Positions 1 to 64,000 of a stretch of 64,000 nt of DNA are shown here, piece after piece; within the stretch, counting starts at the first letter, position 1; each line of letters begins with the position of its first letter. The position numbers were made by a program, and so were the translations under genes. Source of the stretch: Thalassotalea sp. HSM 43 (GTDB taxonomy: Bacteria > Pseudomonadota > Gammaproteobacteria > Enterobacterales > Alteromonadaceae). Location of the stretch: NCBI RefSeq assembly GCF_004752005.1, contig NZ_CP038493.1, positions 2,132,302 through 2,196,301 of the forward strand. Reading direction: 5' to 3'. The notes under the pieces were generated by a model. That model made no database searches. It was not told where the DNA came from and saw only the letters and a list, made by a program, of their open reading frames with translations.

Positions 1-169
1 AACATTAATGTAATATATTCAGTCGATAAAATAAAGGCTATTGCGGTTAGGCGAACTGGCAAATGGCAACCAAGCATCAAAAGCGGCTGAGCAAGTGAAA
101 ATTCAACAACGGGATAGTGGCGTGGCTAGTGAAATAGGTAGTGAAATAGATAGTGAAATAGAAAATGGC

Positions 170-877
170 ATGGAAAGTAAAATCGCCTTAGTAACAGGCG
201 CTAATCGCGGTATTGGTTTAGCGATTGCAAGCAAGTTAGCAGCGCTTGGTATGACGGTGGTGATGACCGGCCGTGATCAACAAAAACTGCAGCAAGAAAC
301 ACGAAAATTGCAGGCGCAAGGATTGACGGTTGTCGCTAAAGTGCTTGATGTCACCGATGCTAAACAGTGTTCTGATTTGATCAGCGCTATTGCTGAGCAA
401 TATGGTCGCTTGGACGTGCTGATTAATAATGCCGGTATTGCCATTGATCAGTGGGTGCCCGGTTGTGAGGTGGCGATGGAGTTGGTAGAACAAACTATTG
501 CGACCAATGTCTATGGGCCATTGGCATTAACCCAGGCGGCGCTGACGGTGATGAAACGCCAACAACATGGTCGTATTGTTAATATATCCAGTCAATTGGC
601 CAGCTTTTCAGCCATGACCATGGGCATGACATTGGCCTATCGCATGTCAAAAACAGCATTAAATTCAATGACTAAGATTCTATCGATGGAATTGGGGGAA
701 TACCCGGACATAAAAATTAATGCCGTTGCCATGGCGTGGGTCAAAACCGATTTGGGCGGACCTGAGGCACCATTGTTGCCAAAGCAAGCTGCCGAAACAC
801 CGGTGTGGTTGGCCACCTTAGAACACGATGGCCCAACAGGGGAATTGTTTCAAGACAGCAAGCCTTTCGCTTGGTAA
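170..877 (+). CDS. SDR-family NAD(P)-dependent oxidoreductase
   Basis: Classical short-chain dehydrogenase, about 235 residues from the chosen ATG. The N-terminal dinucleotide site reads ALVTGANRGIG, followed by NNAG and the catalytic Ser with YRMSK (Tyr-x3-Lys). The family reduces or oxidises carbonyl/alcohol groups in the cytoplasm; the substrate is not visible. I chose ATG at 170 because the fold begins immediately after it. The frame stays open back to a TTG at 41, preceded by AAAGG, which would add a low-complexity leader with repeated SEI units (12-bp DNA repeats around 129-163), so a longer form is possible. It converges on the hydrolase gene at 956. It may belong with the reductases of the neighbouring operon, but nothing fixes this. 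Confidence 0.8.
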   Translation: MESKIALVTGANRGIGLAIASKLAALGMTVVMTGRDQQKLQQETRKLQAQGLTVVAKVLDVTDAKQCSDLISAIAEQYGRLDVLINNAGIAIDQWVPGCEVAMELVEQTIATNVYGPLALTQAALTVMKRQQHGRIVNISSQLASFSAMTMGMTLAYRMSKTALNSMTKILSMELGEYPDIKINAVAMAWVKTDLGGPEAPLLPKQAAETPVWLATLEHDGPTGELFQDSKPFAW

Positions 878-901
878 TCATCAATAGATGAGCGTAAAAA
901 A

Positions 902-927
902 GGGTCAGATGTTTGACAACCTGACCC
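902..927. terminator. Inverted repeat between convergent genes
   Basis: GGGTCAG (902-908) and CTGACCC (921-927) form a 7-bp stem with a 12-base loop. It follows a run of A at about 895-900, so on the minus strand the stem is followed by T residues and could terminate transcription in either direction. The CTGACCCC core also occurs in the 25-bp repeats near 13.5 kb, so it may be a remnant of the same small repeat. Confidence 0.5.
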
Positions 928-955
928 CAGTTAACGTGTTTGCGATAAGTGATAT

Positions 956-1702
956 TTAGAGCATAAATTGCAGGCTCAGTTCGACCACTTTTTGCTGTTG
1001 TTGCTGTCGAGTTAGCAAGCCTTGTTGTTCCGTCATCGCATCTTGATAATGAGCAAAATGCCAATGGTTGCCATTGCTGATTTCTTCATAAATGGCGCTG
1101 TTTGGCATCTTAGCTTTGTTCAGCGCAATCTTTTCGGGTGTGGTCTGCAAATCCTTTTCAGCACTGATACTAATAACCGGTAATTGCAAGCCGCTAATAT
1201 CACTTCCAGGATATGAAGCCCACAAGATCAAACCGGCAATACTTTGCTCCGCTGATTTGGCGTACTCTGCTGCAGCAACCCCACCTAATGAATGCCCGGC
1301 GACATACCAAGTTGAAATATCTGACCGCTGCTCGATAGCGATATTTGCTTTATCGATACCCAAAAACGCAGTGTTTAAAGGCATGGGCATTATTGCGACA
1401 TAAATTCCATGAGAAGCAAATTGTTGTGCAAGTGGTGCAAACGTTTCAGCTGTGGTTTTGCCGCCGGGGTAAACAATTAGACCTTTTGAGGCACCCTGTT
1501 TAGGGACAAACTCAATAAAGTCATGTTGATTAACTTCGACCTGATCGTTAGAAACCAGGGCGTCGGTTGTTTGTTGTTGTTGATAAGGAAATGGGATGCT
1601 CATCCAGGCGGCGGTTGAACCAACCACCACAACGAGCAACACCACCGTCCATTTAAGTATTTTTTTAATCACGGTTATACGGTTTACCGTTTCGTTCTTC
1701 AC
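956..1702 (-). CDS. Membrane-anchored alpha/beta hydrolase
   Basis: About 248 residues. A basic N-terminus is followed by one hydrophobic segment (about residues 14-34), so the protein is probably inner-membrane anchored with its catalytic domain outside the cytoplasm. The nucleophile elbow is GHSLGG (mid-protein), with a later Asp in SAEKDLQT and a His in GNHWHF that suit the catalytic triad. It is the last gene of the RCCR/SDR operon and its start overlaps the end of the upstream gene by 38 bases. The start is GTG at 1702, with no good ribosome site; a later GTG at 1672 is possible. The family cleaves esters or related bonds. In this context an ester of a chlorophyll-type molecule (phytyl or methyl ester) is an attractive but unproven substrate. 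Confidence 0.75.
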   Translation of the reverse strand: MKNETVNRITVIKKILKWTVVLLVVVVGSTAAWMSIPFPYQQQQTTDALVSNDQVEVNQHDFIEFVPKQGASKGLIVYPGGKTTAETFAPLAQQFASHGIYVAIMPMPLNTAFLGIDKANIAIEQRSDISTWYVAGHSLGGVAAAEYAKSAEQSIAGLILWASYPGSDISGLQLPVISISAEKDLQTTPEKIALNKAKMPNSAIYEEISNGNHWHFAHYQDAMTEQQGLLTRQQQQQKVVELSLQFML

Positions 1703-2507
1703 CGGCGAGAATGCGAATCAGTCGATCCGCTGCCTGTTTACCGACCAAACGCTCTGCGATCGGATTGGCAGGGTCAAGGTAGACAATTGAACGACGCTGA
1801 TCGTAATCTCGTTGGCGACGTTTTTGACATTGCATTTGATCATCATCTTGCTGCGCATTTTTAACTAATTCAAGCCAATGTTTCACTACCGCCCAAATTT
1901 TCTGTTTCGCGTTATTTTCAAAAAATGACAGAGGACCAACACCGGCAACGGCGCACGGACTTAGGCTGGCACGAATAAATGGCATCGCCGCATTGAATGG
2001 CTTAACACCATGTTCAAATAATTCATTTTGATGCGCCATAGCAACATCGTTAATGGCGTCATAATATTTTTCGACATGCTCAGGGTGAGTAACTAACTCA
2101 TAACGAGGCATCATATCGACGTAATAAAATGCCTCAGGTAAGGTACCAAATGCCATACCCAAATGTGGCACATCGGTATTACCTTTCATCCAAAAGGTTA
2201 AATGTATGTTGGTAAAGGTATTTTGTGGTTGACCGATGTCTGAATGAATCACCCAATCGACCGGGTTATCGTTGTCGCCGGTAAAATTGCGCATTCGACC
2301 TAGGTGGTTGCCTTGCAAATCATTAAAATTATGAATGTCCTGGCAGCCCAAGTCTTCGCTAAAATTGAGCTCAGTTGATATGTATTGCCAGATTTCATCT
2401 CTTAAGGCCAAGACCTGATTGTAGGTCTCTGAGGTGTCCATTTTGTGACCGCTATCTATATGGCGGGCAAACTCTTCTGTGACAAATGGTTTTTGTTGGG
2501 CAGACAT
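1665..2507 (-). CDS. Red chlorophyll catabolite reductase-like protein (copy A)
   Basis: 280 residues, soluble, no signal peptide. It is a diverged homologue of the copy at 3855-4676: both share DVPHL-x3-FGT, an aromatic run plus a charged P-R motif (MMPRYEL here), a YY pair, and a C-terminal R-x-R-R-x-DY...D-P segment followed by a helix. These follow the order seen in plant RCCR, a bilin-reductase-fold enzyme that reduces a methine double bond of the linear tetrapyrrole made from pheophorbide a, using ferredoxin. This copy is more diverged than copy B: the P-R-K-[DN]-L motif is MPRYEL. The next gene upstream (MFS) stops at 2507 in a TAATG overlap with this start, so the two are translationally coupled. 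The exact substrate is unknown. Confidence 0.7.
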   Translation of the reverse strand: MSAQQKPFVTEEFARHIDSGHKMDTSETYNQVLALRDEIWQYISTELNFSEDLGCQDIHNFNDLQGNHLGRMRNFTGDNDNPVDWVIHSDIGQPQNTFTNIHLTFWMKGNTDVPHLGMAFGTLPEAFYYVDMMPRYELVTHPEHVEKYYDAINDVAMAHQNELFEHGVKPFNAAMPFIRASLSPCAVAGVGPLSFFENNAKQKIWAVVKHWLELVKNAQQDDDQMQCQKRRQRDYDQRRSIVYLDPANPIAERLVGKQAADRLIRILAGEERNGKPYNRD

Positions 2508-3841
2508 TACGACTCTCCTTGGGAAATTAATTCTTGTTGACTGGCTAGCGAGGAGGATGTGTCATCATTCGACGCAGGGTTCACTTTCCAGCTCCATAAA
2601 AAGACAATGAAATTGAATAGGCCAAACACCACAAACGGTGTCGACGGACCATATTCAGCAAATAAGGCACCACCACCTGCGGTTGCGAATAAAATGCCAA
2701 CCGCACCGGCAACGCCGAAAAATCCTATAACCGCACCGCGGCGCTTCGCAGGTGCACTCTCGCCGACCAATGCTTGAGACGAGACAAAGGCACTGATCTC
2801 AGCAATACCCATAACCAGTAATAAACCGAGTACCCACGACTGGGTTGGATCGCTCACAAAAAACATCGCACAGTAAATAACCGCGGCTAAGCCAGACGCA
2901 CATGTTACTGCGCGAACACGCGATATTTTGTCACTTACCCAGCCCATTAATAACGAGCCGATAAGCGCGCCGAGCACCACCATCATAATTGCCGGTACCG
3001 CTAAGGTGTTCATTGCTTCACTTGCACTTAAGTTCATATTAGCGGTGCCAAATTGCACTAACCACAAGCCCATAAAGGCACCGGTTACCGCAAGATCGCC
3101 GCGAGAGATAAACGCAGCGCCATAACTTAATGCCACTTTTGGCGCTTTCGCTTCTGCTGCACCAAGTTTTAATTGTTTTGATAGGCTTTCATTACTGGCA
3201 CGAACGACGGTGCCGGCCACTTTCGATAATCCGAAGAACACGACGATGGCACCGATAACGCCCATACAACCGGCGATGGCGAAAGTCGCTTGTTGGGCAG
3301 CAGCTTCGCTGTAACCCGATTGCACAAAGGTATTGGGTAACGTCGCGAGAATGGGGGGTATAAAAGCGCCAAAGGTTGCTACCACACCTTGCAAGCCATT
3401 GGCCTTACCTCGACTTTCATTGTTGGCGTAGTCTGCAATAACGGTGACCATCATGCCCACCATGGCACCGCTACCAAAGGCAACGATAACGCGATAGACA
3501 ATCAATTCTGTAATCGAGGTGGAAGTGCCATATAGCGCAAAGCCAATGGCAGTGGTTAACAAACCAAAGGTATATACATAACGGCGACCAATGCGATCAG
3601 CAAAGACACCATAAATGGCCAGCATAATGATAAAAATCACTTCTTGCAGGGCACCAAGCATGCCGGTGATTTGCGCCTGTGATTTATAATCAATGCCAAT
3701 AACTTGCAACAACCCAGGTTGCAAGATTGACATCGCTCCAGCGTATCCGGAGGAAATCAGCACGGCTATAAAATAAGCAATTAGGTGATGACGTTTTACG
3801 CCATCGGCCAAATTTACCCCTAAAAAGCGAATGCCAGCCAT
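2507..3841 (-). CDS. MFS transporter
   Basis: 444 residues with about 12 hydrophobic helices and the MFS loop motif ADRIGRRYVY after helix 2 (about residues 80-90). The second half carries the matching GWVSDKISRVRA. Major facilitator proteins move small solutes across the inner membrane using ion gradients. It sits between the two RCCR-like genes, coupled to copy A by a TAATG overlap and 13 bases from copy B, so it most likely imports or exports the compound those enzymes handle. Subfamily cannot be fixed; it resembles metabolite:H+ symporters more than drug pumps. Confidence 0.85.
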   Translation of the reverse strand: MAGIRFLGVNLADGVKRHHLIAYFIAVLISSGYAGAMSILQPGLLQVIGIDYKSQAQITGMLGALQEVIFIIMLAIYGVFADRIGRRYVYTFGLLTTAIGFALYGTSTSITELIVYRVIVAFGSGAMVGMMVTVIADYANNESRGKANGLQGVVATFGAFIPPILATLPNTFVQSGYSEAAAQQATFAIAGCMGVIGAIVVFFGLSKVAGTVVRASNESLSKQLKLGAAEAKAPKVALSYGAAFISRGDLAVTGAFMGLWLVQFGTANMNLSASEAMNTLAVPAIMMVVLGALIGSLLMGWVSDKISRVRAVTCASGLAAVIYCAMFFVSDPTQSWVLGLLLVMGIAEISAFVSSQALVGESAPAKRRGAVIGFFGVAGAVGILFATAGGGALFAEYGPSTPFVVFGLFNFIVFLWSWKVNPASNDDTSSSLASQQELISQGES

Positions 3842-3854
3842 AAACTTACCTCAA

Positions 3855-4676
3855 TCAGTATTTCTTGTTGGCCAGCATTTGCTGACGGCCCATGCGCAGT
3901 TCAATCATGTTGTCTACTTCATCGGCACCAAACACATTCGCGGCCAACTTATTCATTGGATCGCGGGCGTAGCCCATTTCGCGAATAATATGGTCATTAC
4001 GTTGCAGCTCGGCACGCTCATTTTCAGGCACCGGTTCGGCGTTATCTAGCCAAGCCAGCCAGCGGTCAACCATTTCGTGCAGATACGCTTCTAAAATATC
4101 GATGTTGTCGTGATTTAACTCGCCCATTAAGCTTTGCGTTGCTGGATTAACTAGGGCACGCATGTATGGACCGTGACTTACCGACCAGTGAAAGTTCTCG
4201 TTAGAACGCAATTTCATATACCAGTCATTAACGTCACCACCATAGTATTTATCGAGATAATCGACGTTGGTTAGTAGGTTTTTACGTGGTGTGTAATCGC
4301 AGTAACAAAACAAGTGCGGCACCGTACCAAAGACAATCACTAAGTGCGGCACATCGGTTTCTTGACCGAGAAAAGCGGTGGTATTCATGTCGAGAATCGA
4401 CGCCTTGCGGTTACCGATCCATGAGTTCACCAACCATTCGACGCCCTCGCCAGACCATGCCTTGTAGGAACCTTCAAACTCGCCATTAGGTGAGGTGTAG
4501 TACTCGCGGTCAAAGGTACTTGGATGCTGTTCGATATCGGCAAAGCGCTTGGCTATTTTTGCTTTGAGTTCGCTCAAGATGCCCCAACAACGCTCCCAGT
4601 ATTTACTGACATCGACATTAGGATTTTCCGCTAAAAACTCATCTAAGGTTTTGGTTTCTTTATTAGCTGTTGTCAT
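3855..4676 (-). CDS. Red chlorophyll catabolite reductase-like protein (copy B)
   Basis: 273 residues, soluble. Read against plant RCCR it matches in order: a SWI motif about 90 residues in, a block ending AFLG, DVPHLVIVFGT, DYTPRKNL (plant DLPHRKDL), NVDYLDKYYGG (plant NPDYLKEYY), GPYMRALVNPATQSL (plant PSLFVRSAFSPTASML), and a C-terminal ELQRND...FG helix. This collinearity over most of the length makes membership of the RCC reductase family (relatives of ferredoxin-dependent bilin reductases) likely. The plant enzyme reduces the C20/C1 bond of red chlorophyll catabolite. The bacterial substrate could be a chlorophyll-derived or other linear tetrapyrrole. No ferredoxin gene is in the window. 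It lies 9 bases after the NYC1-like SDR. Confidence 0.78.
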   Translation of the reverse strand: MTTANKETKTLDEFLAENPNVDVSKYWERCWGILSELKAKIAKRFADIEQHPSTFDREYYTSPNGEFEGSYKAWSGEGVEWLVNSWIGNRKASILDMNTTAFLGQETDVPHLVIVFGTVPHLFCYCDYTPRKNLLTNVDYLDKYYGGDVNDWYMKLRSNENFHWSVSHGPYMRALVNPATQSLMGELNHDNIDILEAYLHEMVDRWLAWLDNAEPVPENERAELQRNDHIIREMGYARDPMNKLAANVFGADEVDNMIELRMGRQQMLANKKY

Positions 4677-4685
4677 TGATATGTC

Positions 4686-5483
4686 CTATAAACCAAACTC
4701 GGCGAATTTATCTTTTGGCTTTTTCAGCAAAGAGCCAAGTAAACGCAGAGTCATTTTTCGAGGGTTTAACCAGGCAATTTTTTTGCCGGTTTTATTAAAG
4801 TTAAGAATGTTAGTCACTAAAAACGGCGCCACCGTTTCCACTTTGTCACACAACACATTGGCGAACTTACGGCGCTTTTGGAAGTTATCCCAATCGGCTT
4901 TTGCCTCGCGAATAACCCCTTCGGTGATGATCATGCCTGGTCGTATTTTGCCAACCAAAATGTGATCATCTTTCAGCTCTTTGCTAAGCGCATTGGTAAA
5001 GTAGTCGAGACCTCGTTTGGTGGTGCCATATATGCCCATACCGGGGAAGTACTCGCCATCTGAACCACCGCCCAGCATATTGAAAATCTTGCCGCCACCT
5101 TGTTGCTTCATGCCGTTAGCAACCACTTTGCAGCAGTTGATGGTGCCTAACATATTGGTGGTCACCATGGTGTTAACTTCATCATCTGGTGTGTCGAGAA
5201 TAGACCAAACAGTGCGCGCTAAACCGGCATTGTTTATCCAAATATCAACCGCGCCAAAGCGGTCTGTTGCGGCTTGCCATAGCTGCTCTACCTGAGCTTT
5301 GTCTGTGGTGTCGCAGGCAACAGCGATGACTTTGTCACTACCCTTGCCGATATCGTTGGCGCATTGGTTTGCGTCATCTTGGTTGCGGCCAGAAACGACC
5401 ACTTGGTGGCCTTGATTGAAAAACTCTTGAGCTAAGCCTTTGCCAATACCTTTGGTTGAACCGGTAATTACTATTGTTGCCAT
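4686..5483 (-). CDS. SDR resembling chlorophyll b reductase (NYC1/NOL-like)
   Basis: About 265 residues. Cofactor motif VITGSTKGIG, an ACD turn, IWINNAG, an unusual IFNMLGGGSDG block in place of the plain Ser motif, YGTTKRGLDYF with the catalytic Tyr-x3-Lys, then RPGM and T. Plant chlorophyll b reductases NYC1/NOL share GSTKGLG, ACD, IWINNAG, IFNMDGAGS, YGSTK and a C-terminal [CD]..ETVA..LV plus GK..[NA][YW]L.P segment, all with counterparts here. The plant enzyme reduces the 7-formyl group of chlorophyll b as the first step of its breakdown. The start is ATG 5483, after AAGGA; a TTG six bases earlier is less likely. Its place beside two RCCR-like genes is the strongest support for tetrapyrrole chemistry. 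Other carbonyl substrates remain possible. Confidence 0.72.
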   Translation of the reverse strand: MATIVITGSTKGIGKGLAQEFFNQGHQVVVSGRNQDDANQCANDIGKGSDKVIAVACDTTDKAQVEQLWQAATDRFGAVDIWINNAGLARTVWSILDTPDDEVNTMVTTNMLGTINCCKVVANGMKQQGGGKIFNMLGGGSDGEYFPGMGIYGTTKRGLDYFTNALSKELKDDHILVGKIRPGMIITEGVIREAKADWDNFQKRRKFANVLCDKVETVAPFLVTNILNFNKTGKKIAWLNPRKMTLRLLGSLLKKPKDKFAEFGL

Positions 5484-5514
5484 AATCAATTCCTTAGCGA
5501 CTGCTCATTGGTTG

Positions 5515-6390
5515 TTAGGCGCTGGCTTGTTGCTGATTGTTTTCAACAACGTCTCGATTAGGGTCTTGATGCTTGACGGTATAACCCGTGGCGTAAATCT
5601 TATCGGCGCTGATCTTACGATTCGGCGCTTTGATCTGATTTAAAAACTCGAGGCGAGTCCAACCATTGGCGTCGCAAATCGCATCAAATACTTGTTGGTT
5701 GGTATAAGGAACATGGGCATTATCACAAACGTTGAAGATGCCGGTGAGCTGGTTGTCGATGACATGACATACAGCATCAACCACATCATTGAAATGAATC
5801 GCGTAAAGTGGGGCGTCGGCACCAAAAATGGCTTTGCCACCAAAATATTCAATCGCCATATTCACCCGCTGAGCAAAGTCTAAATCGCCAGGGGCGCCAT
5901 ACATATCAGGGAAGCGCAACACACAACCAGCATCCGCTGACAACACTTGTTGCTCGGCTTTTTGATAGTATTTAGAGCTGGGTTCTTGGTGATTTGACGT
6001 TGGCGTGGTTTCAGAAATTGGCGCTGAATCGTCGCCACCATCGCCATAGACAGAAAAACTCGACAGGAATATGACTCTAGGGCATGCCTGTGCAGCGCTT
6101 TGACAGCTTAATTCTAATGCTTGATGGTAATGAGTTTCACGTTCTTCTATGGTTCGCGTTTTGCGCACATTCGGAGCTACGGTAGCAACAATTAAATCAC
6201 AACCTTGCGCTGCAGCGATGACTTTGTCGGTCTCTTCGCCTTTTAATACATGAACTTCGTCGACCAAGGTTTCAAGCTCAGCGACTTTTTCTGGCGTGGT
6301 TGTGGTGCCAACAATGGTCACACCTTTTTGTTTTAACTTTTGTGCGACGGCTTTGCCAACATGACCAAGCCCTAAAATTAATACTTTCAT
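5515..6390 (-). CDS. NAD-dependent epimerase/dehydratase-like protein
   Basis: About 291 residues, extended-SDR/NmrA type. The N-terminal Rossmann motif is LILGLGHVGKAVA, with FLSSFSVYG in the middle and a C-terminal substrate region. The usual catalytic Tyr-x3-Lys is shifted: the local sequence is SKYYQKAEQ, with Lys at the usual Tyr position, so activity may be altered. It is the first gene of the RCCR/SDR operon. The start is ATG 6390; a TTG at 6399 is in frame. The downstream SDR starts 31 bases after its stop. Its role could be reduction of a vinyl or carbonyl group, but this is not shown. Confidence 0.7.
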   Translation of the reverse strand: MKVLILGLGHVGKAVAQKLKQKGVTIVGTTTTPEKVAELETLVDEVHVLKGEETDKVIAAAQGCDLIVATVAPNVRKTRTIEERETHYHQALELSCQSAAQACPRVIFLSSFSVYGDGGDDSAPISETTPTSNHQEPSSKYYQKAEQQVLSADAGCVLRFPDMYGAPGDLDFAQRVNMAIEYFGGKAIFGADAPLYAIHFNDVVDAVCHVIDNQLTGIFNVCDNAHVPYTNQQVFDAICDANGWTRLEFLNQIKAPNRKISADKIYATGYTVKHQDPNRDVVENNQQQASA

Positions 6391-6441
6391 TTTGCTCAAA
6401 CTTTGTTTTAAGATGACTTAATAAGACCTAATGTATTAACA

Positions 6442-6470
6442 TTATAACAATGTGTCAAACTTTGTTATAA
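6442..6470. promoter_or_regulatory. Perfect inverted repeat in divergent promoter
   Basis: TTATAACAA (6442-6450) and TTGTTATAA (6462-6470) are exact reverse complements separated by 11 bases. They lie between the divergent RCCR/SDR operon (start 6390) and the nitrilase operon (start 6528). Half-site centres are 20 bp apart, two helical turns, as expected for a dimeric repressor or activator. No regulator gene is adjacent. Confidence 0.6.
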
Positions 6471-6527
6471 ACATATGTCATTTAATTGACTGATTAAATC
6501 TCATAATTTAAATCTTTGGAGCAGAAT

Positions 6528-8279
6528 ATGCGCGTTGCGGCGTTGCAATTTGCCAGCACTTTGGACGTCGAAGACAATCTTCAAACATGCTTGCAAATGA
6601 TAGATAAGGCAGCTGTATGCCAACCTGATTTGATGGTGTTACCAGAATTTTGTAATGCCTTGTCTTGGTATCAAGACCAAGCGCATGCCTGGCAATTAGC
6701 GCTAGATATCGATGGTGAGTTCTTACAAAGCATTGCCAAAAAAGCAGCACAATATAACAGCTTTATTGTCATCAATGTCAGTTTACGGCGCCAGCATCCT
6801 GACATTACCGTAACCTCAGTCATGTTCGATAAAAATGGCCAAATACTGGCGACCGCTGATAAACAAACCCTTATGGGGCACGAAAACACCTTCTTTAAAC
6901 GAGCCGATCAGCTTTCGCCTATTGTGGTCAGTGAGTACGGTAATTTGGCGATGTTTCCTTGTCGAGATGGAGTAACCTGTGAAACCCCAAGAGGTTTAGC
7001 CATTCGCGGTGCACAGCTATTTTGTGATTCATTAAATTCCTTTGCTCTCGATGAGGCGGCGTTGCATGTCCCTGCACGAGCCGTTGAAAATGGCGTGTAT
7101 TTGGTCGCGGCAAACAAAACTGGTGCGTTAATTCCTGAGCAAATTCTTGAAGAAGTAGCACATGCGACAAACATTCCTAAACAATACTTGTATGGTGCAG
7201 GGGAAAGTCAGATAGTTGCACCTGATGGCCGTGTCCTCGCCAAAGCGCCATACAACGAGCCGGGTTTTATTTACGCTGACGTCGATTTGCATTCAGCCCG
7301 CAGTATGCAGCGCGCCGACAAAAGTCAGGTGTTTAATAATCGTCGACCTGAGTTGTATCAAGATATCGCCAAACCAGCCTTGGCCGAATATTGCCAAGGC
7401 GGAGATAAACAAGTCAGTGTTGGGTTACTGCAAGTTGACGACAAGACAATCGATCCTCTGCTCGGCATCAGTCAGCTAAAGCGTCGTATTCGTGACCTTA
7501 ATGAGCAGTTGATCGTATTGCCTGAGCTGTGCTTTTTAAAACAAGCCTACGCTGCGGGCGCAAATGACTTAGCAACCGCAGGCAAACTCAGTGATGTATT
7601 GGTTCGCGAAATTGCCGCAAGCTTAAAACCGGAGCAATATTTAGTGACATCCATTGTCCACTTCAAGCAACACAAAGCGGTGTTAATTGATGATTCGGGC
7701 ATACGTTTTAGCCAAAGACAATTACATCACTGCAATCGCTTGGCATGGAGTGAGTTGGCCGATGAGTTAAAGATATGTCGGCTGCCATGGGGAAATGTCG
7801 CGTTATTGACTGGAGATGATGTTTGTTACCCTGAATTAGCCAAAGTCGCGGCGCTAAAAGGCGCCCATGCTATTGTTTGCCCAATCGACATTCAACAAGC
7901 CTGGGAAGCGGATTACGGCTTGCTCAGTCGTTCCGCCGAAAATCGTATCAATGTGATAGCCTGTTCCCGTGATAACCAGCTGCAATCACAAACCTCAAGA
8001 CATACCGTTGCCGGACTTATTGCTGCCTTACCGTATGACTTTACCTTAATGAGTACGTGGCAGAAGCGTCAGTTTGATGGTCATATTAATTACCCTATTG
8101 TCACCCGTCAAAACAGCGAGTTGACCAGCGGTTTTATCTACCCTAATGCGGCCACCAACAAGCTAATGTCAGCGGATACCGACCTACTTAGTCAGCGACC
8201 TTGGCAACTCAGCGACACCTTAATGAAAAAGGCAGAATCGCTGCCCAAGGTCAAGGAGGCATCACTATGCGAGCAGTAA
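6528..8279 (+). CDS. Tandem nitrilase-superfamily hydrolase
   Basis: About 583 residues with two carbon-nitrogen hydrolase domains. Domain 1 (about 1-270) has the catalytic set: Glu in LPEFCN, Lys in ADKQTL and Cys in FPCRDG, placed ten residues before the R-x-LA-x2-GA helix. Domain 2 (about 290-560) repeats the fold (VLPELCF; DDVCYPELAKVAALKGA), but the position matching the nucleophile is Gly (LLTGDDV), so it is probably inactive. The family hydrolyses nitriles or amides in the cytoplasm. I start at ATG 6528, six bases after GGAG; a TTG 12 bases earlier is in frame but overlaps the ribosome site. It is the first gene of a plus-strand operon with the VOC and unknown genes. Confidence 0.85.
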   Translation: MRVAALQFASTLDVEDNLQTCLQMIDKAAVCQPDLMVLPEFCNALSWYQDQAHAWQLALDIDGEFLQSIAKKAAQYNSFIVINVSLRRQHPDITVTSVMFDKNGQILATADKQTLMGHENTFFKRADQLSPIVVSEYGNLAMFPCRDGVTCETPRGLAIRGAQLFCDSLNSFALDEAALHVPARAVENGVYLVAANKTGALIPEQILEEVAHATNIPKQYLYGAGESQIVAPDGRVLAKAPYNEPGFIYADVDLHSARSMQRADKSQVFNNRRPELYQDIAKPALAEYCQGGDKQVSVGLLQVDDKTIDPLLGISQLKRRIRDLNEQLIVLPELCFLKQAYAAGANDLATAGKLSDVLVREIAASLKPEQYLVTSIVHFKQHKAVLIDDSGIRFSQRQLHHCNRLAWSELADELKICRLPWGNVALLTGDDVCYPELAKVAALKGAHAIVCPIDIQQAWEADYGLLSRSAENRINVIACSRDNQLQSQTSRHTVAGLIAALPYDFTLMSTWQKRQFDGHINYPIVTRQNSELTSGFIYPNAATNKLMSADTDLLSQRPWQLSDTLMKKAESLPKVKEASLCEQ

Positions 8280-8764
8280 TCAAGTCGTCTGAAACTGGGC
8301 AATCCGTACTTGGTCAAGTGTTAGCGGAGCAATTGATTGGTCTCGCGCATGTCGGTTATATCGTCGAAGATTTGCAATCGAGCATTGCCACGTTTAAGCG
8401 AATATATGGCATAGATGATCAAGATATCACGGTTTTTCCCGACTTTTCGCAGCACGATGCTGCAACACGATTTGCCTTTTTGGACCTAAAAGGTACTCAA
8501 GTGGAATTAATTCAGGCCTTGGCTGAGCCGTTTACCAGTTTGTTGGCGAATGCCAACAGCGGTGGCGGCGGTATAAACCACTTAGCTTGGCAAGTGGCGG
8601 ATATTGATGCCTGTATGGCAATACTCGCAACGCAAGGCATCACGCCCGGTTATGTCACCCCTGATGGCATTGTCGATATGGGCGTCAAGAAAATGGTATA
8701 CCTCGATCCGCATAGCATCGACGGCCATTATCTTGAATTGATTGAAGTAACAGCAACGCAGTAA
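8267..8764 (+). CDS. VOC-family (glyoxalase/epimerase-like) protein
   Basis: 165 residues. The core IGLAHVGYIVEDLQSSIATF begins a vicinal-oxygen-chelate beta-alpha-beta-beta-beta module, and GGGINHLAWQVADIDACM begins the second; His in LAHVG and NHLAW and a late Glu (HYLELIEV) are the usual metal ligands. The arrangement is closest to methylmalonyl-CoA epimerase and related proteins. The start is ATG 8267 after AAGGAGG; it overlaps the nitrilase end by 13 bases, so the two are coupled. It could epimerise, isomerise or cleave a product of the pathway. Confidence 0.8.
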   Translation: MRAVIKSSETGQSVLGQVLAEQLIGLAHVGYIVEDLQSSIATFKRIYGIDDQDITVFPDFSQHDAATRFAFLDLKGTQVELIQALAEPFTSLLANANSGGGGINHLAWQVADIDACMAILATQGITPGYVTPDGIVDMGVKKMVYLDPHSIDGHYLELIEVTATQ

Positions 8765-8779
8765 CAAAGGAGAGTGTTG

Positions 8780-9481
8780 ATGGATATCAGCTTATTGGAT
8801 AAATATGTGCCGTTAACCCGGATTCAACAGACCCATTTTAAGGTAAAGGATCAGGGCTGTTACGACTATACACTCAATCATCAAAGTACGGATTTACAAG
8901 AGCCTTGGCAAATTCTTGAAAATGGCGACATGCAAATTATTCGTAGTGTGCGTTATTCCCGTCAATATAAGGTGTTACTGGCGGTGAGTTGCCATATCAC
9001 CAAGAGCACACAAACCATCGATCTAAGCTATCAAGAAGGTGATAACCCGGAAATTATCGCCCAATATAAAATCGATAAAGACGGCAATTGGCAAGTAAGC
9101 CAGAGTCATCCAGGAGATATATTTAAGCAGCAAGGGCACGACCCTGACTTGGTCATCTTTCCATTGTTGCGCATCTTCAGTGGCCAGATGCTAATCGATT
9201 GTAAGTTGCGAGGTCAGGCTAAGCGGCAAGTACTGATCCCAGATATTCGTCCCGAAAGTGGCTATAACGATAAACTAAAACCAAGTTTTGATATGCGCAC
9301 CAGTAAAGCCAAAGGGGTGAATGGGCGCGGTCGTAAATTCCAGTTTATTAGTGAGCATTACCAAGAAGACAGTGCGCAATTTTATCTTAATGAACATGGC
9401 CAATTGGATTTTTATCAATGGCAACAAGCACCACAAAAACTGTGGCAGGTGACTTTGTGCAAAGCTGCGGTATCCGCTTAA
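8780..9481 (+). CDS. Protein of unknown function, DUF3108-like barrel
   Basis: 233 residues, no signal peptide or membrane segment. I do not recognise a named family. Beta-rich alternation and the middle stretch (FPLLRIFSGQML followed by an IPDIRPES block) look like the protein at 54155-54892, which has HPIVGDALLMKIYDL followed by FPDLFLTSPD at the same place. The two may be distant relatives with a beta-barrel, lipocalin-like shape able to bind a hydrophobic ligand. The start is ATG 8780, seven bases after AGGAG (8768-8772). Third gene of the nitrilase operon, 15 bases after the VOC gene. Confidence 0.6.
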   Translation: MDISLLDKYVPLTRIQQTHFKVKDQGCYDYTLNHQSTDLQEPWQILENGDMQIIRSVRYSRQYKVLLAVSCHITKSTQTIDLSYQEGDNPEIIAQYKIDKDGNWQVSQSHPGDIFKQQGHDPDLVIFPLLRIFSGQMLIDCKLRGQAKRQVLIPDIRPESGYNDKLKPSFDMRTSKAKGVNGRGRKFQFISEHYQEDSAQFYLNEHGQLDFYQWQQAPQKLWQVTLCKAAVSA

Positions 9482-9485
9482 CTCA

Positions 9486-10805
9486 CTAACGAAATTGGAA
9501 TAATTCCTGATGAAAGTCGGCGCGTTTCATGCCGGCTTTACGCATGTCATTTTTGACGCTCTCACCAAATGGCGCTGGACCACAAAACCACACACTGGCG
9601 TGGTGCCATTCAGGCACCAGTTGCCGTATTTTTTCGGCGCTTAGCTTTTCTTGGATATACCAATGAATGGATACATTGGCCTTTTTAGCCAGTAGCTCAA
9701 GTTTACGTTGTATTCGTGCATTTTCATCAGACGCGCAAACAAACAAATCGATAGGTTTGGTGTCAGGGGAGTGCAGGCGGTCGCGCATTTTGGCGATAAA
9801 TGGGGTAATGCCGATGCCTGCGCCAATCCAAATTTGCCGCGTACATTTGTCGTTAAAGTTGAAATCGCCATAGGGGCCTTCAACAACGACCGGCATATCC
9901 AGTTTTAACCAGCCGCGCAGTTGATTGGTCCAGTCGCCAAGCGCTTTAATGGTGAACACTAATTGCCTACGCTCAGCACACCAATCTGAGGAAATCGTAT
10001 AGGGATGCGCACCTTCATGATTATTGGAGGTGAGAAAGGCAAATTGCCCAGCAATATGACCAGGCCAACCAGGTTGCATCTCGATGGTCGCTTCAATTAC
10101 GCCCACATCATCATATGGGGTGAGTTTGATGATTTTGCCGGCGGTTTTTTTGCTGGCGCCGATTTTACCGAGCAGTGCGGCGATCGCGGCCAATGAACCG
10201 AGCAGCATAATCAGTCCATAGCCAAGGCCAAATGCGCTTAACCAGTAGTCTTCCTTTGTCAAAATGACGGAGTGAAAAACCAAAAGCAGATAGATCACCG
10301 AAATCCATTTATGGGTCTTTTTAAATAGGTGATAAGGAATCTTATCCATTAATGCGATGCTGACAAATAGGATTACAACATAGACGCCAATTTCGCCGAT
10401 TGTTTTCGCGCTATCTCGTAGCTCCTGAGAAAACAGATGATCGCCATGAATTCGCGCCATTTGCTTGGTTTCAATAACCGCAAATAACCCCGACTTAGCA
10501 AGTAAGGGCGCAATGCCATCACCAAACCAATGCAATACGGCAAACACTAAAGCACTGATACCGAGCCATTTGTGCAGCCGATAAACTTTGTCCAAACCAT
10601 CTAAGCAATGGTTGATGGTTGGTATCCGTAAACTCATGATGGTGACTACACTCATCAATAGTGTTGCCATCACCCCGGTGTATTGCATATAGGCGTGCTT
10701 AAATATTCTTACCGTCATTGGCGCATCGAAAGGGAATTCGCTGGTCAGCCAAAGTAAGGTAAAGCTGATGATTATCAGCCAATAGGCGATGTCTATTCTT
10801 TTCAT
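9486..10805 (-). CDS. Ferric-reductase-like flavocytochrome
   Basis: 439 residues. The N-terminal half has about six membrane helices with paired His residues (HKWLG...LHW and HKWIS...FHS) that hold two b hemes. The C-terminal half is a ferredoxin-NADP reductase-type unit: FAD site HPYTISSDW, VEGPYGDF, NAD(P) site IGAGIGITPFIA, and CGPAPFG near the end. This is the FRE/NOX family, which carries electrons from cytoplasmic NAD(P)H through the membrane to iron or another acceptor. It converges on the nitrilase operon (5 bases between stops). It could supply reducing power to oxidoreductases of the cluster or reduce iron; the sequence does not decide. Confidence 0.85.
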   Translation of the reverse strand: MKRIDIAYWLIIISFTLLWLTSEFPFDAPMTVRIFKHAYMQYTGVMATLLMSVVTIMSLRIPTINHCLDGLDKVYRLHKWLGISALVFAVLHWFGDGIAPLLAKSGLFAVIETKQMARIHGDHLFSQELRDSAKTIGEIGVYVVILFVSIALMDKIPYHLFKKTHKWISVIYLLLVFHSVILTKEDYWLSAFGLGYGLIMLLGSLAAIAALLGKIGASKKTAGKIIKLTPYDDVGVIEATIEMQPGWPGHIAGQFAFLTSNNHEGAHPYTISSDWCAERRQLVFTIKALGDWTNQLRGWLKLDMPVVVEGPYGDFNFNDKCTRQIWIGAGIGITPFIAKMRDRLHSPDTKPIDLFVCASDENARIQRKLELLAKKANVSIHWYIQEKLSAEKIRQLVPEWHHASVWFCGPAPFGESVKNDMRKAGMKRADFHQELFQFR

Positions 10806-10968
10806 ATCCCCTCAATGACAATACCGTACTAGTAAACAATGAACATGGCTAAGTAAAGCCTAGATAGTAACCGGCAGCAGAGCAAGTCAGTGTTTCACTC
10901 GCGGCGAACAGGCAATCGTCAAGATAAAGGGAATGTTGAAAATTAGCGCTATAGCGTCAAAGCAGAAA

Positions 10969-10999
10969 TAAAAAAGGCCAACCTGATGTTGACCTTTTG
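10969..10999 (-). terminator. Terminator of the GntR gene
   Basis: On the minus strand AAAGGTCAAC-atcag-GTTGGCCTTTTTT makes a hairpin with one G-T pair followed by a T run, 18 bases past the stop of the GntR gene. Apart from it, the 211-base gap to the flavocytochrome start shows nothing recognisable. Confidence 0.75.
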
Positions 11000-11016
11000 T
11001 GGCAAGTAATGTGTTA

Positions 11017-11784
11017 TTACTTCATTGAGAATTCCATATCGAACTGGTATTTATCCGGTCGATATATGGCATATAAATGATCGAACAACTTGCCATCGGC
11101 GTCATACATGGAGCGATCTAACAACAAAAGTGGTCGCCCTGTTGGGATTTCCAAGACTAATGCGGTGTCCATATTCGATAACGTAGCGGTAACCGATTGT
11201 TGCACCTTATCAAGTTGGATACCGGCTTTGCGGAATATTTCCATGCGCGATGAGTTGTACAATGACTGTTCGCTATATAGTTCACCGATGTCACGGGTCC
11301 AACTGACGTAATAACCAAATGGTTGGCCATCACTCATACGTACCCGCACAGATTGAATCAGTTCTTCATCAGGACCAATACCAAATCGCTCTTGGATATC
11401 CAACGGTGGTACCGCCTTTTGGAAGGTGATTGAACGAACTTCGGTTTCTTGGCCAAGGGTTTTCAAGTTTTCTAATAAACCAGACAGTGGCGCTTTAAGC
11501 TGCTCTGCACGGTGTTTGTAGATAACATGCGATCCTTTACCGCGACGACGTGAGATATATCCTTCCTCGGCGAGCTCATCCATGGCGCGTTTTGCGGTGA
11601 TTCGTGAAACTGAAAATGCTTCTGATAGCTGATGTTCGGTCGGCATTTTTTCGCCAAATGGGATTTCACCCAAATGGATTTTTTCTTTCAAGAACAGATA
11701 TACCTGATGATACAGCGGGGTAGGTACATCCGACTTCAAGGCCTGACCTAAGCGAGGATCACTTAGTAACTCTTCAAATGTCAT
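11017..11784 (-). CDS. GntR/HutC-family transcriptional regulator
   Basis: 255 residues. The winged helix-turn-helix spans about 25-90 (PLYHQVYLFLKEKI; GEKMPTEHQLSEAFSVSRIT; GYISRRRGKGSHV), and the UTRA ligand-binding domain about 105-250. HutC-type regulators bind a small effector in UTRA and release or change their hold on DNA. It is divergent from the membrane-protein/GST pair at 12045, and the 260-base gap between holds an FNR-type site. TGATATA-type palindromic stretches at about 11787 and 11890 could be its own operators, but this is weak. Confidence 0.85.
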   Translation of the reverse strand: MTFEELLSDPRLGQALKSDVPTPLYHQVYLFLKEKIHLGEIPFGEKMPTEHQLSEAFSVSRITAKRAMDELAEEGYISRRRGKGSHVIYKHRAEQLKAPLSGLLENLKTLGQETEVRSITFQKAVPPLDIQERFGIGPDEELIQSVRVRMSDGQPFGYYVSWTRDIGELYSEQSLYNSSRMEIFRKAGIQLDKVQQSVTATLSNMDTALVLEIPTGRPLLLLDRSMYDADGKLFDHLYAIYRPDKYQFDMEFSMK

Positions 11785-11926
11785 ATTGATATATCTTCTT
11801 AATTCGTTATTAGCGCAACAGAAATCGAATCAGGCCCGTTAAGCGCTGAATTTCTGTCGATTTTATGTACGAGGGAATATAAACGCATAATGATATAATC
11901 ACATTACAAATGCAACATTAATCAAG

Positions 11927-11940
11927 ATGATTTATGTCAT
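11927..11940 (+). promoter_or_regulatory. FNR/CRP-type operator before the membrane-protein gene
   Basis: ATGAT-TTAT-GTCAT, a 14-bp palindrome of the FNR kind (consensus TTGAT-N4-ATCAA). A TTTAAT -10-like hexamer lies at 11963-11968, about 30 bases past the centre, giving the class II spacing of an activator centred near -41. It suits the gene at 12045. Confidence 0.45.
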
Positions 11941-12044
11941 TTATCCCTGTTCTCTAGTCTGTTTTAATGTCAGTTAAAGGCCATTAAGAGCCTTCATGGT
12001 TTACGTAACACAAAGGGAATAGGTTTACCCTTTTGGAAAATTGA

Positions 12045-12719
12045 ATGACTGAATATCTGGTTTTTAAGCTTTTACATCTACTTTTGTTTGTCTATTGGCT
12101 CGGTGGCGATCTCGGCACCTTTTATGCATCGCGTTTTGTCGCTAAACAAGGCCTGACGTCACAGCAGCGCAGTACCGCGTTGACTATTATGATGGGCGTT
12201 GATCAAGGACCGCGTATCTGCATGGCGCTTATCCTCGGTCCGGGCATGCAAATGGCTTATTCTTCTGGGTTAATTCAAATGCCGTTATGGGCTCTGGTAT
12301 TGGTATGGCTGATATGCGCGCTATGGTTGGCCATGGTGTTAGCGATTCACTTTGGTCACGGCAAAGCGTTTGTGCAGCCGTTAACTAAGTTTGATTTTAA
12401 TTTCCGCATAGCGGTGATTTTAGTTTGTCTGGCGGTGTGTGCTGAACATTGGCTAGCTCAATCGCCACAATATATTCAGGCGGGATATATTGCTTGGAAA
12501 TTACTGTTCTTTGCCGCGTTAGTCGCCTGTGGTTTGGGTATTCGAGTGATGCTAAAACCTTTTATTCCGGCTTTTATGGAAATGATGAAAGACGGCCCAA
12601 ATCCTGATGTTGATGGCCGGTTACAGAAATCTTTGGCTAAAGTTCGTCCCTTTGTCTACCTTATTTGGGTAGGCCTATTAGTGAACGCCGCTCTCGGCAT
12701 GCATTTAATCACGCCTTAA
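12045..12719 (+). CDS. Small membrane protein, CopD/DUF2269-like (copy 1)
   Basis: 224 residues with about six hydrophobic helices. The first helix contains LLHLLLFVYWLGGDLGTF; the same L-H-x5-YWLGG motif starts the protein at 51979-52671, so they are paralogues. A conserved His in a membrane helix next to YWLGG suggests heme or metal binding, as in CopD-like and cytochrome-b561-like proteins. The function is not known. It leads a two-gene unit with the GST 11 bases downstream, and sits behind a FNR-type site. Confidence 0.75.
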   Translation: MTEYLVFKLLHLLLFVYWLGGDLGTFYASRFVAKQGLTSQQRSTALTIMMGVDQGPRICMALILGPGMQMAYSSGLIQMPLWALVLVWLICALWLAMVLAIHFGHGKAFVQPLTKFDFNFRIAVILVCLAVCAEHWLAQSPQYIQAGYIAWKLLFFAALVACGLGIRVMLKPFIPAFMEMMKDGPNPDVDGRLQKSLAKVRPFVYLIWVGLLVNAALGMHLITP

Positions 12720-12730
12720 AAGGATATCTT

Positions 12731-13378
12731 ATGCGATTATTAAGCTCTGACTTTTCTCCCTATTCTACTCGTGTGCGCATTCAAATTCGCAAAAAATCGT
12801 TGCCTATCGACATTTGCGCACCGGAGCCAGCACTGCGAACTCCTGAGTTTCTCAACAAATATCCATTGGGTAAAATTCCGGTCTTAGAGCTTGATGATGG
12901 CCGTCATCTGGCGGAGTCTTGGACCATAATGCAGTACCTTGAACAGGTGTATCCCGAGGTGTCACTTAGCAGTGATGATGCATTTAGCGTTGCGCAAATG
13001 AGTCAAATTGGCCGCTATGCAGACTTACACCTTGGTCCATCGCTGTTTCCCATGTTTCGCGCGGTGTTGTTATCGCTTGAGCTAAATATTGACGACGAGG
13101 TCGCGGCAATAAAAGCGGAGCTTAATAAAGGTGACCGACTGCTAGCCGGGCAAGATCTAAATCGGTCAGTGAATATTGCTGATATCGCCTTGGCAACGAC
13201 AATGTTTTTTACTCTAGAGACGCCCAAATTATTTAATATTAAAAATTTATTGGCTGATTACGATAATCTCAATGCTTGGTGGCAATGGGTGCAAAAAGAC
13301 GCCGATGTGGCTTTAGGTATTGACGAGATGAATCGCGCATTTAAAGGCTTTGTTGCCGCCAGTAAACAGGCCTCATAA
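12731..13378 (+). CDS. Glutathione S-transferase family protein
   Basis: 215 residues. A thioredoxin-like N-terminal domain (about 1-78) carries SDFSPYSTRVR, with the active Ser, then NPLGKIPVLELDDG-type (here KYPLGKIPVLELDDG) with the cis-Pro, and the glutathione-binding ES in LAESWTI. The helical C-terminal domain follows with VNIADIAL. These enzymes add glutathione to electrophiles, open rings or isomerise substrates such as maleyl compounds. The start is ATG 12731 after AAAGGA. It follows the membrane-protein gene and ends at a strong terminator. Confidence 0.88.
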   Translation: MRLLSSDFSPYSTRVRIQIRKKSLPIDICAPEPALRTPEFLNKYPLGKIPVLELDDGRHLAESWTIMQYLEQVYPEVSLSSDDAFSVAQMSQIGRYADLHLGPSLFPMFRAVLLSLELNIDDEVAAIKAELNKGDRLLAGQDLNRSVNIADIALATTMFFTLETPKLFNIKNLLADYDNLNAWWQWVQKDADVALGIDEMNRAFKGFVAASKQAS

Positions 13379-13415
13379 GTTGCAATAACCACGAATATAA
13401 CCTTCTCCCAATAGG

Positions 13416-13453
13416 AAAAAGGCCGAACTCCAGTATAGGGTTCGGCCTTTTTT
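13416..13453 (+). terminator. Strong bidirectional terminator
   Basis: AAAAAGGCCGAAC and GTTCGGCCTTTTTT form a 13-bp stem with an 11-base loop, ending in a T run on both strands. It stops the membrane-protein/GST unit. Confidence 0.9.
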
Positions 13454-13512
13454 CTTGGCTATTTTTCTTGGCTATTTTTCTTAGCTATTTTTGTTAGCCA
13501 TTTTCTAGGCCA
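13449..13512. repeat. 13-bp tandem repeat
   Basis: Five consecutive copies of a TTTTTCTTGGCTA unit: two exact, then TTTTTCTTAGCTA, TTTTTGTTAGCCA and a shorter TTTTCTAGGCCA. It begins in the T tail of the terminator, so it probably arose by slippage there. Confidence 0.85.
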
Positions 13513-13525
13513 ATAGCAGGCACCA

Positions 13526-13583
13526 TTTCAACTGTTCTGACCCCTTGAAAAGGCGCATTTTCAACTGTTCTGACCCCTTGAAA
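13526..13583. repeat. 25-bp direct repeat with short inverted ends
   Basis: Two exact 25-bp copies (13526-13550 and 13559-13583), start to start 33 bases. Each begins TTTCAA and ends TTGAAA (inverted 6-bp ends) around a CTGACCCC core. The second copy supplies the last codons and the stop of the MFS gene on the minus strand. Small repeats with a TCTGACCCC core are common as palindromic or MITE-like elements in marine gammaproteobacteria; the identity here is not proven. Confidence 0.7.
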
Positions 13584-14763
13584 TGCGTTTGTCGATGGTT
13601 ATTGCTGGTTGCATGGCAATAAGCGCGCAAGCTACCAAGGCCATGGCAGAAATATTAATAACCAAGCCGTAATGGTCGTCACCTAACAACATGGCAGCGA
13701 CCATAGGGCCAGAAGCCAAACCCATTTTTGAAGCGAAACCACCTAATGCCGCCATTTGTCCCGCTTTATCGAATTCAGAACACAAGCCAAATAGATAGGA
13801 CAAGGCAAATGCCCAGGTGATGCCAATAACGACATTGGTGATCAGGTAGATACTTTCCACTTCACTGTAGTGCAATAACCAAGTACAGATGGCGGTGAGC
13901 ATAACCGATAATAAAATAGGTAACGAGCGGCCAAACTTAGTCCCTATGATGATCACTAAGAACGAACCAAGCAGAGCAATCCAGCTCGCCATAGCAAGCG
14001 CCGGGCTCATAAAGTCAAGGCTAAGACCTTCTGCTTTACCTAATCCTATGACATAGGCAAATAAGCCCATATTAGCCGCTTGAAATAAAAATATTGCCGC
14101 GAGAGTGAGCATTAATGGCAACGTTAATACTTTGCTTTTGGCAGCTGAGCTCGACTCTTTCGACACCGGATAAGACGGTAAGAAAGGCAGCATGAGCAGT
14201 GTTACTAAGGTAAAGGCAATCAATGAGATAAATAAAATACCTGTGCCGTATACCGGTACCATGGCCGGTAAAAACATAATGCCTAAGCCACCCAAACCCC
14301 ATTGAATAAATAACAGATAACCGAAGGTTTTATCGGACTCGGTGGTTCGCGACATAATACAAAAGCCGATACCAACCAACAGACCGCCGGTGATACCATG
14401 CAAACCGCGAACCGCGATCATAACGCTTGCCGACTCAATATAAACACATAGCAAATCAATCACTAATAACGACATGAGTAAGCCATAAGACCAGCGACGC
14501 CAATTGATTTTTTTGATCATTAATACCGCAGCAAACGAGCCAATAGCCGCACCATATAAATTGGCACTACTGACAAACCCGGCTTGCTGATTGGTAAACA
14601 TCAAACCTTCTTTTAAGCCGTTCACAAGGGCAGGCATAATATTGACGTAGAATATCCCTGCGGTTGCCAAAAAGGCTAAACAAACCCGGGCGATAGCTGA
14701 ATTTGGTGCCAATTTATAGCTTTTGTTCATGGGATTCTCATTACTGGTTGATGTTGCCGTCAT
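13561..14763 (-). CDS. MFS transporter
   Basis: 400 residues, 12 predicted membrane helices, with the first loop motif reduced (MIKKINWRRWSYG in place of GxLaDrxGrR), as in YbfB/YjiJ-like and other sugar or metabolite carriers. The last residues (about seven, ISRGQNS) are encoded by a 25-bp repeat that also gives the stop, so the original C-terminus was probably different. It lies 17 bases after the TPR-sulfotransferase gene, in line with the TonB receptor, and is likely the inner-membrane carrier of that module. Confidence 0.82.
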   Translation of the reverse strand: MTATSTSNENPMNKSYKLAPNSAIARVCLAFLATAGIFYVNIMPALVNGLKEGLMFTNQQAGFVSSANLYGAAIGSFAAVLMIKKINWRRWSYGLLMSLLVIDLLCVYIESASVMIAVRGLHGITGGLLVGIGFCIMSRTTESDKTFGYLLFIQWGLGGLGIMFLPAMVPVYGTGILFISLIAFTLVTLLMLPFLPSYPVSKESSSAAKSKVLTLPLMLTLAAIFLFQAANMGLFAYVIGLGKAEGLSLDFMSPALAMASWIALLGSFLVIIIGTKFGRSLPILLSVMLTAICTWLLHYSEVESIYLITNVVIGITWAFALSYLFGLCSEFDKAGQMAALGGFASKMGLASGPMVAAMLLGDDHYGLVINISAMALVACALIAMQPAITIDKRISRGQNS

Positions 14764-14780
14764 GTGGTTTGTTCCATTGT

Positions 14781-16379
14781 TTATTCGCTATCAAGCAAGT
14801 CAGCTTGCTGCAGAATGTTCTGCATAGGCTGGAGTTGCTGCTGATAGTGACGCCATTTATTGACTGATTTATTGTGAATGGATTGACGCACTTGACTGGC
14901 ACTGGCGGTGGTCACATGAGTCGATGAGTTTTCAATGTTGGCGTAGTTGTCATGCCACTGCAATTGTAAGAACTGGTACAAGGCTTTGCCTTGTTGTTGT
15001 GGATCGGCAACCAAGTCTTCATATTGCAACTGATAAATGCTGTCGCCGCAAAGTTGTTGCCAATGTTGCATCAACTGGCGATAGGCAACGTAGTATTGTG
15101 CCAACTCGGTTTGCTCATAGGAAAATGGATAAACCTGCTGAAACAAGGTCTTGTAAACCGCATAACAGGTATCCATAGGATCGCGTTGAACATGGATAAA
15201 CTTGGCATTAGGAATGGCGGCTTTAATTAAGCCAACATACAAATAATTTAGTGGTAACTTATCGCTAAACATGCGCTTATCAACGAGTTTTTCCGAAAAC
15301 TGTTGCTGTACTGATTGGCTATAGCGCTGACCAAGCTGAGCAAAGTCTACCTCACTGGCGCAACGTACAAATTGTTGTGCGCTATTAATCGGTTTTTTCA
15401 GCTGTCGGGTAAGTTGTGATAACACACTGGAAAAATGATTTAATTCTCCAAGTGGCTGAATCTGTTGCGACATTGCTAATAGCTGATCCACCATGGTTGA
15501 ACCGACTCTAGGCATGCCGATGATAAACACAGGTGCCAATGAATTATTGTCTACTGGTGTCGAACCATGTTGTTGCAGCCAATTGGCATCAAATGTCTCT
15601 TTAATGCTATCAATTATCTTAGTGTCTTGATTTATGTCGTAATTAAGGTGTTTTCGGCGCAGCTGGCAACCTTTATCAAGATGCTTAAAGGCGTGCTCAT
15701 ATTGCTGCAAATCTTCGTAGCTTTTTGCTAACGCAAACTGCACTTGCACCGTATCCTTAGCTGACAATGATTGGTCAACAAGGCTGTGCAATTGTTCTAT
15801 GTAATTGCCTTGCTTGGTTTGCTTGCGCAAGTCCACCCGCAAACAATGGGCGTCAACATCTCGTGGGTTTAATTCGATGGCTTTCGTTAAGCTGCGTTCG
15901 GCGTCAACCAAGTCGCCTTGATGGCGTTGCACCGCACCGAGACTGTAATAATGTTGATGATTGCTGGCATCTTTATTGATTGCCGATTGGTAATGTTGAA
16001 TGGCGAGCTTTGGTGAATCGAGTTGGCTCAGCAGCAGCGCTAATTGATTATCTTGATTGGCGCTTAAGGTCTGCGAACTCAGTTGTTGCACCAGCTTTTT
16101 GGCCTTGGCATATTGTTGACCTTGCAGTGCAAGCTTGGCTAATTGCAATTGCCAGTTAGGGTTGTTATTGAGTGCACAAGCTTTGTCTAAACTAGTCAAA
16201 GCGACATTGAGGTTACCGCTAGCTAGGGCGACTTGATTGGTAAAATACCAACTGTTGGCGCAATCGGGATAGTCGTGATTTAACGACCGGCTAACAGCGA
16301 TAGCTTGTTGTAATTGTTTGTTTTTAAGGTATTCAACACCTTGATTTAGCCGTTGTTGTTTTAAGCTGAATTGACTCAT
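14781..16379 (-). CDS. TPR-repeat sulfotransferase family protein
   Basis: 532 residues. The N-terminal half (about 1-245) is a row of tetratricopeptide repeats (for example YYSLGAVQRHQGDLVDAERS). The C-terminal half is a sulfotransferase domain with the PAPS 5'-phosphosulfate loop IIGMPRVGSTMVDQLL and the 3'-phosphate motif FIHVQRDPMDTCYAVYK. The family transfers sulfate from PAPS. In marine Alteromonadales such genes often sit next to TonB receptors, though the acceptor is unknown. It lies 87 bases after the receptor gene on the same strand. Confidence 0.85.
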   Translation of the reverse strand: MSQFSLKQQRLNQGVEYLKNKQLQQAIAVSRSLNHDYPDCANSWYFTNQVALASGNLNVALTSLDKACALNNNPNWQLQLAKLALQGQQYAKAKKLVQQLSSQTLSANQDNQLALLLSQLDSPKLAIQHYQSAINKDASNHQHYYSLGAVQRHQGDLVDAERSLTKAIELNPRDVDAHCLRVDLRKQTKQGNYIEQLHSLVDQSLSAKDTVQVQFALAKSYEDLQQYEHAFKHLDKGCQLRRKHLNYDINQDTKIIDSIKETFDANWLQQHGSTPVDNNSLAPVFIIGMPRVGSTMVDQLLAMSQQIQPLGELNHFSSVLSQLTRQLKKPINSAQQFVRCASEVDFAQLGQRYSQSVQQQFSEKLVDKRMFSDKLPLNYLYVGLIKAAIPNAKFIHVQRDPMDTCYAVYKTLFQQVYPFSYEQTELAQYYVAYRQLMQHWQQLCGDSIYQLQYEDLVADPQQQGKALYQFLQLQWHDNYANIENSSTHVTTASASQVRQSIHNKSVNKWRHYQQQLQPMQNILQQADLLDSE

Positions 16380-16466
16380 TTAAGCATTTCTTTTTGCTTT
16401 ATCATAGCGACAGAATACAAACAATGGAACCATGACGTTTGCCATGGCTCCATTATTTGCAGGGAG

Positions 16467-18947
16467 TTAGAATTTATAGGAAATTGCCGCACCGATAGTG
16501 CGAGGTGTGGCTATATATTCTTTTTGGTTATTACCGTAGTAGTTTTCAAATGCGCCTGTATCGGTAGATAAGTAAGCATCTGGGTAACTTGCGGTAACCC
16601 CTTCTTCATTGCCGATATTTTTCGCGTATACAGTCAAACCCCAATTATCCATTAGGAACTGCACTGATGCGTTAAAGATAGTGAAACTATCGAACTCATC
16701 GTAAATCGTGCTGGTTTCTGAAATATGGTTGGTTGTATCTGACTGATAGTAAGCGGAGATATTAGACAACATCTCAATTTCATCGGTTAATTGCATGGTG
16801 TGATTCAAGCTGGCTGAAAATACATTCTCAGCTACGCCCGGTAAACTTGCGCCTGACTCTGCCACTATGCCACCGGTTTGCGGTTGAATAACATCATCGC
16901 TAAGCTCGGCATCGGTGTAAGAGTAACCAAAGTGCATGTTAAGGTTTTGCGATACAGCAATGTTGAATTCAGCTTCAAAACCTTTGGTTTCTGCTGATTC
17001 ACCATTTTGTGCCATAAAGAATGCCCACCAGGCGGTACCGGTATTTAGCTGCGGATCTTCCCAATCAACAAAATAAATATCAGCTGAGAAAGAGTACCAA
17101 TCACCAAAGCCTTTTAAACCAAGCTCATAGTTTTTCACGGTATCTTTTTCAAAGGTCTCAACTGTCTCTGGATTAAGCTCTGCAAATGGACCGTCGGTCG
17201 GAATTGCATTTGAGCCACCGCGACGGAAACCTTCAGAGTAGGTTGCGTAAGTCATCAAGGTATCGCTAATGTCGTAAGCCAAGTTAAACTTCAGCAATAC
17301 ATCATCTTCATCCTGATCTGGAAAGTCTTCAAAAGGAATCTCGCGAGGTTGACCATAATAAGCATTAATCGCCGTTTCATTTTCCAGGCTGTTATCAAAC
17401 CAACGCGCGCCAGCAGTCAAGTGCAAGTCATCGGTTAGATGATAGGTAAGCTCACCGTATATCGCCAAATCTTCAAAGGTTTCTTTACGAATATAGGTGA
17501 AATCCTTATCTGTTGGCGCACCGACCCACCAAGACCAACATGGTGCATCATCCGGCAATTCATTACAGGCAACACCGTATTCTTCTAAACCACGTAAGTG
17601 TGAGAAGTTATTGGTTTCGCGATCTTGGTCCATATAGTAAACACCAAGGATCCAATCAATCTTGTCGTTGCCATCATTATTTGAAACGAGGCGTAATTCT
17701 TGAACCAATGCTTCCTCATCAAAACCCGCTTCAACATGTGATGCAGGTCTTGGGTTACCGCGATACCAGGCGTTGTACCAGTCACGACCGCCAGATACCC
17801 ACAAGCCTGTGTTATCACGCCAGCCGTTACCGTCATGTTCATAAAACGAGGTGTTTGATGTCAATGTGGCAAAACCGAGATCTGCGCTTAGTTCTAAACT
17901 GGTCAATGACATATCGCGTTCAGAAGGCTCAAGTAAGGTTGAACCGTTATCGTATTCACCGTATTCGTTGCCAAGATAATCTGCACCACGAGTGACCGCA
18001 CGGCGACCGCCGATTTCATCTTCTTGGTAATGATGTGTCAAAAGTAAGTTAACGTTATCAGTAACTTCCCAACCAAAAGCAACCTTAACGTAAGTGATTT
18101 CTACGGTATCAACATCGTCTTTGCTTTCATAACAAGCACCGTTATAAACGATTTCGTCGGCAGTTAAACCACTGTCGCGAGGACTCGCACAGCTGCCATC
18201 ATCAGCTTCGACCATTGGGATGCCATTGTCGTCGAGCTTATACAATAATGGGTGATCAATAACCCCGTCATTATCAATATGGCTCAACACAATACGTACC
18301 GCAGACTTGTCGGTGATAGGCATATTGAACATACCGTCAAATGCCATGTTTTCGCCATCTGAACCGTCTGTTTGGCCGATATCAAATTTGAAACTACCTT
18401 CGGTTAAATCCGCATCAGGACGATTCATGATGTAACGCACGGTACCACCTAAGGCACCAGAGCCGTATAGCGTACCTTGTGGGCCACGCAATACTTCCAC
18501 ACGTTGTAAATCTTTCAGTAAGAAGTTAGCAAATACAGGTGTGCTATCGACATAAGTGGCAACGGTTGGTGCGGTAGATAAACCTACGTTGGCACCGGCT
18601 ACGCCATTATCAACATTGATACCACGAACAACCATAGAGTTGGCAAGTGCGCCGTTACGGTGACCGCGGTCAATGATGGTGATACCAGCGACGTTACGCA
18701 GTAATTCGGTGTTGTCGACGATATTGTTGCGTTCGATGTCGCTGCCTAATACCGAGGAAATATTAAAAGGCAATTCTTCTTGTGCAACCAGGCGGTGAGT
18801 AGCCGTTACCTGAATACGTTCGATTTGTGCCTCATCAGTCTCTGCGCTGGCTTGCTCTTCGGCATAGCTCATCGCTGGCATGCTGACTAACAGCGCTGTG
18901 CTGATAGCCGAGGCAATACTCGATCGATTAAAGGTTACTCTTGTCAT
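16467..18947 (-). CDS. TonB-dependent outer-membrane receptor
   Basis: About 826 residues from ATG 18947, which follows GGAG by seven bases; a longer reading frame reaches 19004 but has no signal sequence. Signal peptide about 1-28 ending MSYAEE. TonB box-like IERIQVTATHR, plug domain about 35-165 with VEVLRGPQGTLYGSGALGGT, then a 22-strand-type barrel closing with a terminal Phe (AAISYKF). These receptors import large or scarce substrates across the outer membrane with TonB energy. Three AACTGG-type repeats stand upstream, suggesting MocR control. The substrate is not visible; the sequence is of the broad non-siderophore class found in marine oligotrophs. Confidence 0.92.
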   Translation of the reverse strand: MTRVTFNRSSIASAISTALLVSMPAMSYAEEQASAETDEAQIERIQVTATHRLVAQEELPFNISSVLGSDIERNNIVDNTELLRNVAGITIIDRGHRNGALANSMVVRGINVDNGVAGANVGLSTAPTVATYVDSTPVFANFLLKDLQRVEVLRGPQGTLYGSGALGGTVRYIMNRPDADLTEGSFKFDIGQTDGSDGENMAFDGMFNMPITDKSAVRIVLSHIDNDGVIDHPLLYKLDDNGIPMVEADDGSCASPRDSGLTADEIVYNGACYESKDDVDTVEITYVKVAFGWEVTDNVNLLLTHHYQEDEIGGRRAVTRGADYLGNEYGEYDNGSTLLEPSERDMSLTSLELSADLGFATLTSNTSFYEHDGNGWRDNTGLWVSGGRDWYNAWYRGNPRPASHVEAGFDEEALVQELRLVSNNDGNDKIDWILGVYYMDQDRETNNFSHLRGLEEYGVACNELPDDAPCWSWWVGAPTDKDFTYIRKETFEDLAIYGELTYHLTDDLHLTAGARWFDNSLENETAINAYYGQPREIPFEDFPDQDEDDVLLKFNLAYDISDTLMTYATYSEGFRRGGSNAIPTDGPFAELNPETVETFEKDTVKNYELGLKGFGDWYSFSADIYFVDWEDPQLNTGTAWWAFFMAQNGESAETKGFEAEFNIAVSQNLNMHFGYSYTDAELSDDVIQPQTGGIVAESGASLPGVAENVFSASLNHTMQLTDEIEMLSNISAYYQSDTTNHISETSTIYDEFDSFTIFNASVQFLMDNWGLTVYAKNIGNEEGVTASYPDAYLSTDTGAFENYYGNNQKEYIATPRTIGAAISYKF

Positions 18948-18988
18948 AGTGGGCTCCGTATTGTTGTTTTTTTCGCCTGTTTTGAGAG

Positions 18989-19048
18989 TAGACCAGTCAA
19001 CCACTATCTCTTAGTACCAGTTCAAGAGATATAATAGGTCCAGTTCAG
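18989..19048 (-). promoter_or_regulatory. Three direct repeats, candidate MocR operator (receptor promoter)
   Basis: On the plus strand the cores TAGACCAGTCAA (18989), TAGTACCAGTTCAA (19012) and TAGGTCCAGTTCAG (19035) have CCAG at 18993, 19017 and 19040, so they are 24 and 23 bp apart. Read in the direction of the receptor gene they are AACTGGTAC-like. MocR regulators bind spaced direct repeats. The same motif stands before the genes at 19923 and 25872. Confidence 0.6.
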
Positions 19049-19068
19049 AGGCTCGCTAATTTAAATCA

Positions 19069-19923
19069 TTACTTAGTTTTTTTGGTTGGCACTTCCAGTG
19101 CGCCAAGTTTATTTAATTCTTTGTTTTTAATTGCTTTATCTTGATAGATAGGGAATTCAACCGAGTTGTCTCTAAAGCTTTTTAATACTTGTCCAAGGCC
19201 GTGCAAGCCACGCTCGCGATTATGGCGTACTTGGTTAAAATCAATCTCGATAGGGATAATTTCGCTGTCGGCCGTGGCTTGATATACCACTCCACCATCT
19301 GGGCCAACCACAATCGATTGACCATTACCCGTGTCACTCGCAGCGTTAATGGAAAATACATAGGCTTGGTTACTGGCTGCCGTTGCTTGCGCCATTGCCA
19401 GCTCTACTGGTCGGTCAATGGTGCCAGTTAGTGTTGGGTAAACCAGCACTTCTGCACCTTGGCAAGCCATGCTGCGTGCCACTTCACCGAACCACAGGTC
19501 ATAACAAATCGCCACCCCAATACGGCCACCAGGTACATCAAAGACGACACATTCTGAGCCCGCTGCCACATCGCTTTCATATGGGTAAAAAGGATATATT
19601 TTTCTATATCTTTCAATGACTTCACCCTGGTTATTGATAACGCTGGCGGTATTGTATATTTGCTCATCAAGTTGTTCGTAATGACTGCCCGGTATTAACC
19701 AAACGTTAAGCTCTTTTGCTAACTGACAATAAAATTGTTCTGTTTTAGAGGGGAGCGGCTCAGCATGGGCTTTATCTGTACCAAAGGTGGCCAATTCACT
19801 GAACACTATCATGTCAACCCAAGGAAACCGACGTTTGGTTTCTTTAATTTTGCTGGTTATCAATGGCAGGTTGTCTTGCTCGGGTAAACGCAGTTGTAAA
19901 CCGGCAATGGCAAAATGACTCAT
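19069..19923 (-). CDS. Carbon-nitrogen hydrolase (omega-amidase/nitrilase family)
   Basis: 284 residues, one domain. All catalytic residues are present: Glu in VFSELATFG, Lys in RYRKIYPFYPYES and Cys in GVAICYDLWFGEVARSM. It hydrolyses an amide (or nitrile) in the cytoplasm. It lies between the TonB receptor and the MocR gene on one strand, with its own pair of AACTGG-type repeats upstream. With GABA transaminase and SSADH close by, a natural idea is release of GABA or a similar omega-amino or carboxylic acid from an amide; this is inference. Confidence 0.87.
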   Translation of the reverse strand: MSHFAIAGLQLRLPEQDNLPLITSKIKETKRRFPWVDMIVFSELATFGTDKAHAEPLPSKTEQFYCQLAKELNVWLIPGSHYEQLDEQIYNTASVINNQGEVIERYRKIYPFYPYESDVAAGSECVVFDVPGGRIGVAICYDLWFGEVARSMACQGAEVLVYPTLTGTIDRPVELAMAQATAASNQAYVFSINAASDTGNGQSIVVGPDGGVVYQATADSEIIPIEIDFNQVRHNRERGLHGLGQVLKSFRDNSVEFPIYQDKAIKNKELNKLGALEVPTKKTK

Positions 19924-19994
19924 GAAATTCGCCTCTTATGGGTCGTATAGATTGATTGGATGATTTTTAAGCTAAAGGATTGCTTGAATATTGG

Positions 19995-20030
19995 TTAGTA
20001 CCAGATTGATGTTATTTATGGTGCCAGTTT
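19995..20030 (-). promoter_or_regulatory. Two direct repeats, candidate MocR operator (nitrilase promoter)
   Basis: TTAGTACCAGATTG with CCAG at 20001 and GGTGCCAGTTTG with CCAG at 20024: exactly 23 bp apart, same orientation as in the receptor promoter. They lie 72-107 bases upstream of the nitrilase start and directly after the MocR gene end. Confidence 0.6.
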
Positions 20031-20055
20031 GCTGGCAAGTGAATTGGCACCGCTA

Positions 20056-21912
20056 TCAAGATCTTGCAAGGTGGGTTGTGGCGGGGTGTTCGCGGCAATA
20101 GTCCAGTTGGCGTACAAAACAATAATTTTGATCGAACCACTTCATTTCATCACCGTCCATGATCACATAAAAGCCTTTCATCTCACCATAACCCCATAAA
20201 TTCCATTTTCGGTAGTACATGCCGTTATGGATCCACCAACGGCCACTATCGACTTCATTATCGTTGCCGCCGGTGCGACCTAACATCACGCCATTTTCTT
20301 TAAGCTCTATGGTGCAAGGCACGCCATAGACCATTTGGCACTCAAGGATTGAGCCGGGCAGAACATGCTGTAATTCATCATCAGTGAGTAATTTACCTTT
20401 GGCGCTAGATAAGGTTTCTTCATGCTCTTGGGTCAGTTGGTGAATTAAGTCAGCAAGTTTTTCTACGCCTTCACGTATGCGATCGTTAGCAATACTGGTG
20501 ATACCCATGCGAAAGCAATTGCTCGGATATGACGTACCGGCAAAATAGCGCTTTACAGGCTCGATTAAGATGCCGTGTTCGACCGCCTTTTGGCGTAAAT
20601 ATTCACCGTCTAATTGTTTTGGCCCTGTAATCCAATAAGCGGTACCCCCTTGGATAGGTCCAGTATTGATACAATCAGGAAGGTAGATGTTTAATGCTTC
20701 TCGCAGGGTCAGCCAACGCTCAAAAAATACTTGATGCAAATGCATCATATAGGCGTCGTAATAGCCCATCGACAAAAAGTAAGCTACTGAACGCTGATTG
20801 TTCAAGGGTGGATTGCGTAACATCAGTTTACGTATTTTCTTAAGCTCGGTAATGACGCTAGGATCGGCAACGATAAAACCAAGCTGCACACCAGAGGCGA
20901 TGACCTTTGACAGACATGAGATGTAAACCACTCGATTGTCTTTATCTAGGCTGCGTAATGCCGGGTGTGGTTGACCTAAAAAATTACTCTCAAATTCAAA
21001 ATCATCTTCAATAATCAATAAATCTTGTTGCTGGGCTTTGCTCAGTAGCTCGTCTCGTCGATCCATTGGCATGGTGATACTGGTCGGGGTTTGGTGACTT
21101 GGTGTGGTGTAAATAATGTCGCACTGATCTAACTTGTCATCGACGATAATGCCTTTATCATCTAGCGCTTGTAACTGAATTTTCGCCCCACTGTGTTGCA
21201 ATAACTCACGCATTTCCGGGTAACCAGGTTCTTCAACGGCGACCTGAACTTCGTTATTCACAAATAACTGACAGATTAAATGTAGCGCTTGTTGCGTACC
21301 AACGGTGATCAATATTTCATCGGTACTGGCTTGAATGCCACGGCGTGGTAGCAGTTTGGTGCGAATTTGATCGAGCAGCATGGGGTCATCTTCTGTGCCC
21401 TGTAATTTGCCCCAAGCTTGTATTTCGCTACTGGCATTGGCTTTCGCATTGGCTTCACGCCATTCTTTTATTGGCATCAATGATGAATCGTATTTACCGT
21501 CGATAAATGGAAAACGATAGTTGCGCCAATCTGCCGGGCAGGATGTTGCGTTGGTGGTGGCAATCGCGCCTTTAAAGCGATGTTTGTTCGAACTGTTGGT
21601 GCCATTAAAACGTTTTTCGCTTGGCGATTGCTCCACTTTGCCTTGGGTTATCGCCTCGCTAACAAAAATGCCGCTGCGCTCTTTTGACTCAATGTAGCCT
21701 TCGGCGATAAGCGCTTGATAAACCAATACTACGGTATTACGCGATACATTGAGTTGACTCGCGAGTTTTCGGCTTGATGGTAGCTTACTGCCTGGGGCGA
21801 TAGCGCCAACTAATATACCTTCCACCAGTTTTTGCCGAATCTGTGTTTGCAGCGATTCGGGTAAACTGGCGTCGATATGTATTAGTCGATTAAGCATTGA
21901 GAAGCTAGACAT
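20056..21912 (-). CDS. MocR/GabR-type regulator with extra C-terminal domain
   Basis: About 618 residues. GntR winged helix about 10-80 (GSKLPSSRKLASQLNVSRNT), then a fold-type I aminotransferase-like domain about 130-500 with the PLP-binding Lys in YISCLSKVIASG. MocR proteins bind PLP and sense an amino compound. Unlike the usual 450-500 residues, it continues with a further ~100-residue domain rich in Trp/Tyr/Gly (GRWWIHNGMYYRKWNLWGYG, then FDQNYCFV). I start at ATG 21912; a GTG just before it is in frame. It is followed by AACTGG repeats and preceded, 44 bases away, by gabT. It probably controls the receptor, nitrilase and secreted hydrolase genes. Confidence 0.85.
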   Translation of the reverse strand: MSSFSMLNRLIHIDASLPESLQTQIRQKLVEGILVGAIAPGSKLPSSRKLASQLNVSRNTVVLVYQALIAEGYIESKERSGIFVSEAITQGKVEQSPSEKRFNGTNSSNKHRFKGAIATTNATSCPADWRNYRFPFIDGKYDSSLMPIKEWREANAKANASSEIQAWGKLQGTEDDPMLLDQIRTKLLPRRGIQASTDEILITVGTQQALHLICQLFVNNEVQVAVEEPGYPEMRELLQHSGAKIQLQALDDKGIIVDDKLDQCDIIYTTPSHQTPTSITMPMDRRDELLSKAQQQDLLIIEDDFEFESNFLGQPHPALRSLDKDNRVVYISCLSKVIASGVQLGFIVADPSVITELKKIRKLMLRNPPLNNQRSVAYFLSMGYYDAYMMHLHQVFFERWLTLREALNIYLPDCINTGPIQGGTAYWITGPKQLDGEYLRQKAVEHGILIEPVKRYFAGTSYPSNCFRMGITSIANDRIREGVEKLADLIHQLTQEHEETLSSAKGKLLTDDELQHVLPGSILECQMVYGVPCTIELKENGVMLGRTGGNDNEVDSGRWWIHNGMYYRKWNLWGYGEMKGFYVIMDGDEMKWFDQNYCFVRQLDYCREHPATTHLARS

Positions 21913-21955
21913 CACATTATTTCTTTATTAAATAATAACTTAACTCAATGTCCAC

Positions 21956-23245
21956 CTAGCTTGCAAGTTTATGAAACAGGCGTACAAAATCATTTAGGCC
22001 TTCATTCATAATTTCATTGCTGATGGTTAATGCCGGTAAAAATCGAATCACATTGCCATAGAATCCACAGGCGAGCAGGATCAAACCGTGCTGTGCTGCA
22101 TGGGCAATAATCTTTTGCGTTAATTCAACATTGGCTTGCTTGGCATCACCGTTTTTAATTAACTCGATAGCGATCATTGCGCCTTGATTGCGTACTTGCA
22201 AAATCAACTGTGGGTATTGTTGTTGCAACAAGCTCAAGTGTTCATTAAAGGTATCGCCAATAAAGTTGGCGCGCTCTACCAGATTTTCTTCGGCGATAAC
22301 ATCTAATACCGCTAATGCGGCGCTACAACCTATTGGCGAAGCCGCGTAGGTGCCGCCCAAACCGCCGGGTAATGGCGCATCCATTATTGCTGACTTGCCA
22401 ATAACAGCGGCAATAGGAAAGCCACCGGCGATGCCTTTTGCCATGGTGATTAAATCGGGCTCAACAGCGGCATGTTGGCAACTGAACATTGCCCCAGTGC
22501 GACCAAAGCCGGTTTGTATTTCATCGGCAATCAACACAATGCCATGTTGATCGCACAAATCGCGTAATGCCTGTAAAAATTGTGCCGGAGCTTGATAGAA
22601 GCCACCTTCGCCTTGCACCGGCTCGACGATAATCGCCGCGGTATCACTTGGCGCTATAGCGACTTTAAATAGATTGTTAAGGGCGTTTAGAGACTCTTCA
22701 ACCGTGACCTGATGGCAATCAATTGGGAATGGCGCATGATAAATATCGCCTGGAAACGGGCCAAATAAATTCTTGTATGGCGCAATTTTACCAGTCAATC
22801 CCATGGCTAAATTGGTGCGACCATGAAACCCGCCATTAAAGGCGATGACGCCGCGACGACCTGTATGAGCACGAGCAATTTTGATACAGTTTTCCACAGC
22901 CTCAGCGCCGGTGGTAACGAATATGGCTTTTTTATCACTATCGCCTGGGGCGATTTCACACAACTTTTCAGCGAGCGCAATGGCCTCTGGGTAGGGATTA
23001 ACCATGACGCAGCTGTGGCTAAAACGACTTAATTGCTCACTTACCGCGGCAACGACCTTAGGGTGGCTGTGGCCGGTATTACACACCGCGATGCCGGTAC
23101 CAAAGTCGATATAACGATTGCCTTCAACATCCCACACTTCGCTGTTTAATGCACGGTCGACATAGACCGGGTAAACGTTACCTTGACCGCGGGCAATGCT
23201 TGCTTGCTTTCTATCTTGCCATTGTTGATTGCTTAGCTTACTCAT
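21956..23245 (-). CDS. gabT: 4-aminobutyrate aminotransferase
   Basis: 429 residues, class III (PLP fold-type I) aminotransferase. Motifs: TTGAEAVENCIKIAR, VQGEGGF, LIADEIQTGFGRTG and the PLP Lys in ITMAKGIAGGFPIAA. These, and the following SSADH, match GABA transaminase: GABA plus 2-oxoglutarate to succinate semialdehyde plus glutamate. It overlaps the upstream dehydrogenase by four bases (ATGA), so the pair is translated together. Related substrates such as beta-alanine or 5-aminovalerate are possible. Confidence 0.88.
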   Translation of the reverse strand: MSKLSNQQWQDRKQASIARGQGNVYPVYVDRALNSEVWDVEGNRYIDFGTGIAVCNTGHSHPKVVAAVSEQLSRFSHSCVMVNPYPEAIALAEKLCEIAPGDSDKKAIFVTTGAEAVENCIKIARAHTGRRGVIAFNGGFHGRTNLAMGLTGKIAPYKNLFGPFPGDIYHAPFPIDCHQVTVEESLNALNNLFKVAIAPSDTAAIIVEPVQGEGGFYQAPAQFLQALRDLCDQHGIVLIADEIQTGFGRTGAMFSCQHAAVEPDLITMAKGIAGGFPIAAVIGKSAIMDAPLPGGLGGTYAASPIGCSAALAVLDVIAEENLVERANFIGDTFNEHLSLLQQQYPQLILQVRNQGAMIAIELIKNGDAKQANVELTQKIIAHAAQHGLILLACGFYGNVIRFLPALTISNEIMNEGLNDFVRLFHKLAS

Positions 23246-24699
23246 CTATCGATACCACCCATACACAAATATTTGATTTCAAGATAATCATCGAGACCAT
23301 ACATCGACCCTTCACGGCCATTGCCCGATTGTTTAACGCCGCCAAATGGCGCTGCGGCATTGGAAATAAGACCTTCATTGATGCCTACCATGCCATACTC
23401 GAGCGCTTCGGCGACGCGCCAAATACGGCCAATGTCGCGACTATAAAAGTATGCGGCTAGACCGTATTCTGTGTCGTTCGCCATGGCAATCACCTGCTGC
23501 TCATCATCAAAAGTTATGATAGGTGTTACCGGGCCAAATATTTCGTTACAGGCAATCGCCATTTGATTGCCAACTTGAGTCATAACCGTTGGTTTGTAAT
23601 AACGGTCACCATAGGGGTGACGCTCACCACCCAAGGCTAACTGCGCACCTTCTGCAATGGATTGTTGCACCAAAGCATCAACATCATCGACCGCTTGTTT
23701 AGATATCATTGGGCCAATTTGCACATCGTCTTGCATACCGTCACCTACGGTTAATTGGTTAACCGCAGCAATAAATTTTTCACTGAATTGTTCAGCAATG
23801 TTGCTGTGCACAAAAATTCGATTGGTACAGACACAAGTTTGTCCCGCATTACGGTATTTTGAGGCGATCGCACCTTGTACCGCAGCGTCGATATCGGCAT
23901 CATCAAAGACGATAAATGGCGCATTACCACCGAGTTCCATCGAAACTTTTTTAACCGTCGATGCGCATTGACTGATCAATGACTTACCAACCGCGGTGGA
24001 GCCGGTAAAGGTAAACTTAGCAATATCTGGATGAGTGGTCAGTACTTGTCCCATGGCTCTGGCGTTATCGCCGACCACCACATTAAACACACCTTTAGGG
24101 ATGCCGGCTTGCTCAGCAAGCTCGGCCATTGCAAGCGCTGATAGCGGTGTTTGTGTCGCGGGACGAACCACAAAGGTACAACCGGCAGCAAGTGCCGCCG
24201 CTGCTTTGCGGGCAATCATTGCGTTTGGAAAATTCCATGGGGTAATGGCCGCGACAACGCCGACAGGTTGCTTGATAACAACAATACGTTTGTCGCCTGC
24301 GGGCGCAGGAATGGTATCACCGTAGACGCGTTTGGCTTCTTCACTAAACCAATCAATAAAGGCGGCACCATAGGCTATTTCGCCTTTTGCTTCCGCCAGA
24401 GGTTTGCCTTGTTCGGCGGTAAGAATGACGCCCAAATCGTGTTGGTTTTGCATCATTAAGTCGTACCATTTGCGCATCAATTGTGCGCGATTGGCTGCCG
24501 GCATTTGTTGCCACGCTTTTTGTGCCTTTTTGGCGGCCTCGACTGCGGTGACAACATCTTGTGCATTTGAATTAGCAATAGTATGCACCAATTCACCATT
24601 GACTGGGTTTCTAACGCCCAAGTGTTGATTGTCTTGGTGCCAGTTGCCGTCAATATATGAGCCAGGCTTTAATAAAGAAGGGTTAGTTAAACTGAGCAT
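23242..24699 (-). CDS. gabD: Succinate-semialdehyde dehydrogenase
   Basis: About 485 residues, aldehyde dehydrogenase family. Motifs: AAITPWNFP, FTGSTAVGK, MELGGNAPFIV (catalytic Glu) and GQTCVCTNR (catalytic Cys). The CVCTNR context is typical of GabD. It oxidises succinate semialdehyde to succinate with NAD(P). The start is ATG 24699, five bases after GGAGG; a GTG four codons earlier overlaps this ribosome site. It forms an operon with gabT (ATGA overlap) and is divergent from a LysR gene, with which it shares a palindromic site. Confidence 0.9.
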   Translation of the reverse strand: MLSLTNPSLLKPGSYIDGNWHQDNQHLGVRNPVNGELVHTIANSNAQDVVTAVEAAKKAQKAWQQMPAANRAQLMRKWYDLMMQNQHDLGVILTAEQGKPLAEAKGEIAYGAAFIDWFSEEAKRVYGDTIPAPAGDKRIVVIKQPVGVVAAITPWNFPNAMIARKAAAALAAGCTFVVRPATQTPLSALAMAELAEQAGIPKGVFNVVVGDNARAMGQVLTTHPDIAKFTFTGSTAVGKSLISQCASTVKKVSMELGGNAPFIVFDDADIDAAVQGAIASKYRNAGQTCVCTNRIFVHSNIAEQFSEKFIAAVNQLTVGDGMQDDVQIGPMISKQAVDDVDALVQQSIAEGAQLALGGERHPYGDRYYKPTVMTQVGNQMAIACNEIFGPVTPIITFDDEQQVIAMANDTEYGLAAYFYSRDIGRIWRVAEALEYGMVGINEGLISNAAAPFGGVKQSGNGREGSMYGLDDYLEIKYLCMGGIDR

Positions 24700-24771
24700 G
24701 TGTACCTCCACGTGTTTTAGTTATTGAAGTACAAAAACTAATCATGTTAAATATAAAACATTCAATCATTA

Positions 24772-24789
24772 GTTTGACAATCATCAAAC
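24772..24789. promoter_or_regulatory. Palindrome in the gabD/LysR divergent promoter
   Basis: GTTTGA-caatca-TCAAAC, an exact 6-bp inverted repeat with a 6-base spacer, between the divergent starts 24699 and 24809. It fits either a LysR-type site or an FNR-type box (TTGAC-AATC-ATCAA, 24774-24787), and the sequence alone cannot decide. Confidence 0.5.
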
Positions 24790-24808
24790 ATTAAATCGGT
24801 GCATATGG

Positions 24809-25732
24809 ATGAGCAAAAGTTTCGCTATTCCCAAGCCTATCAGCGAATATGACATTCGCCTATTACGAATTTTTAAAGCGGTCGTTGAAAGTGGTGGATT
24901 TGCTGCGGCTGAACCGGTCTTGGGCATTACTCGGTCAACCATCAGCATACATATGTCGAGTCTAGAAACTCGAATGAAGCTGACCTTATGCTTACGTGGC
25001 CGCGGTGGTTTTGCCTTAACCGATGCCGGTCAAGCGGTTTATCGAGCGACCTTAGCGTTGTTTGAATCGCTTAATGACTTTTCATTGTTGGTCAGTGGGC
25101 TTGAAGGTGACTACGCTGGTGAGTTGGTTATCTTATGCGCTGATCAGTTAGACGATAATAAGCAACGAGTACTGGCACAAATGATTGGTGCGATTAATGA
25201 CGTTGCGCCGAAACTGCACTTGGTGGTTGATCAAGAGCCAATTGCCAGTATCGAAAAGAAACTGCTTAATGACAAAGTTCATGCGGGGATATTTCCCGGT
25301 TATCAACAAATTGACAACTTTGATTATCACCCATTTAGTCGTGAACCTATCTATTTATGTTGCGGTAAAGGACACCCTTTATTTAACGCTGAGCAAGGCA
25401 AGATTGAACCGCACCTGCTGCAGCAATACCCTGCGATTCATCCTGGTATTGAAATAAACAAACAAGGTAAGCAGGTCCTGCAAAACTTGAACTTTACTGC
25501 CCGTGCCTATCAATTTGATGCTCGCAAAGCAATGCTGCTTTCTGGCCGCTATCTCGGCTTTTTACCGAAACAAACCATTGCCAATGAACTGGCCAATGGC
25601 GACATAAAATTGTTGTTCGAAGACAGCTTAAATTATCAATTTGACTTGTCGTTGGTGACCCGAAAAGCCGCTCGAGAACCCCATAAAATCCAGCTTATTA
25701 AAGACGTCGCTGAAACCTATTGCCGATGCTAA
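24809..25732 (+). CDS. LysR-family transcriptional regulator
   Basis: 307 residues. N-terminal helix-turn-helix about 15-75 (DIRLLRIFKAVVESGGFAAA; TRSTISIHMSSLETRMK), then a two-lobed substrate-binding-like domain. LysR proteins generally act on a divergent target with a small coinducer. Here that is gabD-gabT. The start ATG lies on a weak ribosome site. The gene ends in front of AACTGG repeats. Confidence 0.85.
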   Translation: MSKSFAIPKPISEYDIRLLRIFKAVVESGGFAAAEPVLGITRSTISIHMSSLETRMKLTLCLRGRGGFALTDAGQAVYRATLALFESLNDFSLLVSGLEGDYAGELVILCADQLDDNKQRVLAQMIGAINDVAPKLHLVVDQEPIASIEKKLLNDKVHAGIFPGYQQIDNFDYHPFSREPIYLCCGKGHPLFNAEQGKIEPHLLQQYPAIHPGIEINKQGKQVLQNLNFTARAYQFDARKAMLLSGRYLGFLPKQTIANELANGDIKLLFEDSLNYQFDLSLVTRKAAREPHKIQLIKDVAETYCRC

Positions 25733-25810
25733 CTGGTACGATAAAGTTAACTAAACTGGCTCTATTGTTTATTTTTTGTTCTGTATAAGGTGAATTGATC
25801 CTGGTATCAG
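25731..25810 (+). promoter_or_regulatory. AACTGG repeats, candidate MocR operator (secreted hydrolase promoter)
   Basis: AACTGGTAC at 25731 (CTGG 25733) and AACTGGCTC at 25754 (CTGG 25756) are 23 bp apart; CCTGGTATC (CTGG 25801) lies 45 bp further on, roughly twice that spacing. They read in the direction of the hydrolase gene, as the copies at 18989 and 19995 do for their genes. Confidence 0.55.
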
Positions 25811-25871
25811 TTTCGTTTGCCTGCAGTACTGCAAATGCTCTGATTAATAACAATAAACAAGAGTATCAACA

Positions 25872-28724
25872 ATGAAACCTTTTATACGTTTTACCGGTGC
25901 GGTGTTGTTGGCGATGTCCGCTTCGGCTCAAGCACAAACTATTTTTTCCGATGATTTTAATGACGGAAACCTAACGGGATGGACGGTATCAGGCTTAGGA
26001 AAAGCCAAAAATGTTAACAATCAGGCGCAATTATCACGCGCCAAAGCCATGACGCAAACGGTGTCTGCTAGTGGTTTTAGTAATGTACAGATTAGTGTTG
26101 ACCATGCCTCGCAAGGGCTTGAGTCGGGCGATAGCTGCATATCCGAATTATCACTGGATGCCGGCAATTCATTTACCACCGTTGGCACCACCACAACCGC
26201 CAGTCAAACTATCGTCGCTAGCCCATCAGGGATAGATAATAATAGTGACTTGGTGGTTCGCGTGAGAGCCGACAACAACAGCACCAAAGACTATTGCCTA
26301 TTTGACAACATTGTCATCTCAGGCGACCCACAAACCCCAGATCCACAACCAGAAATTGAGGTTTCTGGAAACAGCACCTTTGGTAATGTTGACCTTGGCG
26401 AAACCGTATCTAGCGTGCTGACGGTCAATAATCTAGGTGATGCCAATTTGGTTATTGGTAGCGTTTCCACGTTATCGTCACCATTTAATGTCAGCAGTGA
26501 TAATTGTTCTAATAGTCAGGTCTCTGCCGGCAGTGGATGTACCATAACCCTTGCTTTTACACCGACCGTGGCGCAAGCAAGTATGGCGACATTGTCAATT
26601 CCATCAAACGACAGTTCAGAGCCAACCAGTCAGGTCAGTGTCAGCGGAACCGGTTTTGATCCGGGTAGCAGCAGTGGCCCACTGTTTAGTGAAGATTTTG
26701 AATCGGCTGCAGATGGCTGGAGCATCGCAGGCGATGGCGACAGTGGTGTGGTCAGTAAATCCGGATCTAATATGTTAAACCTCGCGAAAACCGCGCAAGC
26801 GACTATCGCCGTATCCACCGCCAACAAAACCGATGTGGTGGTGTCTTTAGAAATGGTTGCCTCTTCACTTGAGGAAGGTGATACCTGTATTGCTGAAGCA
26901 CAAGGCAGTGGCAGTTGGGTGACCGTTGGCATGTTAGAAAATGGCCAAGATGACAGCAGTATTTATAATGTTGCGGCATCAAATGGCAGCTTCGATAACA
27001 CCACATTGACCTTACGTTTAAGAGCCAGTGGTAATATTAATTCAGATGATTGTTATTTTGACAACATTTCTATTGAGCCTATCCCTGGCGGCGTACCTCG
27101 TGATGAGGCAACGTATGCCTATTTGATGGGCAGCACAGACCAAACCTTCTCAACATCTGCGTTTGTTGCGACCAAATACAATACCCCAGCCAATACCTTT
27201 AGCGGTAACTTGGTGATCACTGGCACCCCGGTCTTTAGCAAAAACTATGGTGTGACCGGCGACTTACCAAGCGGTTACAGTCAGTGGCCTGGTTTTGATT
27301 ACGAATTTGTGCAAGATGGCAATCGCTTGATTCCGGTTGATCGCGGTCATAGCTTTGTTGGTAATGGTGCTTGGTCTATCAGTGCTGGTGTTGGTGCGGT
27401 TTGGGATGAAGCATCTGATAACGGTTATTCTCGTGCTGCATTCCCATACACCATTAAGCAAAATAACAGCAATTGTGAGCATAATGGTCTGGCAACATTT
27501 TTATTTAAAGACGACGGTTCAATGTCCAATGTGCATGTTCAAAACGTCGCTGAAACTTGTATTTTCTACGGCTTTGAGTTCTATGGCACCTTATCGGCTA
27601 GCTATAACAAGCACAGTGTTGCCAATGCCAGTGAGGTTATTGCCAGACGAAATGCTGAAGAAGCTGCATGGATCCCAACCAAACCACTTGCCGATTTGGC
27701 ACTAGACTTTCCAGGTGTTGATTTAAGTAACTATGGTTATGCCATCGATGCTGCCGACCTAAATGGTTACAGTATCTTGGTTAATGGCACCAGTTATGTT
27801 GATGGCTGTGGCACGCGTTATGGTACCCATCCATATTGCATGGATAAAACCATCGGTATTTATTCATTCACTAAATCAATGCATGCCTTTTTAGTGGTCG
27901 CGGCACTGGAAAAACAATACCCAGGCTTTAAGAGTCAATTGATTAAAGACTTAGTACCAGAATGTCAAAATGACAGTCGTTGGAATGGCGTAACGGTTGA
28001 ACATGCATTGGACATGGCGACCGGTAATTACACCTCAGCCAATTACGAAGTCGATGAAGGCAGCTCTGCCATCGTTGCCGGCTTTTTTGACCCAACAACT
28101 CGTAGTCAACGAGCGGCATTCTCATGTACCGGATGGCCAAACAAAGTGGCGCCAGGAACTTATCATGTCTATCACACCACAGACACTGAACTGGTGAGCT
28201 ATGCGGCAGCGAAATACGCCAATAACCAACTTGGTGGTTCGGCCGAGGCATTTAACGATGTGTTGGTGCCGGTCTATGAAGCGATCGGTTTAAGTGATTA
28301 CATCAAGGGTATACAACGTACCTCAGATACCATGGACGCATGGGGTGGTTACGGCTTGTCGGTGACGCTCAATGATGTGGTGCGTTTCTCACAATTCTTG
28401 CGTGATGACGCGGTGACCAGTGGATTATTGGATGCCACCATGGTCAATGAAGTGCTATCGGGTGCGAGCAAAGGATTGTATGCACAGTTATCTAACTTCA
28501 ACTATGACAATGGCTTTTGGCGCTACCACGTCGGTGCTGCTACCGATATGAGTGCTTGTGGCAGTGCCACGCAGGTGCCGGTGATGTCTGGTTATGGCGG
28601 CCATACCAGTATTATTTTACCTGAGGTGATTATCACTCAGTTAACCGATGGTGGTGGAATTGGTTTTATAAGCACCATTAATGATGTGTTTGCCAACATC
28701 AGTAATGCTTGTCCAACGCCTTAA
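25872..28724 (+). CDS. Secreted serine hydrolase with choice-of-anchor domain
   Basis: 950 residues. Signal peptide about 1-21 (LLAMSASAQA). A beta-sandwich region follows (about 22-155), then a choice-of-anchor D/ASH-like domain (about 160-260, EVSGNSTFGNVDLGETV) and another sandwich (about 270-400). The C-terminal catalytic part (about 600-940) is of the beta-lactamase/SxxK type: SFTK is the nucleophile and YHTT fits the Tyr-x-Asn motif. Such enzymes cleave esters or amides, including NylB-like amide hydrolases. It carries AACTGG repeats like the receptor and nitrilase genes and ends at a strong terminator. It may act outside the cell to free the substrate taken up by the receptor (inference). 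Confidence 0.8.
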   Translation: MKPFIRFTGAVLLAMSASAQAQTIFSDDFNDGNLTGWTVSGLGKAKNVNNQAQLSRAKAMTQTVSASGFSNVQISVDHASQGLESGDSCISELSLDAGNSFTTVGTTTTASQTIVASPSGIDNNSDLVVRVRADNNSTKDYCLFDNIVISGDPQTPDPQPEIEVSGNSTFGNVDLGETVSSVLTVNNLGDANLVIGSVSTLSSPFNVSSDNCSNSQVSAGSGCTITLAFTPTVAQASMATLSIPSNDSSEPTSQVSVSGTGFDPGSSSGPLFSEDFESAADGWSIAGDGDSGVVSKSGSNMLNLAKTAQATIAVSTANKTDVVVSLEMVASSLEEGDTCIAEAQGSGSWVTVGMLENGQDDSSIYNVAASNGSFDNTTLTLRLRASGNINSDDCYFDNISIEPIPGGVPRDEATYAYLMGSTDQTFSTSAFVATKYNTPANTFSGNLVITGTPVFSKNYGVTGDLPSGYSQWPGFDYEFVQDGNRLIPVDRGHSFVGNGAWSISAGVGAVWDEASDNGYSRAAFPYTIKQNNSNCEHNGLATFLFKDDGSMSNVHVQNVAETCIFYGFEFYGTLSASYNKHSVANASEVIARRNAEEAAWIPTKPLADLALDFPGVDLSNYGYAIDAADLNGYSILVNGTSYVDGCGTRYGTHPYCMDKTIGIYSFTKSMHAFLVVAALEKQYPGFKSQLIKDLVPECQNDSRWNGVTVEHALDMATGNYTSANYEVDEGSSAIVAGFFDPTTRSQRAAFSCTGWPNKVAPGTYHVYHTTDTELVSYAAAKYANNQLGGSAEAFNDVLVPVYEAIGLSDYIKGIQRTSDTMDAWGGYGLSVTLNDVVRFSQFLRDDAVTSGLLDATMVNEVLSGASKGLYAQLSNFNYDNGFWRYHVGAATDMSACGSATQVPVMSGYGGHTSIILPEVIITQLTDGGGIGFISTINDVFANISNACPTP

Positions 28725-28740
28725 TCGTTAACCAAAAACA

Positions 28741-28774
28741 AAGGGGCTGAGTAGCAATACTCAGCCCCTTTTTG
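28741..28774 (+). terminator. Strong terminator of the secreted hydrolase
   Basis: AAGGGGCTGAGTA-gcaa-TACTCAGCCCCTT makes a perfect stem with a four-base loop followed by TTTTTG. Ending 52 bases before the convergent Crp/Fnr stop, it may also work from the other strand (A run upstream). Confidence 0.92.
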
Positions 28775-28825
28775 TTCATATAGGGTCAATGAAGGGCTCT
28801 TCATAACGGCGCCAAAGGATTAAAC

Positions 28826-29533
28826 TTAATTGCGGATATAATCGGTTATCGCATCGTGATCAACAATCGTGATCAGCGAGTTACTGTTTATGTTAATCCA
28901 ATCTTTCTTTTTCAACTTAGTGAAACCACGACAGGCCGTCGATACGGTCATACCAAGATAATCGGCGATATCTTGACGACTCATCGGTAAATGATACTGG
29001 CCTTTATGGCAAAACAGGCGTTTTTCCATGTCCAATAAAAAGTGTGCTAAACGCTGATGTGCGGTGCGCTGACCCATAACAAATAAATGATCTAACATGC
29101 CAGCAAGAACCATTTCTGTGCGATTATGGAATTTCTTCGCCACATCATGATGGGCATCAAAATAGGTTTCTAAGTCTTTGCGGCGAATTTTAATCGCGCT
29201 TAAATCAGTCAATGCTTTGGCACTAAAATTATAACTATCAATGCTGGCGGTAGATAAACCAAGAATATTACCGGTAAACAAAAATGCGTAAACCTGGCGA
29301 GCACCGTTGGACGCGGTACGCTCAAGCATGACGGTGCCGGACGTTGGGATATACACGTAGTCGGCTTGCTTGCCTTCTTTAATCAAATAGTTTTCTGCAG
29401 AAACCGTTACTTCTTCCGCTTTTTCGGAAATAAGTTTCACGAATTCATCGCCACCGCTTAAGGTGTCGATAGCACTACCAAAGCAACTTGATAAGGCGTT
29501 GCGAATTGAAATTTTACTAATATCTAGGCTCAT
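28826..29533 (-). CDS. Crp/Fnr-family transcriptional regulator
   Basis: 235 residues. cNMP-type sensory barrel about 30-140, dimer helix (HQRLAHFLLDM) and a C-terminal helix-turn-helix with MSRQDIADYLGMTVSTACRGF. Unlike FNR it has no N-terminal set of four Cys for an iron-sulfur cluster; only Cys17 is in that part. The recognition helix reads TVSTACR where FNR has TVETISR, keeping the Arg but changing the Glu and Ser. So it is more like FixK/DNR members that use another signal. It is convergent with the secreted hydrolase gene. It could bind some of the FNR-type sites in this window, but the cell's own FNR is another candidate. Confidence 0.85.
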   Translation of the reverse strand: MSLDISKISIRNALSSCFGSAIDTLSGGDEFVKLISEKAEEVTVSAENYLIKEGKQADYVYIPTSGTVMLERTASNGARQVYAFLFTGNILGLSTASIDSYNFSAKALTDLSAIKIRRKDLETYFDAHHDVAKKFHNRTEMVLAGMLDHLFVMGQRTAHQRLAHFLLDMEKRLFCHKGQYHLPMSRQDIADYLGMTVSTACRGFTKLKKKDWININSNSLITIVDHDAITDYIRN

Positions 29534-29636
29534 AACATCTACTACTTATTGGTTATTATTGTGCATATGGCACTAACACTTAGCGGTTAATTTACACTCG
29601 AAAATTGGACAACGCCAGTGTTTTCGTATGCAAAAA

Positions 29637-30377
29637 CTAGTCTTTACTGGGATAAAGTACACTGGAGTGCACAAATCGTTGTTGTGGATAAAAACTGGTG
29701 GCAATTAAGATAATCGCTTGTTCATTTTGGTGCTGATATCGACGGCTTATTTGCAATGCCGGTAAGCCGGTGCGGCAATCGAGGATGTGCGCCATATCAT
29801 TGTCTAAACTGGTGGCACTAATATGCTGTTCAATTGACCCGATATGCTCAGGTTTTACCGCCTCAATTAGTGCATAAATTGCTTGGTCTTTGGCAATGTT
29901 TTGTTTGTCGCTCGGCTTGTCAACGCGCAAATATAAGGTCGAGTAGCACAGCGGTTGCTGACTATCTGAGCTCCAGCGCAGGCCAGTGATATGCAAATAC
30001 ACACCGGGCATCGCTTGATTAAGCTGATTGGCAATGTCAGAGGTTAATGGCAAATACTTTGCTTGGATGATTTCAAAGCGGGTATTGTTGCCAAATGACA
30101 GTAAGTCTTCAACAGAGTTTACATGCTGACTGGCTTTCTCTGGCAGCTCATTACTGATCACGCGAGTGCCTGAGCCTTGACGCTTTTCGACCAAGCCTAA
30201 CTGTTCCACATAGCGCAATGCTTCGCGAGCGGTGTGGCGCGAGATTTGATAGGTCTCACATAATTGCTTTTCGGTCGGCAACAATACGCCAATATGATAG
30301 CGACCAGCGCAAATCTGCTGCTGCAGTTGCTCACCTATTTGTCGATATTTTGGCTGTGACAAATTGATATTAGTCAT
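29637..30377 (-). CDS. GntR/HutC-family regulator of the MmgE-amidase operon
   Basis: 246 residues. Helix-turn-helix about 10-75 (YRQIGEQLQQQI; LLPTEKQLCETYQISRHTAREAL; VEKRQGSGTRV), UTRA domain about 90-240. Divergent from the catabolic operon beginning at 30494. The gap between contains a near-perfect palindrome at 30452-30467, so this protein most likely controls that operon and itself. Its ligand is probably an organic acid of the pathway. Confidence 0.87.
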   Translation of the reverse strand: MTNINLSQPKYRQIGEQLQQQICAGRYHIGVLLPTEKQLCETYQISRHTAREALRYVEQLGLVEKRQGSGTRVISNELPEKASQHVNSVEDLLSFGNNTRFEIIQAKYLPLTSDIANQLNQAMPGVYLHITGLRWSSDSQQPLCYSTLYLRVDKPSDKQNIAKDQAIYALIEAVKPEHIGSIEQHISATSLDNDMAHILDCRTGLPALQISRRYQHQNEQAIILIATSFYPQQRFVHSSVLYPSKD

Positions 30378-30451
30378 TTGTTACCTGCTTGCTTGAGTTT
30401 GTTACTTGCCTATTTCTGGAAATAGACGATATCTTAGGAAGTAAATTGGTA

Positions 30452-30467
30452 CGGACAAATTTGTTCG
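30452..30467. promoter_or_regulatory. Candidate GntR operator
   Basis: CGGACAAATTTGTTCG, a 16-bp palindrome with one mismatched pair, 27 bases before the first MmgE/PrpD start and 75 before the divergent GntR start. GntR-family sites are commonly AT-centred palindromes of this size. Confidence 0.6.
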
Positions 30468-30493
30468 ACTACTCAAGGTTATAACAACAAACG

Positions 30494-31834
30494 ATGAAAC
30501 AATCTTTAACAGAGCAGCTCATAATTGATATTTGGCAAATGTCTGTCACCGATGCCGATAGGCAGCGTGCTGCCAAGCATGTGGTTGACTATTTGGCCTG
30601 CGCCGCGGTTGGCGCCAAAAGCGCACAAGGTTTGGTGTATGCCAAGCTTGTTGAGCAGGCAGGTCCTGGCTCTGTTAGCGCCGTGTTTAATCGCTGTTGC
30701 GATTTACAAACCGCGTTGGCATTTAATGCTGCCATCGGTAATGTTATGGAAATGGATGATATTCATCGCAGTTCGATTTTACACCCAGGTCCAGTCGTGA
30801 TTCCGGCGGCATTGGCTCTTGCGGAACAACAGCACGTGAGCATGCAATGCTTCTTAGATGCGGTGATCAAGGGCTACGAAGTGACCATACGTATGGGCCA
30901 GTCTATTGGTCGCAGTCATTATAAGTATTTTCATAACACCTCAACCTGTGCCGCATTAGGTGCGGCAACCGCGGCAGCGGCCATTCTTGGTTTGGATGCT
31001 GAGCAAACGGTGAGTGCCATAGGTAATGCCGGTTCTCGTACCGGTGGCTTGTGGCAAATGCGTCATGAAAATGTGATGAGCAAGCAATGGCATAACAGCG
31101 AAGCGGCGAAAAGTGGTGTTAATGCGGCGATAATGGCCAGTCATGGGTTGACCGGGCCGAAAACTATTTTAGAAGGTGAGCTGGGTATCTTTAATGCGTT
31201 AAGCGACGACGCAAACCCACAAGCATTTGTCGCCAAGCACGATAACTGGCTTATCTATGATGTTAGCTTTAAACCGTGGCCGGCATGTCGCCATGCCCAT
31301 CCGGCGATTGATGCCTTTAACCACGCACTCGACAACGCACAGCAGCCTATAGACGTCGAAGATATCGACTCGGTGCGCGTTGAAACCTATCAGGATGCGA
31401 AACTGTTTTGTGATCGCTTGCACATAGACAGTGATGTCTCGGCAAAATTTTCCATTCAGCATGCGCTGGCGGCGATACTTGTTTTTGGTGAACCTAAGCT
31501 AGAGCATTACAGTGCCAAGGTTTATCAACGTGCCGACATTGGCACATTGCGTGAGAAAATCAGCGTCGATGTGTCGCCGACTATTGAAGCGGATTATCCA
31601 CAACATTATGGTGCTCGCTGTCAGATCACACTGAAATCCGGTATCCAGCTCAGTGGTTATCGTCAAGATACGTTAGGGGATCCGGAAACGCCGTTAAGCG
31701 AACAACAATTTTGTGATAAAGCGCAGATGCTGTTTGCTGCCGCAGGCATAGACCAGCAACGTATTGAGCATATCGTCGCCATGCAGTGGCAACAACACAA
31801 TGACATTACCGCCTTGAGCAAATTACTGGATTAA
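30494..31834 (+). CDS. MmgE/PrpD family protein (copy 1)
   Basis: 446 residues, full length for the family. The N-terminal helical domain contains VVDYLACAAVGA and MEMDDIHRSSILHPG; the second domain SFKPWPACRHAHPAID and later AADYP-like EADYPQHYGAR. The family includes 2-methylcitrate dehydratase, cis-aconitate decarboxylase and iminodisuccinate epimerase, all acting on tri- or dicarboxylic acids. It opens the GntR-controlled operon; copy 2 begins three bases after its stop, so the two may form one complex. The reaction here is unknown. Confidence 0.82.
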   Translation: MKQSLTEQLIIDIWQMSVTDADRQRAAKHVVDYLACAAVGAKSAQGLVYAKLVEQAGPGSVSAVFNRCCDLQTALAFNAAIGNVMEMDDIHRSSILHPGPVVIPAALALAEQQHVSMQCFLDAVIKGYEVTIRMGQSIGRSHYKYFHNTSTCAALGAATAAAAILGLDAEQTVSAIGNAGSRTGGLWQMRHENVMSKQWHNSEAAKSGVNAAIMASHGLTGPKTILEGELGIFNALSDDANPQAFVAKHDNWLIYDVSFKPWPACRHAHPAIDAFNHALDNAQQPIDVEDIDSVRVETYQDAKLFCDRLHIDSDVSAKFSIQHALAAILVFGEPKLEHYSAKVYQRADIGTLREKISVDVSPTIEADYPQHYGARCQITLKSGIQLSGYRQDTLGDPETPLSEQQFCDKAQMLFAAAGIDQQRIEHIVAMQWQQHNDITALSKLLD

Positions 31835-31837
31835 ACA

Positions 31838-33244
31838 ATGACACAATCACCAACCCCATCACCAACCCCATCGGCAACACAACCGCCAGCAATCGATGCG
31901 TTGATTGAATATATTGAACGCAGTGAATACAGCTCATTGCCACAATCTGCCATCGATGCGGCGAAAATATTTATTTTTGACTCCATTGGTGTCGGTATCA
32001 GTGGCTCACGAGTTGAAAGGGTTAATGAGGTGAAAGCCGCGGCTAATTTGTGGGGGCAGGGTAAACAAGCACAAGTGTGGGTGACGGGGGAATGGCTGCC
32101 GGCAAGTTCGGCGGCGTTATTAAATGGTTTTCAAATTCATAATCAAGAATGGGATTGTGTTCACGAAGGCGCCGTTGTTCACCCAATGGCAACCATTTTG
32201 TCTGCCTTGACCGCTTATGGTCAACGCGAAGGCTTGTCTGGCAAAGACCTTATTCATGGAGTCATCGTCGCGGTTGATGTCGCAACATTAATCGGCGGGG
32301 CGGTAACCTCGGGATTGAAATTTTTCCGGCCATCGGTATGTGGCTGTTTAGGCTCAACCGCCGGTATTTGTACCATGCTAGGCATCAAAGGCATTGAACT
32401 TAAAAATGCATTGGGGATTGCCTACAGCCAAATCAGTGGCACCATGCAATCTCACGTTGAAGGCTCGCCGATGTTGGCGATGCAAATTGGATTCAATTCA
32501 CAAAACGCGGTCATGGCGGTGGATATGGCGCGCGCTGGCTTTTCAGGTCCACATGATATTCTTGAAGGCCCTTTTGGTTATTATCGTTTATTTGAAGATG
32601 ACTATGATTTACAAGGCTTTTATCAAAAATTAGCTCACCAATATCAAATCGAGGAGGTCAGTCATAAACCGTTTCCGACCGGCCGTGCCGGTCACGGTAC
32701 CGTCGATGCACTACAAAGTTTACAGGCAGAACATGGCTTTAGCGCGGCGGATATTGAATCGGTAGTGGTGCACGCCACGCCATTGATTAACCGACTTGTT
32801 GGCCGCCCAGTAAAACCCGATATGGATGTAAGTTACGCAAAATTGTGTAATGGCTATATTGGCGCAACCGCATTATTAACCGGTAACGTTACCGTCGAAG
32901 ATTTTGACGATAAGTGTTTGCTCGATAAGCAACGTTTGTCGTTGGCGAAAAAATTCACCACCCGAGTCAATGATTGCACTGATCCTAATGCCCTAGCGCC
33001 GATATCGGTTGAGGTGACATTGACCGATGGGCGTCAGTTGGCAATCGATATGCCAGCGATACTGGGTAATCCGGCTCGGCCGATGAGCAAGGCCATGCAG
33101 ATTGACAAATTTCGCGCCGCGTGTGCCAGCGCCAGTGTCGCTTTTAGCGTCGAGCATACCGATAAATTGATAAATAGCATAGACGCTTTGGAGCAAATCC
33201 AGAATATTAACACCCTAATAAAACAAATGGTTTCTCCTATTTAA
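31838..33244 (+). CDS. MmgE/PrpD family protein (copy 2)
   Basis: 468 residues. The extreme N-terminus is a short Ser-Pro-Thr repeat (SPTPSPTPSATQPP) with a matching DNA repeat, then the family fold: IFDSIGVGISG, NHxEWD-like NQEWDCVHEGAVVHP and SHKPFPTGRAGHGTVDAL. It differs strongly from copy 1 (little shared beyond family motifs). A translational pair, with a gap of three bases. Likely dehydration, hydration or epimerisation of a carboxylic acid in the same pathway as the amidase and CoA transferase downstream. Confidence 0.82.
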   Translation: MTQSPTPSPTPSATQPPAIDALIEYIERSEYSSLPQSAIDAAKIFIFDSIGVGISGSRVERVNEVKAAANLWGQGKQAQVWVTGEWLPASSAALLNGFQIHNQEWDCVHEGAVVHPMATILSALTAYGQREGLSGKDLIHGVIVAVDVATLIGGAVTSGLKFFRPSVCGCLGSTAGICTMLGIKGIELKNALGIAYSQISGTMQSHVEGSPMLAMQIGFNSQNAVMAVDMARAGFSGPHDILEGPFGYYRLFEDDYDLQGFYQKLAHQYQIEEVSHKPFPTGRAGHGTVDALQSLQAEHGFSAADIESVVVHATPLINRLVGRPVKPDMDVSYAKLCNGYIGATALLTGNVTVEDFDDKCLLDKQRLSLAKKFTTRVNDCTDPNALAPISVEVTLTDGRQLAIDMPAILGNPARPMSKAMQIDKFRAACASASVAFSVEHTDKLINSIDALEQIQNINTLIKQMVSPI

Positions 33245-33310
33245 GCAGCGGCCTGACAGCGACAATACCATAAGGTTGTCAGAGACAAGAGCCGAGATGA
33301 GCGAGTATTA

Positions 33311-34717
33311 ATGATGAGCAGTTTTCCAACCTATCTAGAGTGTTTTGATGTAAACAACCTTCTTGAAGATTACCCGATTGGCGATGACTTGATCAGTCGC
33401 TTTCAGGGCATGAGTCAAGCCGAGCTAAAGCAATTGCAAAACCAGCGATTTATGCAAGTAATTGAACGTGCTTGGCAGATCCCGTTTTATCAGCGTGTTT
33501 GGGGCAAAGCTGGGGTAACACCGGCGGATATTCAGTCACTAGATGATATTGAAAAGCTGCCGTTAATTTCTAAAACAGACATTATGGACAGCGTTGAACA
33601 ATATCCACCAATCGGCGATTTCCACGGTCTCGATGATATTCCTAAACAACAACGCCCACCCATTGTGTTCCATACCACCAGTGGTACCACAGGCACACCA
33701 CAACCGTTATTGTTTGGTCCAAAAAGTCGCGAAGTGCAGTCCCTACTTGTTGGCCGTTCCTATCGTTTTATGGGCTTGCCGGCAGCCTCAACCATTCAGA
33801 GTTGTTATGGTCACGGCATGATTAACGGTGGTCACTACATTCGTGAAGCCGTTACCCACTATACCAATTCGATGTTTTTAAGTGCCGGCACCGGTGTTGA
33901 AACACGCTCAGCACAGCAAGTTAATCTGATGAAAACCTTTGATGTTAATGTACTGGTTGGTTTTGTCGATTACATCAAGCGTTTAGCCGATGTTGCACAA
34001 GAAGAAGGCTTGCAGCCGGGCAAGGACATCAACATCGATATGATCATTGGTCACTTTGGTATGGAATCCCGAGACTCCATCGCCAAAGCTTGGGGTAACC
34101 CGCAAATGTTTGATTGGTATGGTGTTGGTGATACCGGTTGTATTGCCGCCGAAGGCCCCGACCATAATGGTATGTATGTTTGGGAGGACGCGCACTTCTT
34201 AGAGCTGTTAGACCCAGAAGATAATAGCCCGGTAAAAGACGGTGACAAAGGCAATATGGTGGTCACTTGTTTGTATAAAGACGATGTCTACCCAATCATT
34301 CGCTTTAATACCTATGATTTGACCGAAGTGGTTGCTGGTGACAGTGAACTTGGTTTGCCGTTTAAGCGCATTCGTGGTTTTATGGGAAGAAGCGATAATA
34401 TGGTAAAACTGCGCGGCATCAATATTTACCCTCAGGGTGTTGGTCCAATGATGGATGAACGAGACGACTTTCTCGGGGAGTTTATCTGTGTCGCAGTGCG
34501 TGATGATAGCGGCCGAGACGAGATGATTGTCAAAGTAGAGGTCTCTGCTCAAGGCGCTCAACGAGACGCCATTTTATCTGAGTATAAAACCCTATTGAAA
34601 CAGAAAATTGGTATTGCCGTCCAAGTCGAAATGTTCGGTGAAGGTGAATTAACGCCATTAACCCAAGTGGATGTTAGACAAAAACCAATTCGCCTGATCG
34701 ATAAGCGTTTTGATTAA
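33311..34717 (+). CDS. AMP-forming acyl-CoA ligase (phenylacetate-CoA ligase-like)
   Basis: 468 residues, PaaK-type adenylate-forming enzyme. The P-loop is FHTTSGTTGTPQPL, the aryl/acid pocket region GHFGMESRDSI with YGVGDTG, and the C-terminal hinge GRSDNMVKLRGINIYPQGV. It activates a carboxylic acid to its CoA ester with ATP. The start is ATG 33311 or the adjacent ATG 33314; the ribosome site is weak. Operon order MmgE-MmgE-ligase-amidase-CaiB suggests the acid arises from the amidase or MmgE/PrpD step. Confidence 0.85.
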   Translation: MMSSFPTYLECFDVNNLLEDYPIGDDLISRFQGMSQAELKQLQNQRFMQVIERAWQIPFYQRVWGKAGVTPADIQSLDDIEKLPLISKTDIMDSVEQYPPIGDFHGLDDIPKQQRPPIVFHTTSGTTGTPQPLLFGPKSREVQSLLVGRSYRFMGLPAASTIQSCYGHGMINGGHYIREAVTHYTNSMFLSAGTGVETRSAQQVNLMKTFDVNVLVGFVDYIKRLADVAQEEGLQPGKDINIDMIIGHFGMESRDSIAKAWGNPQMFDWYGVGDTGCIAAEGPDHNGMYVWEDAHFLELLDPEDNSPVKDGDKGNMVVTCLYKDDVYPIIRFNTYDLTEVVAGDSELGLPFKRIRGFMGRSDNMVKLRGINIYPQGVGPMMDERDDFLGEFICVAVRDDSGRDEMIVKVEVSAQGAQRDAILSEYKTLLKQKIGIAVQVEMFGEGELTPLTQVDVRQKPIRLIDKRFD

Positions 34718-34749
34718 TTTGCAAGGCAAGCGAAACACACGGATTTAAC

Positions 34750-36102
34750 ATGAAACTAGACGGCAAGCTGTTATTCAGTGATTTAACATCACAAATAAGC
34801 ATGATTGAGCAGGGCGAAATCAGTGCTAATGAGCTCTTTGCTATGCAGTTGTCGTTTAATGAAAAAATCAATCCGTTAGTTAACGCATTTATCAGTCTTG
34901 ATGACTCTAATCAGGTCATCAAAGACAATGACTCAGCGCTGCATGGTGTCGCTATTGCCGTCAAAGATAATATTGATGTCGATGGTTTTAATACCACCGC
35001 AGGCCTAGAAATATTGCGTCACAATCGACCCCATGAAGATGCCTTTAGTGTCGCAAAATTGCGCGCAGCCGGTGCCAGCTTTATTGGTAAATTAAACATG
35101 CATGAAGGGGCATTAGGAGCCAGTAATCATAATGCTCACTTTGGCAATTGTTATAACCCTCATAATATTGAGTTAACCCCTGGCGGCTCATCCGGTGGCA
35201 GTGGTGCGGCTGTTGCAGCAGGTATGACTGCGCTCGCTCTAGGCACCGATACCATGGGCTCGGTACGTATTCCGGCATCTTATTGTGGCGTATTTGGCTT
35301 TAAAGGCAGTAAAGGCGCTATCTCTAATCGAGGCAGTGTGCCTTGTGGTCGCAGTCTTGATAACATTGGCCCTTTGGCACGAAGTGCACGAGATTTAACT
35401 TTGGCATTTACCTTGATGCAAGGACATGATGTGCAATCGGCGCAGTCGCTAAGCATTAATTATGCCGCACCTAATGAGCAATTGCCGACCATATTGATAC
35501 CAAAGGATTTGTCGGTATTTTCTGTTGATAGCGACGTTATCGATGATTTTGAACGCAATATCGATACATTTGCCCAAATGGGTTGTCGCCTTAAAAGTGT
35601 TGATTTTAGTGGTTATGACTTCTCTGCCGCTCGTCGTGCAGGTTTGATCATTTGCGAAGCGGATATGCGCTTAACTCATCAGCAGGCGTGGCAGGATAGC
35701 CCCGATTTGTTTTCACCCTACTTACGTAATTTGCTGCGTTACATCGACGGTAAAACGCCGATGGATGTGATGCGCGCCGAACAAACCATTGAGGCCGCCG
35801 TGGTGATGGCGAATCAGTTGTTTAACGACGGCGATATGTTGTTAATGCCAACGGCACCGCAACGGGCATTTGCGATGAACGCAGACGTTCCGGCTAATCA
35901 GGCCGACCTTACCGGCTTTGCCAATATGGCAGGGTTACCGGCATTGTCTATGCCTATGATCAGCGACAGACCATTACCGGCAGGTATGCAACTGGTTGGC
36001 CCGAGTGGCAGTGATCTGCAAATTCTAGCCATTGCCGAGCGCTGGCAACAAAGCACCGGTTTTAGCTGCGACATTCCTAGCGCGATAAGCGCATTTATTT
36101 AA
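34750..36102 (+). CDS. Amidase signature family hydrolase
   Basis: 450 residues. Catalytic Ser-cisSer-Lys: Lys in AIAVKDNIDV, then TPGGSSGGSGAAVAAG with both serines and ALGTDTMGSVRIPAS with the acyl Ser region. The family hydrolyses amides in the cytoplasm, including half-amides such as maleamate and mandelamide. The gene lies in the GntR operon. With the PuuE/imidase-type enzyme at 57799 it would complete the usual cyclic imide to half-amide to diacid route; the pairing is inference. The last ~100 residues are less conserved but include the hydrophobic core LTGFANMAGLPALSMP. Confidence 0.9.
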   Translation: MKLDGKLLFSDLTSQISMIEQGEISANELFAMQLSFNEKINPLVNAFISLDDSNQVIKDNDSALHGVAIAVKDNIDVDGFNTTAGLEILRHNRPHEDAFSVAKLRAAGASFIGKLNMHEGALGASNHNAHFGNCYNPHNIELTPGGSSGGSGAAVAAGMTALALGTDTMGSVRIPASYCGVFGFKGSKGAISNRGSVPCGRSLDNIGPLARSARDLTLAFTLMQGHDVQSAQSLSINYAAPNEQLPTILIPKDLSVFSVDSDVIDDFERNIDTFAQMGCRLKSVDFSGYDFSAARRAGLIICEADMRLTHQQAWQDSPDLFSPYLRNLLRYIDGKTPMDVMRAEQTIEAAVVMANQLFNDGDMLLMPTAPQRAFAMNADVPANQADLTGFANMAGLPALSMPMISDRPLPAGMQLVGPSGSDLQILAIAERWQQSTGFSCDIPSAISAFI

Positions 36103-36133
36103 TCTGATAGTAAGGTAAACCTCTGGAGACTTT

Positions 36134-37297
36134 ATGGCAGGTCCATTAACCGGAATCAAAGTACTGGATTTAAGTCGCATTCTTGCCGGCCCTTGGGCGA
36201 CGCAAGTGTTGGCCGACTATGGTGCTGAAGTCTACAAAATTGAACGCCCAGTAAGTGGTGACGACACTCGTCATTGGGGGCCTCCTTATGTACAAAATAG
36301 TGATGGCACTGATACTCAGGAATCCGCTTATTATGTTGCTGCCAATCGTGGTAAGCAGTCTTTTGCCATTGATATCACCAGCGAACAAGGGCAAGCGCAA
36401 ATCAAACAGATGGTGCTAGATGCGGATATCGTTGTTGAGAATTACAAGGTCGGTGGCCTGAAGAAATACGGCCTTGATTATGATGCATTAGCACAACTTA
36501 ATCCGGGTATTATCTATTGTTCGATTACCGGTTTTGGTCAAACCGGACCTTATGCCAACAAGGCGGGTTATGACGCCATGATTCAAGCCATGGGTGGCTT
36601 AATGAGTATTACCGGCGAGCAAGATCAACTGCCAGGTGGTGGGCCACAAAAGGTAGGCGTAGCGGTCGCTGATTTGATGACCGGAATGTATGCGGTGTCT
36701 GGTATTTTAGCGGCTCTGCATCATAAAAACCAAACCGGTGAGGGTCAGCATATTGATTTAGCCTTACTGGATACTCAGGTTGCCTGGCTGGCAAATCAAG
36801 CCAGTAACTACCTTATTGGTGGTGATGTACCGAAGCGATTGGGTACCGCACATCCGAATATCGTGCCTTATCAGGCTATGAAAGTAAAAAATGGTCACAT
36901 TATGCTGGCGGTCGGCAATGATAGGCAGTTTAAAAAATGTTGCCAGATACTTGGCGCGCCAGAACTGGCAGAGGACAGTGATTATGCGAGCAACGATCAG
37001 CGCGTAGCGAACCGAGATGTATTAATCAATAAATTAGAGGCGTTATTCTTATGCCATGATATTGATTATTGGCTTGAGCATTTGTCAGCGGCACATGTAC
37101 CTTGTGGACCAATTAATACCCTAGATAGAGTATTTGAAAATCCACAAATTCAACATCGACAAATGTTGTTTGAATTGGAGCACCCAACCGCAGGTAAAGT
37201 ACCTCAAGTCGCCAATCCAGTGAAGTTCTCAGCCACACCGATTGAATACCACAGTTTGGCGCCAACCTTAGGTAATGCCTCGACAAATAAAGCCTAA
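36134..37297 (+). CDS. CaiB/BaiF class III CoA transferase
   Basis: 387 residues. Motifs: VLDLSRILAGPWATQ, VENYKVGGLKKYGLDY, ITGFGQTGPYANKAGYD and the catalytic Asp in GVAVADLMTGMYAVSG. These enzymes move CoA from an acyl-CoA to a free dicarboxylic or other acid without ATP. Preceded by GGAG, last gene of the GntR operon, 11 bases before the stop of the broken monooxygenase frame on the other strand. Similar enzymes act on citramalate, mesaconate, itaconate and succinate. Confidence 0.9.
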   Translation: MAGPLTGIKVLDLSRILAGPWATQVLADYGAEVYKIERPVSGDDTRHWGPPYVQNSDGTDTQESAYYVAANRGKQSFAIDITSEQGQAQIKQMVLDADIVVENYKVGGLKKYGLDYDALAQLNPGIIYCSITGFGQTGPYANKAGYDAMIQAMGGLMSITGEQDQLPGGGPQKVGVAVADLMTGMYAVSGILAALHHKNQTGEGQHIDLALLDTQVAWLANQASNYLIGGDVPKRLGTAHPNIVPYQAMKVKNGHIMLAVGNDRQFKKCCQILGAPELAEDSDYASNDQRVANRDVLINKLEALFLCHDIDYWLEHLSAAHVPCGPINTLDRVFENPQIQHRQMLFELEHPTAGKVPQVANPVKFSATPIEYHSLAPTLGNASTNKA

Positions 37298-37307
37298 ACC
37301 ACAGGGT

Positions 37308-37598
37308 TTAGTCTATTTTGCTCATTTCACTGACAATAAACGACTCTACCGCGCCATCAACGGCGACCAGATACGCGGCTAAGTGTGGTGCGCTCATATG
37401 AGTTTGTCATAACTCGCGATTCTGCCAGTTCTCAAAGAACATAAAATGCTGCGGATTGTCATTATCTTGATGCAAGTCGTACTGTAAGCAGCCGGCTTCG
37501 GCGCGAGTCACATCGATAAGCTTTAATAACTCGGCTTTGACCAAGTCAACACGGTCAGCTTTGGCGATGATGTTGGCGACTATGGTAAGGTTTGCCAT
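37308..37598 (-). pseudogene. Antibiotic biosynthesis monooxygenase-type (ABM) gene with nonsense codon
   Basis: Reading from ATG 37598, the dimeric alpha/beta-barrel ABM sequence runs normally to FFENWQNREL, then TGA, then continues in the same frame as QTHMSAPHLAAYL to a TAA at 37308. Intact members have Trp at this position (REL-W-QxHM-x3-H), which is TGG, so one base (TGG to TGA) breaks a 96-residue gene. The first 63 codons would give a protein missing the second half of the barrel. Either a true nonsense mutation or a sequencing error. Family members use dioxygen on quinols or break down heme. The upstream ATG 37658 frame extension is not needed. Confidence 0.8.
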
Positions 37599-37679
37599 GA
37601 ATAGATTCCTACAAACAGATTGAATGCAGGTAAGTATAGATGCTAATTGGCTTGTCACATAGCTGTTGTTGCTATGCTA

Positions 37680-37705
37680 GGCCTGTCAGCGTTTGCTAAC
37701 AGGCC
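37680..37705. other. Strong hairpin between genes
   Basis: GGCCTGTCAGC-gttt-GCTAACAGGCC: an 11-bp stem with one G-T pair and a four-base loop, without a T run. It lies between the monooxygenase and the OsmC-YcaO gene, which reads leftward toward it, and could protect the 3' end of that mRNA or act as a weak terminator. Confidence 0.5.
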
Positions 37706-37731
37706 AGCACAGATTGATGAGCGATAATTGG

Positions 37732-39921
37732 CTATTTGTTGGCCGCGATTAAAGCTCTGGCTTTATGCAATTTCTTATAGCTTTCAATGAGTTTTAGGTG
37801 TTTTTCGATGCCTTCCAGTTTGATACTGGTAGGCGTTAAACCATAAAATCTAATGTCGCCATTAATGCTACCAATGACGTTGCTCATGACCTCTTCAGTG
37901 TACATACGGGTGAACGCGACTTGATAGTCCTCAAAATCAAGATCATCATTTAATGCCACTTCCAATGTCACTTGCATCGCCTGATAAAAGTGGCTGCGCC
38001 CAGCCAACGAATTATCATTGTATTGTAAGAACTCACCTATCAGCTCTTGTGCTTCTTCAATGGCTCCCAATGCCAAATAAAGCAAGATCTTAAGCTCAAT
38101 AATGGTTAATTGACCCCATGCGGTACTGTCGTCAAATTCAACGCCAATCAAGGTGATGATATCAATGTAGTTATCTAACTGGCTGTCTTCTAAGCGTTGC
38201 ACTAAATCGGCTAATTCATCGTCGCTAAGGCTGTGGATGTTAAGGATATCTGCACGGTATTGTAGGGCTTTATTGGTGTTGTCCCACACCAGATCTTCTA
38301 CTGGGTAAATCTCAGAATAATCAGGTACTAGAATGCGACAGGCGATACCGATATCGGTGTACTCGGCAACATACGCTTCTTTACCCATGTCGTCTAGAAT
38401 GGCAAACAACGCATTACATTCTTGTTCATTACTGCCAGAGAAGTCCCACTCAACAAATTCGTAGTCGTTTGCAGCACTAAAGAAACGCCAAGAAATAACA
38501 CCGGTTGAGTCGATAAAGTGTTCTACAAAATTTTCTGGTTCTTGCACTGCCATCGAATTAAAGGTTGGCTTTTGCACGTCGTTGAGGCCTTCAAAACTGC
38601 GGCCTTGTAGTAATTCGGTTAAACTACGTTCAAGCGCTACTTCAAAGCTCGGGTGCGCGCCAAACGATGCGAAAACACCGCCGGTTCGTGGATTCATTAA
38701 GGTCACACACATGACCGGGAATTGCCCGCCTAACGATGCATCTTTAACGACAATTGGAAAGCCTTGTTTTTCAAGCGCGTCAATACCGGCAAGAATCTCA
38801 GGGTATTTTTCCAGCACTTCATGCGGTACGTCCGGTAAGACAATTTCTTGTTCAATGATTTGTCGCTTAACCGCGCGCTCAAATATTTCTGATAAGCACT
38901 GCACTTTCGCTTCAAACAGGTTGTTACCGGCACTCATACCGTTACTGAGAAACAGGTTTTCAATCAAGTTTGACGGTATATATACGGTTTCGCCGTCGCT
39001 ATGACGGGTGTATGGAATCGAAACGATGCCACGCTCGACATTACCTGAGTTGGTATCGATTAGGTGTGAACCTTGCAACTCACCATCTGGGTTGTAAATA
39101 GCGCGGGTGTAATCATCAAGAATACCTTGTGGGAGTTCGTCGTTGGCACCGGGCTTAAACCATTTTTCATTGGGATAGTGAACGAACTCACTGTCTGCTA
39201 TATCTTCACCAAAGAACTGATCATTATAGAAAAAGTTACAGTTCAGACGTTCGATAAACTCACCTAGAGCCGAACATAACGCGCTTTCTTTGCTGGCGCC
39301 TTTACCGTTGGTAAAACACATAAATGATGCCGCATCGCGGATATGTAAAGACCAAACATTTGGCACAATATTGCGCCACGATGAGACTTCAATTTTCATG
39401 CCCAAATCTTCGAGAATGTTGGTCATATCATTGATGGTTTGCTCAAGTGGCAGGTCTTTACCCAAAATAAAGGTGCTGCTATCACCTTCAGGTTGTCCCA
39501 TGATCATCGCCTGAGCGTCGTCATCAAGACTGTCTACTTGTTCGATTTTAAACTCAGGTCCGGTTTGAATAACCTTTTTAACGGTACAGCGATCAATCGA
39601 ACGCAAGATACCTTGGCGGTCTTTATCAGAGATGTTGTCTGGCAGTTCAACCTGAATCTGGAATATCTGGTTGTAACGGTTTTCCGGATCAACAATGTTG
39701 TTTTGTGCGATGCGGATATTGTCGGTTGGAATATCTCGAGACTTACAGTACACCTTGACGAAATAGGCGGCACACAAAGCAGAAGAAGCGAGGAAATAGT
39801 CAAAAGGACTAGGTGCCGAACCGTCGCCTTTATAGCGAATTGGCTGATCAGCAACGACACTAAAGTCGTCGAATTTGGCTTCAACTTTTAAGTTGTCGAG
39901 AAAATTAACTTTGATTTCCAT
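37732..39921 (-). CDS. OsmC domain/YcaO domain fusion protein
   Basis: 729 residues. N-terminal OsmC-like domain (about 1-145; GDGSAPSPFDYFLASSALCAAYFV with the peroxidatic Cys region), then a YcaO domain (about 165-590; NGKGASKESALCSALGEFIER for ATP binding and SLTELLQGRSFE), then helical repeats to the end. YcaO proteins use ATP to activate a peptide amide or carry out thioamide or methylthiolation-linked tasks. OsmC proteins reduce organic peroxides. The fused form occurs widely in marine gammaproteobacteria but its substrate is unknown to me. The gene stands alone, behind no evident partner peptide gene. Confidence 0.88.
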   Translation of the reverse strand: MEIKVNFLDNLKVEAKFDDFSVVADQPIRYKGDGSAPSPFDYFLASSALCAAYFVKVYCKSRDIPTDNIRIAQNNIVDPENRYNQIFQIQVELPDNISDKDRQGILRSIDRCTVKKVIQTGPEFKIEQVDSLDDDAQAMIMGQPEGDSSTFILGKDLPLEQTINDMTNILEDLGMKIEVSSWRNIVPNVWSLHIRDAASFMCFTNGKGASKESALCSALGEFIERLNCNFFYNDQFFGEDIADSEFVHYPNEKWFKPGANDELPQGILDDYTRAIYNPDGELQGSHLIDTNSGNVERGIVSIPYTRHSDGETVYIPSNLIENLFLSNGMSAGNNLFEAKVQCLSEIFERAVKRQIIEQEIVLPDVPHEVLEKYPEILAGIDALEKQGFPIVVKDASLGGQFPVMCVTLMNPRTGGVFASFGAHPSFEVALERSLTELLQGRSFEGLNDVQKPTFNSMAVQEPENFVEHFIDSTGVISWRFFSAANDYEFVEWDFSGSNEQECNALFAILDDMGKEAYVAEYTDIGIACRILVPDYSEIYPVEDLVWDNTNKALQYRADILNIHSLSDDELADLVQRLEDSQLDNYIDIITLIGVEFDDSTAWGQLTIIELKILLYLALGAIEEAQELIGEFLQYNDNSLAGRSHFYQAMQVTLEVALNDDLDFEDYQVAFTRMYTEEVMSNVIGSINGDIRFYGLTPTSIKLEGIEKHLKLIESYKKLHKARALIAANK

Positions 39922-40018
39922 GGATATTTACCGCACTTGATTGCCGCAGAAACGGGCTGTATGTGTTTAAGTGCGCTAATTATCGTTGTTTTTAGCGGAT
40001 TAGTCTTGGTTTTATTGT

Positions 40019-40045
40019 AAAAAAGCGGCAATAACTTATGCCGCT
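40019..40045 (-). terminator. Terminator of the DM13 gene
   Basis: On the minus strand AGCGGCA-taagttat-TGCCGCTTTTTT: a 7-bp stem followed by six T, 30 bases past the stop of the DM13-domain gene. Confidence 0.75.
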
Positions 40046-40074
40046 AACGTATATTCAATGGCCCAACATTGGTG

Positions 40075-40551
40075 TTATTGATATTGGCCAGAGGTGATAA
40101 ATTCGGAAAATGATTCGCACCACACGACCACGGTATTAAAGTCATCTATGGCGGTTCCTGCCGGCAGGTTAACTAAAAAGTTATCAAAGGTTTTAACCTC
40201 ACCGACTTGGATCATTGCCGCTTTATTGGCTAAAAACTGTTGTTCGTCTTCGACATAGGTTGGTGATAAGTAGACTTTGTAATCTGGCCCAGGAGCAAGC
40301 TCGCCAACAAAGGCAATGCTGCTTTGATTAATGCTCACTTTGCCTTCTCCCCAATGAAAAAGGTCACTGCCGCTGCGTTGACGGTCAAACTCTGTTTCGA
40401 AAATAGCCTTGGCTGCAGCTTGGCTTACTTGTTGATAATCTGGTGCCGATGGTGCGGTTAAGATAGGCAAGGCGTATATACCAATTGCAAAGCCGATAAA
40501 GGCAACAAACAAATGACTGGCGGCTAATAGGGCAATTTTTCTCGTTTTCAT
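40075..40551 (-). CDS. Membrane-anchored DM13-domain protein
   Basis: About 158 residues. A single N-terminal hydrophobic helix (about 8-30, ending YALPILT) anchors or exports it. The rest (about 60-155) fits a DM13 domain: DLFHWGEGKVSI, FVGELAPGPDYKVYLSP, VGEVKTFDNFLVNLPAGT and the conserved Cys in VVVWCESFSEFI. DM13 domains are thought to carry an electron-transferring group and occur with redox or iron proteins. I start at ATG 40551; a GTG at 40569 is in frame and adds six residues. It lies 80 bases after the VOC gene and could be part of that operon. Confidence 0.78.
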   Translation of the reverse strand: MKTRKIALLAASHLFVAFIGFAIGIYALPILTAPSAPDYQQVSQAAAKAIFETEFDRQRSGSDLFHWGEGKVSINQSSIAFVGELAPGPDYKVYLSPTYVEDEQQFLANKAAMIQVGEVKTFDNFLVNLPAGTAIDDFNTVVVWCESFSEFITSGQYQ

Positions 40552-40631
40552 ATTAAATATTACATTCACTGATTTTGATGAGCCTATATAGACCGAACGG
40601 TTGCAAAAATTATTGCAAGCAATGTAAATAT

Positions 40632-41537
40632 TTAATTGGCCAACAGTTCGATTAACTCACCCGCAGCACCAGTAGCAAAAATACCACGACAGCGACCAAG
40701 GTAGTGGCTATCGATTGGGGTTATGGTCTGTTTTAACCTATCGGCGATGGCCTCAATGTTATTAACCTGAATGCTGATCATGGCGATACCACTGGGTAAA
40801 CCACCGGTATTAGTGATGATAGGAGCAGCATCAACAACTTGGTCAATTTCAAATAAGGTTTTGCCAGCAAGTTGCAGCGTGGCGACATCATATTGATGGT
40901 CTATCGGTTTGCCCCAAGCGTTGTTTAACACCGTCACTTTGGTGGGGAACTTTAACCCTTGATCCGCTTGATGCAAGGCCTCATAAAAAGCCAATGATTG
41001 TTCTCGATTTGGTGTCGACAATACGGGGATAAATAAACTGCCAGAGCTGGCTTTGGTCATCGGTAATTCAAACGGCGGCACCTCACGTTCCACTTGAGTC
41101 AAATAACTTACTTCACCAGCGGGACCAATCACTTGCATTGCTTTGATGGCATCGCTGACTTGTAAATAAGCCGGTGCACCAATCACCTCAAAGTCTGATT
41201 GTAATTGTTTGGCGATGGCGTCAACGTCACCAACGTTGGTTTCTAAGCTCATCCAACCGTGGGTTTTTAACGGCTGATTGGCTTTGGCATTTTTATCTTC
41301 AAGCAAACGCAACCAAGCATCACCGTTAGCCGCTTTGAGTATGTGCAGGCGATTACCGACGAGGTTTTCGGCTTGCCAAAAACTGGCTAATTGTTCACTG
41401 ACCGTCGACTCTTCAACAAGGGTAAAATCTAACTGTTGAATATAAGCTTGGCTGACCTTATCGATATCTTGGCAAGTTAAAGTCGCGCCCAGTACTGGGC
41501 CTAGTTGTCTGCGGGATTTTGTATTGCTATCACTCAT
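40632..41537 (-). CDS. Two-module VOC-family protein
   Basis: 301 residues with two glyoxalase-like modules (about 15-140 and 160-300: GATLTCQDIDKVSQAY and LFIPVLSTPNREQSLAFY). Metal ligands are not clearly conserved, so it may be a binding protein or a dioxygenase or isomerase relative. Its start is three bases after the lyase stop, fixing it in the aconitase-type/lyase operon. A role on the same alkylated dicarboxylic acid is inferred. Confidence 0.75.
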   Translation of the reverse strand: MSDSNTKSRRQLGPVLGATLTCQDIDKVSQAYIQQLDFTLVEESTVSEQLASFWQAENLVGNRLHILKAANGDAWLRLLEDKNAKANQPLKTHGWMSLETNVGDVDAIAKQLQSDFEVIGAPAYLQVSDAIKAMQVIGPAGEVSYLTQVEREVPPFELPMTKASSGSLFIPVLSTPNREQSLAFYEALHQADQGLKFPTKVTVLNNAWGKPIDHQYDVATLQLAGKTLFEIDQVVDAAPIITNTGGLPSGIAMISIQVNNIEAIADRLKQTITPIDSHYLGRCRGIFATGAAGELIELLAN

Positions 41538-41540
41538 AAA

Positions 41541-42437
41541 TTACTTGTTACTGATCGCTTCGGCTTCGATGCTCGCTTGATACTTTTGACCATTTTTTAG
41601 AATGTCATTGGTACCGAGCAATTGATTTAAACCGGCTAAATCGAGCATTCTATCGCGATACATATTGGTATTGCCGTTGGTTTTAATTGAGGCCAAAAAT
41701 TCCTGCGCCATAAAGGTATAAGCACGCACCATTGCGCCTGGGAAAATCACTAACGAGTAACCCATATTTTCTAAATCTTCGGCTTTTTCGATCGGCGTTG
41801 AACCACCTTCAACCATGTTCGCTAGCAAAGGCACCTTATCTTTGAAAATACGATTAATTTCATGCATTTGTTCAATGCTTTCAGGCGCCTCAATAAATAA
41901 CATATCGGCACCGGCTTGGGCGTAGGCTTGAGCACGCTCAACTGCTTTGGCAAACCCTTCGACGGCTATGGCGTCAGTGCGGGCGATGATCAGAGTATCT
42001 GGATTTTGTCTGGCATCAATGGCCGCTTTAATTTTGCCGACCATTTCTTGCAACGATACCAAGCTTTTACCCTTAAGATGACCGCAACGTTTCGGCATTT
42101 GCTGATCTTCTAGCTGAATACCTGACGCACCGTTGCGTTCAAATAACTTCACCGTGCGTTGCACGTTTATGGCATTACCAAAGCCGGTATCGGCATCGAC
42201 TATCATTGGCAAATCGGTTCGTTCGCGAATTTGCGAGATAACATCCGCTACTTCGCTCATCGATACTAGGCCAATATCGGGACGACCAAATCGGGTGTAA
42301 GCGATTGACGCACCAGATAAATACATGGCGTCAAAACCACCTTGCTCAATCAATGACGCACTTAGCGCATCATAACCACCCGGGGCGATTAGAATGCGTT
42401 TATCGTCAATATGTTTTCTTAATTTGCTTGCGTGCAC
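41541..42437 (-). CDS. Isocitrate lyase/PEP mutase-family C-C lyase (2,3-dimethylmalate lyase-like)
   Basis: 298 residues, a TIM barrel. Motifs: LIAPGGYDALSA, YLSGASIA, IVDADTGFGNA (metal-binding Asp), GIQLEDQ and the catalytic loop PKRCGHLKGKSLV, then ARTDA and EAPES. Members cleave 2-methylisocitrate, 2,3-dimethylmalate or oxaloacetate. Directly behind aconitase-type large and small subunits, the match is to the nicotinate-pathway pair dimethylmaleate hydratase plus 2,3-dimethylmalate lyase, which yields propionate and pyruvate. It starts two bases past the stop of the small subunit. 2-Methylisocitrate lyase is the main alternative, but prpC/prpD are not here. Confidence 0.85.
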   Translation of the reverse strand: MHASKLRKHIDDKRILIAPGGYDALSASLIEQGGFDAMYLSGASIAYTRFGRPDIGLVSMSEVADVISQIRERTDLPMIVDADTGFGNAINVQRTVKLFERNGASGIQLEDQQMPKRCGHLKGKSLVSLQEMVGKIKAAIDARQNPDTLIIARTDAIAVEGFAKAVERAQAYAQAGADMLFIEAPESIEQMHEINRIFKDKVPLLANMVEGGSTPIEKAEDLENMGYSLVIFPGAMVRAYTFMAQEFLASIKTNGNTNMYRDRMLDLAGLNQLLGTNDILKNGQKYQASIEAEAISNK

Positions 42438-42439
42438 GG

Positions 42440-42973
42440 CTAGCTCTCCGATTCTTGTGTTTCACTATCGCTGTTTTTCTGTTGCGCAAATTTGTTCTTC
42501 AGATAGGGCATTAAGCCACCAGCATTGACGATCACCATCAACTCTGCCGGGATAGGCTCACATTGAAAAGATTCACCGGTCGTCAGGTTTTTCACTAAGC
42601 CCTGCACTGGATCAACACTGACTTGCTGGCCTTTTTCGATATTCGCCAGTTCCGGGCAAAACAGTACAGGCAACCCTAGGTTCAGGGCATTGCGGTAAAA
42701 AATACGGGCAAATGATTTGGCAACCACCGCCGATACACCTAATTCAACTAAGGCTTGTGCGGCTTGCTCTCGAGAGGAACCAATACCAAATGCGTCACCG
42801 CCGATGACCACGTCGCCAGCTTTTACCTGACTGGCAAAGTCGGCGTCAATGGCTTCGAGGCAATGCGCGGCCAGTTCACTGAGTGGCGCTTTCATATAGG
42901 CACCTGGAGCTAACAAATCGGTATCAATATTGTCGCCGTAAACCCAAGCGTGTCCTGTTAATTCATTATTCAT
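42440..42973 (-). CDS. Aconitase-type hydratase small subunit (LeuD2/DmdB-like)
   Basis: 177 residues, the swivelling domain. Motifs: VYGDNIDTDLLAPGAYM, GDVVIGGDAFGIGSSREQAA and AKSFARIFYRNALNLGLPVL. It is shorter than leucine-pathway LeuD of E. coli and fits the LeuD2/HacB/DmdB group. The substrate loop after DTD reads YMKA, unlike YLRT of isopropylmalate isomerase as I remember it, which argues for another substrate. The start is ATG 42973 after AGGA. It follows the large subunit by 22 bases. Confidence 0.85.
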   Translation of the reverse strand: MNNELTGHAWVYGDNIDTDLLAPGAYMKAPLSELAAHCLEAIDADFASQVKAGDVVIGGDAFGIGSSREQAAQALVELGVSAVVAKSFARIFYRNALNLGLPVLFCPELANIEKGQQVSVDPVQGLVKNLTTGESFQCEPIPAELMVIVNAGGLMPYLKNKFAQQKNSDSETQESES

Positions 42974-42995
42974 CTTGTTTTCCTGTCGCTTAGCC

Positions 42996-44267
42996 TTACA
43001 GATAATCGCGAGGGTCGGCAATGGTGCCGGCAATGGCGCTGGCTGCTACCGTGTAAGGAGAGCCTAAATAGACGTTTGAATCTGGTGAACCCATGCGACC
43101 TTTAAAATTTCGCGATGTTGATGAGATACAGTTCTCGCCATTGGCAATGGCTCCTGCACCCATACCGGCACAGGCGCCACAGCCGGTAGGTAGCATGATG
43201 GCGCCTGCTTCGGTAAGAATGGCCAAGGTGCCGTCTTTTGCCGCCATTTCAGTGGTTTTCACCGATGCTGGGGCAATCAATAATCGTGTACCTGGAGCAA
43301 CTTTATGGCCTTTTAAAACGTTTGCCGCCATATGTAAATCAGACAATTTTGCGCCGGTGCAAGCGCCAATATAAGCCTGATGAATTTGTACTTTTTCAAT
43401 ATCTGCGACAGGGTGAGTATTTTCCGGGCTATGGGGTGCAGCAACTTGCGGGGTCAGCTCTGTGGCATCAAAGTCATATACCGCTTGATATTGACAATCA
43501 GGGTCTGATTTCCAGTCTAGCTGTGTGTCATTTATGTCTTGTCCAGTATTGCGAATCCAATCTAAAGTGGTGCTATCTGCTTCGATAATGCCGGTTTTAC
43601 CACCTAATTCGGCGGACATATTGCACAACACCATGCGCTCATACATAGACATATTAGCAATGGTTGAACCGCCAAATTCAATCACTTTATAATTGTTGTT
43701 CATGCCCAATTTTTTACAAAGAAACAGCATAATATCTTTTGCGCTGCAACCTGTAGGCAACTCACCATCAAAATTTATGCGAATGGTTTGCGGTACTTTT
43801 ATCCAAATTTCACCTGTAGCGAGTGCGCCGGTCATTTCTGTCGCACCAATACCCACCATAAACGTGCCAAAGGCGCCACCGGTTGGCGAATGTGAATCAC
43901 CGCCAACTAAAAACATGCCCGGCTTTAAATGCCCTTGTTGTGGCAGCATGACATGACAGATACCTTGCATGTCATAAAAATGGGCAATCTGATTATCATT
44001 TGCCCAACGTCGGGTTAACGCGAGAATCTCAGCACTTTCTGGATCGGTAGCCGGGACAAAATGGTCGCTAACCAATACAACTTTGCTTGGATCAAAAACC
44101 TTGGCACCTAGCTCTTCAAGACGCGACTTTACCCGTCGCGGCCCCGATGAATCGTGCATCAGCACCATGTCGAGCTGACAGGTGACGATTTCACCTTCAG
44201 TTACTTGTGCTTTGCCACTGGCTTTGGCAATGATTTTTTGTGCCAGGGTTTGTCCTGGTGTGCTCAT
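42996..44267 (-). CDS. Aconitase-type hydratase large subunit (LeuC2/DmdA-like)
   Basis: 423 residues, the length of the LeuC2/HacA group. It has the three Cys that hold the [4Fe-4S] cluster: IGACTGAK and LPTGCGACAGMG. Also VLVSDHFVPATDPESAE, LVGGDSHSPTGGAFG and GRMGSPDSNVYLGSP near the end. With the small subunit it should hydrate/dehydrate a dicarboxylic acid double bond. No leuA or leuB is near, so leucine synthesis is unlikely. The adjoining lyase suggests an alkylmaleate such as dimethylmaleate as substrate. First gene of its operon, divergent from the enoyl-CoA hydratase at 44446. Confidence 0.87.
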   Translation of the reverse strand: MSTPGQTLAQKIIAKASGKAQVTEGEIVTCQLDMVLMHDSSGPRRVKSRLEELGAKVFDPSKVVLVSDHFVPATDPESAEILALTRRWANDNQIAHFYDMQGICHVMLPQQGHLKPGMFLVGGDSHSPTGGAFGTFMVGIGATEMTGALATGEIWIKVPQTIRINFDGELPTGCSAKDIMLFLCKKLGMNNNYKVIEFGGSTIANMSMYERMVLCNMSAELGGKTGIIEADSTTLDWIRNTGQDINDTQLDWKSDPDCQYQAVYDFDATELTPQVAAPHSPENTHPVADIEKVQIHQAYIGACTGAKLSDLHMAANVLKGHKVAPGTRLLIAPASVKTTEMAAKDGTLAILTEAGAIMLPTGCGACAGMGAGAIANGENCISSTSRNFKGRMGSPDSNVYLGSPYTVAASAIAGTIADPRDYL

Positions 44268-44445
44268 TTCACATCCTGAGTAATTTGACTTATGTTGGCA
44301 TAATTGCTGATTATCAATTGCTTAGGTCATCAACATATACTTCTTAAGCCTTGTGTGCTTAAATCAAAAATGCACTACCAACATATAAATGATATAACGG
44401 TATGACAAATACTGTACTCGCTTTCTTCAATAATTTTAATGATAA

Positions 44446-45228
44446 ATGTCAATGGTCAAACTAGAACTCACCCAGATAAATGGGCATCAGATTGCAAACA
44501 TCATCATTGATAGGGCTGATAAATATAACGCTCTAAGCCAAGCGATGTGGCAGCAACTGTACGATTACTGCCAACAGCTCGACAATGAAATCAAGCCGCG
44601 TGTGGTACTGATTAAAGCGGCCGGTGAAAAGGCTTTTTGTGCTGGTGCGGATATTAATGAATTAACCGATATCATTACTGATGAACAACGCATGCAGGAC
44701 AACAATGCGATTGTGCAGCAAGCGCAGATGGCACTGCAAACCCTATCAGCACCAACCATTGCCCTGATAAATGGCGTGTGTATGGGCGGCGGCATGGGCA
44801 TCGCCTTAGCCTGCGATTTCCGCATCGCGGCAGAGCATGCAAAATTTGCCATTACACCGTCCAAACTCGGTCTACTTTATTCCATTGAAGATACCCGCAG
44901 AGTCGTCAATACCTTGGGCATGGCACGAGCAAAAGAATTGCTTTATCTAGGCAAAACCATTAGCGCGCAAACCGCATTAGAGTGGGGCATGTTAACCGCA
45001 ATGGTTAGCGTTGATGATTTACTTGAAAGCGCCCAGCAGCTTGCCGAACAACTGACGCAAGTCAGCGGCTATTCAATCTCTGGTATGAAACAAACCATTG
45101 CCTTTGTTGCGGATGACCAACACCGCCAACAACAAATCAGGGCGCTATTTGATGGGGCGTTTTCTGGTGCTGATTTTGAAGAAGGTGCACAAGCCTTTTT
45201 ACAAAAACGTGCAGCTAAATTTCGTTAA
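44446..45228 (+). CDS. Enoyl-CoA hydratase/isomerase family protein
   Basis: 260 residues, crotonase fold. Oxyanion-hole motifs: EKAFCAGADINEL and NGVCMGGGMGIALACDFRIA. The two Glu of classic hydratases are absent: GGGCE is here GGGMG, and the PE motif of the second Glu is TPSKLGL. So it may be an isomerase, decarboxylase, hydrolase or ring-opening enzyme. ATG 44446 or ATG 44452 could be the start. It is followed by a thioesterase gene after 23 bases. Confidence 0.85.
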   Translation: MSMVKLELTQINGHQIANIIIDRADKYNALSQAMWQQLYDYCQQLDNEIKPRVVLIKAAGEKAFCAGADINELTDIITDEQRMQDNNAIVQQAQMALQTLSAPTIALINGVCMGGGMGIALACDFRIAAEHAKFAITPSKLGLLYSIEDTRRVVNTLGMARAKELLYLGKTISAQTALEWGMLTAMVSVDDLLESAQQLAEQLTQVSGYSISGMKQTIAFVADDQHRQQQIRALFDGAFSGADFEEGAQAFLQKRAAKFR

Positions 45229-45251
45229 TATCGGGTTATAAGAGTTCGATT

Positions 45252-45686
45252 ATGTCTACTATGTTGTCGCTAAAGCCCACCGATTTTCAGCAGCGTTTCG
45301 TGGTTGCCGGGCACGGCGATGGGTTCTCTGATCATATCGGACCTTTTTATCAATACGTAGCTGATGACGCGGCAGATAATATCCGTGCCTTGCCCATTGA
45401 TGGTCGTCATCTAAATCCTGAAGGCGTGGTTCATGGTGGGGTTATTTTAAGCTTTATGGACTATGTCATTTATCGCGCTATCGGTGATGTGGTTGGTCAC
45501 GATCTCAAATTTGCGACAATTAATCTTAACAGCAATTTTCTCGCCGCGGCTAAAGCCGGTGATATTCTCTATGGCCAAGGCAGGATTGTGCGACAAACTA
45601 AATCGGTAATATTCGCAGAGGGCAGCATTGTCAGCAACCGAGAGGTGATGACGGCCTCGGGAATCTGGAAAATCATATCGGTATAG
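45252..45686 (+). CDS. PaaI-type hotdog thioesterase
   Basis: 144 residues. Hotdog fold with HLNPEGVVHGGVILSFMDYV, the helix motif with the HGG signature, followed by TINLNSNFLAAAKAGDILYG. It probably hydrolyses a CoA thioester, freeing CoA from dead-end intermediates. It forms a pair with the crotonase gene. The 144 bases after it hold nothing I recognise. Confidence 0.85.
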   Translation: MSTMLSLKPTDFQQRFVVAGHGDGFSDHIGPFYQYVADDAADNIRALPIDGRHLNPEGVVHGGVILSFMDYVIYRAIGDVVGHDLKFATINLNSNFLAAAKAGDILYGQGRIVRQTKSVIFAEGSIVSNREVMTASGIWKIISV

Positions 45687-45830
45687 AGGCTGGCTATTTG
45701 AGCTCAATTGCCAAACGTCAAAAAGGCCTAAATCGTCTAGCTTTTCAACTGTTTTTCATATTAGGGTTTGCTAGATTAAAGCAAGCCCTTTTTATTTTTC
45801 CGTATCACAACAATGAAAGAGACAAGGTAG

Positions 45831-46139
45831 ATGAGCGCCTATTTGATTATCCATGCCAAGGTCACTGATTGGCCGACATTTTCTCAATATACTCAGCTGG
45901 TTCCTGAATTAGTTCGTCAATTTGGTGGCGAATATCTGGTTATGGATAGTAACGCAGACTTATTAGAGAAGGCCGGTTTTATGGCGCTTGAAGCGAGTGA
46001 GTTAGGTTCGATTGTGGTATCAAAATGGCCTGATGTAGATGCCGCAAAAACGTTTTGGCACAGTGCGCAATATCAGCAGGCAAAACAACTACGTCAGGGC
46101 TGTGGCGAATTTAACGTCATCCTAACAAACGGTCTTTAA
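45831..46139 (+). CDS. DUF1330-family protein
   Basis: 102 residues, dimeric alpha/beta-barrel type. The pattern AYLIIHAKVTDWPTFSQY, GGEYLV and the C-terminal helix block VSKWPDVDAAKTFWHSAQYQ is usual for DUF1330. The function of the family is unknown. It leads a three-gene unit with the nitrilase homologue (25 bases downstream) and an aldehyde dehydrogenase. Confidence 0.8.
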   Translation: MSAYLIIHAKVTDWPTFSQYTQLVPELVRQFGGEYLVMDSNADLLEKAGFMALEASELGSIVVSKWPDVDAAKTFWHSAQYQQAKQLRQGCGEFNVILTNGL

Positions 46140-46164
46140 CAAAGGATTTTGGAGTAACTTAATC

Positions 46165-47208
46165 ATGACGAATGCGTATACGGCACTGGCACTGCAAACT
46201 CGATGCTACGCCATTAATAAACTTAACCCTGATGATGCACGACAACAGATGCATAGCAACATTGAGCGGGTTGGTAAACATGTGCGTGGTAGCAAGGGTT
46301 TTATTGGTCCCGACGTTAAATTGGTGGTGTTGCCAGAATACTTTATGACCGGTTTTCCTATGGGAGAAAGCATTGCCCAATGGCAGCAAAAGGGTGCCAT
46401 CGCCATCAATGGCGCCGAATATGACATGCTGGGCAACATTGCCAGCGACAACCAAGTCTATTTGAGCGGCAATGCCTATGAAGTCGATCCCCATTTTGCG
46501 GATTTGTACTTTCAAACCTCGTTTATTATCACCCCCAATGGCGACTGCGCTCTGCGTTATCGTCGTTTGGTGTCGATGTTCGCACCTACGCCTCATGATG
46601 TGCTTGATAAGTATTTGGATATTTATGGCTATCAAGGTTTGTATCCGGTATTGGAAAGCCCATTAGGTCGATTGGCGGCGGTTGCGTCGGAAGAAATCCT
46701 TTATCCTGAAATTGCCCGTTGTTTGGCAATGCATGGTGCAGAAGTGCTGCTGCACAGCTCGTCGGAAATAGGTGCTAATGAACTGACTCCAAAAGACATC
46801 GCCAAACGCGCGCGAGCAATTGAAAATTTAGCCTATGTGGTATCCAGTAATTCCGCGGGTATCGAGGGTATCGATTTTCCCGCTGAGTCCACCGATGGTT
46901 TATCAAAAATTGTTGATTTTAAAGGTCGAGTTTTGGCTGAGGCAGGATTTGGTGAGTCAATGGTTGCAAATGCCGAAATCAATATAGACGCTCTGCGACG
47001 TTATCGACAAAAACCAGCAATGGCCAATGTACTGGCACGCCAGCGCAATGAGTTGTTCGCGCCTATGTACAACAACTCTGTCTACCCAGCCAATAGCATG
47101 CTCGATGATCAGCAACAAACCAAATCGGTCGATCGCAGTCATTTTATACAAACCTTACAATCAACCATCGCACAATTGAAAAATAACGATGTGATCAAGG
47201 GCGAATAA
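46165..47208 (+). CDS. Nitrilase-superfamily protein lacking the catalytic Cys
   Basis: 347 residues. The fold is clear: VVLPEYFMTGFP has the Glu, and LYPEIARCLAMHGAEVLLHSS aligns with the usual nucleophile region. The Cys position is Ser (AVASEEILYPE) and the catalytic Lys position is Arg (YRRLVSMF). So it cannot work by the normal thiol mechanism. It may be a scaffold, a binding protein or an enzyme with changed chemistry. It starts after GGAG, and its stop is one base before the start of the aldehyde dehydrogenase gene. Confidence 0.82.
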   Translation: MTNAYTALALQTRCYAINKLNPDDARQQMHSNIERVGKHVRGSKGFIGPDVKLVVLPEYFMTGFPMGESIAQWQQKGAIAINGAEYDMLGNIASDNQVYLSGNAYEVDPHFADLYFQTSFIITPNGDCALRYRRLVSMFAPTPHDVLDKYLDIYGYQGLYPVLESPLGRLAAVASEEILYPEIARCLAMHGAEVLLHSSSEIGANELTPKDIAKRARAIENLAYVVSSNSAGIEGIDFPAESTDGLSKIVDFKGRVLAEAGFGESMVANAEINIDALRRYRQKPAMANVLARQRNELFAPMYNNSVYPANSMLDDQQQTKSVDRSHFIQTLQSTIAQLKNNDVIKGE

Positions 47209-47209
47209 C

Positions 47210-48616
47210 ATGACGCTGCTTTCTATTCGCAACCCAAGAACCGGACAGCTGGATTTTCAACTGCACTGCATGGACGCTGCGCAAGTCGCCGACGTTGCAG
47301 CAACCCTAAAACAACAGCAGTCGCGCTGGTTTACTATCGGTCTTGATAAACGTATTGCCGAGCTGCGCATGTTTGCCGAGGCTCTGGCACAGCAAAAACA
47401 GGCGATCATTACTGAGCTTTGCCAAGATACCGGTCGTTATCAAGAGTCGGTTCTAGAATTAGATGTCACCATCAGTGCTATTGAAAGGTGGTGTCAACAA
47501 GCGCCTCAGTTGTTGAATATAAACGCCACTACAGCCGGGCAAATTCCATTTTTACAGATATCCCAAGGCTATTTACCCTATCCATTGGTTGGCGTGATTA
47601 GCCCTTGGAACTTTCCGTTATTACTGTCTTTGGTTGATGCCATTCCCGCCTTGTTAGCTGGCAGTGCGGTTATATTAAAACCAAGCGAAGTGACGTCGCG
47701 ATTCAGTCAACCGTTAGCCAAGGCATTGCAACAATGTCAGCAGCTAAGCCAAGTGTTTCGCATTGTCACCGGCGATGGCAAAACTGGCGCAGCAGTGTGC
47801 GATGTCGCCGACACCATTTGCTTTACGGGCAGTGTCAAAACCGGGCGCTTGGTCGCCGAGCACTGCGCCAAACGTTTTATTCCGGCGTTTCTCGAACTTG
47901 GCGGCAAAGACCCTGCGATTGTCTGCGATGATGCCAATATTGAAACCGCCGCAAAAGCGATTTGTTGGGGCTCTATGGTCAATGCCGGGCAAAGCTGTAT
48001 GTCGATTGAGCGAGCTTATGTGCATGCGGATATATATGATGCCTTTGTGCAGCGACTATCGCAGTTAACCGCTGGTTTGCAACATAATTACCCAGATATC
48101 AAGCAAGGTCAGATAGGTCCGATTATCGCCGCAAGTCAGGTTGAATTGGTTAAGCATCAACTATCTGATGCTATCGCCAAAGGTGCCAACTGCATTACCG
48201 GCGGCGAAGTGGTAAACCTCGGTGGCGGTGATTATTGTCAGCCAACGATTTTGACCAATGTGACCATGGACATGGACATTCTCACTAAGGAGACTTTTGC
48301 CGCGACATTAGCGGTGGTGAAAGTTGCTAGTAATGATCAGGCAATAGCCCTAGCCAATGACTCTGATTATGGTTTATCTGCGGCGGTGTTTTCACAAGAT
48401 AGCGCGAAAGCCCAGGCAATTGCTGAGCAATTACAGGCTGGTGCGATAAGCATTAATGACGCTTCTTTAACGGCGTTGGTACATGAAGCAGAGAAACAAT
48501 CGTTTAAACTGTCAGGGCTTGGTGGTTCGCGCATGGGGGCGGAATCGATTCGCCGCTTTATACGCAAGAAAGCCTACATTGAAAACACTGGTGTGGCATC
48601 GCCTTGGTGGTTTTAA
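47210..48616 (+). CDS. Aldehyde dehydrogenase
   Basis: 468 residues. Motifs: VGVISPWNFPLLLS, CFTGSVKTGRLVAEH, LELGGKDPAIV with the catalytic Glu and NAGQSCMSIERAYV with the catalytic Cys. The length and start of the fold suggest the coniferyl-aldehyde/long-chain type. It oxidises an aldehyde to the acid with NAD(P). One base after the nitrilase homologue, so likely translationally coupled. The tail includes an extra AMP-free C-terminus ending TPWWF-like (SPWWF). Confidence 0.88.
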   Translation: MTLLSIRNPRTGQLDFQLHCMDAAQVADVAATLKQQQSRWFTIGLDKRIAELRMFAEALAQQKQAIITELCQDTGRYQESVLELDVTISAIERWCQQAPQLLNINATTAGQIPFLQISQGYLPYPLVGVISPWNFPLLLSLVDAIPALLAGSAVILKPSEVTSRFSQPLAKALQQCQQLSQVFRIVTGDGKTGAAVCDVADTICFTGSVKTGRLVAEHCAKRFIPAFLELGGKDPAIVCDDANIETAAKAICWGSMVNAGQSCMSIERAYVHADIYDAFVQRLSQLTAGLQHNYPDIKQGQIGPIIAASQVELVKHQLSDAIAKGANCITGGEVVNLGGGDYCQPTILTNVTMDMDILTKETFAATLAVVKVASNDQAIALANDSDYGLSAAVFSQDSAKAQAIAEQLQAGAISINDASLTALVHEAEKQSFKLSGLGGSRMGAESIRRFIRKKAYIENTGVASPWWF

Positions 48617-48666
48617 GCGGTTATTACATCGCCACTAGTTGTTAAATACTGCCCTAGCAGCCGTGG

Positions 48667-50058
48667 TTAGGTTAAGGTCTGTTTAACTTTATCCACTGCG
48701 TGCATGGCAGATACCAATGCCGCTTCCATGCCCGGCAATTCTGGTTGGGTATGCTCACCAGCAAAATGCACATTGCCTTCACTGTGCCCTAAAGTAGCGC
48801 GCAGGTTATGCACTTGACCGGCTTTAAAATAGGCATAGGCACCACCTTGCAGTGGGTTATTCGCCCATGAATGACGTGCTAAATACTGCAACTTGCCTTG
48901 ACTAGCGGGTCTGATCATCGCCATTTCAGCGAGTATTAATTTAGCGCATTGCGACTCATCCAATTGATCGATTGCCAGTGCATTTTTGCCATTTATCCAA
49001 CATAGCAAGTTAACGATTTGGCCTTTGTTGTCCTTAAGCGCAAATACGCGTTCCACTAAACTGTTGCTCCAATGGCTGGCCGGCAGTCCGTCATCTAGCC
49101 AAAATGGTTGGCTTGGTTTTAGCAAAACTTGGCTGATTGGTGTGTAATTTAGGGTATCAATGGCGTGACGCTTTTGCTTGGATATTGTCGAGTTAATCGC
49201 TATGTTTCGCAGCGCGGCAAATGGCACGGTAACAATCAGTTGCTGACAACTAAATTGATTACCGTTGTTGCATTTGATCCGATATCCGTTTGCTTGGCTA
49301 TCTATCTCAGTGATCTGTTGCTCGGTTAATGCCGGTGTCTTCAGCGCTTTGTTCATCGCTTGTGGCAAAGTTTGGTTGCCACCTTTGACCAGTGAAAACC
49401 CCGGAGCGCTGAGTTTGCGGCTTTGTTGATTGCGCACCAATTGCAGCGTTGAATGTTCGGCAATGCTTAACCCATTAAAGTTGTGCTCAATCAGTTGTAT
49501 CGCTTGCTTTGATGCGCCATGTTGTTGCAAATATTGGCGCAATGGGATGTCGTATTTAGCGTTATCAACATGGCTCCAATTAGCCAAATCAAGTGCCGGA
49601 TGTTGCTCAAGGTAGTGACTCAGTAATCTGCCTGGATGCAAATTCTTTTCTGACGCATGAAGTTTATTGCGGTTATGCGATGGCCATTGATCGACACTGA
49701 GAAGCTGCTTATCAATGATCAGTGCCTGGCCACGCTCAAATTGCATTGGTGGTTGTAATGTCAAACCGAGTTGATCGATTAAATAACGAGTGTAGCCATA
49801 ACCAGTGCCTATTTGTAGGCCGCCAACTTCGGGCTTACCAGGTAAATGCGATAAGGTCTTTATACGGCCACCAACATCTTTTGCCGCTTCCAGTAGCAAG
49901 TAATCGATGCCTGCTTGTTGGCATTGTAGCGCGGCATTTAGACCTGACAGTCCAGCACCGATGATAATCACAGGATAATGAGGATTGTTTGCATACAAGG
50001 GCAAATGATAGCTTGCAGCTAAAGCGGCGATACCTTTTATAAATTGTCGTCTTTGCAT
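48667..50058 (-). CDS. Tat-exported FAD-dependent amine oxidase-like protein
   Basis: 463 residues. The N-terminus MQRRQFIKGIAALAAS is a Tat signal (RRxFIK). Then PVIIIGAGLSGLNAALQC for FAD, VGGRIKTL, and a C-terminal GEHTQPELPGMEAALVSA that closes the FAD site. This is the flavin monoamine oxidase group, oxidising amines or other CH-NH bonds (or acting as a desaturase) outside the cytoplasm. Reads toward the ALDH end. An aldehyde from its reaction would suit the neighbouring ALDH. Confidence 0.87.
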   Translation of the reverse strand: MQRRQFIKGIAALAASYHLPLYANNPHYPVIIIGAGLSGLNAALQCQQAGIDYLLLEAAKDVGGRIKTLSHLPGKPEVGGLQIGTGYGYTRYLIDQLGLTLQPPMQFERGQALIIDKQLLSVDQWPSHNRNKLHASEKNLHPGRLLSHYLEQHPALDLANWSHVDNAKYDIPLRQYLQQHGASKQAIQLIEHNFNGLSIAEHSTLQLVRNQQSRKLSAPGFSLVKGGNQTLPQAMNKALKTPALTEQQITEIDSQANGYRIKCNNGNQFSCQQLIVTVPFAALRNIAINSTISKQKRHAIDTLNYTPISQVLLKPSQPFWLDDGLPASHWSNSLVERVFALKDNKGQIVNLLCWINGKNALAIDQLDESQCAKLILAEMAMIRPASQGKLQYLARHSWANNPLQGGAYAYFKAGQVHNLRATLGHSEGNVHFAGEHTQPELPGMEAALVSAMHAVDKVKQTLT

Positions 50059-50085
50059 AACGCAGCGCCTCGTTATTGTTATCGA

Positions 50086-50112
50086 TAAAAAAGGCTTCCT
50101 GAGAAGCCTTTG
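50086..50112 (-). terminator. Terminator of the MFS gene
   Basis: On the minus strand AAGGCTTC-tcag-GAAGCCTTTTTTA: an 8-bp stem then a T run, just past the MFS stop at 50119. It separates that gene from the oxidase. Confidence 0.88.
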
Positions 50113-50118
50113 TGTTGA

Positions 50119-51369
50119 TTAATCGACGTGTTTCTTTATAAAGCCAATTAGGCCGAGCGATATCACCACCAATACGATGAATACCATAAAGGCATTTTGA
50201 TAGCTGCCATACATATCGAAGAATTTACCGGTCAAAAAGATACCTAAGCCACCGCCTAATGCGTCCAATACGGTGATCGTGCCTAACAGCTTACCTGATG
50301 CTTTTAGACCAAAGTTATTTACCGCATTGAGTTGCAATAAGGTGTAGAACCCACCCCATGCAAAACCGATAATGGCAACCGTCCACAATACCGTGTCTTT
50401 ACCAGCAAAATACAACGCTATTAGCCCAAGTAGCATCAAACCTAAATTGCCATACAGAACCCGTTTGCCTTTGACTTTATCGGCAATTAACCCAAATAAA
50501 AACTTACCTATCAGAGCCGGCGTAAATAGCATGGCTAGACCAGCCGCCGCCGACTGAATTTCAAAACCGAGATCTTGTAAGTGCAATACTAAGTTTGCTT
50601 GCAGGCCGAGTAAGGTATAAAAGGTGAACATAGCGATCAGCGCTATCGCCCAAAATGATTTGGTTTTAATGGCGTCTATGTATTCCATACCTTGACTAGA
50701 AACATCAGCATCCGAGCTGTCTTTGAGTGTTTCGTAGCCCATCGGTTTTTTATTGCAGTCTGCTGGACGGTTTTTAACAAGAAATAAAGCGATTAAAAAT
50801 AATACCGCCGGTATCGCCGAAGCCATTTGAAAGGCGTCGCGCCACGACATACCTTCGCTGATCCAACTGCCAAATAATGGCGCCAGTATCGCCCCGCCAA
50901 GAGAGGTACCCATAACCGCAATGCCAATTGCCGTACCGCGCATGGTAACAAACCAATTCGACACTAAGATCACTGCGACGTTTAACCCGCAAGCAACCAG
51001 CACCACGGCGAACGCAGCGTGGATGTAATACATGTGACTGATGTCGGTGATCATGCCGTAAGCATAATAAGATGCGCCGAGCACCACGGCACCGAACATC
51101 ATCAACACTTTAACGCCTATGCGATCAATGAGAATACCGATAAAAGGGGCTAATAAACCGGTTAATGCTAAGGTGATTAAGCCACGCATTTTTAAATCGC
51201 CTCGGCTCCAATCAGAAAACTCGGCTAGCATTGCACTGTCAAATGCCGTCAAGCCGGTTAACACCATGCCATTGGAAATTAATAAGCAACACATGGCGAT
51301 GATTACCATGGTCCAGTGCAGTACTTTACTGCCTGAATTAGGCTCTATGATTGCGGTTTGAGATTGCAT
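50119..51369 (-). CDS. MFS transporter, OFA-like
   Basis: 416 residues, about 12 membrane helices. First loop motif GILIDRIGVKVLMM, matched later by GLIADKVKGKRVLYG. The layout is that of oxalate/formate antiporter-family and monocarboxylate carriers, so a carboxylic acid is a reasonable substrate. It follows the YCII gene after 52 bases on the same strand and ends at a terminator. Confidence 0.85.
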   Translation of the reverse strand: MQSQTAIIEPNSGSKVLHWTMVIIAMCCLLISNGMVLTGLTAFDSAMLAEFSDWSRGDLKMRGLITLALTGLLAPFIGILIDRIGVKVLMMFGAVVLGASYYAYGMITDISHMYYIHAAFAVVLVACGLNVAVILVSNWFVTMRGTAIGIAVMGTSLGGAILAPLFGSWISEGMSWRDAFQMASAIPAVLFLIALFLVKNRPADCNKKPMGYETLKDSSDADVSSQGMEYIDAIKTKSFWAIALIAMFTFYTLLGLQANLVLHLQDLGFEIQSAAAGLAMLFTPALIGKFLFGLIADKVKGKRVLYGNLGLMLLGLIALYFAGKDTVLWTVAIIGFAWGGFYTLLQLNAVNNFGLKASGKLLGTITVLDALGGGLGIFLTGKFFDMYGSYQNAFMVFIVLVVISLGLIGFIKKHVD

Positions 51370-51421
51370 AGTGATTCCTACTTCTATTCTGTGTTGTCGC
51401 AGCGTTTATTGTTCATTGTAT

Positions 51422-51742
51422 TTAGCTGCTGCCAGGCCAGTTTTTACCGCCAACCCATGTACCAGCGTACGCTTTATACTCTTGGTGAGTCACTGACTGC
51501 CAAATTTGCGCTTGATAGTATGGATCGCTAATAAACACTTGCCATGCACTGTCGAGTGAATCGGCTTCTAAAATATAAAAAGAGCCTTGATAATCTTGGC
51601 TATCGTTATGCAATAACGGACCTGCCACTCGAATGATGTCCATATGTTGTTCAACCCATTTTAAATGCGCTGTAAGCTTTTGCTGTCTTTGTTGTTGGCT
51701 ATGTTGATTGTTTTTATCTCGACAAATAAAGCTGACTAACAT
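51422..51742 (-). CDS. YCII-domain protein
   Basis: 106 residues, alpha/beta-barrel type. Typical order: SFICRDKNNQ, HLKWVEQHMDIIRVAGPLL, GSFYILEADSLDSAWQVFISDPYYQAQ. The conserved His and DPY are present. Family members include dechlorinases and muconolactone isomerase-like proteins; the function is unknown here. Divergent from the membrane-protein gene at 51979; the 236-base gap has two FNR-type sites. Confidence 0.82.
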   Translation of the reverse strand: MLVSFICRDKNNQHSQQQRQQKLTAHLKWVEQHMDIIRVAGPLLHNDSQDYQGSFYILEADSLDSAWQVFISDPYYQAQIWQSVTHQEYKAYAGTWVGGKNWPGSS

Positions 51743-51838
51743 GCAAAAATTCTTTAAGTTGTTACAACTGGTTGAAATTCAGACTAGCAAAAATTGCTTA
51801 ATTGTTAACGGCTTATTTTGTTAAATTGTTTGAAGGAT

Positions 51839-51852
51839 TTGATAAATATCAA
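51839..51852 (-). promoter_or_regulatory. Perfect FNR box (YCII-MFS promoter)
   Basis: TTGAT-AAAT-ATCAA, an exact match to TTGAT-N4-ATCAA, in the divergent gap between 51742 and 51979. Being a palindrome it has no fixed strand. It is 97 bases from the YCII start and 127 from the membrane-protein start. Confidence 0.65.
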
Positions 51853-51897
51853 AGTGTACGGGTTAGATTGTCGATTTATCAGTTTGATAATGGCAAT

Positions 51898-51911
51898 TTG
51901 ACATTTGTTAA
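51898..51911 (+). promoter_or_regulatory. FNR-like operator before the membrane-protein gene
   Basis: TTGAC-ATTT-GTTAA, 68 bases before the start at 51979. The -10 region at 51934-51944 is weak (TAACGT/TAATAG), but the spacing is what an activator at -41 would need. The left half TTGAC recurs in sites before 53005, 54155 and (as GTCAA) before 56627. Confidence 0.5.
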
Positions 51912-51978
51912 TGTGTGCAATTTTAACTGCCCCTAACGTAATAGAAAAATAACTTTAAACACGAGTTAAGAGGCAAGA

Positions 51979-52671
51979 ATGTCATTTATTGAAATGTATG
52001 AACTACCCATTTTGCGTTGGCTACATATCGTCGCTATGGTGTATTGGCTTGGCGGTGAATGGGGCGTCTTTCAAACGTCTTACCATGTCGTAAATCGTAA
52101 GTTGGCGATGGAAGAACGTCGTCGACATATGCAAACGGCGTACAAAATCGATATTCTTGCCCGTACAGGTATCATACTATTACTGCCGCTCGGCCTGCAT
52201 ATGGGGCACTTGTGGGGCGTACAACCTTACGGTGGCAGTTTCTTGACGATTACCTGGTTATTCTTTGCCGGATGGTTGGCACTTTGTTGGAGCGCTTACT
52301 ATCACAGGGAAACCGATTTAGGTATAAAGCTGACCAAGTTTGACGAAGCCATTAGATATCTGGTGATTCCGGCGCTGATGATAGCCTCCGTCGCTTCAAT
52401 GTTAGGTTATGGCCCATTTGCTGGCGCCGAAGGGCAAAAGTGGTTTTCGATCAAAATCTTTATTTTCTCATGGCTTCTAGTCATCGGCTTGTTGTTACGC
52501 TTTATTATGCGCGAATGGACAATAATGTTCCGTCGCTTAGATGAAGAAGGTGATAACGATGACGTGGAAAATCAGCTATTAAAATCGATTCGCTTTGGTC
52601 GCCGCTTAGCGTATGTGTACTGGATAGGCATCCTTACGGTCGCATTCTTCGGCGCAGTAAAACCGTTATAG
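51979..52671 (+). CDS. Small membrane protein, CopD/DUF2269-like (copy 2)
   Basis: 230 residues with about five or six hydrophobic helices. The N-terminus LRWLHIVAMVYWLGGEWGVF matches the L-H-x5-YWLGG motif of the protein at 12045. The His in the first helix may bind heme. A charged loop (EEGDNDDVENQ) precedes the last helix in the cytoplasm. It stands alone with its own FNR-like site and terminator. The function is not known; a membrane redox role is possible. Confidence 0.78.
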   Translation: MSFIEMYELPILRWLHIVAMVYWLGGEWGVFQTSYHVVNRKLAMEERRRHMQTAYKIDILARTGIILLLPLGLHMGHLWGVQPYGGSFLTITWLFFAGWLALCWSAYYHRETDLGIKLTKFDEAIRYLVIPALMIASVASMLGYGPFAGAEGQKWFSIKIFIFSWLLVIGLLLRFIMREWTIMFRRLDEEGDNDDVENQLLKSIRFGRRLAYVYWIGILTVAFFGAVKPL

Positions 52672-52706
52672 AATTCTTGGTTCGTTTCTCTTTCAGAAAC
52701 CTTTAT

Positions 52707-52739
52707 GCCCGCTAACTCTGCAGTTTGCGGGCTTTTTTT
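52707..52739 (+). terminator. Terminator after membrane protein 2
   Basis: GCCCGC (52707-52712) and GCGGGC (52727-52732) with a 14-base loop, followed by seven T. Confidence 0.85.
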
Positions 52740-52791
52740 CAATACGTCTTAAGCAATCAATATACAGCGCCAAAATACTGAGTTTAATCCA

Positions 52792-52822
52792 GCACAACAG
52801 CTGTCATGGCAAGCTGTTGTGC
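52792..52822. repeat. Perfect 11-bp inverted repeat
   Basis: GCACAACAGCT and AGCTGTTGTGC flank a nine-base spacer. No T run follows. It lies in the 333-base gap between 52671 and 53005, which otherwise holds a terminator (52707) and an FNR-like site (52935). It may be an operator or a leftover of a mobile repeat. Confidence 0.7.
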
Positions 52823-52934
52823 CGCTTGATGAGATCAGCCTGCGGACATTCGTATTCGATTTTAATGCTTGCCCTGTGGACATTGACTGCGCTAACTTAG
52901 CCAGACAACAACAATACAAAGACAACAATGGAAA

Positions 52935-52948
52935 TTGACAAATCTCAA
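52935..52948 (+). promoter_or_regulatory. FNR-like operator before the DUF1838 gene
   Basis: TTGAC-AAAT-CTCAA, centred 63 bases before the start at 53005. Same left half as the site at 54047. The -10 position (about 52971, CAATCT) is poor. Confidence 0.45.
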
Positions 52949-53004
52949 AGCGTTAAGTCGTTTTATCAGTCAATCTGGGTCAAATTCCAAACAGGGGTAA
53001 CGCT

Positions 53005-53910
53005 ATGAAAACTAAATTGTTAGTAGCTGGTTTATTGGCGACATTGTTCGCTGGCACAGGTAATGCTGCCGATGCCATTGACCTAAACACACCGGAAGGT
53101 GCTAACCAGGCAATGCGCAAAATTATGTGTTCGACACAAGATGCCGAACCAGTGATTTACTGGTGGAAAGGAAAGGCGTTTTCGCGTCGTATGGGCGAAA
53201 AAGACAAGCACCTATTTAACGTAGAGGGCATGAATGTTCGTACCTGTACCACGGTAGATGGTGGCAAACGTGGTGAAAGTTATAAACTGGTGACACGTGA
53301 AATCTTGTTATATACCGATCCGAAAACCGGCGAGCCTCTGCAAAAATGGACTAACCCTTGGACCGACGAAGAATTAGACGTTATCCAAGTAACCAATGAT
53401 CCAGTGAATCAGAAAGTACGCTTTCCTCGCGATGAAAACGGTAAGCCGTATCCATGGACCAGTAAATTTGCTGGCGAAATGCGTCAAGGCAATTGGTGGA
53501 TGACATTCCCTGTGCCACTGTTCTACCACAATGTGTTAGGTGGTGATTATCAGAAACAGGTTGGCGGTGTGTATCATGCTACCGAAATGTTTAATTTTTC
53601 CGGTGATGTCGAGTCTTTGACCAGCGCTGATACCCGTACCGCAAAAGTGTTTGTTGGTTGGGTACGTATCTCAGACTGGCTACCGTGGATGATGATGTCT
53701 GGTCGTGAAGGTAGTATTTATATCCATGCCGGTGGTCATAAAGTCGATGACTTTGACGACATGGGCGAGACCATGAAGAAATACATTAATGACGTGGCAC
53801 CGTTATACAAAACCCCGCCGCCAGTTGATGATGAGCGAGCCAATGAGACCAGTTGGTCTACCTATAAAGACGATGTAGAAGGCGCAAAATTCACAACGCC
53901 TAGACACTAG
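53005..53910 (+). CDS. Secreted DUF1838-family protein
   Basis: 301 residues. Signal peptide about 1-21 (LLATLFAGTGNA). The rest is one DUF1838 domain: WWKGKAFSRRMGEKDKHLFNVEGMNVRTC, read as the family block, with ILLYTDP, NPWTDEELDVIQVTNDPVN and a Trp-rich WVRISDWLPWMM. The family function is unknown. It is periplasmic. The gene is alone, with a ribosome site GGGGT before ATG and a terminator after. Its placement among catabolic genes with similar upstream sites suggests a role in handling the same substrate outside the inner membrane. Confidence 0.83.
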   Translation: MKTKLLVAGLLATLFAGTGNAADAIDLNTPEGANQAMRKIMCSTQDAEPVIYWWKGKAFSRRMGEKDKHLFNVEGMNVRTCTTVDGGKRGESYKLVTREILLYTDPKTGEPLQKWTNPWTDEELDVIQVTNDPVNQKVRFPRDENGKPYPWTSKFAGEMRQGNWWMTFPVPLFYHNVLGGDYQKQVGGVYHATEMFNFSGDVESLTSADTRTAKVFVGWVRISDWLPWMMMSGREGSIYIHAGGHKVDDFDDMGETMKKYINDVAPLYKTPPPVDDERANETSWSTYKDDVEGAKFTTPRH

Positions 53911-53924
53911 TAACATTGATATCG

Positions 53925-53953
53925 AAAAGGTCGCTTTAAGCGGCCTTTTTTGT
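53925..53953 (+). terminator. Terminator after DUF1838 gene
   Basis: AAAAGGTCGC-tttaa-GCGGCCTTTTTTG: a stem with one G-T pair followed by a T run, 15 bases past the stop. Confidence 0.85.
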
Positions 53954-53997
53954 TTTAACGTTCTGAATTTTTTAGAGAAACTATAATTAATCTAGTA

Positions 53998-54011
53998 TTG
54001 ATCTACATCAA
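53998..54011 (+). promoter_or_regulatory. Perfect FNR box upstream of 54155
   Basis: TTGAT-CTAC-ATCAA, an exact match to the FNR/ANR consensus. It is 150 bases before the gene and 49 bp before the second site at 54047. Confidence 0.6.
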
Positions 54012-54046
54012 GCATTATCGTGGTTATCAAGCTTGGCTGGTGCAAA

Positions 54047-54060
54047 TTGACAAAAATCAT
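54047..54060 (+). promoter_or_regulatory. FNR-like operator at -41 of 54155
   Basis: TTGAC-AAAA-ATCAT, centred at 54053. A TATGAT -10 hexamer at 54086-54091 (five of six positions of TATAAT) places the start of transcription near 54098, so the centre is about 44 bases upstream, a class II activator position. Confidence 0.55.
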
Positions 54061-54154
54061 CGAAACACGGCGGCGTAAACGCCACTATGATTGCATATAG
54101 TGCGAAAGCTTGAATTGCCGTTCAAGCAGGTAAGCAGCAAAGACAGGAATAATA

Positions 54155-54892
54155 ATGAAACATAGAACCATTAGGGGCACGATAGCCTATACCAGTAAAA
54201 AGCCTGAGCGCATGGATCAAGAACGTGGTCGAGAATACTTTACCATTACTAACCAAAGTGATGGTGTAAAGGTATTGCAAGCGCACTGTGAAATCGATGA
54301 TCAACCTAATGTGATTCGCGATGTGGTTTTAGCGATGAATGCTGACTCGAGTCCAATCGATTGCAGTGTACGCTTATCGGTTGGTGATCGTTACGAAGGC
54401 TCTGGTTGGATACGTTTTGGTAAAGACTATGTTGAATGCGAAAGCCACAATCAGCGTGATGGTCGCATTAGCCAAAAAGTTGATATCGAGGCACCGGTTA
54501 AGTGGTTGCAAGCGCATCCGATTGTCGGCGATGCCTTGTTGATGAAAATATATGACTTGTCGCAAGGTCCAGGCAAAACCTTTTTTCCGGATTTATTTTT
54601 AACATCGCCAGATCATCGTGGTGCAACCGGACCATTATTGTTTAAGACCGGTTTTGGTATTCGCTATGTTGGCGAAGAGCAACTGACGGTCAAAGCGGGT
54701 ACCTTTAATGCGCATCACTTTCAAGTGGTTGATACGGCCGGCAATCTACCGGAAGAACATCCGCCGTACAATTTATGGTGTACAGCTGATGATGACTTCT
54801 TATTTCTAAAGGCTGGCGTTGACGGCTATATGATGACGCACTATGAACTTATCGAGTATCAAATAATTGAGGGAGGGTTAAATAATGACTAA
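54155..54892 (+). CDS. DUF3108/DUF6134-like barrel protein
   Basis: 245 residues, no signal peptide. The C-terminal half has the pattern YVGEEQLTVKAGTFNAHHFQVVD, as in DUF3108-type proteins where a beta barrel ends with a conserved AGTF turn. A similar stretch is seen in the protein at 8780. The substrate or ligand is unknown. It overlaps the methyltransferase gene by eight bases (start 54885 before stop 54892), so the two are translated together, in one operon with the small helical protein. Confidence 0.65.
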   Translation: MKHRTIRGTIAYTSKKPERMDQERGREYFTITNQSDGVKVLQAHCEIDDQPNVIRDVVLAMNADSSPIDCSVRLSVGDRYEGSGWIRFGKDYVECESHNQRDGRISQKVDIEAPVKWLQAHPIVGDALLMKIYDLSQGPGKTFFPDLFLTSPDHRGATGPLLFKTGFGIRYVGEEQLTVKAGTFNAHHFQVVDTAGNLPEEHPPYNLWCTADDDFLFLKAGVDGYMMTHYELIEYQIIEGGLNND

Positions 54893-56075
54893 ACCATTAC
54901 CGTCCTGGACGGCTCTCGAGCAACACGAGCTGTTCGCCAAAGGCAATCATGATGAAGTATCACGTCTTAATTTTCTAACCCACTTAAACGTGCATTTAGG
55001 CGGGCAAGTCTTGCCAGGGGTGAAAGTCGCCTATGACAAACAGGTATTGCCAGACATTGTTGAACAAACCGGCAAGCCACCAGAGGATCGTCATCAAGTA
55101 CGTAAGGCGATGATGAATAATGGCTATTTTCAGATGTGGAGTGCGTTACGTCGTAATACCATGGAAATGCGCCAACAAGCTGGCCGTGCACAAGTACTGC
55201 GACAAATAGAAGATATCGTCGATAAAGTAGAGCATTACAATAACGGTGCCGATACCTTGCAACTTGATGACAGTGTGCAAATTCCTGATAACGTTGGCTC
55301 GGTTGATATTCATTGTCAGCCAGGCTGCTATTACACCGAGTACTTTGCCAATGACGTTACCGTCGCGGCCAGTTACGATTTAGGCTTGTTTGTCACCACC
55401 GCAGGTTTGCTTGGTGCCTTAAGTGATGGCGGCGGTCAAGGCGTTGGAAAATATCTAGCGGACAACTTCCCAGATTTTAAACCAAAACGGATATTAGATA
55501 TTGGTTGTACCATTGGTCACAATGCGGTGCCTTTGGCGCAAGCATTTCCAGATGCCGAGGTTATAGCCATTGATGTTGCCCGTCCAAGTTTGCGTTACGC
55601 CCATGCGCGGGCCAAAGCCCTTGGCGTTGATAACATCAGCTTTGTTCAGGCCAATGCCGAAGATTTACCGCAATATGACGATCAATCCTTTGATTTGATC
55701 ACCACCGCTATGTTTTGGCATGAAACATCCGATCGCGCCATGCCTGCAATCTTCAAAACCATTAATCGATTATTGAAACCGGGTGGTTTAACTTTGCACC
55801 TTGAGCAGCCGCAATATGCTGGAATGGGTGCATATGAGCAGTTTATTCGTGATTGGGATACTTATTTTAATAACGAACCGTATTGGGGGCCAATGCATGA
55901 TGCCGATTTAAAACAGGTGGTCACCGATGCCGGCTTTAATGGCGATGATTTATTTCAAACCGGGGTGGTTTCTCTGGTGGATGAAAAAATATTTGGCAAA
56001 CGTGAAAAAGGCGACAGCGGTGAAGACTATGGACGCGCGCCGGTTTGGAACGCATTTGGCCTGTGGAAAAAATAG
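54885..56075 (+). CDS. Two-domain SAM-dependent methyltransferase
   Basis: 396 residues. The N-terminal part (about 1-190) has no family I recognise. The C-terminal part (about 195-370) is a class I methyltransferase: motif I ILDIGCTIGHNAVPLA, acidic motif II IAIDVARPSL, NAEDLPQYDDQSFDL and LLKPGG. It transfers methyl from S-adenosylmethionine to a small molecule; the target is not visible. Coupled to the DUF3108-like gene. Confidence 0.83.
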   Translation: MTKPLPSWTALEQHELFAKGNHDEVSRLNFLTHLNVHLGGQVLPGVKVAYDKQVLPDIVEQTGKPPEDRHQVRKAMMNNGYFQMWSALRRNTMEMRQQAGRAQVLRQIEDIVDKVEHYNNGADTLQLDDSVQIPDNVGSVDIHCQPGCYYTEYFANDVTVAASYDLGLFVTTAGLLGALSDGGGQGVGKYLADNFPDFKPKRILDIGCTIGHNAVPLAQAFPDAEVIAIDVARPSLRYAHARAKALGVDNISFVQANAEDLPQYDDQSFDLITTAMFWHETSDRAMPAIFKTINRLLKPGGLTLHLEQPQYAGMGAYEQFIRDWDTYFNNEPYWGPMHDADLKQVVTDAGFNGDDLFQTGVVSLVDEKIFGKREKGDSGEDYGRAPVWNAFGLWKK

Positions 56076-56101
56076 CGAAAAATATTGGGGAAGCAAAGAT
56101 C

Positions 56102-56455
56102 ATGACAGATATAGATAAAATCGCTTTGGCAGGGGCTAAAGCAAAAGGTAAACGCCCATATTTTTTGGCAGAGAAGCAAACAGAGCAGGTGTTATCTGTG
56201 GCAATGAGTTTAGCCATGGAGCTTAATGTGGTGCGTGAGCGCATGGCAACATTGGAGTGCTTGCTTGAGCAAAAAGGCGTGTTATCTCGTCAAGAAATTG
56301 AAGCGTTTAATCCAGATAAAGACGAAGTCGCCAAACGCAGCATTGCCACGCAAGAATATCTCGCCCGCATTTTGAGAATCATGCAGCAGGATAAAGAAGA
56401 AATGCTCGCTGATGATGACGATGTGGAAACAGTGCAACAAAAGCTCACGCGGTAA
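56102..56455 (+). CDS. Small helical protein of unknown function
   Basis: 117 residues, helical and charged throughout (KQTEQVLSVAMSLAMELNVVRERMATLE). No recognised domain. The start is ATG 56102; an earlier in-frame codon lies inside the methyltransferase gene. It is third in the DUF3108-methyltransferase operon, 26 bases after the methyltransferase stop, and ends at a terminator. It could be a small partner of the methyltransferase. Confidence 0.65.
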   Translation: MTDIDKIALAGAKAKGKRPYFLAEKQTEQVLSVAMSLAMELNVVRERMATLECLLEQKGVLSRQEIEAFNPDKDEVAKRSIATQEYLARILRIMQQDKEEMLADDDDVETVQQKLTR

Positions 56456-56473
56456 ATGTTGTAAAGGTTAATA

Positions 56474-56497
56474 AAGGTCGCAATAGCGGCCTTTTTT
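56474..56497 (+). terminator. Terminator after the methyltransferase operon
   Basis: AAAGGTCGC-aata-GCGGCCTTTTTTA: a stem with one G-T pair and a T run, nearly the same as the one at 53925. Confidence 0.85.
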
Positions 56498-56551
56498 ATG
56501 GCCGTAACAGGCGAATTATTCGGCAAGTAAATGCAGCTCCGCGGGGTTAGA

Positions 56552-56565
56552 TTGGCAAATGTCAA
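56552..56565 (+). promoter_or_regulatory. FNR-like operator before the RedY/SDR/imidase operon
   Basis: TTGGC-AAAT-GTCAA, centred at 56558. TAATAT at 56589-56594 can be the -10, placing the transcription start near 56601, 42 bases from the centre: a class II arrangement. This is the promoter of a long catabolic operon. Confidence 0.5.
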
Positions 56566-56626
56566 TTACAAGCAAAGCAAGGTCTGCGTAATATGTCCGT
56601 ACAAATTATAAAAAGGTGGAAAAACC

Positions 56627-56935
56627 ATGACAACAATCGTAGTGCTTTTTAACTTACAAAATGGCGTCAGCGAAGCTGATTATCAGCAATGGGCGAAAGA
56701 AACAGATTTACCAACCGCAGGTGGTTTGCCTTCGGTAGACAGTTTTGAGGTTTTGCGCAGTGAAGGGTTGTTGATGAGTGAAGAAACGCCACCTTATCAA
56801 TATATCGAGATTCTGAAAATCAACGATATGGAACAATTCGGTAAAGATGTCAGCACTGAGATTATGCAAAAAGTCGCCGCTGAATTTCAAAGCTTTGCCG
56901 ATCAACCTATGTTTATTATGACATCTAAGCTGTAA
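56627..56935 (+). CDS. RedY/HapK-like dimeric alpha/beta-barrel protein
   Basis: 102 residues. The sequence IVVLFNLQNGVSEADYQQWAKETDLPTAGG and IMQKVAAEFQSFADQPMFIM resembles RedY/HapK of prodigiosin clusters as I remember it. HapK has the ferredoxin-like dimer fold; RedY-type proteins are linked to pyrrole- or indole-derived natural products. Here it heads a catabolic operon ten bases before an SDR gene, so a pyrrole-like substrate would fit, but is not proved. Confidence 0.7.
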   Translation: MTTIVVLFNLQNGVSEADYQQWAKETDLPTAGGLPSVDSFEVLRSEGLLMSEETPPYQYIEILKINDMEQFGKDVSTEIMQKVAAEFQSFADQPMFIMTSKL

Positions 56936-56944
56936 GGAGCAGGT

Positions 56945-57787
56945 ATGTCTCAATATCCTGAATTACGCGGTAAAGTTGCGGTTATTACCGGGGCGGGTCG
57001 TCATAAAGGTTTAGGCGAAGCGATGGCGAAACGTTTGGCCAAAGAAGGCTGCAAGGTGATCATTACTGATATCGGTCATGCTGAAGGTGACCACATGCCA
57101 GAGTCAGCCATCGGCAGTAGCTCGGAAATGCAGCAAATAGTTCGCGAAATTGAAGACGCTGGCGGTGACGCACAAGCGTTTAACTGTAATGTCTTAAATG
57201 CTGACGAAGTTCGAGCGGCGGCGCAATTTGCCGTTGATACCTATGGCAGTCTTGATATCTGGGTTAACAATGCCGGTATTGGTTATTTAATGAAGCCCAT
57301 TTTAGAAATGGATGTTGCCGAATGGGATTCAGTGTTAAACGTCAATTTACGCGGCACCTTTCTTGGCATTAAATACGCCGCGGAGCAAATGGTTCAACAA
57401 GGGCGAGGCGGCAAAATCATCAATATTGGCTCGCAAGCATCAAAGTCGGCCTTCGCTCACGCCTCAGCTTATACCACCTCAAAACATGGTATGAACGGCA
57501 TCACACGTGTCGCGGCACAAGAATTGGGTCAGCATAATATTAATGTAAACCAAATCTGTCCGAACCATGTCACCACCGGTTTAGGCGCTTGGCAAAATGA
57601 CCATTTTAGTGAAGTCACTGGCAAAGGTTACGACAAATATATGCAAGATATGCGAGATCGTATTCCTATGGGACGTCCTGGTTTGCAAGACGATATCGCC
57701 AAAGCCTGTGCATTTTTATGTTCTGAGCAGGCCTCATACATTACCGGAGAATGTATGAATGTTTCCGGTGGCGAAGAATATCATTAG
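56945..57787 (+). CDS. SDR-family oxidoreductase
   Basis: 280 residues. Cofactor site VAVITGAGRHKGLGEAMA (an insert of HK), a DI at the end of strand 2, NNAGIGY, IINIGSQASKS and the catalytic YTTSKHG. Typical NAD(P)-dependent reductase or dehydrogenase of the 3-oxoacyl-ACP reductase type, cytoplasmic. Preceded by AAGGAG. Second gene of the operon, with 11 bases to the imidase-type gene. Confidence 0.87.
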   Translation: MSQYPELRGKVAVITGAGRHKGLGEAMAKRLAKEGCKVIITDIGHAEGDHMPESAIGSSSEMQQIVREIEDAGGDAQAFNCNVLNADEVRAAAQFAVDTYGSLDIWVNNAGIGYLMKPILEMDVAEWDSVLNVNLRGTFLGIKYAAEQMVQQGRGGKIINIGSQASKSAFAHASAYTTSKHGMNGITRVAAQELGQHNINVNQICPNHVTTGLGAWQNDHFSEVTGKGYDKYMQDMRDRIPMGRPGLQDDIAKACAFLCSEQASYITGECMNVSGGEEYH

Positions 57788-57798
57788 CAGGTAGCAAT

Positions 57799-58668
57799 AT
57801 GAGTAATTATCAATGGCCTAATGGCGCCCGTTTAGCATTATCGATTGTGGTTAATGTTGAAGAAGGCTCTGAATACAATGTAAAAGATGGCGATAAAGGC
57901 ATGGAGCCAGTCGACGAGTTACAAGTGCATTTGAAAAAACCAATGCGCAATTATGGTAACGAATCGAATTACCAGTACGGTATTAATGAAGGCGGACCGC
58001 GCATCATCAAGTTGTTGGATAAATATGATGTCCGTGCGACATGGACGGCGGCTGCCGTGTCATTAGAGCGTGCACCGTATTTAGCCGAGGCTATTCGCCG
58101 TCGTGGTGACGAGGCTTGTTCCCATGGCCACCGTTGGATTCACCAATTTAGAATGGATGAAGCGCAAGAGCGCAAATTTATTCGCGATGCGGCGGATTCT
58201 ATCGAAAAAACCACAGGTAAACGCCCGCAGGGTTGGTTGTCACGTTATTTATTGACCGAACATACTCGTCGTCTGTTGCAACAAGAAGGCTATCTGTATC
58301 ACATGGATGATTACAGCGCCGATGCACCTTTTTGGGATTCGGTAAATGGTTCCGACGAGCCTATGGTTATCGTGCCATATGCACTGGACTCAAATGACAT
58401 GAAAATGTGGGTGGCACCGTCTTATACCCCTGAAGCCTGGTTAAAATACGCCAAGGACAGCTTTGATGTGTTGTATCAAGAAGGCGCTGATACGCCACGT
58501 ATGATGAGTCTAGGCTTACACCTGCGAATTATTGGTCGTCCAGGTCGAATATGGGCTTTGGAAGAATTCTTCAAATACGTCAGCAGCAAAACCGATGTTT
58601 GGTATGCAACGCGTGAAGACATCGCTCGTCACTTCATTGAGCACAGCGTTAAGCCGGAGGCCAACTAA
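57799..58668 (+). CDS. PuuE/cyclic-imidase-type deacetylase-fold hydrolase
   Basis: 289 residues, NodB-type barrel. The N-terminus GARLALSIVVNVEEGSEYNV fits the allantoinase PuuE and cyclic imide hydrolase group rather than real polysaccharide deacetylases (where GGEN..HGD follows), and the inner motif is EACSHGHRWIHQF. Members open cyclic amides: PuuE opens allantoin, and the Pseudomonas putida imidase of about 293 residues opens imides such as maleimide and succinimide. No signal peptide. I chose ATG 57799 (AGG seven bases before). It is followed by the CitE-type lyase after one base. An alkyl-imide from pyrrole oxidation would be a fitting substrate (inference). Confidence 0.8.
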   Translation: MSNYQWPNGARLALSIVVNVEEGSEYNVKDGDKGMEPVDELQVHLKKPMRNYGNESNYQYGINEGGPRIIKLLDKYDVRATWTAAAVSLERAPYLAEAIRRRGDEACSHGHRWIHQFRMDEAQERKFIRDAADSIEKTTGKRPQGWLSRYLLTEHTRRLLQQEGYLYHMDDYSADAPFWDSVNGSDEPMVIVPYALDSNDMKMWVAPSYTPEAWLKYAKDSFDVLYQEGADTPRMMSLGLHLRIIGRPGRIWALEEFFKYVSSKTDVWYATREDIARHFIEHSVKPEAN

Positions 58669-58669
58669 T

Positions 58670-59524
58670 ATGGCAACCGCTAACTCATTACCGTTATTAC
58701 GAAGCCTACTATTTGTGCCTGGCTCACGGGCAGACAGGTTTAGTAAAGCCCATGGGGCAGGTGCAGATGCAATATGTATTGATTTGGAAGACGCGGTGCT
58801 GCCAAGCGATAAAGGTCTTGCTCGACAGGCGGTCATTGATTATTTGAACAACGGCGCACGAGTGTCTGATGTGGTGATCAGAGTGAATCATTTACTGAGT
58901 GACACCGGGGTTGCTGACATTAAAGCTATTGTGGCAAATAATCGCCATCCTGCGGCGATTATGCTGCCAAAAACCGCAAACAGTGAAGAAGTTGCCGTTG
59001 CAGATGAACTGCTGTCAGGCACAGGTATCGCCTTGATAGGCCTGTTGGAAACCGTCTCAGGCGTGCAAAACGCTGCTGCTATAGCCTGTGCCTCTGAGCG
59101 AGTTGAAGCATTGATGTTTGGCGGCGCTGATTACAGTGCTGAAATTGGTTGCGCCTTTGGTTATCAACCATTGTTGCTAGCACGCATGCAGTTATGCCAA
59201 GCAAAAGCCGCAAAAGCGATACAACTTATCGATGTACCTCATATCAATATGCAAGACCTTGAGCAGTGTTATCAGGAGACGATGCAAGTAAAAGACTTAG
59301 GTTTTACCGCTAAATCGGCGATTCATCCTAAGCAATTAGACGCTATTCATAATGCATTTACACCGAGTAAAGAAGAGATCAGCGATGCCAAAGCCATCGT
59401 TGACGCAGTAACCAGTGATGATGCCGGCGTTTTAGTGGTGAATGGTCGCATGATCGACCGACCGATAATCTTATCGGCGAAAAGAACAATGGCATTGGCA
59501 AAAGCTGCCGGTGTCGACGAATAA
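58670..59524 (+). CDS. HpcH/HpaI-CitE family CoA-ester lyase
   Basis: 284 residues from ATG 58670, which follows the previous stop by one base and the site GGAGG. Motifs: LLFVPGSRADRFSKAHGAGADAICIDLEDAV, ALIGLLETVSGV, MFGGADYSAEIG and AKSAIHPKQLDAI. The Arg, Glu and Asp are those of malyl-CoA/citramalyl-CoA lyases, which cleave a beta-hydroxyacyl-CoA to an acyl-CoA and pyruvate or glyoxylate. Followed by a MaoC hydratase, which would make such a substrate. Confidence 0.88.
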   Translation: MATANSLPLLRSLLFVPGSRADRFSKAHGAGADAICIDLEDAVLPSDKGLARQAVIDYLNNGARVSDVVIRVNHLLSDTGVADIKAIVANNRHPAAIMLPKTANSEEVAVADELLSGTGIALIGLLETVSGVQNAAAIACASERVEALMFGGADYSAEIGCAFGYQPLLLARMQLCQAKAAKAIQLIDVPHINMQDLEQCYQETMQVKDLGFTAKSAIHPKQLDAIHNAFTPSKEEISDAKAIVDAVTSDDAGVLVVNGRMIDRPIILSAKRTMALAKAAGVDE

Positions 59525-59567
59525 ACAGTATTAAACACGAATTAAGCAGTAAGGTTAGGAAATTATT

Positions 59568-60086
59568 ATGGTTCAGAATATTAAGCAAGTTGGTGAAAAT
59601 CGTTTTCGCGAAACCTTTGGTCGTCATTATGAAGGCTTTCATGTTGGTGATATTTACGAACATCGTCCGGGTCGTACCATCACCAAAACAGATAACACCT
59701 GGTTTACGCTACTGACCATGAATACACACCCGATGCACTTTGACGATGAGTATGCCAAAGAAAGTGAATTTGGTAAGTGCATTGTTTGCTCGCCATTTAC
59801 GGTGGCATTAATGGTTGGCATGAGCGTCACCGACTGCAGTCAAAAAGCCATCGCTAACTTAGGCTGGGACGACATTAAAATGACTTACCCATTGTTTGAA
59901 GGTGACACACTAACGGCAGAGTCGGAAGTATTAGAAAAGCGCGAATCTAAATCTCGCCCAGGAGCCGGTATTGTCACCATTCGTACCTCTGGTTTTAATC
60001 AAGATGGCAAGCTGGTATGTAGTTTTATTCGTAAGATGCTAATCGCCAAAGAAGGCCATAGCGTTGAAGATAAAGTCAATTATTAA
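59568..60086 (+). CDS. MaoC-like hydratase (itaconyl/mesaconyl-CoA hydratase-like)
   Basis: 172 residues. The block RHYEGFHVGDIYEHRPGRTITKTDNTWF, followed by LTMNTHPMHFDDEYA, has the catalytic Asp-His pattern of hotdog hydratases and looks most like itaconyl-CoA or mesaconyl-CoA hydratase of the MaoC group. It would hydrate a double bond of an alkenedioyl-CoA, ready for the CitE-type lyase. Confidence 0.87.
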   Translation: MVQNIKQVGENRFRETFGRHYEGFHVGDIYEHRPGRTITKTDNTWFTLLTMNTHPMHFDDEYAKESEFGKCIVCSPFTVALMVGMSVTDCSQKAIANLGWDDIKMTYPLFEGDTLTAESEVLEKRESKSRPGAGIVTIRTSGFNQDGKLVCSFIRKMLIAKEGHSVEDKVNY

Positions 60087-60119
60087 CAGCGCCTTAGAAC
60101 GCTTTCGGAGAATCTAATC

Positions 60120-61295
60120 ATGTCAGAACTTTATTCAAAAGAAGATGAATTGGCAATCTTGGATATGATCAATAAATGGGTCGACAACGAGGTCGCGCCT
60201 ATTGCTAAAGAGTATGACCACGCTGATAAATACCCGCATCAATTAGTTGAACAAATGAAAGAGCTTGGCTTGTTTGGTGCCACCATTGGCACCGAGTGGG
60301 GTGGCATGCAATTACCGGCCTCTATTTATGCCAAAATCGTTATTAAAGTCGCTTCTGCTTGGATGGCGCCCGGTGGCATATTTAACTCGCACCTTATTCA
60401 AGCGTCGGCGATTGAACGCTGTGGCACGCAAGAGCAAAAACAACGTATTTTACCTCGCATGGCGACCGGTGAAGTGCGCGGTGGTATTGCTTTAACAGAA
60501 CCAAACGCCGGCTCTGACTTGCAAGCTATTACCACCACAGCGGTGCGCGACGGTGACGATTATATTATCAACGGCGCGAAAACATGGATAACCAATTCTC
60601 TTAACGGTAATTCATTAGCGGTATTGGTAAAAACCGATAATGACATTCAACCACGCCATAAAGGCACCAGCTTATTTTTTGTCGAAACCAAAGATGAAAA
60701 CGGTAATGTCAAACAAGGTATCGAAATTATCAAGATGAAAAAGCTTGGTTATAAAGCCATTGATACCTGTGAAGTGGTGTTTAGCAATTTTCGCGTACCA
60801 GCGTCAAATTTGATTGGCGGTGTCGAAGGCAAAGGCTTTTTACAGGCAGTTGGTGGCTTGGAGCTTGGTCGAATTAATGTTGCCGCCCGTGGTGCCGGTA
60901 TAGCCAAAGGTGCGATGGAGTTGGCGGTGCGTTATGCGCAAGAACGCGAAACCTTCGGTAAGCCAATATGCAACCACCAAGCGATACAATTAAAGCTTGG
61001 TGAAATGGCCGCGAAAGTCGAGGCGTCGATGCTGCTTATTGAACAAGCTGCGGCTAAGTACGATGCAGAAGAGCGCTGTGATATGGAAGCCGGCATGGCT
61101 AAATATTTCGCCTCTGAAACCGGGGTATTTTGCGCTCAAGAAGCGATGCGTATCTTTGGTGGTTACAGCTATTCGGTTGAATACGATATTGAACGCTTTT
61201 ACCGTGATGCGATGTTGATGTGTATCGGCGAAGGTACCAATGAAATGCAACGTATTATTATTTCCAAGCAACTCGTTGAACGCTACAAAATCTAA
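60120..61295 (+). CDS. Acyl-CoA dehydrogenase
   Basis: 391 residues, full length. FAD and acyl-CoA motifs GIALTEPNAGSDLQA and KTWITNS, then RETFGKPICNHQAIQLKLGEM. The catalytic Glu is in CIGEGTNEMQR. It oxidises an acyl-CoA at C2-C3 and passes electrons to ETF. In this operon a succinyl-CoA type substrate such as methylsuccinyl-CoA would fit, giving a mesaconyl-like product for the hydratase. Confidence 0.9.
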   Translation: MSELYSKEDELAILDMINKWVDNEVAPIAKEYDHADKYPHQLVEQMKELGLFGATIGTEWGGMQLPASIYAKIVIKVASAWMAPGGIFNSHLIQASAIERCGTQEQKQRILPRMATGEVRGGIALTEPNAGSDLQAITTTAVRDGDDYIINGAKTWITNSLNGNSLAVLVKTDNDIQPRHKGTSLFFVETKDENGNVKQGIEIIKMKKLGYKAIDTCEVVFSNFRVPASNLIGGVEGKGFLQAVGGLELGRINVAARGAGIAKGAMELAVRYAQERETFGKPICNHQAIQLKLGEMAAKVEASMLLIEQAAAKYDAEERCDMEAGMAKYFASETGVFCAQEAMRIFGGYSYSVEYDIERFYRDAMLMCIGEGTNEMQRIIISKQLVERYKI

Positions 61296-61311
61296 TTTGC
61301 CCAGACAGCGA

Positions 61312-61340
61312 ACAGAGCCAGCTCACTGGCTCTGTACTTT
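61312..61340 (+). terminator. Hairpin between dehydrogenase and CaiB genes
   Basis: ACAGAGCCAG-ctca-CTGGCTCTGT, a perfect 10-bp stem with a four-base loop, followed by ACTTTT. It may be a partial terminator that lowers expression of the two CoA transferases or separates the operon. Confidence 0.7.
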
Positions 61341-61351
61341 TAGGATCTAAA

Positions 61352-62542
61352 ATGAGTAATTTACCATTACAAGGTGTTCGCATAATTGCCGTTGAGCAAT
61401 ATGGTGCGGGCCCGTATGGCTCCATGTATTTATCTGATATGGGCGCCGAAGTTATCAAAATTGAAAACCCAAAAATCGGTGGTGATGTGTCGCGTCAAAC
61501 CGGGCCGTTTTTTCTTGGTGAAAATGATAGCTATTTCTTCCAGACCTTTAATCAAAACAAAAAGTCATTAACTTTAAACCTAAAGTCGGAACAAGGTCGC
61601 AAGGTATTTGAGCAGTTGGTGAAAACCGCCGATGCGGTGACCAATAACTTGCGTGGTGATCAGCCGGCCAAACTTGGCATAACCTATGACAGTCTTAAGC
61701 ACATAAATCCGAAGATTGTTTGCGGTCATTTGAGTGCCTATGGCCGTGATAATGACCGAGCTTCTTGGCCTGGTTACGATTATCTGATGCAAGCTGAAGC
61801 CGGTTTAATGTCATTAACCGGTGAGCCGGGACAAGCACCAGCGCGCTTTGGTGTGTCTATGGTCGATTTTATGACCGGAGCTGTCGCCTCATTAGGACTG
61901 ACTGCTGCTATGCTCGGAGCGCATCGCACAGGTCAAGGACGAGACGTCGATGTCTCGTTGTTTGATGTTGCATTACATCAGTTGTCCTATCCCGCAACTT
62001 GGTACCTAAACGAAGCTCATGTTACCGAACGCACACCTCGTTCAGCGCATCCAGCGACGGTACCTTGTCAATTATACAAAACTCAAGATAGTTATATTTT
62101 CTTGATGGCGATGACCGATAAATTTTGGGCGGTATTGGTTGAGTTGTTACAAGATGAGGTTATTGCCGAGCAACGCTTTGCCACTGTCGCACAACGTCGC
62201 GAACAGCGCGATCTGCTGACTCAGGAAATCGATCGAGTGATGTCACAACATGACACTCAACACTGGTTGTCGTTATTGGAAGGAAAAATCCCATGCGCTC
62301 CGGTGTATTCACTGACTGAGGCAATGCAAAATCCATATATTCGAGATATCGGCATGGTGCAACAAGTAGCTCATCCGAGCAACCCTAGTATGGAAGTACT
62401 TGCTAACCCGATAAAGATTGATGGTAAGCGCCTAACTGGCAAAGCATGTCCAGAGATGGGTCACGATACCGACGCCTTATTGGCTGATCTTGGCTACGAT
62501 GAACAGGCAATAGCCGAACTTAAATCTAACGGTGCGATATAA
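61352..62542 (+). CDS. CaiB/BaiF CoA transferase
   Basis: 396 residues. IIAVEQYGAGPYGSMYLSDMGAEVIKIE, TNNLRGDQPAKLGITYDSL, YGRDNDRASWPGYDYLMQAEAG and the catalytic Asp in GVSMVDFMTG. It transfers CoA between acyl-CoA and free acid. The two CaiB genes in a row (22 bases between stop and start) could be subunits of one heteromer or two specificities. Confidence 0.88.
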   Translation: MSNLPLQGVRIIAVEQYGAGPYGSMYLSDMGAEVIKIENPKIGGDVSRQTGPFFLGENDSYFFQTFNQNKKSLTLNLKSEQGRKVFEQLVKTADAVTNNLRGDQPAKLGITYDSLKHINPKIVCGHLSAYGRDNDRASWPGYDYLMQAEAGLMSLTGEPGQAPARFGVSMVDFMTGAVASLGLTAAMLGAHRTGQGRDVDVSLFDVALHQLSYPATWYLNEAHVTERTPRSAHPATVPCQLYKTQDSYIFLMAMTDKFWAVLVELLQDEVIAEQRFATVAQRREQRDLLTQEIDRVMSQHDTQHWLSLLEGKIPCAPVYSLTEAMQNPYIRDIGMVQQVAHPSNPSMEVLANPIKIDGKRLTGKACPEMGHDTDALLADLGYDEQAIAELKSNGAI

Positions 62543-62564
62543 CGCAGCATTAATAGGGGGCGCG

Positions 62565-63728
62565 ATGAAACTTTCAGGTGTTAAAGTTCTCGATTTATCG
62601 ATGTTTTTACCAGGGCCACACTTGACCATGATGATGGCGGATCACGGTGCCGAAGTGATTGCATTAGAGCCACCGGGTGGCGAACCCGTACGTCAAGTTG
62701 GCCTTAAACAAGATCAGCACAGTGTCTGGTTTCGTAACGTGTTTCGTGGCAAACGAAGCATTAACCTTAATCTTAAGAATGACCAGGGTAAACAGGCGTT
62801 TTTTGAACTCTGCAAAGACGTCGACATCATTGTTGAAGCGTTTCGTCCTGGTGTGATTGATAGACTTGGTATCGGCTATGAGGCGGTAAAGGCGGTCAAC
62901 CCTGGTATTGTCTATTGTTCGATTTCTGCCTACGGCCAAACCGGTAATAAGCGCTTAGCTCCGGCTCATGATTTGAGCATTCAAGCGGACTCGGGTGCGG
63001 TGTTTATTAATGAAGGCCTGGACGGCCAACCTGCACAGCCGGCTATGCCGGTGGCCGATATGGCGGGCAGTTTAATGGCATTTTCCGGCATATTAATGGC
63101 GTTGTATCGTAAGCAACAAACCGGTGTTGGTGATTATCTTGATATTTCCATGCAAGACTCGCTGATCGCTTGGTACGCTAACGTCATGGGGCCAGCCTTT
63201 GCAGAAAACCGTTCACCTGTTGTAAAAGATGAGCGCAGCTGGGGTGGTTCGGCTATGTATAATATTTATCAAACCAGTGACGGTAAGCACTTAACCTTAG
63301 GTGGCAGCGAGACTAAATTCGCCCATAACCTATTAAGCAAGTTTGAACGTTTGGATTTATATGAGCTGTGCACTCAGCCACCAGGTAAGGCGCAGCAGCC
63401 CGTTACGCAGTTTTTCAGGGAAACCTTTGCCACGCAACCATTGGCGTATTGGCAACAATTTTTGGCCGATGTCGATGTTTGCTGGGCACCGGTGCGCGGC
63501 TTGAACGAGGCAATACGTGATGAACATTTGCAACAGCGGCAAATGTTGCTTACGGATGCCGATGGCAATCATCACTTAGGCGTGCCAATTAAGTATCAAA
63601 ATGAACCGGCGCAACCAAACTTTGAGCTACCGGGCTTTAGCCAAGATACGCAAAAGGTACTGCAAAAACTTGGCTATAGTGATGCACAAATTGCGGCGAT
63701 GGCGGCAGACAAAGCCTTTTTAAGTTAA
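62565..63728 (+). CDS. CaiB/BaiF CoA transferase
   Basis: 387 residues from ATG 62565, which follows AGGGGG. VKVLDLSMFLPGPHLTMMMADHGAEVIALE, VEAFRPGVIDRLGIGYEAV, ISAYGQTGNKR and the catalytic Asp in AMPVADMAGSLMAFSG. Same family as the upstream gene but clearly different in sequence. Last gene of the catabolic operon. Confidence 0.88.
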   Translation: MKLSGVKVLDLSMFLPGPHLTMMMADHGAEVIALEPPGGEPVRQVGLKQDQHSVWFRNVFRGKRSINLNLKNDQGKQAFFELCKDVDIIVEAFRPGVIDRLGIGYEAVKAVNPGIVYCSISAYGQTGNKRLAPAHDLSIQADSGAVFINEGLDGQPAQPAMPVADMAGSLMAFSGILMALYRKQQTGVGDYLDISMQDSLIAWYANVMGPAFAENRSPVVKDERSWGGSAMYNIYQTSDGKHLTLGGSETKFAHNLLSKFERLDLYELCTQPPGKAQQPVTQFFRETFATQPLAYWQQFLADVDVCWAPVRGLNEAIRDEHLQQRQMLLTDADGNHHLGVPIKYQNEPAQPNFELPGFSQDTQKVLQKLGYSDAQIAAMAADKAFLS

Positions 63729-63750
63729 TTGTTTTGTTATTGGCGATACG

Positions 63751-63785
63751 ATCCGAAGGTGTCCTAAGCGCCTTCGGATTTTTAT
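63751..63785 (+). terminator. Terminator after the CoA transferase operon
   Basis: ATCCGAAGG-tgtcctaagcg-CCTTCGGATTTTTATT: a 9-bp stem and T run 22 bases after the last CaiB gene. Confidence 0.9.
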
Positions 63786-63899
63786 TATCTGCAAGACACG
63801 TTTCAGTAATATGTTTCTGTGATATAAAAATGGCACGATTTGATATGTGTCATTTTTTTTTGTTGGCAAGTTAGTCACTATCGATAAAGAACAGCGAAA

Positions 63900-63921
63900 A
63901 ACCGCTAATAACAAGCGGTTA
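63900..63921 (+). other. Hairpin in the leader of the lipoprotein gene
   Basis: AACCGCT-aataac-AAGCGGTT, 28 bases before the lipoprotein start. No T run. It could shape the leader of that mRNA. Confidence 0.4.
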
Positions 63922-63948
63922 GTCTCGGTAATATGTAGGGAAGTATAA

Positions 63949-64000
63949 ATGAGAAAGTTAATGGCTTTGGCAGTATCTGCCATCTTGCTATCCGGTTGCG
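63949..64000 (+). CDS. Lipoprotein (start only, cut by window end)
   Basis: The frame from ATG 63949 gives MRKLMALAVSAILLSGC before the window ends. The charged start, hydrophobic run and LSGC lipobox mark a lipoprotein signal with the modified Cys at position 17. The site GGGAAG lies before it. The rest is outside the window. Confidence 0.75.
   Translation, partial: MRKLMALAVSAILLSGC

Follow-up and report, generated by a model that had tools for sequence, protein, structure and literature searches.

The PaO/phyllobilin pathway of plants comprises NYC1/NOL, PPH, PaO, and RCCR. In chlorophyll breakdown, NYC1/NOL reduces the C7 formyl group of chlorophyll b, Staygreen is the Mg-dechelatase, and RCCR reduces red chlorophyll catabolite with ferredoxin. 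Nicotinate/dimethylmaleate catabolism involves maleamate amidase, maleate isomerase, dimethylmaleate hydratase, and dimethylmalate lyase. Chlorophyll is made and degraded yearly on a scale of 10^12 kg (PMC7318184), and no bacterial gene cluster degrading chlorophyll or its catabolites was described among the full-text literature matches listed. No paper was found on dimethylmaleate hydratase together with dimethylmalate lyase. According to a study of bacterial pre-PcyA proteins that used RCCRs and related sequences as outgroup, these proteins occur in heterotrophs as well; their clusters contain globins, frequently a heme oxygenase, and, varying by lineage, either V4R and Fe-S proteins or a B12-binding protein (PMC10151467). 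We analyzed a 64 000-nucleotide stretch of the Thalassotalea sp. HSM 43 chromosome (the window) and its surroundings. Gene families and context suggest that an operon in this window is probably part of an accessory catabolic island that would take up a tetrapyrrole, most likely one derived from chlorophyll (such as pheophorbide or phyllobilin), and degrade it aerobically.

The operon consists of six minus-strand open reading frames arranged head to tail from 956 to 6399 in the ORF list (Table 1). Two adjacent pairs overlap, and the remaining three gaps measure 9 to 25 bases; the epimerase-like frame starts with TTG at 6399 and has an in-frame ATG at 6390. A sequence-only reading had placed two RCC reductase-like proteins in this operon of a non-photosynthetic bacterium, and both parts held. 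RCCR-like A and B each exceed the gathering score of PF06405 (24.9 bits), a family matched in 0/14 control genomes. The host can be called non-photosynthetic as far as the Photo_RC family shows, because its genome had no match to PF00124 (matched in 1/14 control genomes, Synechococcus elongatus). RCCR, not a bilin reductase, was the best sequence match of both proteins: a profile search retrieved Arabidopsis RCCR (AtRCCR, 1e-23) ahead of HY2 (2.4e-11) and PEBB (1.6e-10), with PebA also matched, and AtRCCR was the best phmmer match of B in the PDB (1.7e-9). The AlphaFold2 model of B (pLDDT 92.5) likewise found AtRCCR first in Foldseek (1.9e-13, TM 0.71, 21–23% identity over the structural match), ranks 1–9 all being RCCR and bilin reductases coming next. 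The structural comparison proposed by the earlier reading thus returned the RCCR/FDBR fold for the predicted structure. Membership of A and B in the RCC reductase family and the fold modelled for B are supported, and both sequence family and fold are shared with Arabidopsis RCCR (PDB 2ZXK, 3AGA–3AGC).

Likeness to the plant enzyme does not extend to all residues. We take the conserved acids of RCCR to be E154 and D291 (no confirmation of the number E154 was found in the open literature). Three classes of bacterial sequences differ at the E154 position: class a, to which A belongs, mostly carries alanine (A 36/38, V 1, T 1), class b, including B, carries I/V (54/54), and class c carries aspartate. 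Classes a and b therefore lack an acid at the RCCR Glu154/bilin-reductase Asp position; their second region retains an aspartate that aligns with AtRCCR D290, one column off D291. Class c is the sole class with an acid at the E154 position and has Asp at both acid positions (27/27). The DP aspartate was conserved in 119/119 sequences, a feature shared with the ferredoxin-dependent bilin reductases and pre-PcyA, which belong to the same superfamily. Unlike those enzymes, the island proteins fall under the PF05996 cut-off of 31 bits (A, 25.8 bits; B, no match at 0.001), and their partners are a Rieske oxygenase and catabolic genes. The host's own class c paralogue is under both curated cut-offs, with a PF05996 score (18.5 bits) slightly above its PF06405 score (14.4 bits). 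We do not claim that plant RCCR falls inside the bacterial tree: its very long branch joins those of classes a and b with a support of 83%.

The short-chain dehydrogenase (SDR) of the operon had been likened to NYC1/NOL on the basis of the motifs GSTKGIG, ACD, IWINNAG, IFNMLGGGSDG, YGTTK, and ETVA, all of which are present in its translation. As query we used an Arabidopsis NOL sequence, which we take to be approximate. It ranked this SDR second of the 11 that it matched in the genome (36%, 2.7e-35). Across the fetched loci, 33/33 island-type SDRs scored 90–158 bits, above the 22 remaining SDRs matched there (the next at 58 bits) and above PDB SDRs (best 82.5 bits). These scores with the approximate query strongly suggest that the SDR is NOL-like.

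Table 1. Coordinates and supporting evidence of the island genes and candidate catabolic genes located in the window.
Position	Strand	Feature	Evidence
956..1702	-	Alpha/beta hydrolase with N-terminal hydrophobic stretch (ABH956)	PF12695 6e-39
1665..2507	-	RCC-reductase-like A, class a	PF06405 52.2 bits, 6.3e-14; PF05996 under cut-off
2507..3841	-	MFS transporter	PF07690 7e-41
3855..4676	-	RCC-reductase-like B, class b	PF06405 50.9 bits, 1.6e-13; AtRCCR by phmmer and Foldseek
4686..5489	-	NOL/NYC1-like short-chain dehydrogenase	PF00106
5515..6399	-	NAD-dependent epimerase-like protein	PF01370 1e-14
6516..8279	+	Carbon-nitrogen (CN) hydrolase, candidate half-amide hydrolase	PF00795 1e-43
8201..8764	+	VOC (glyoxalase-fold) protein; real start probably downstream of 8201	PF13669; in 8/80 loci
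8774..9481	+	Conserved protein	No Pfam match; 47–62% identity in stretches of 3 congeners
11017..11784	-	GntR/UTRA protein, candidate regulator of the island	PF07702 and PF00392; 85–86% identity in 3 congener stretches
12045..13378	+	Membrane protein and glutathione-S-transferase-like protein (by reading)	Membrane protein without Pfam match; 60–76% identity in 3 congener stretches
30494..33244	+	Two MmgE/PrpD-family proteins	First PF03972/PF19305; both match MmgE HMM; in 2/3 congener stretches
36134..37297	+	CoA-transferase (CaiB type, by reading)	Clusters with 2 other window CoA-transferases; 2/3 congeners
41541..42437	-	PEP-mutase/methylisocitrate-lyase family lyase, candidate dialkylmalate lyase	PF13714 2e-46; TIGR02317 301 bits, below cut-off 354
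42440..43033	-	LeuD-like small subunit, candidate dialkylmaleate hydratase	PF00694; 3/3 congener stretches
42996..44267	-	LeuC/homoaconitase-like large subunit, candidate dialkylmaleate hydratase	PF00330 1.5e-95; NF001614, TIGR01343, TIGR02086 above cut-off; 3/3 congener stretches
57751..58668	+	PuuE/allantoinase-like polysaccharide-deacetylase-fold hydrolase, candidate cyclic imidase	PF01522; TIGR03212 254 bits, below cut-off 425; 68–79% homologues near RCCR b in L012, L013
58532..59524	+	CitE-like C-C lyase, nearest RipC (itaconate degradation)	NF038242 236 bits, below cut-off 375
59568..60086	+	MaoC hydratase, nearest RipB/Ich	NF038241 236 bits, below cut-off 340; 60–65% homologues near RCCR b in Nocardioides
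60120..61295	+	Acyl-CoA dehydrogenase-like protein (by reading)	82–83% homologues in L012, L013
61352..63728	+	Two CoA-transferases (CaiB type, by reading)	Homologues of the first 85% in L013, 62% in L012; of the second 68% in L012

The island extends from a point ~39 kb upstream of the window and reaches 13.4 kb or further into it. Three congeners share most of the block between -38.9 and +13.4 kb, whose right edge is the gene pair at 12 045–13 378. Upstream of the window lie the class c paralogue, a second NOL-like SDR, and a Rieske oxygenase, along with further candidate imide-, amide-, and maleate-processing genes. The island unites RCCR members, apparently NOL-like SDRs, a Rieske oxygenase, and alpha/beta hydrolases, as the plant PaO pathway does. 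It differs in being bacterial, in having three RCCR classes where plants have one, and in the apparent mineralization genes that follow. The Rieske protein (PF00355 and PF19112, VanA_C type) is not of the PaO family, which was ruled out because a search of the whole genome at E ≤ 10 gave no PF08417 match. Staygreen (PF12638) had no match in 19 searched genomes; controls also went without a match, so absence is not proved. A chlorophyllase-like identity of the island hydrolases was dropped, their matches being weak and to PET-hydrolase/cutinase types only; the nearest PDB entry of ABH956 is 9eh6, a 'fold-5 domain-containing' hydrolase (2.9e-32). A cysteine-motif scan for plant-type [2Fe-2S] ferredoxins from -39 to +64 kb (frames of 50–160 codons) found none in the island, its single match being a shadow frame at 24115. 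We also do not claim a ferredoxin partner from the [2Fe-2S] protein encoded 2–5.7 kb downstream of class b in 15/46 loci with class b only, where it does not adjoin the RCCR gene.

The enzyme superfamilies of nicotinate/dimethylmaleate catabolism adjoin in the island, an assignment at superfamily level, but no nicotinate enzymes were recognized there by eye. The earlier reading did not link the operon to these dicarboxylate-type genes further on, nor did it have in view the Rieske gene, which is located outside the window. In NCBIfam, no candidate imidase, MaoC, CitE, or lyase reached the cut-off of a named family. Of the two maleate-isomerase-like copies, the one at -840 had no NCBIfam match at 1e-15 and the one at -10837 reached only 64 bits with EutA, far below cut-off; the relative L012:13858 exceeded the cut-off of PF17645 (Amdase). 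The LeuC encoded at -6582, upstream of the window, has the scores of an ordinary LeuC and is absent from one congener stretch, and the genes at 57.8–63.7 kb were matched in only 1/3 congener stretches.

Comparison of 80 RCCR loci separated 34 with class a or c from 46 with class b only. The Rieske gene occurred in 30/34 of the former versus 0/46 of the latter; the counts were 26/34 vs 0/46 for calycin LIPO10, 24/34 vs 1/46 for the SDR, 22/34 vs 1/46 for the CN-hydrolase family, and 17/34 vs 2/46 for maleate-isomerase-like genes. The epimerase-like family was found near RCCR in 15/80 loci, and that of ABH956 within 10 kb in 7/80. The 30 Rieske loci belong to Actinomycetota (20), Pseudomonadota (6), Chloroflexota (2), Myxococcota (1), and one genome without phylum assignment; the gene set is thus scattered over at least three phyla besides that of the host. 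All three RCCR paralogues co-occur in 5/59 genomes, own included. In 20 of these, which are related genomes, a Rieske orthologue and both isomerase genes follow the same all-or-none pattern: they accompany the three RCCRs in those five, and the other 15 have none of them. RCCR a, RCCR b, and the Rieske gene are found together in cultured strains, for example Thalassotalea mangrovi, Paraglaciecola hydrolytica, and Rheinheimera sp. 1928-s. Carriage by phages or plasmids was discarded: viral contigs held no relative, tblastn detected none in plasmids, and A and B had no PHROG family.

The earlier idea that a linear tetrapyrrole is reduced gains strength from the Rieske oxygenase, third RCCR, and second NOL-like SDR that the island encodes, and from the conservation of the gene set in several phyla. 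We propose an order of steps that is based throughout on gene family and context. TonB and MFS carriers would import the substrate, alpha/beta hydrolases would remove ester groups, and the NOL-like SDRs may reduce a formyl or carbonyl group. Oxidative opening or bridge cleavage would fall to the Rieske oxygenase, supplied by a rubredoxin-reductase protein, after which RCCR-fold proteins would reduce the linear product. Class c is the leading candidate for this reduction because it keeps both conserved acids (a and b keep one); classes a and b might process later fragments or serve to bind substrate. Subsequent cleavage would release pyrrole-derived imides, opened by PuuE-like hydrolases to half-amides that isochorismatase/CN-hydrolases could hydrolyze. 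The resulting dialkylmaleates would pass to maleate-isomerase-like and LeuCD-like enzymes and PEP-mutase-family lyases, and a CoA-transferase/MaoC/CitE route may end in pyruvate and acyl-CoA. Methyl-ethyl-maleimide, methyl-vinyl-maleimide, and hematinic acid are described in print as breakdown products of chlorophyll and heme; the study in question detected hematinic acid, though no maleimides, in leaves (PMC7318184).

The same maleimides arise from bilins, and the island might instead degrade heme-derived bilins (biliverdin, bilirubin) or phycobilins, in which case RCCR-fold proteins would reduce bilins and the Rieske enzyme would cleave the bridges of a pigment that is already linear. The profile and fold matches to bilin reductases, the bilin-reductase Asp of class c, and the slight preference of the host's class c for PF05996 (both scores below cut-off) are consistent with this. 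We nevertheless consider it unlikely: RCCR is the better match in sequence (A, B) and structure (B), no heme oxygenase was recognized by eye among the island ORFs, and we know of no step in bilin breakdown that involves NOL-like SDRs.

Recruitment of the RCCR fold to a non-tetrapyrrole (pyrrole, indole, sterol, aromatic) within a general aromatic/heterocycle catabolic island appears quite unlikely. The VanA_C-type Rieske protein would fit, being nearest in NCBIfam to methylsterol monooxygenase (below cut-off), as would its relative in locus L075, nearest in the PDB to SxtDIOX, SxtT, NdmA, and DdmC with KshA lower, and the acid missing from classes a and b; yet random recruitment does not predict co-occurrence of RCCR and NOL-like proteins (the latter by the approximate query) across several phyla. 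That the genes build a modified linear tetrapyrrole or pigment is very improbable. A HapK/REDY-like protein (PF11639) is encoded near an imidase-like gene, and there are several calycin-like families (LIPO10 by model, others by reading), but genes of the imidase, amidase, isomerase, hydratase, lyase, and CoA-transferase types have a degradative character, and three of the families (CN-hydrolase, isomerase, lyase) show conserved association with RCCR a/c.

More broadly, we tentatively envisage a widespread bacterial pathway from chlorophyll catabolites to central metabolites, combining Rieske opening, two to three RCCR paralogues, NOL-type reduction, and imide/maleate catabolism. It may have spread horizontally as an island in marine and soil bacteria, and plant RCCR/NOL may share ancestry with it. 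The question is directly testable because the genes are named, carrier strains are in culture, and carrier and non-carrier genomes occur within one genus. The island bears on the origin of plant RCCR and NOL and, if confirmed, would show a microbial recycling route for one of Earth's most abundant pigments.

The sequence-only reading had described a minus-strand operon with two proteins resembling RCC reductase (RCCR), and the open reading frames of the window reproduced it as six genes at 956-6399. Both proteins, A and B (26% identical to each other), exceeded the curated cut-off of the RCC reductase family PF06405 in the HMM check that reading had proposed. Arabidopsis RCCR (AtRCCR) was the top PDB match of B (phmmer, 1.7e-9). 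Modelled with AF2 (pLDDT 92.5, pTM 0.90), B matched RCCR chains at Foldseek ranks 1-9, with bilin reductases following. A profile of 36 sequences recovered AtRCCR at 1e-23, followed by HY2 (2.4e-11) and PEBB (1.6e-10). Pfam places A and B in the RCC reductase family, and the fold does so for B. The Thalassotalea genome, a single contig of 4.01 Mb, matched PF06405 only at A and B, and none of 14 control genomes matched. PF06405 carriers were rare, comprising 1/295 genomes of the order, 4/369 of the class, and 1/398 of the phylum (own genome counted in each).

Scanning a genome collection with a six-sequence alignment yielded 126 relatives, the best 80 of which were retained. As labelled, these 80 comprised 45 Pseudomonadota (two of them, L015 and L053, alphaproteobacterial), 30 Actinomycetota, 3 Chloroflexota, 1 Myxococcota, and 1 without phylum; named relatives included Alteromonadales, Nocardioides, Nocardia, and Actinoplanes. 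No RCCR relatives were found in viral contigs and plasmids. Two records labelled Bifidobacterium breve MAGs (L076, L082) also carried RCCR genes of classes a or c, and probably represent a misnamed environmental bin. HMMs applied to stop-to-stop segments of loci L003-L086, the window, and the own-genome flank (L089) gave 122 RCCR-fold matches: 38 in class a (with A), 55 in class b (with B), and 29 in class c, which includes a third paralogue upstream of the window. This own class c protein fell below the cut-offs of both PF06405 and PF05996. Residues were counted on 119 matches, excluding one partial class b sequence (L059) and two class c fragments (L079), in an alignment with AtRCCR, HY2, and PEBB. 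The first acid of RCCR, whose column we take to be AtRCCR Glu154, was absent from both A and B. This column held Asp in 27/27 class c sequences, Ala in 36/38 of class a (Val and Thr in the remaining two), and Ile/Val in 54/54 of class b; of the two bilin reductases aligned, PEBB carries Asp here and HY2 carries Asn. All 119/119 sequences retained the Asp of the DP motif, which lines up with the KDP Asp of bilin reductases and with AtRCCR D290. A quick tree of 41 rows placed class c on one branch (SH-aLRT 97) and class b on another (100); class a did not form one branch (3 changes), and the placement of AtRCCR was unsure.

All motifs quoted earlier for the operon's short-chain dehydrogenase (SDR) were found in its translation. 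An unconfirmed Arabidopsis NOL sequence, used as query, matched 11 SDRs in the genome. The two island SDRs ranked highest. The SDR lying 28 kb before the window start led (40%, 1.2e-45), that of the operon came second (36%, 2.7e-35), and the third match reached only 1.2e-16. Among 55 SDR segments in the fetched loci, the 33 island-type members, a set defined without use of NOL, were the top 33 (90-158 bits), against 58 bits for the best segment outside the set and 82.5 bits for the best PDB SDR. The NOL-likeness of the island SDRs is strongly suggested but not final, because the query sequence is unconfirmed.

The operon is part of a larger island that extends upstream of the window, in which a homology search with a Rieske query located a homologue at contig position 2101520, ~30 kb upstream. 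The upstream gene names derive partly from profiles and HMMs and otherwise from reading the sequence.

Features of the island and of the window (nt; negative values lie upstream of the window start), with matches in the compared stretches of three congeners
Feature	Position	Congener matches
Isochorismatase-like	-37556	
PuuE-like hydrolases (two)	-36876, -35905	
Flavin reductase	-34317	
LIPO10	-33803	
Rubredoxin-reductase	-32702	
Rieske	-30781	
LIPO46	-28754	
NOL-like SDR	-28027	
MFS	-27108	
CN-hydrolase	-24810	
RCCR c	-23287	
Acyl-CoA-dehydrogenase/monooxygenase-like	-22328	
Aldehyde dehydrogenases (two)	upstream	
Alpha/beta hydrolase	-18130	
Isochorismatase	-17335	
FAD monooxygenase	-16713	
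TonB receptor	-15100	
Maleate-isomerase-like (two)	-10837, -840	
CoA-transferase	-8777	
HMG-CoA-lyase-like	-7521	
LeuCD	-6582/-5122	missing from one
Lyase	-1707	
NOL-like SDR of the operon	4686-5489	
Segment	9486-10805	0/3
TonB receptor, TPR-sulfotransferase, MFS, CN-hydrolase, aminotransferase, aldehyde dehydrogenase genes (partly by eye)	13561-28724	0/3 (13.5-28.7 kb)
Segment	30.5-37.3 kb	2/3
OsmC-YcaO-YcaO_C fusion protein	37732-39921	none
LeuCD-like pair	42440-44267	3/3
DUF1838 protein, protein without assignment, methyltransferase, small protein (in this order)	53005-56455	2/3, except DUF1838
Segment	54.2-57.8 kb	2/3
HapK/REDY-like (PF11639), adjoining SDR and imidase-like gene; conserved in loci L012 and L013	56627-56935	
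Segment	57.8-63.7 kb	1/3

RCCR-fold genes occurred in 5/59 genomes, with three matches in each: 4/15 of the genus (own counted in both) and one elsewhere in the family. Among 20 of the 59 genomes, the Rieske orthologue (81-100% identity) was present in exactly these five carriers, as was the maleate-isomerase pair; the remaining Rieske matches were partial (28-33%) and came from four genomes, two of them carriers. In the comparison with the three congeners, a protein counted as matched at 45% identity or more across half its length. The block between -38.9 and +13.4 kb was largely common to them; the compared stretches of two of them (G1016 and G1009) may end before further matching parts. The genes at 13561-28724 are possibly a separate insertion, and the OsmC-YcaO-YcaO_C fusion is probably unrelated to the island. 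The name of PF11639 points to prodigiosin clusters.

Across the 80 loci, 34 carried class a or c (26 of these both) and 46 class b only. The a/c loci, compared with the b-only loci, were enriched in Rieske (30/34 vs 0/46), LIPO10 (26/34 vs 0/46), the ABH7 hydrolase (24/34 vs 0/46), NOL-like SDR (24/34 vs 1/46), CN-hydrolase (22/34 vs 1/46), maleate-isomerase-like (17/34 vs 2/46), lyase (12/34 vs 2/46), and CitE genes (14/34 vs 5/46). By contrast, MmgE (8/34 vs 6/46), CoA-transferase (8/34 vs 8/46), and the epimerase-like gene (7/34 vs 8/46) did not differ. These counts rest on the best 80 of 126 relatives, in which related species are non-independent and many loci end at contig ends (634 kb and 774 kb of sequence for the two groups). 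Four a/c loci lacked Rieske (L009, L060, L071, L076); L009 is very likely part of genome G1016, where Rieske stands ~48 kb off. The families LIPO10, LIPO30, LIPO31, and LIPO46 accompany RCCR a/c (L081:12676-13608, L056, L060, L065-L086), and neither LIPO10 nor the other representatives tested had a Pfam match. LIPO10 models as a double calycin, with DUF3598 and BFA1 as its closest matches; this is compatible with a tetrapyrrole carrier but does not in itself indicate one.

Many gammaproteobacterial MAGs, and a few from other groups, carried class b without Rieske or a/c (L015-L039, L041-L045, L048-L050, L053, L059, L062; also L005, L006). A [2Fe-2S] ferredoxin (PF00111 in L031) lay 2-5.7 kb downstream of class b in 15/46 b-only loci, and an OmpR-type response regulator was read by eye in 16 loci. 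In Nocardioides and Mumia (L040, L046, L051, L052, L054, L057), class b stands beside epimerase-like, CoA-transferase, and MmgE genes, with MaoC in 5/6. This pairing suggests that class b is linked to the C-C lyase branch.

In plants, a Rieske oxygenase opens pheophorbide and RCCR reduces RCC; NOL and NYC1 reduce chlorophyll b. Maleimides and hematinic acid are named as breakdown products of chlorophyll and heme in one source, which records hematinic acid, but not maleimides, as detected in leaves (PMC7318184). Building on the observed families, fold, co-conservation, and co-presence, we infer the order of steps and the substrates, with a putative route from imide to dicarboxylate. Several points count against this mechanism. 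Staygreen was found in none of the 19 genomes searched (controls had no match either), and the own genome had no match to the PaO-type Rieske family PF08417, its own Rieske not being of this type. A cysteine-motif scan of frames of 50-160 codons from -39 to +64 kb revealed no ferredoxin in the island. The absence of one acid from classes a and b, the sub-threshold Pfam scores of class c, and several catabolic assignments at superfamily level only weigh in the same direction. No paper on such a bacterial cluster was found among the open-access matches listed, nearly all judged by title and the start of the abstract. The earlier finding is real and was understated. The operon belongs to a putative island for aerobic tetrapyrrole catabolism, most likely of chlorophyll derivatives, and chlorophyll breakdown, although unproved, is the reading that fits best.
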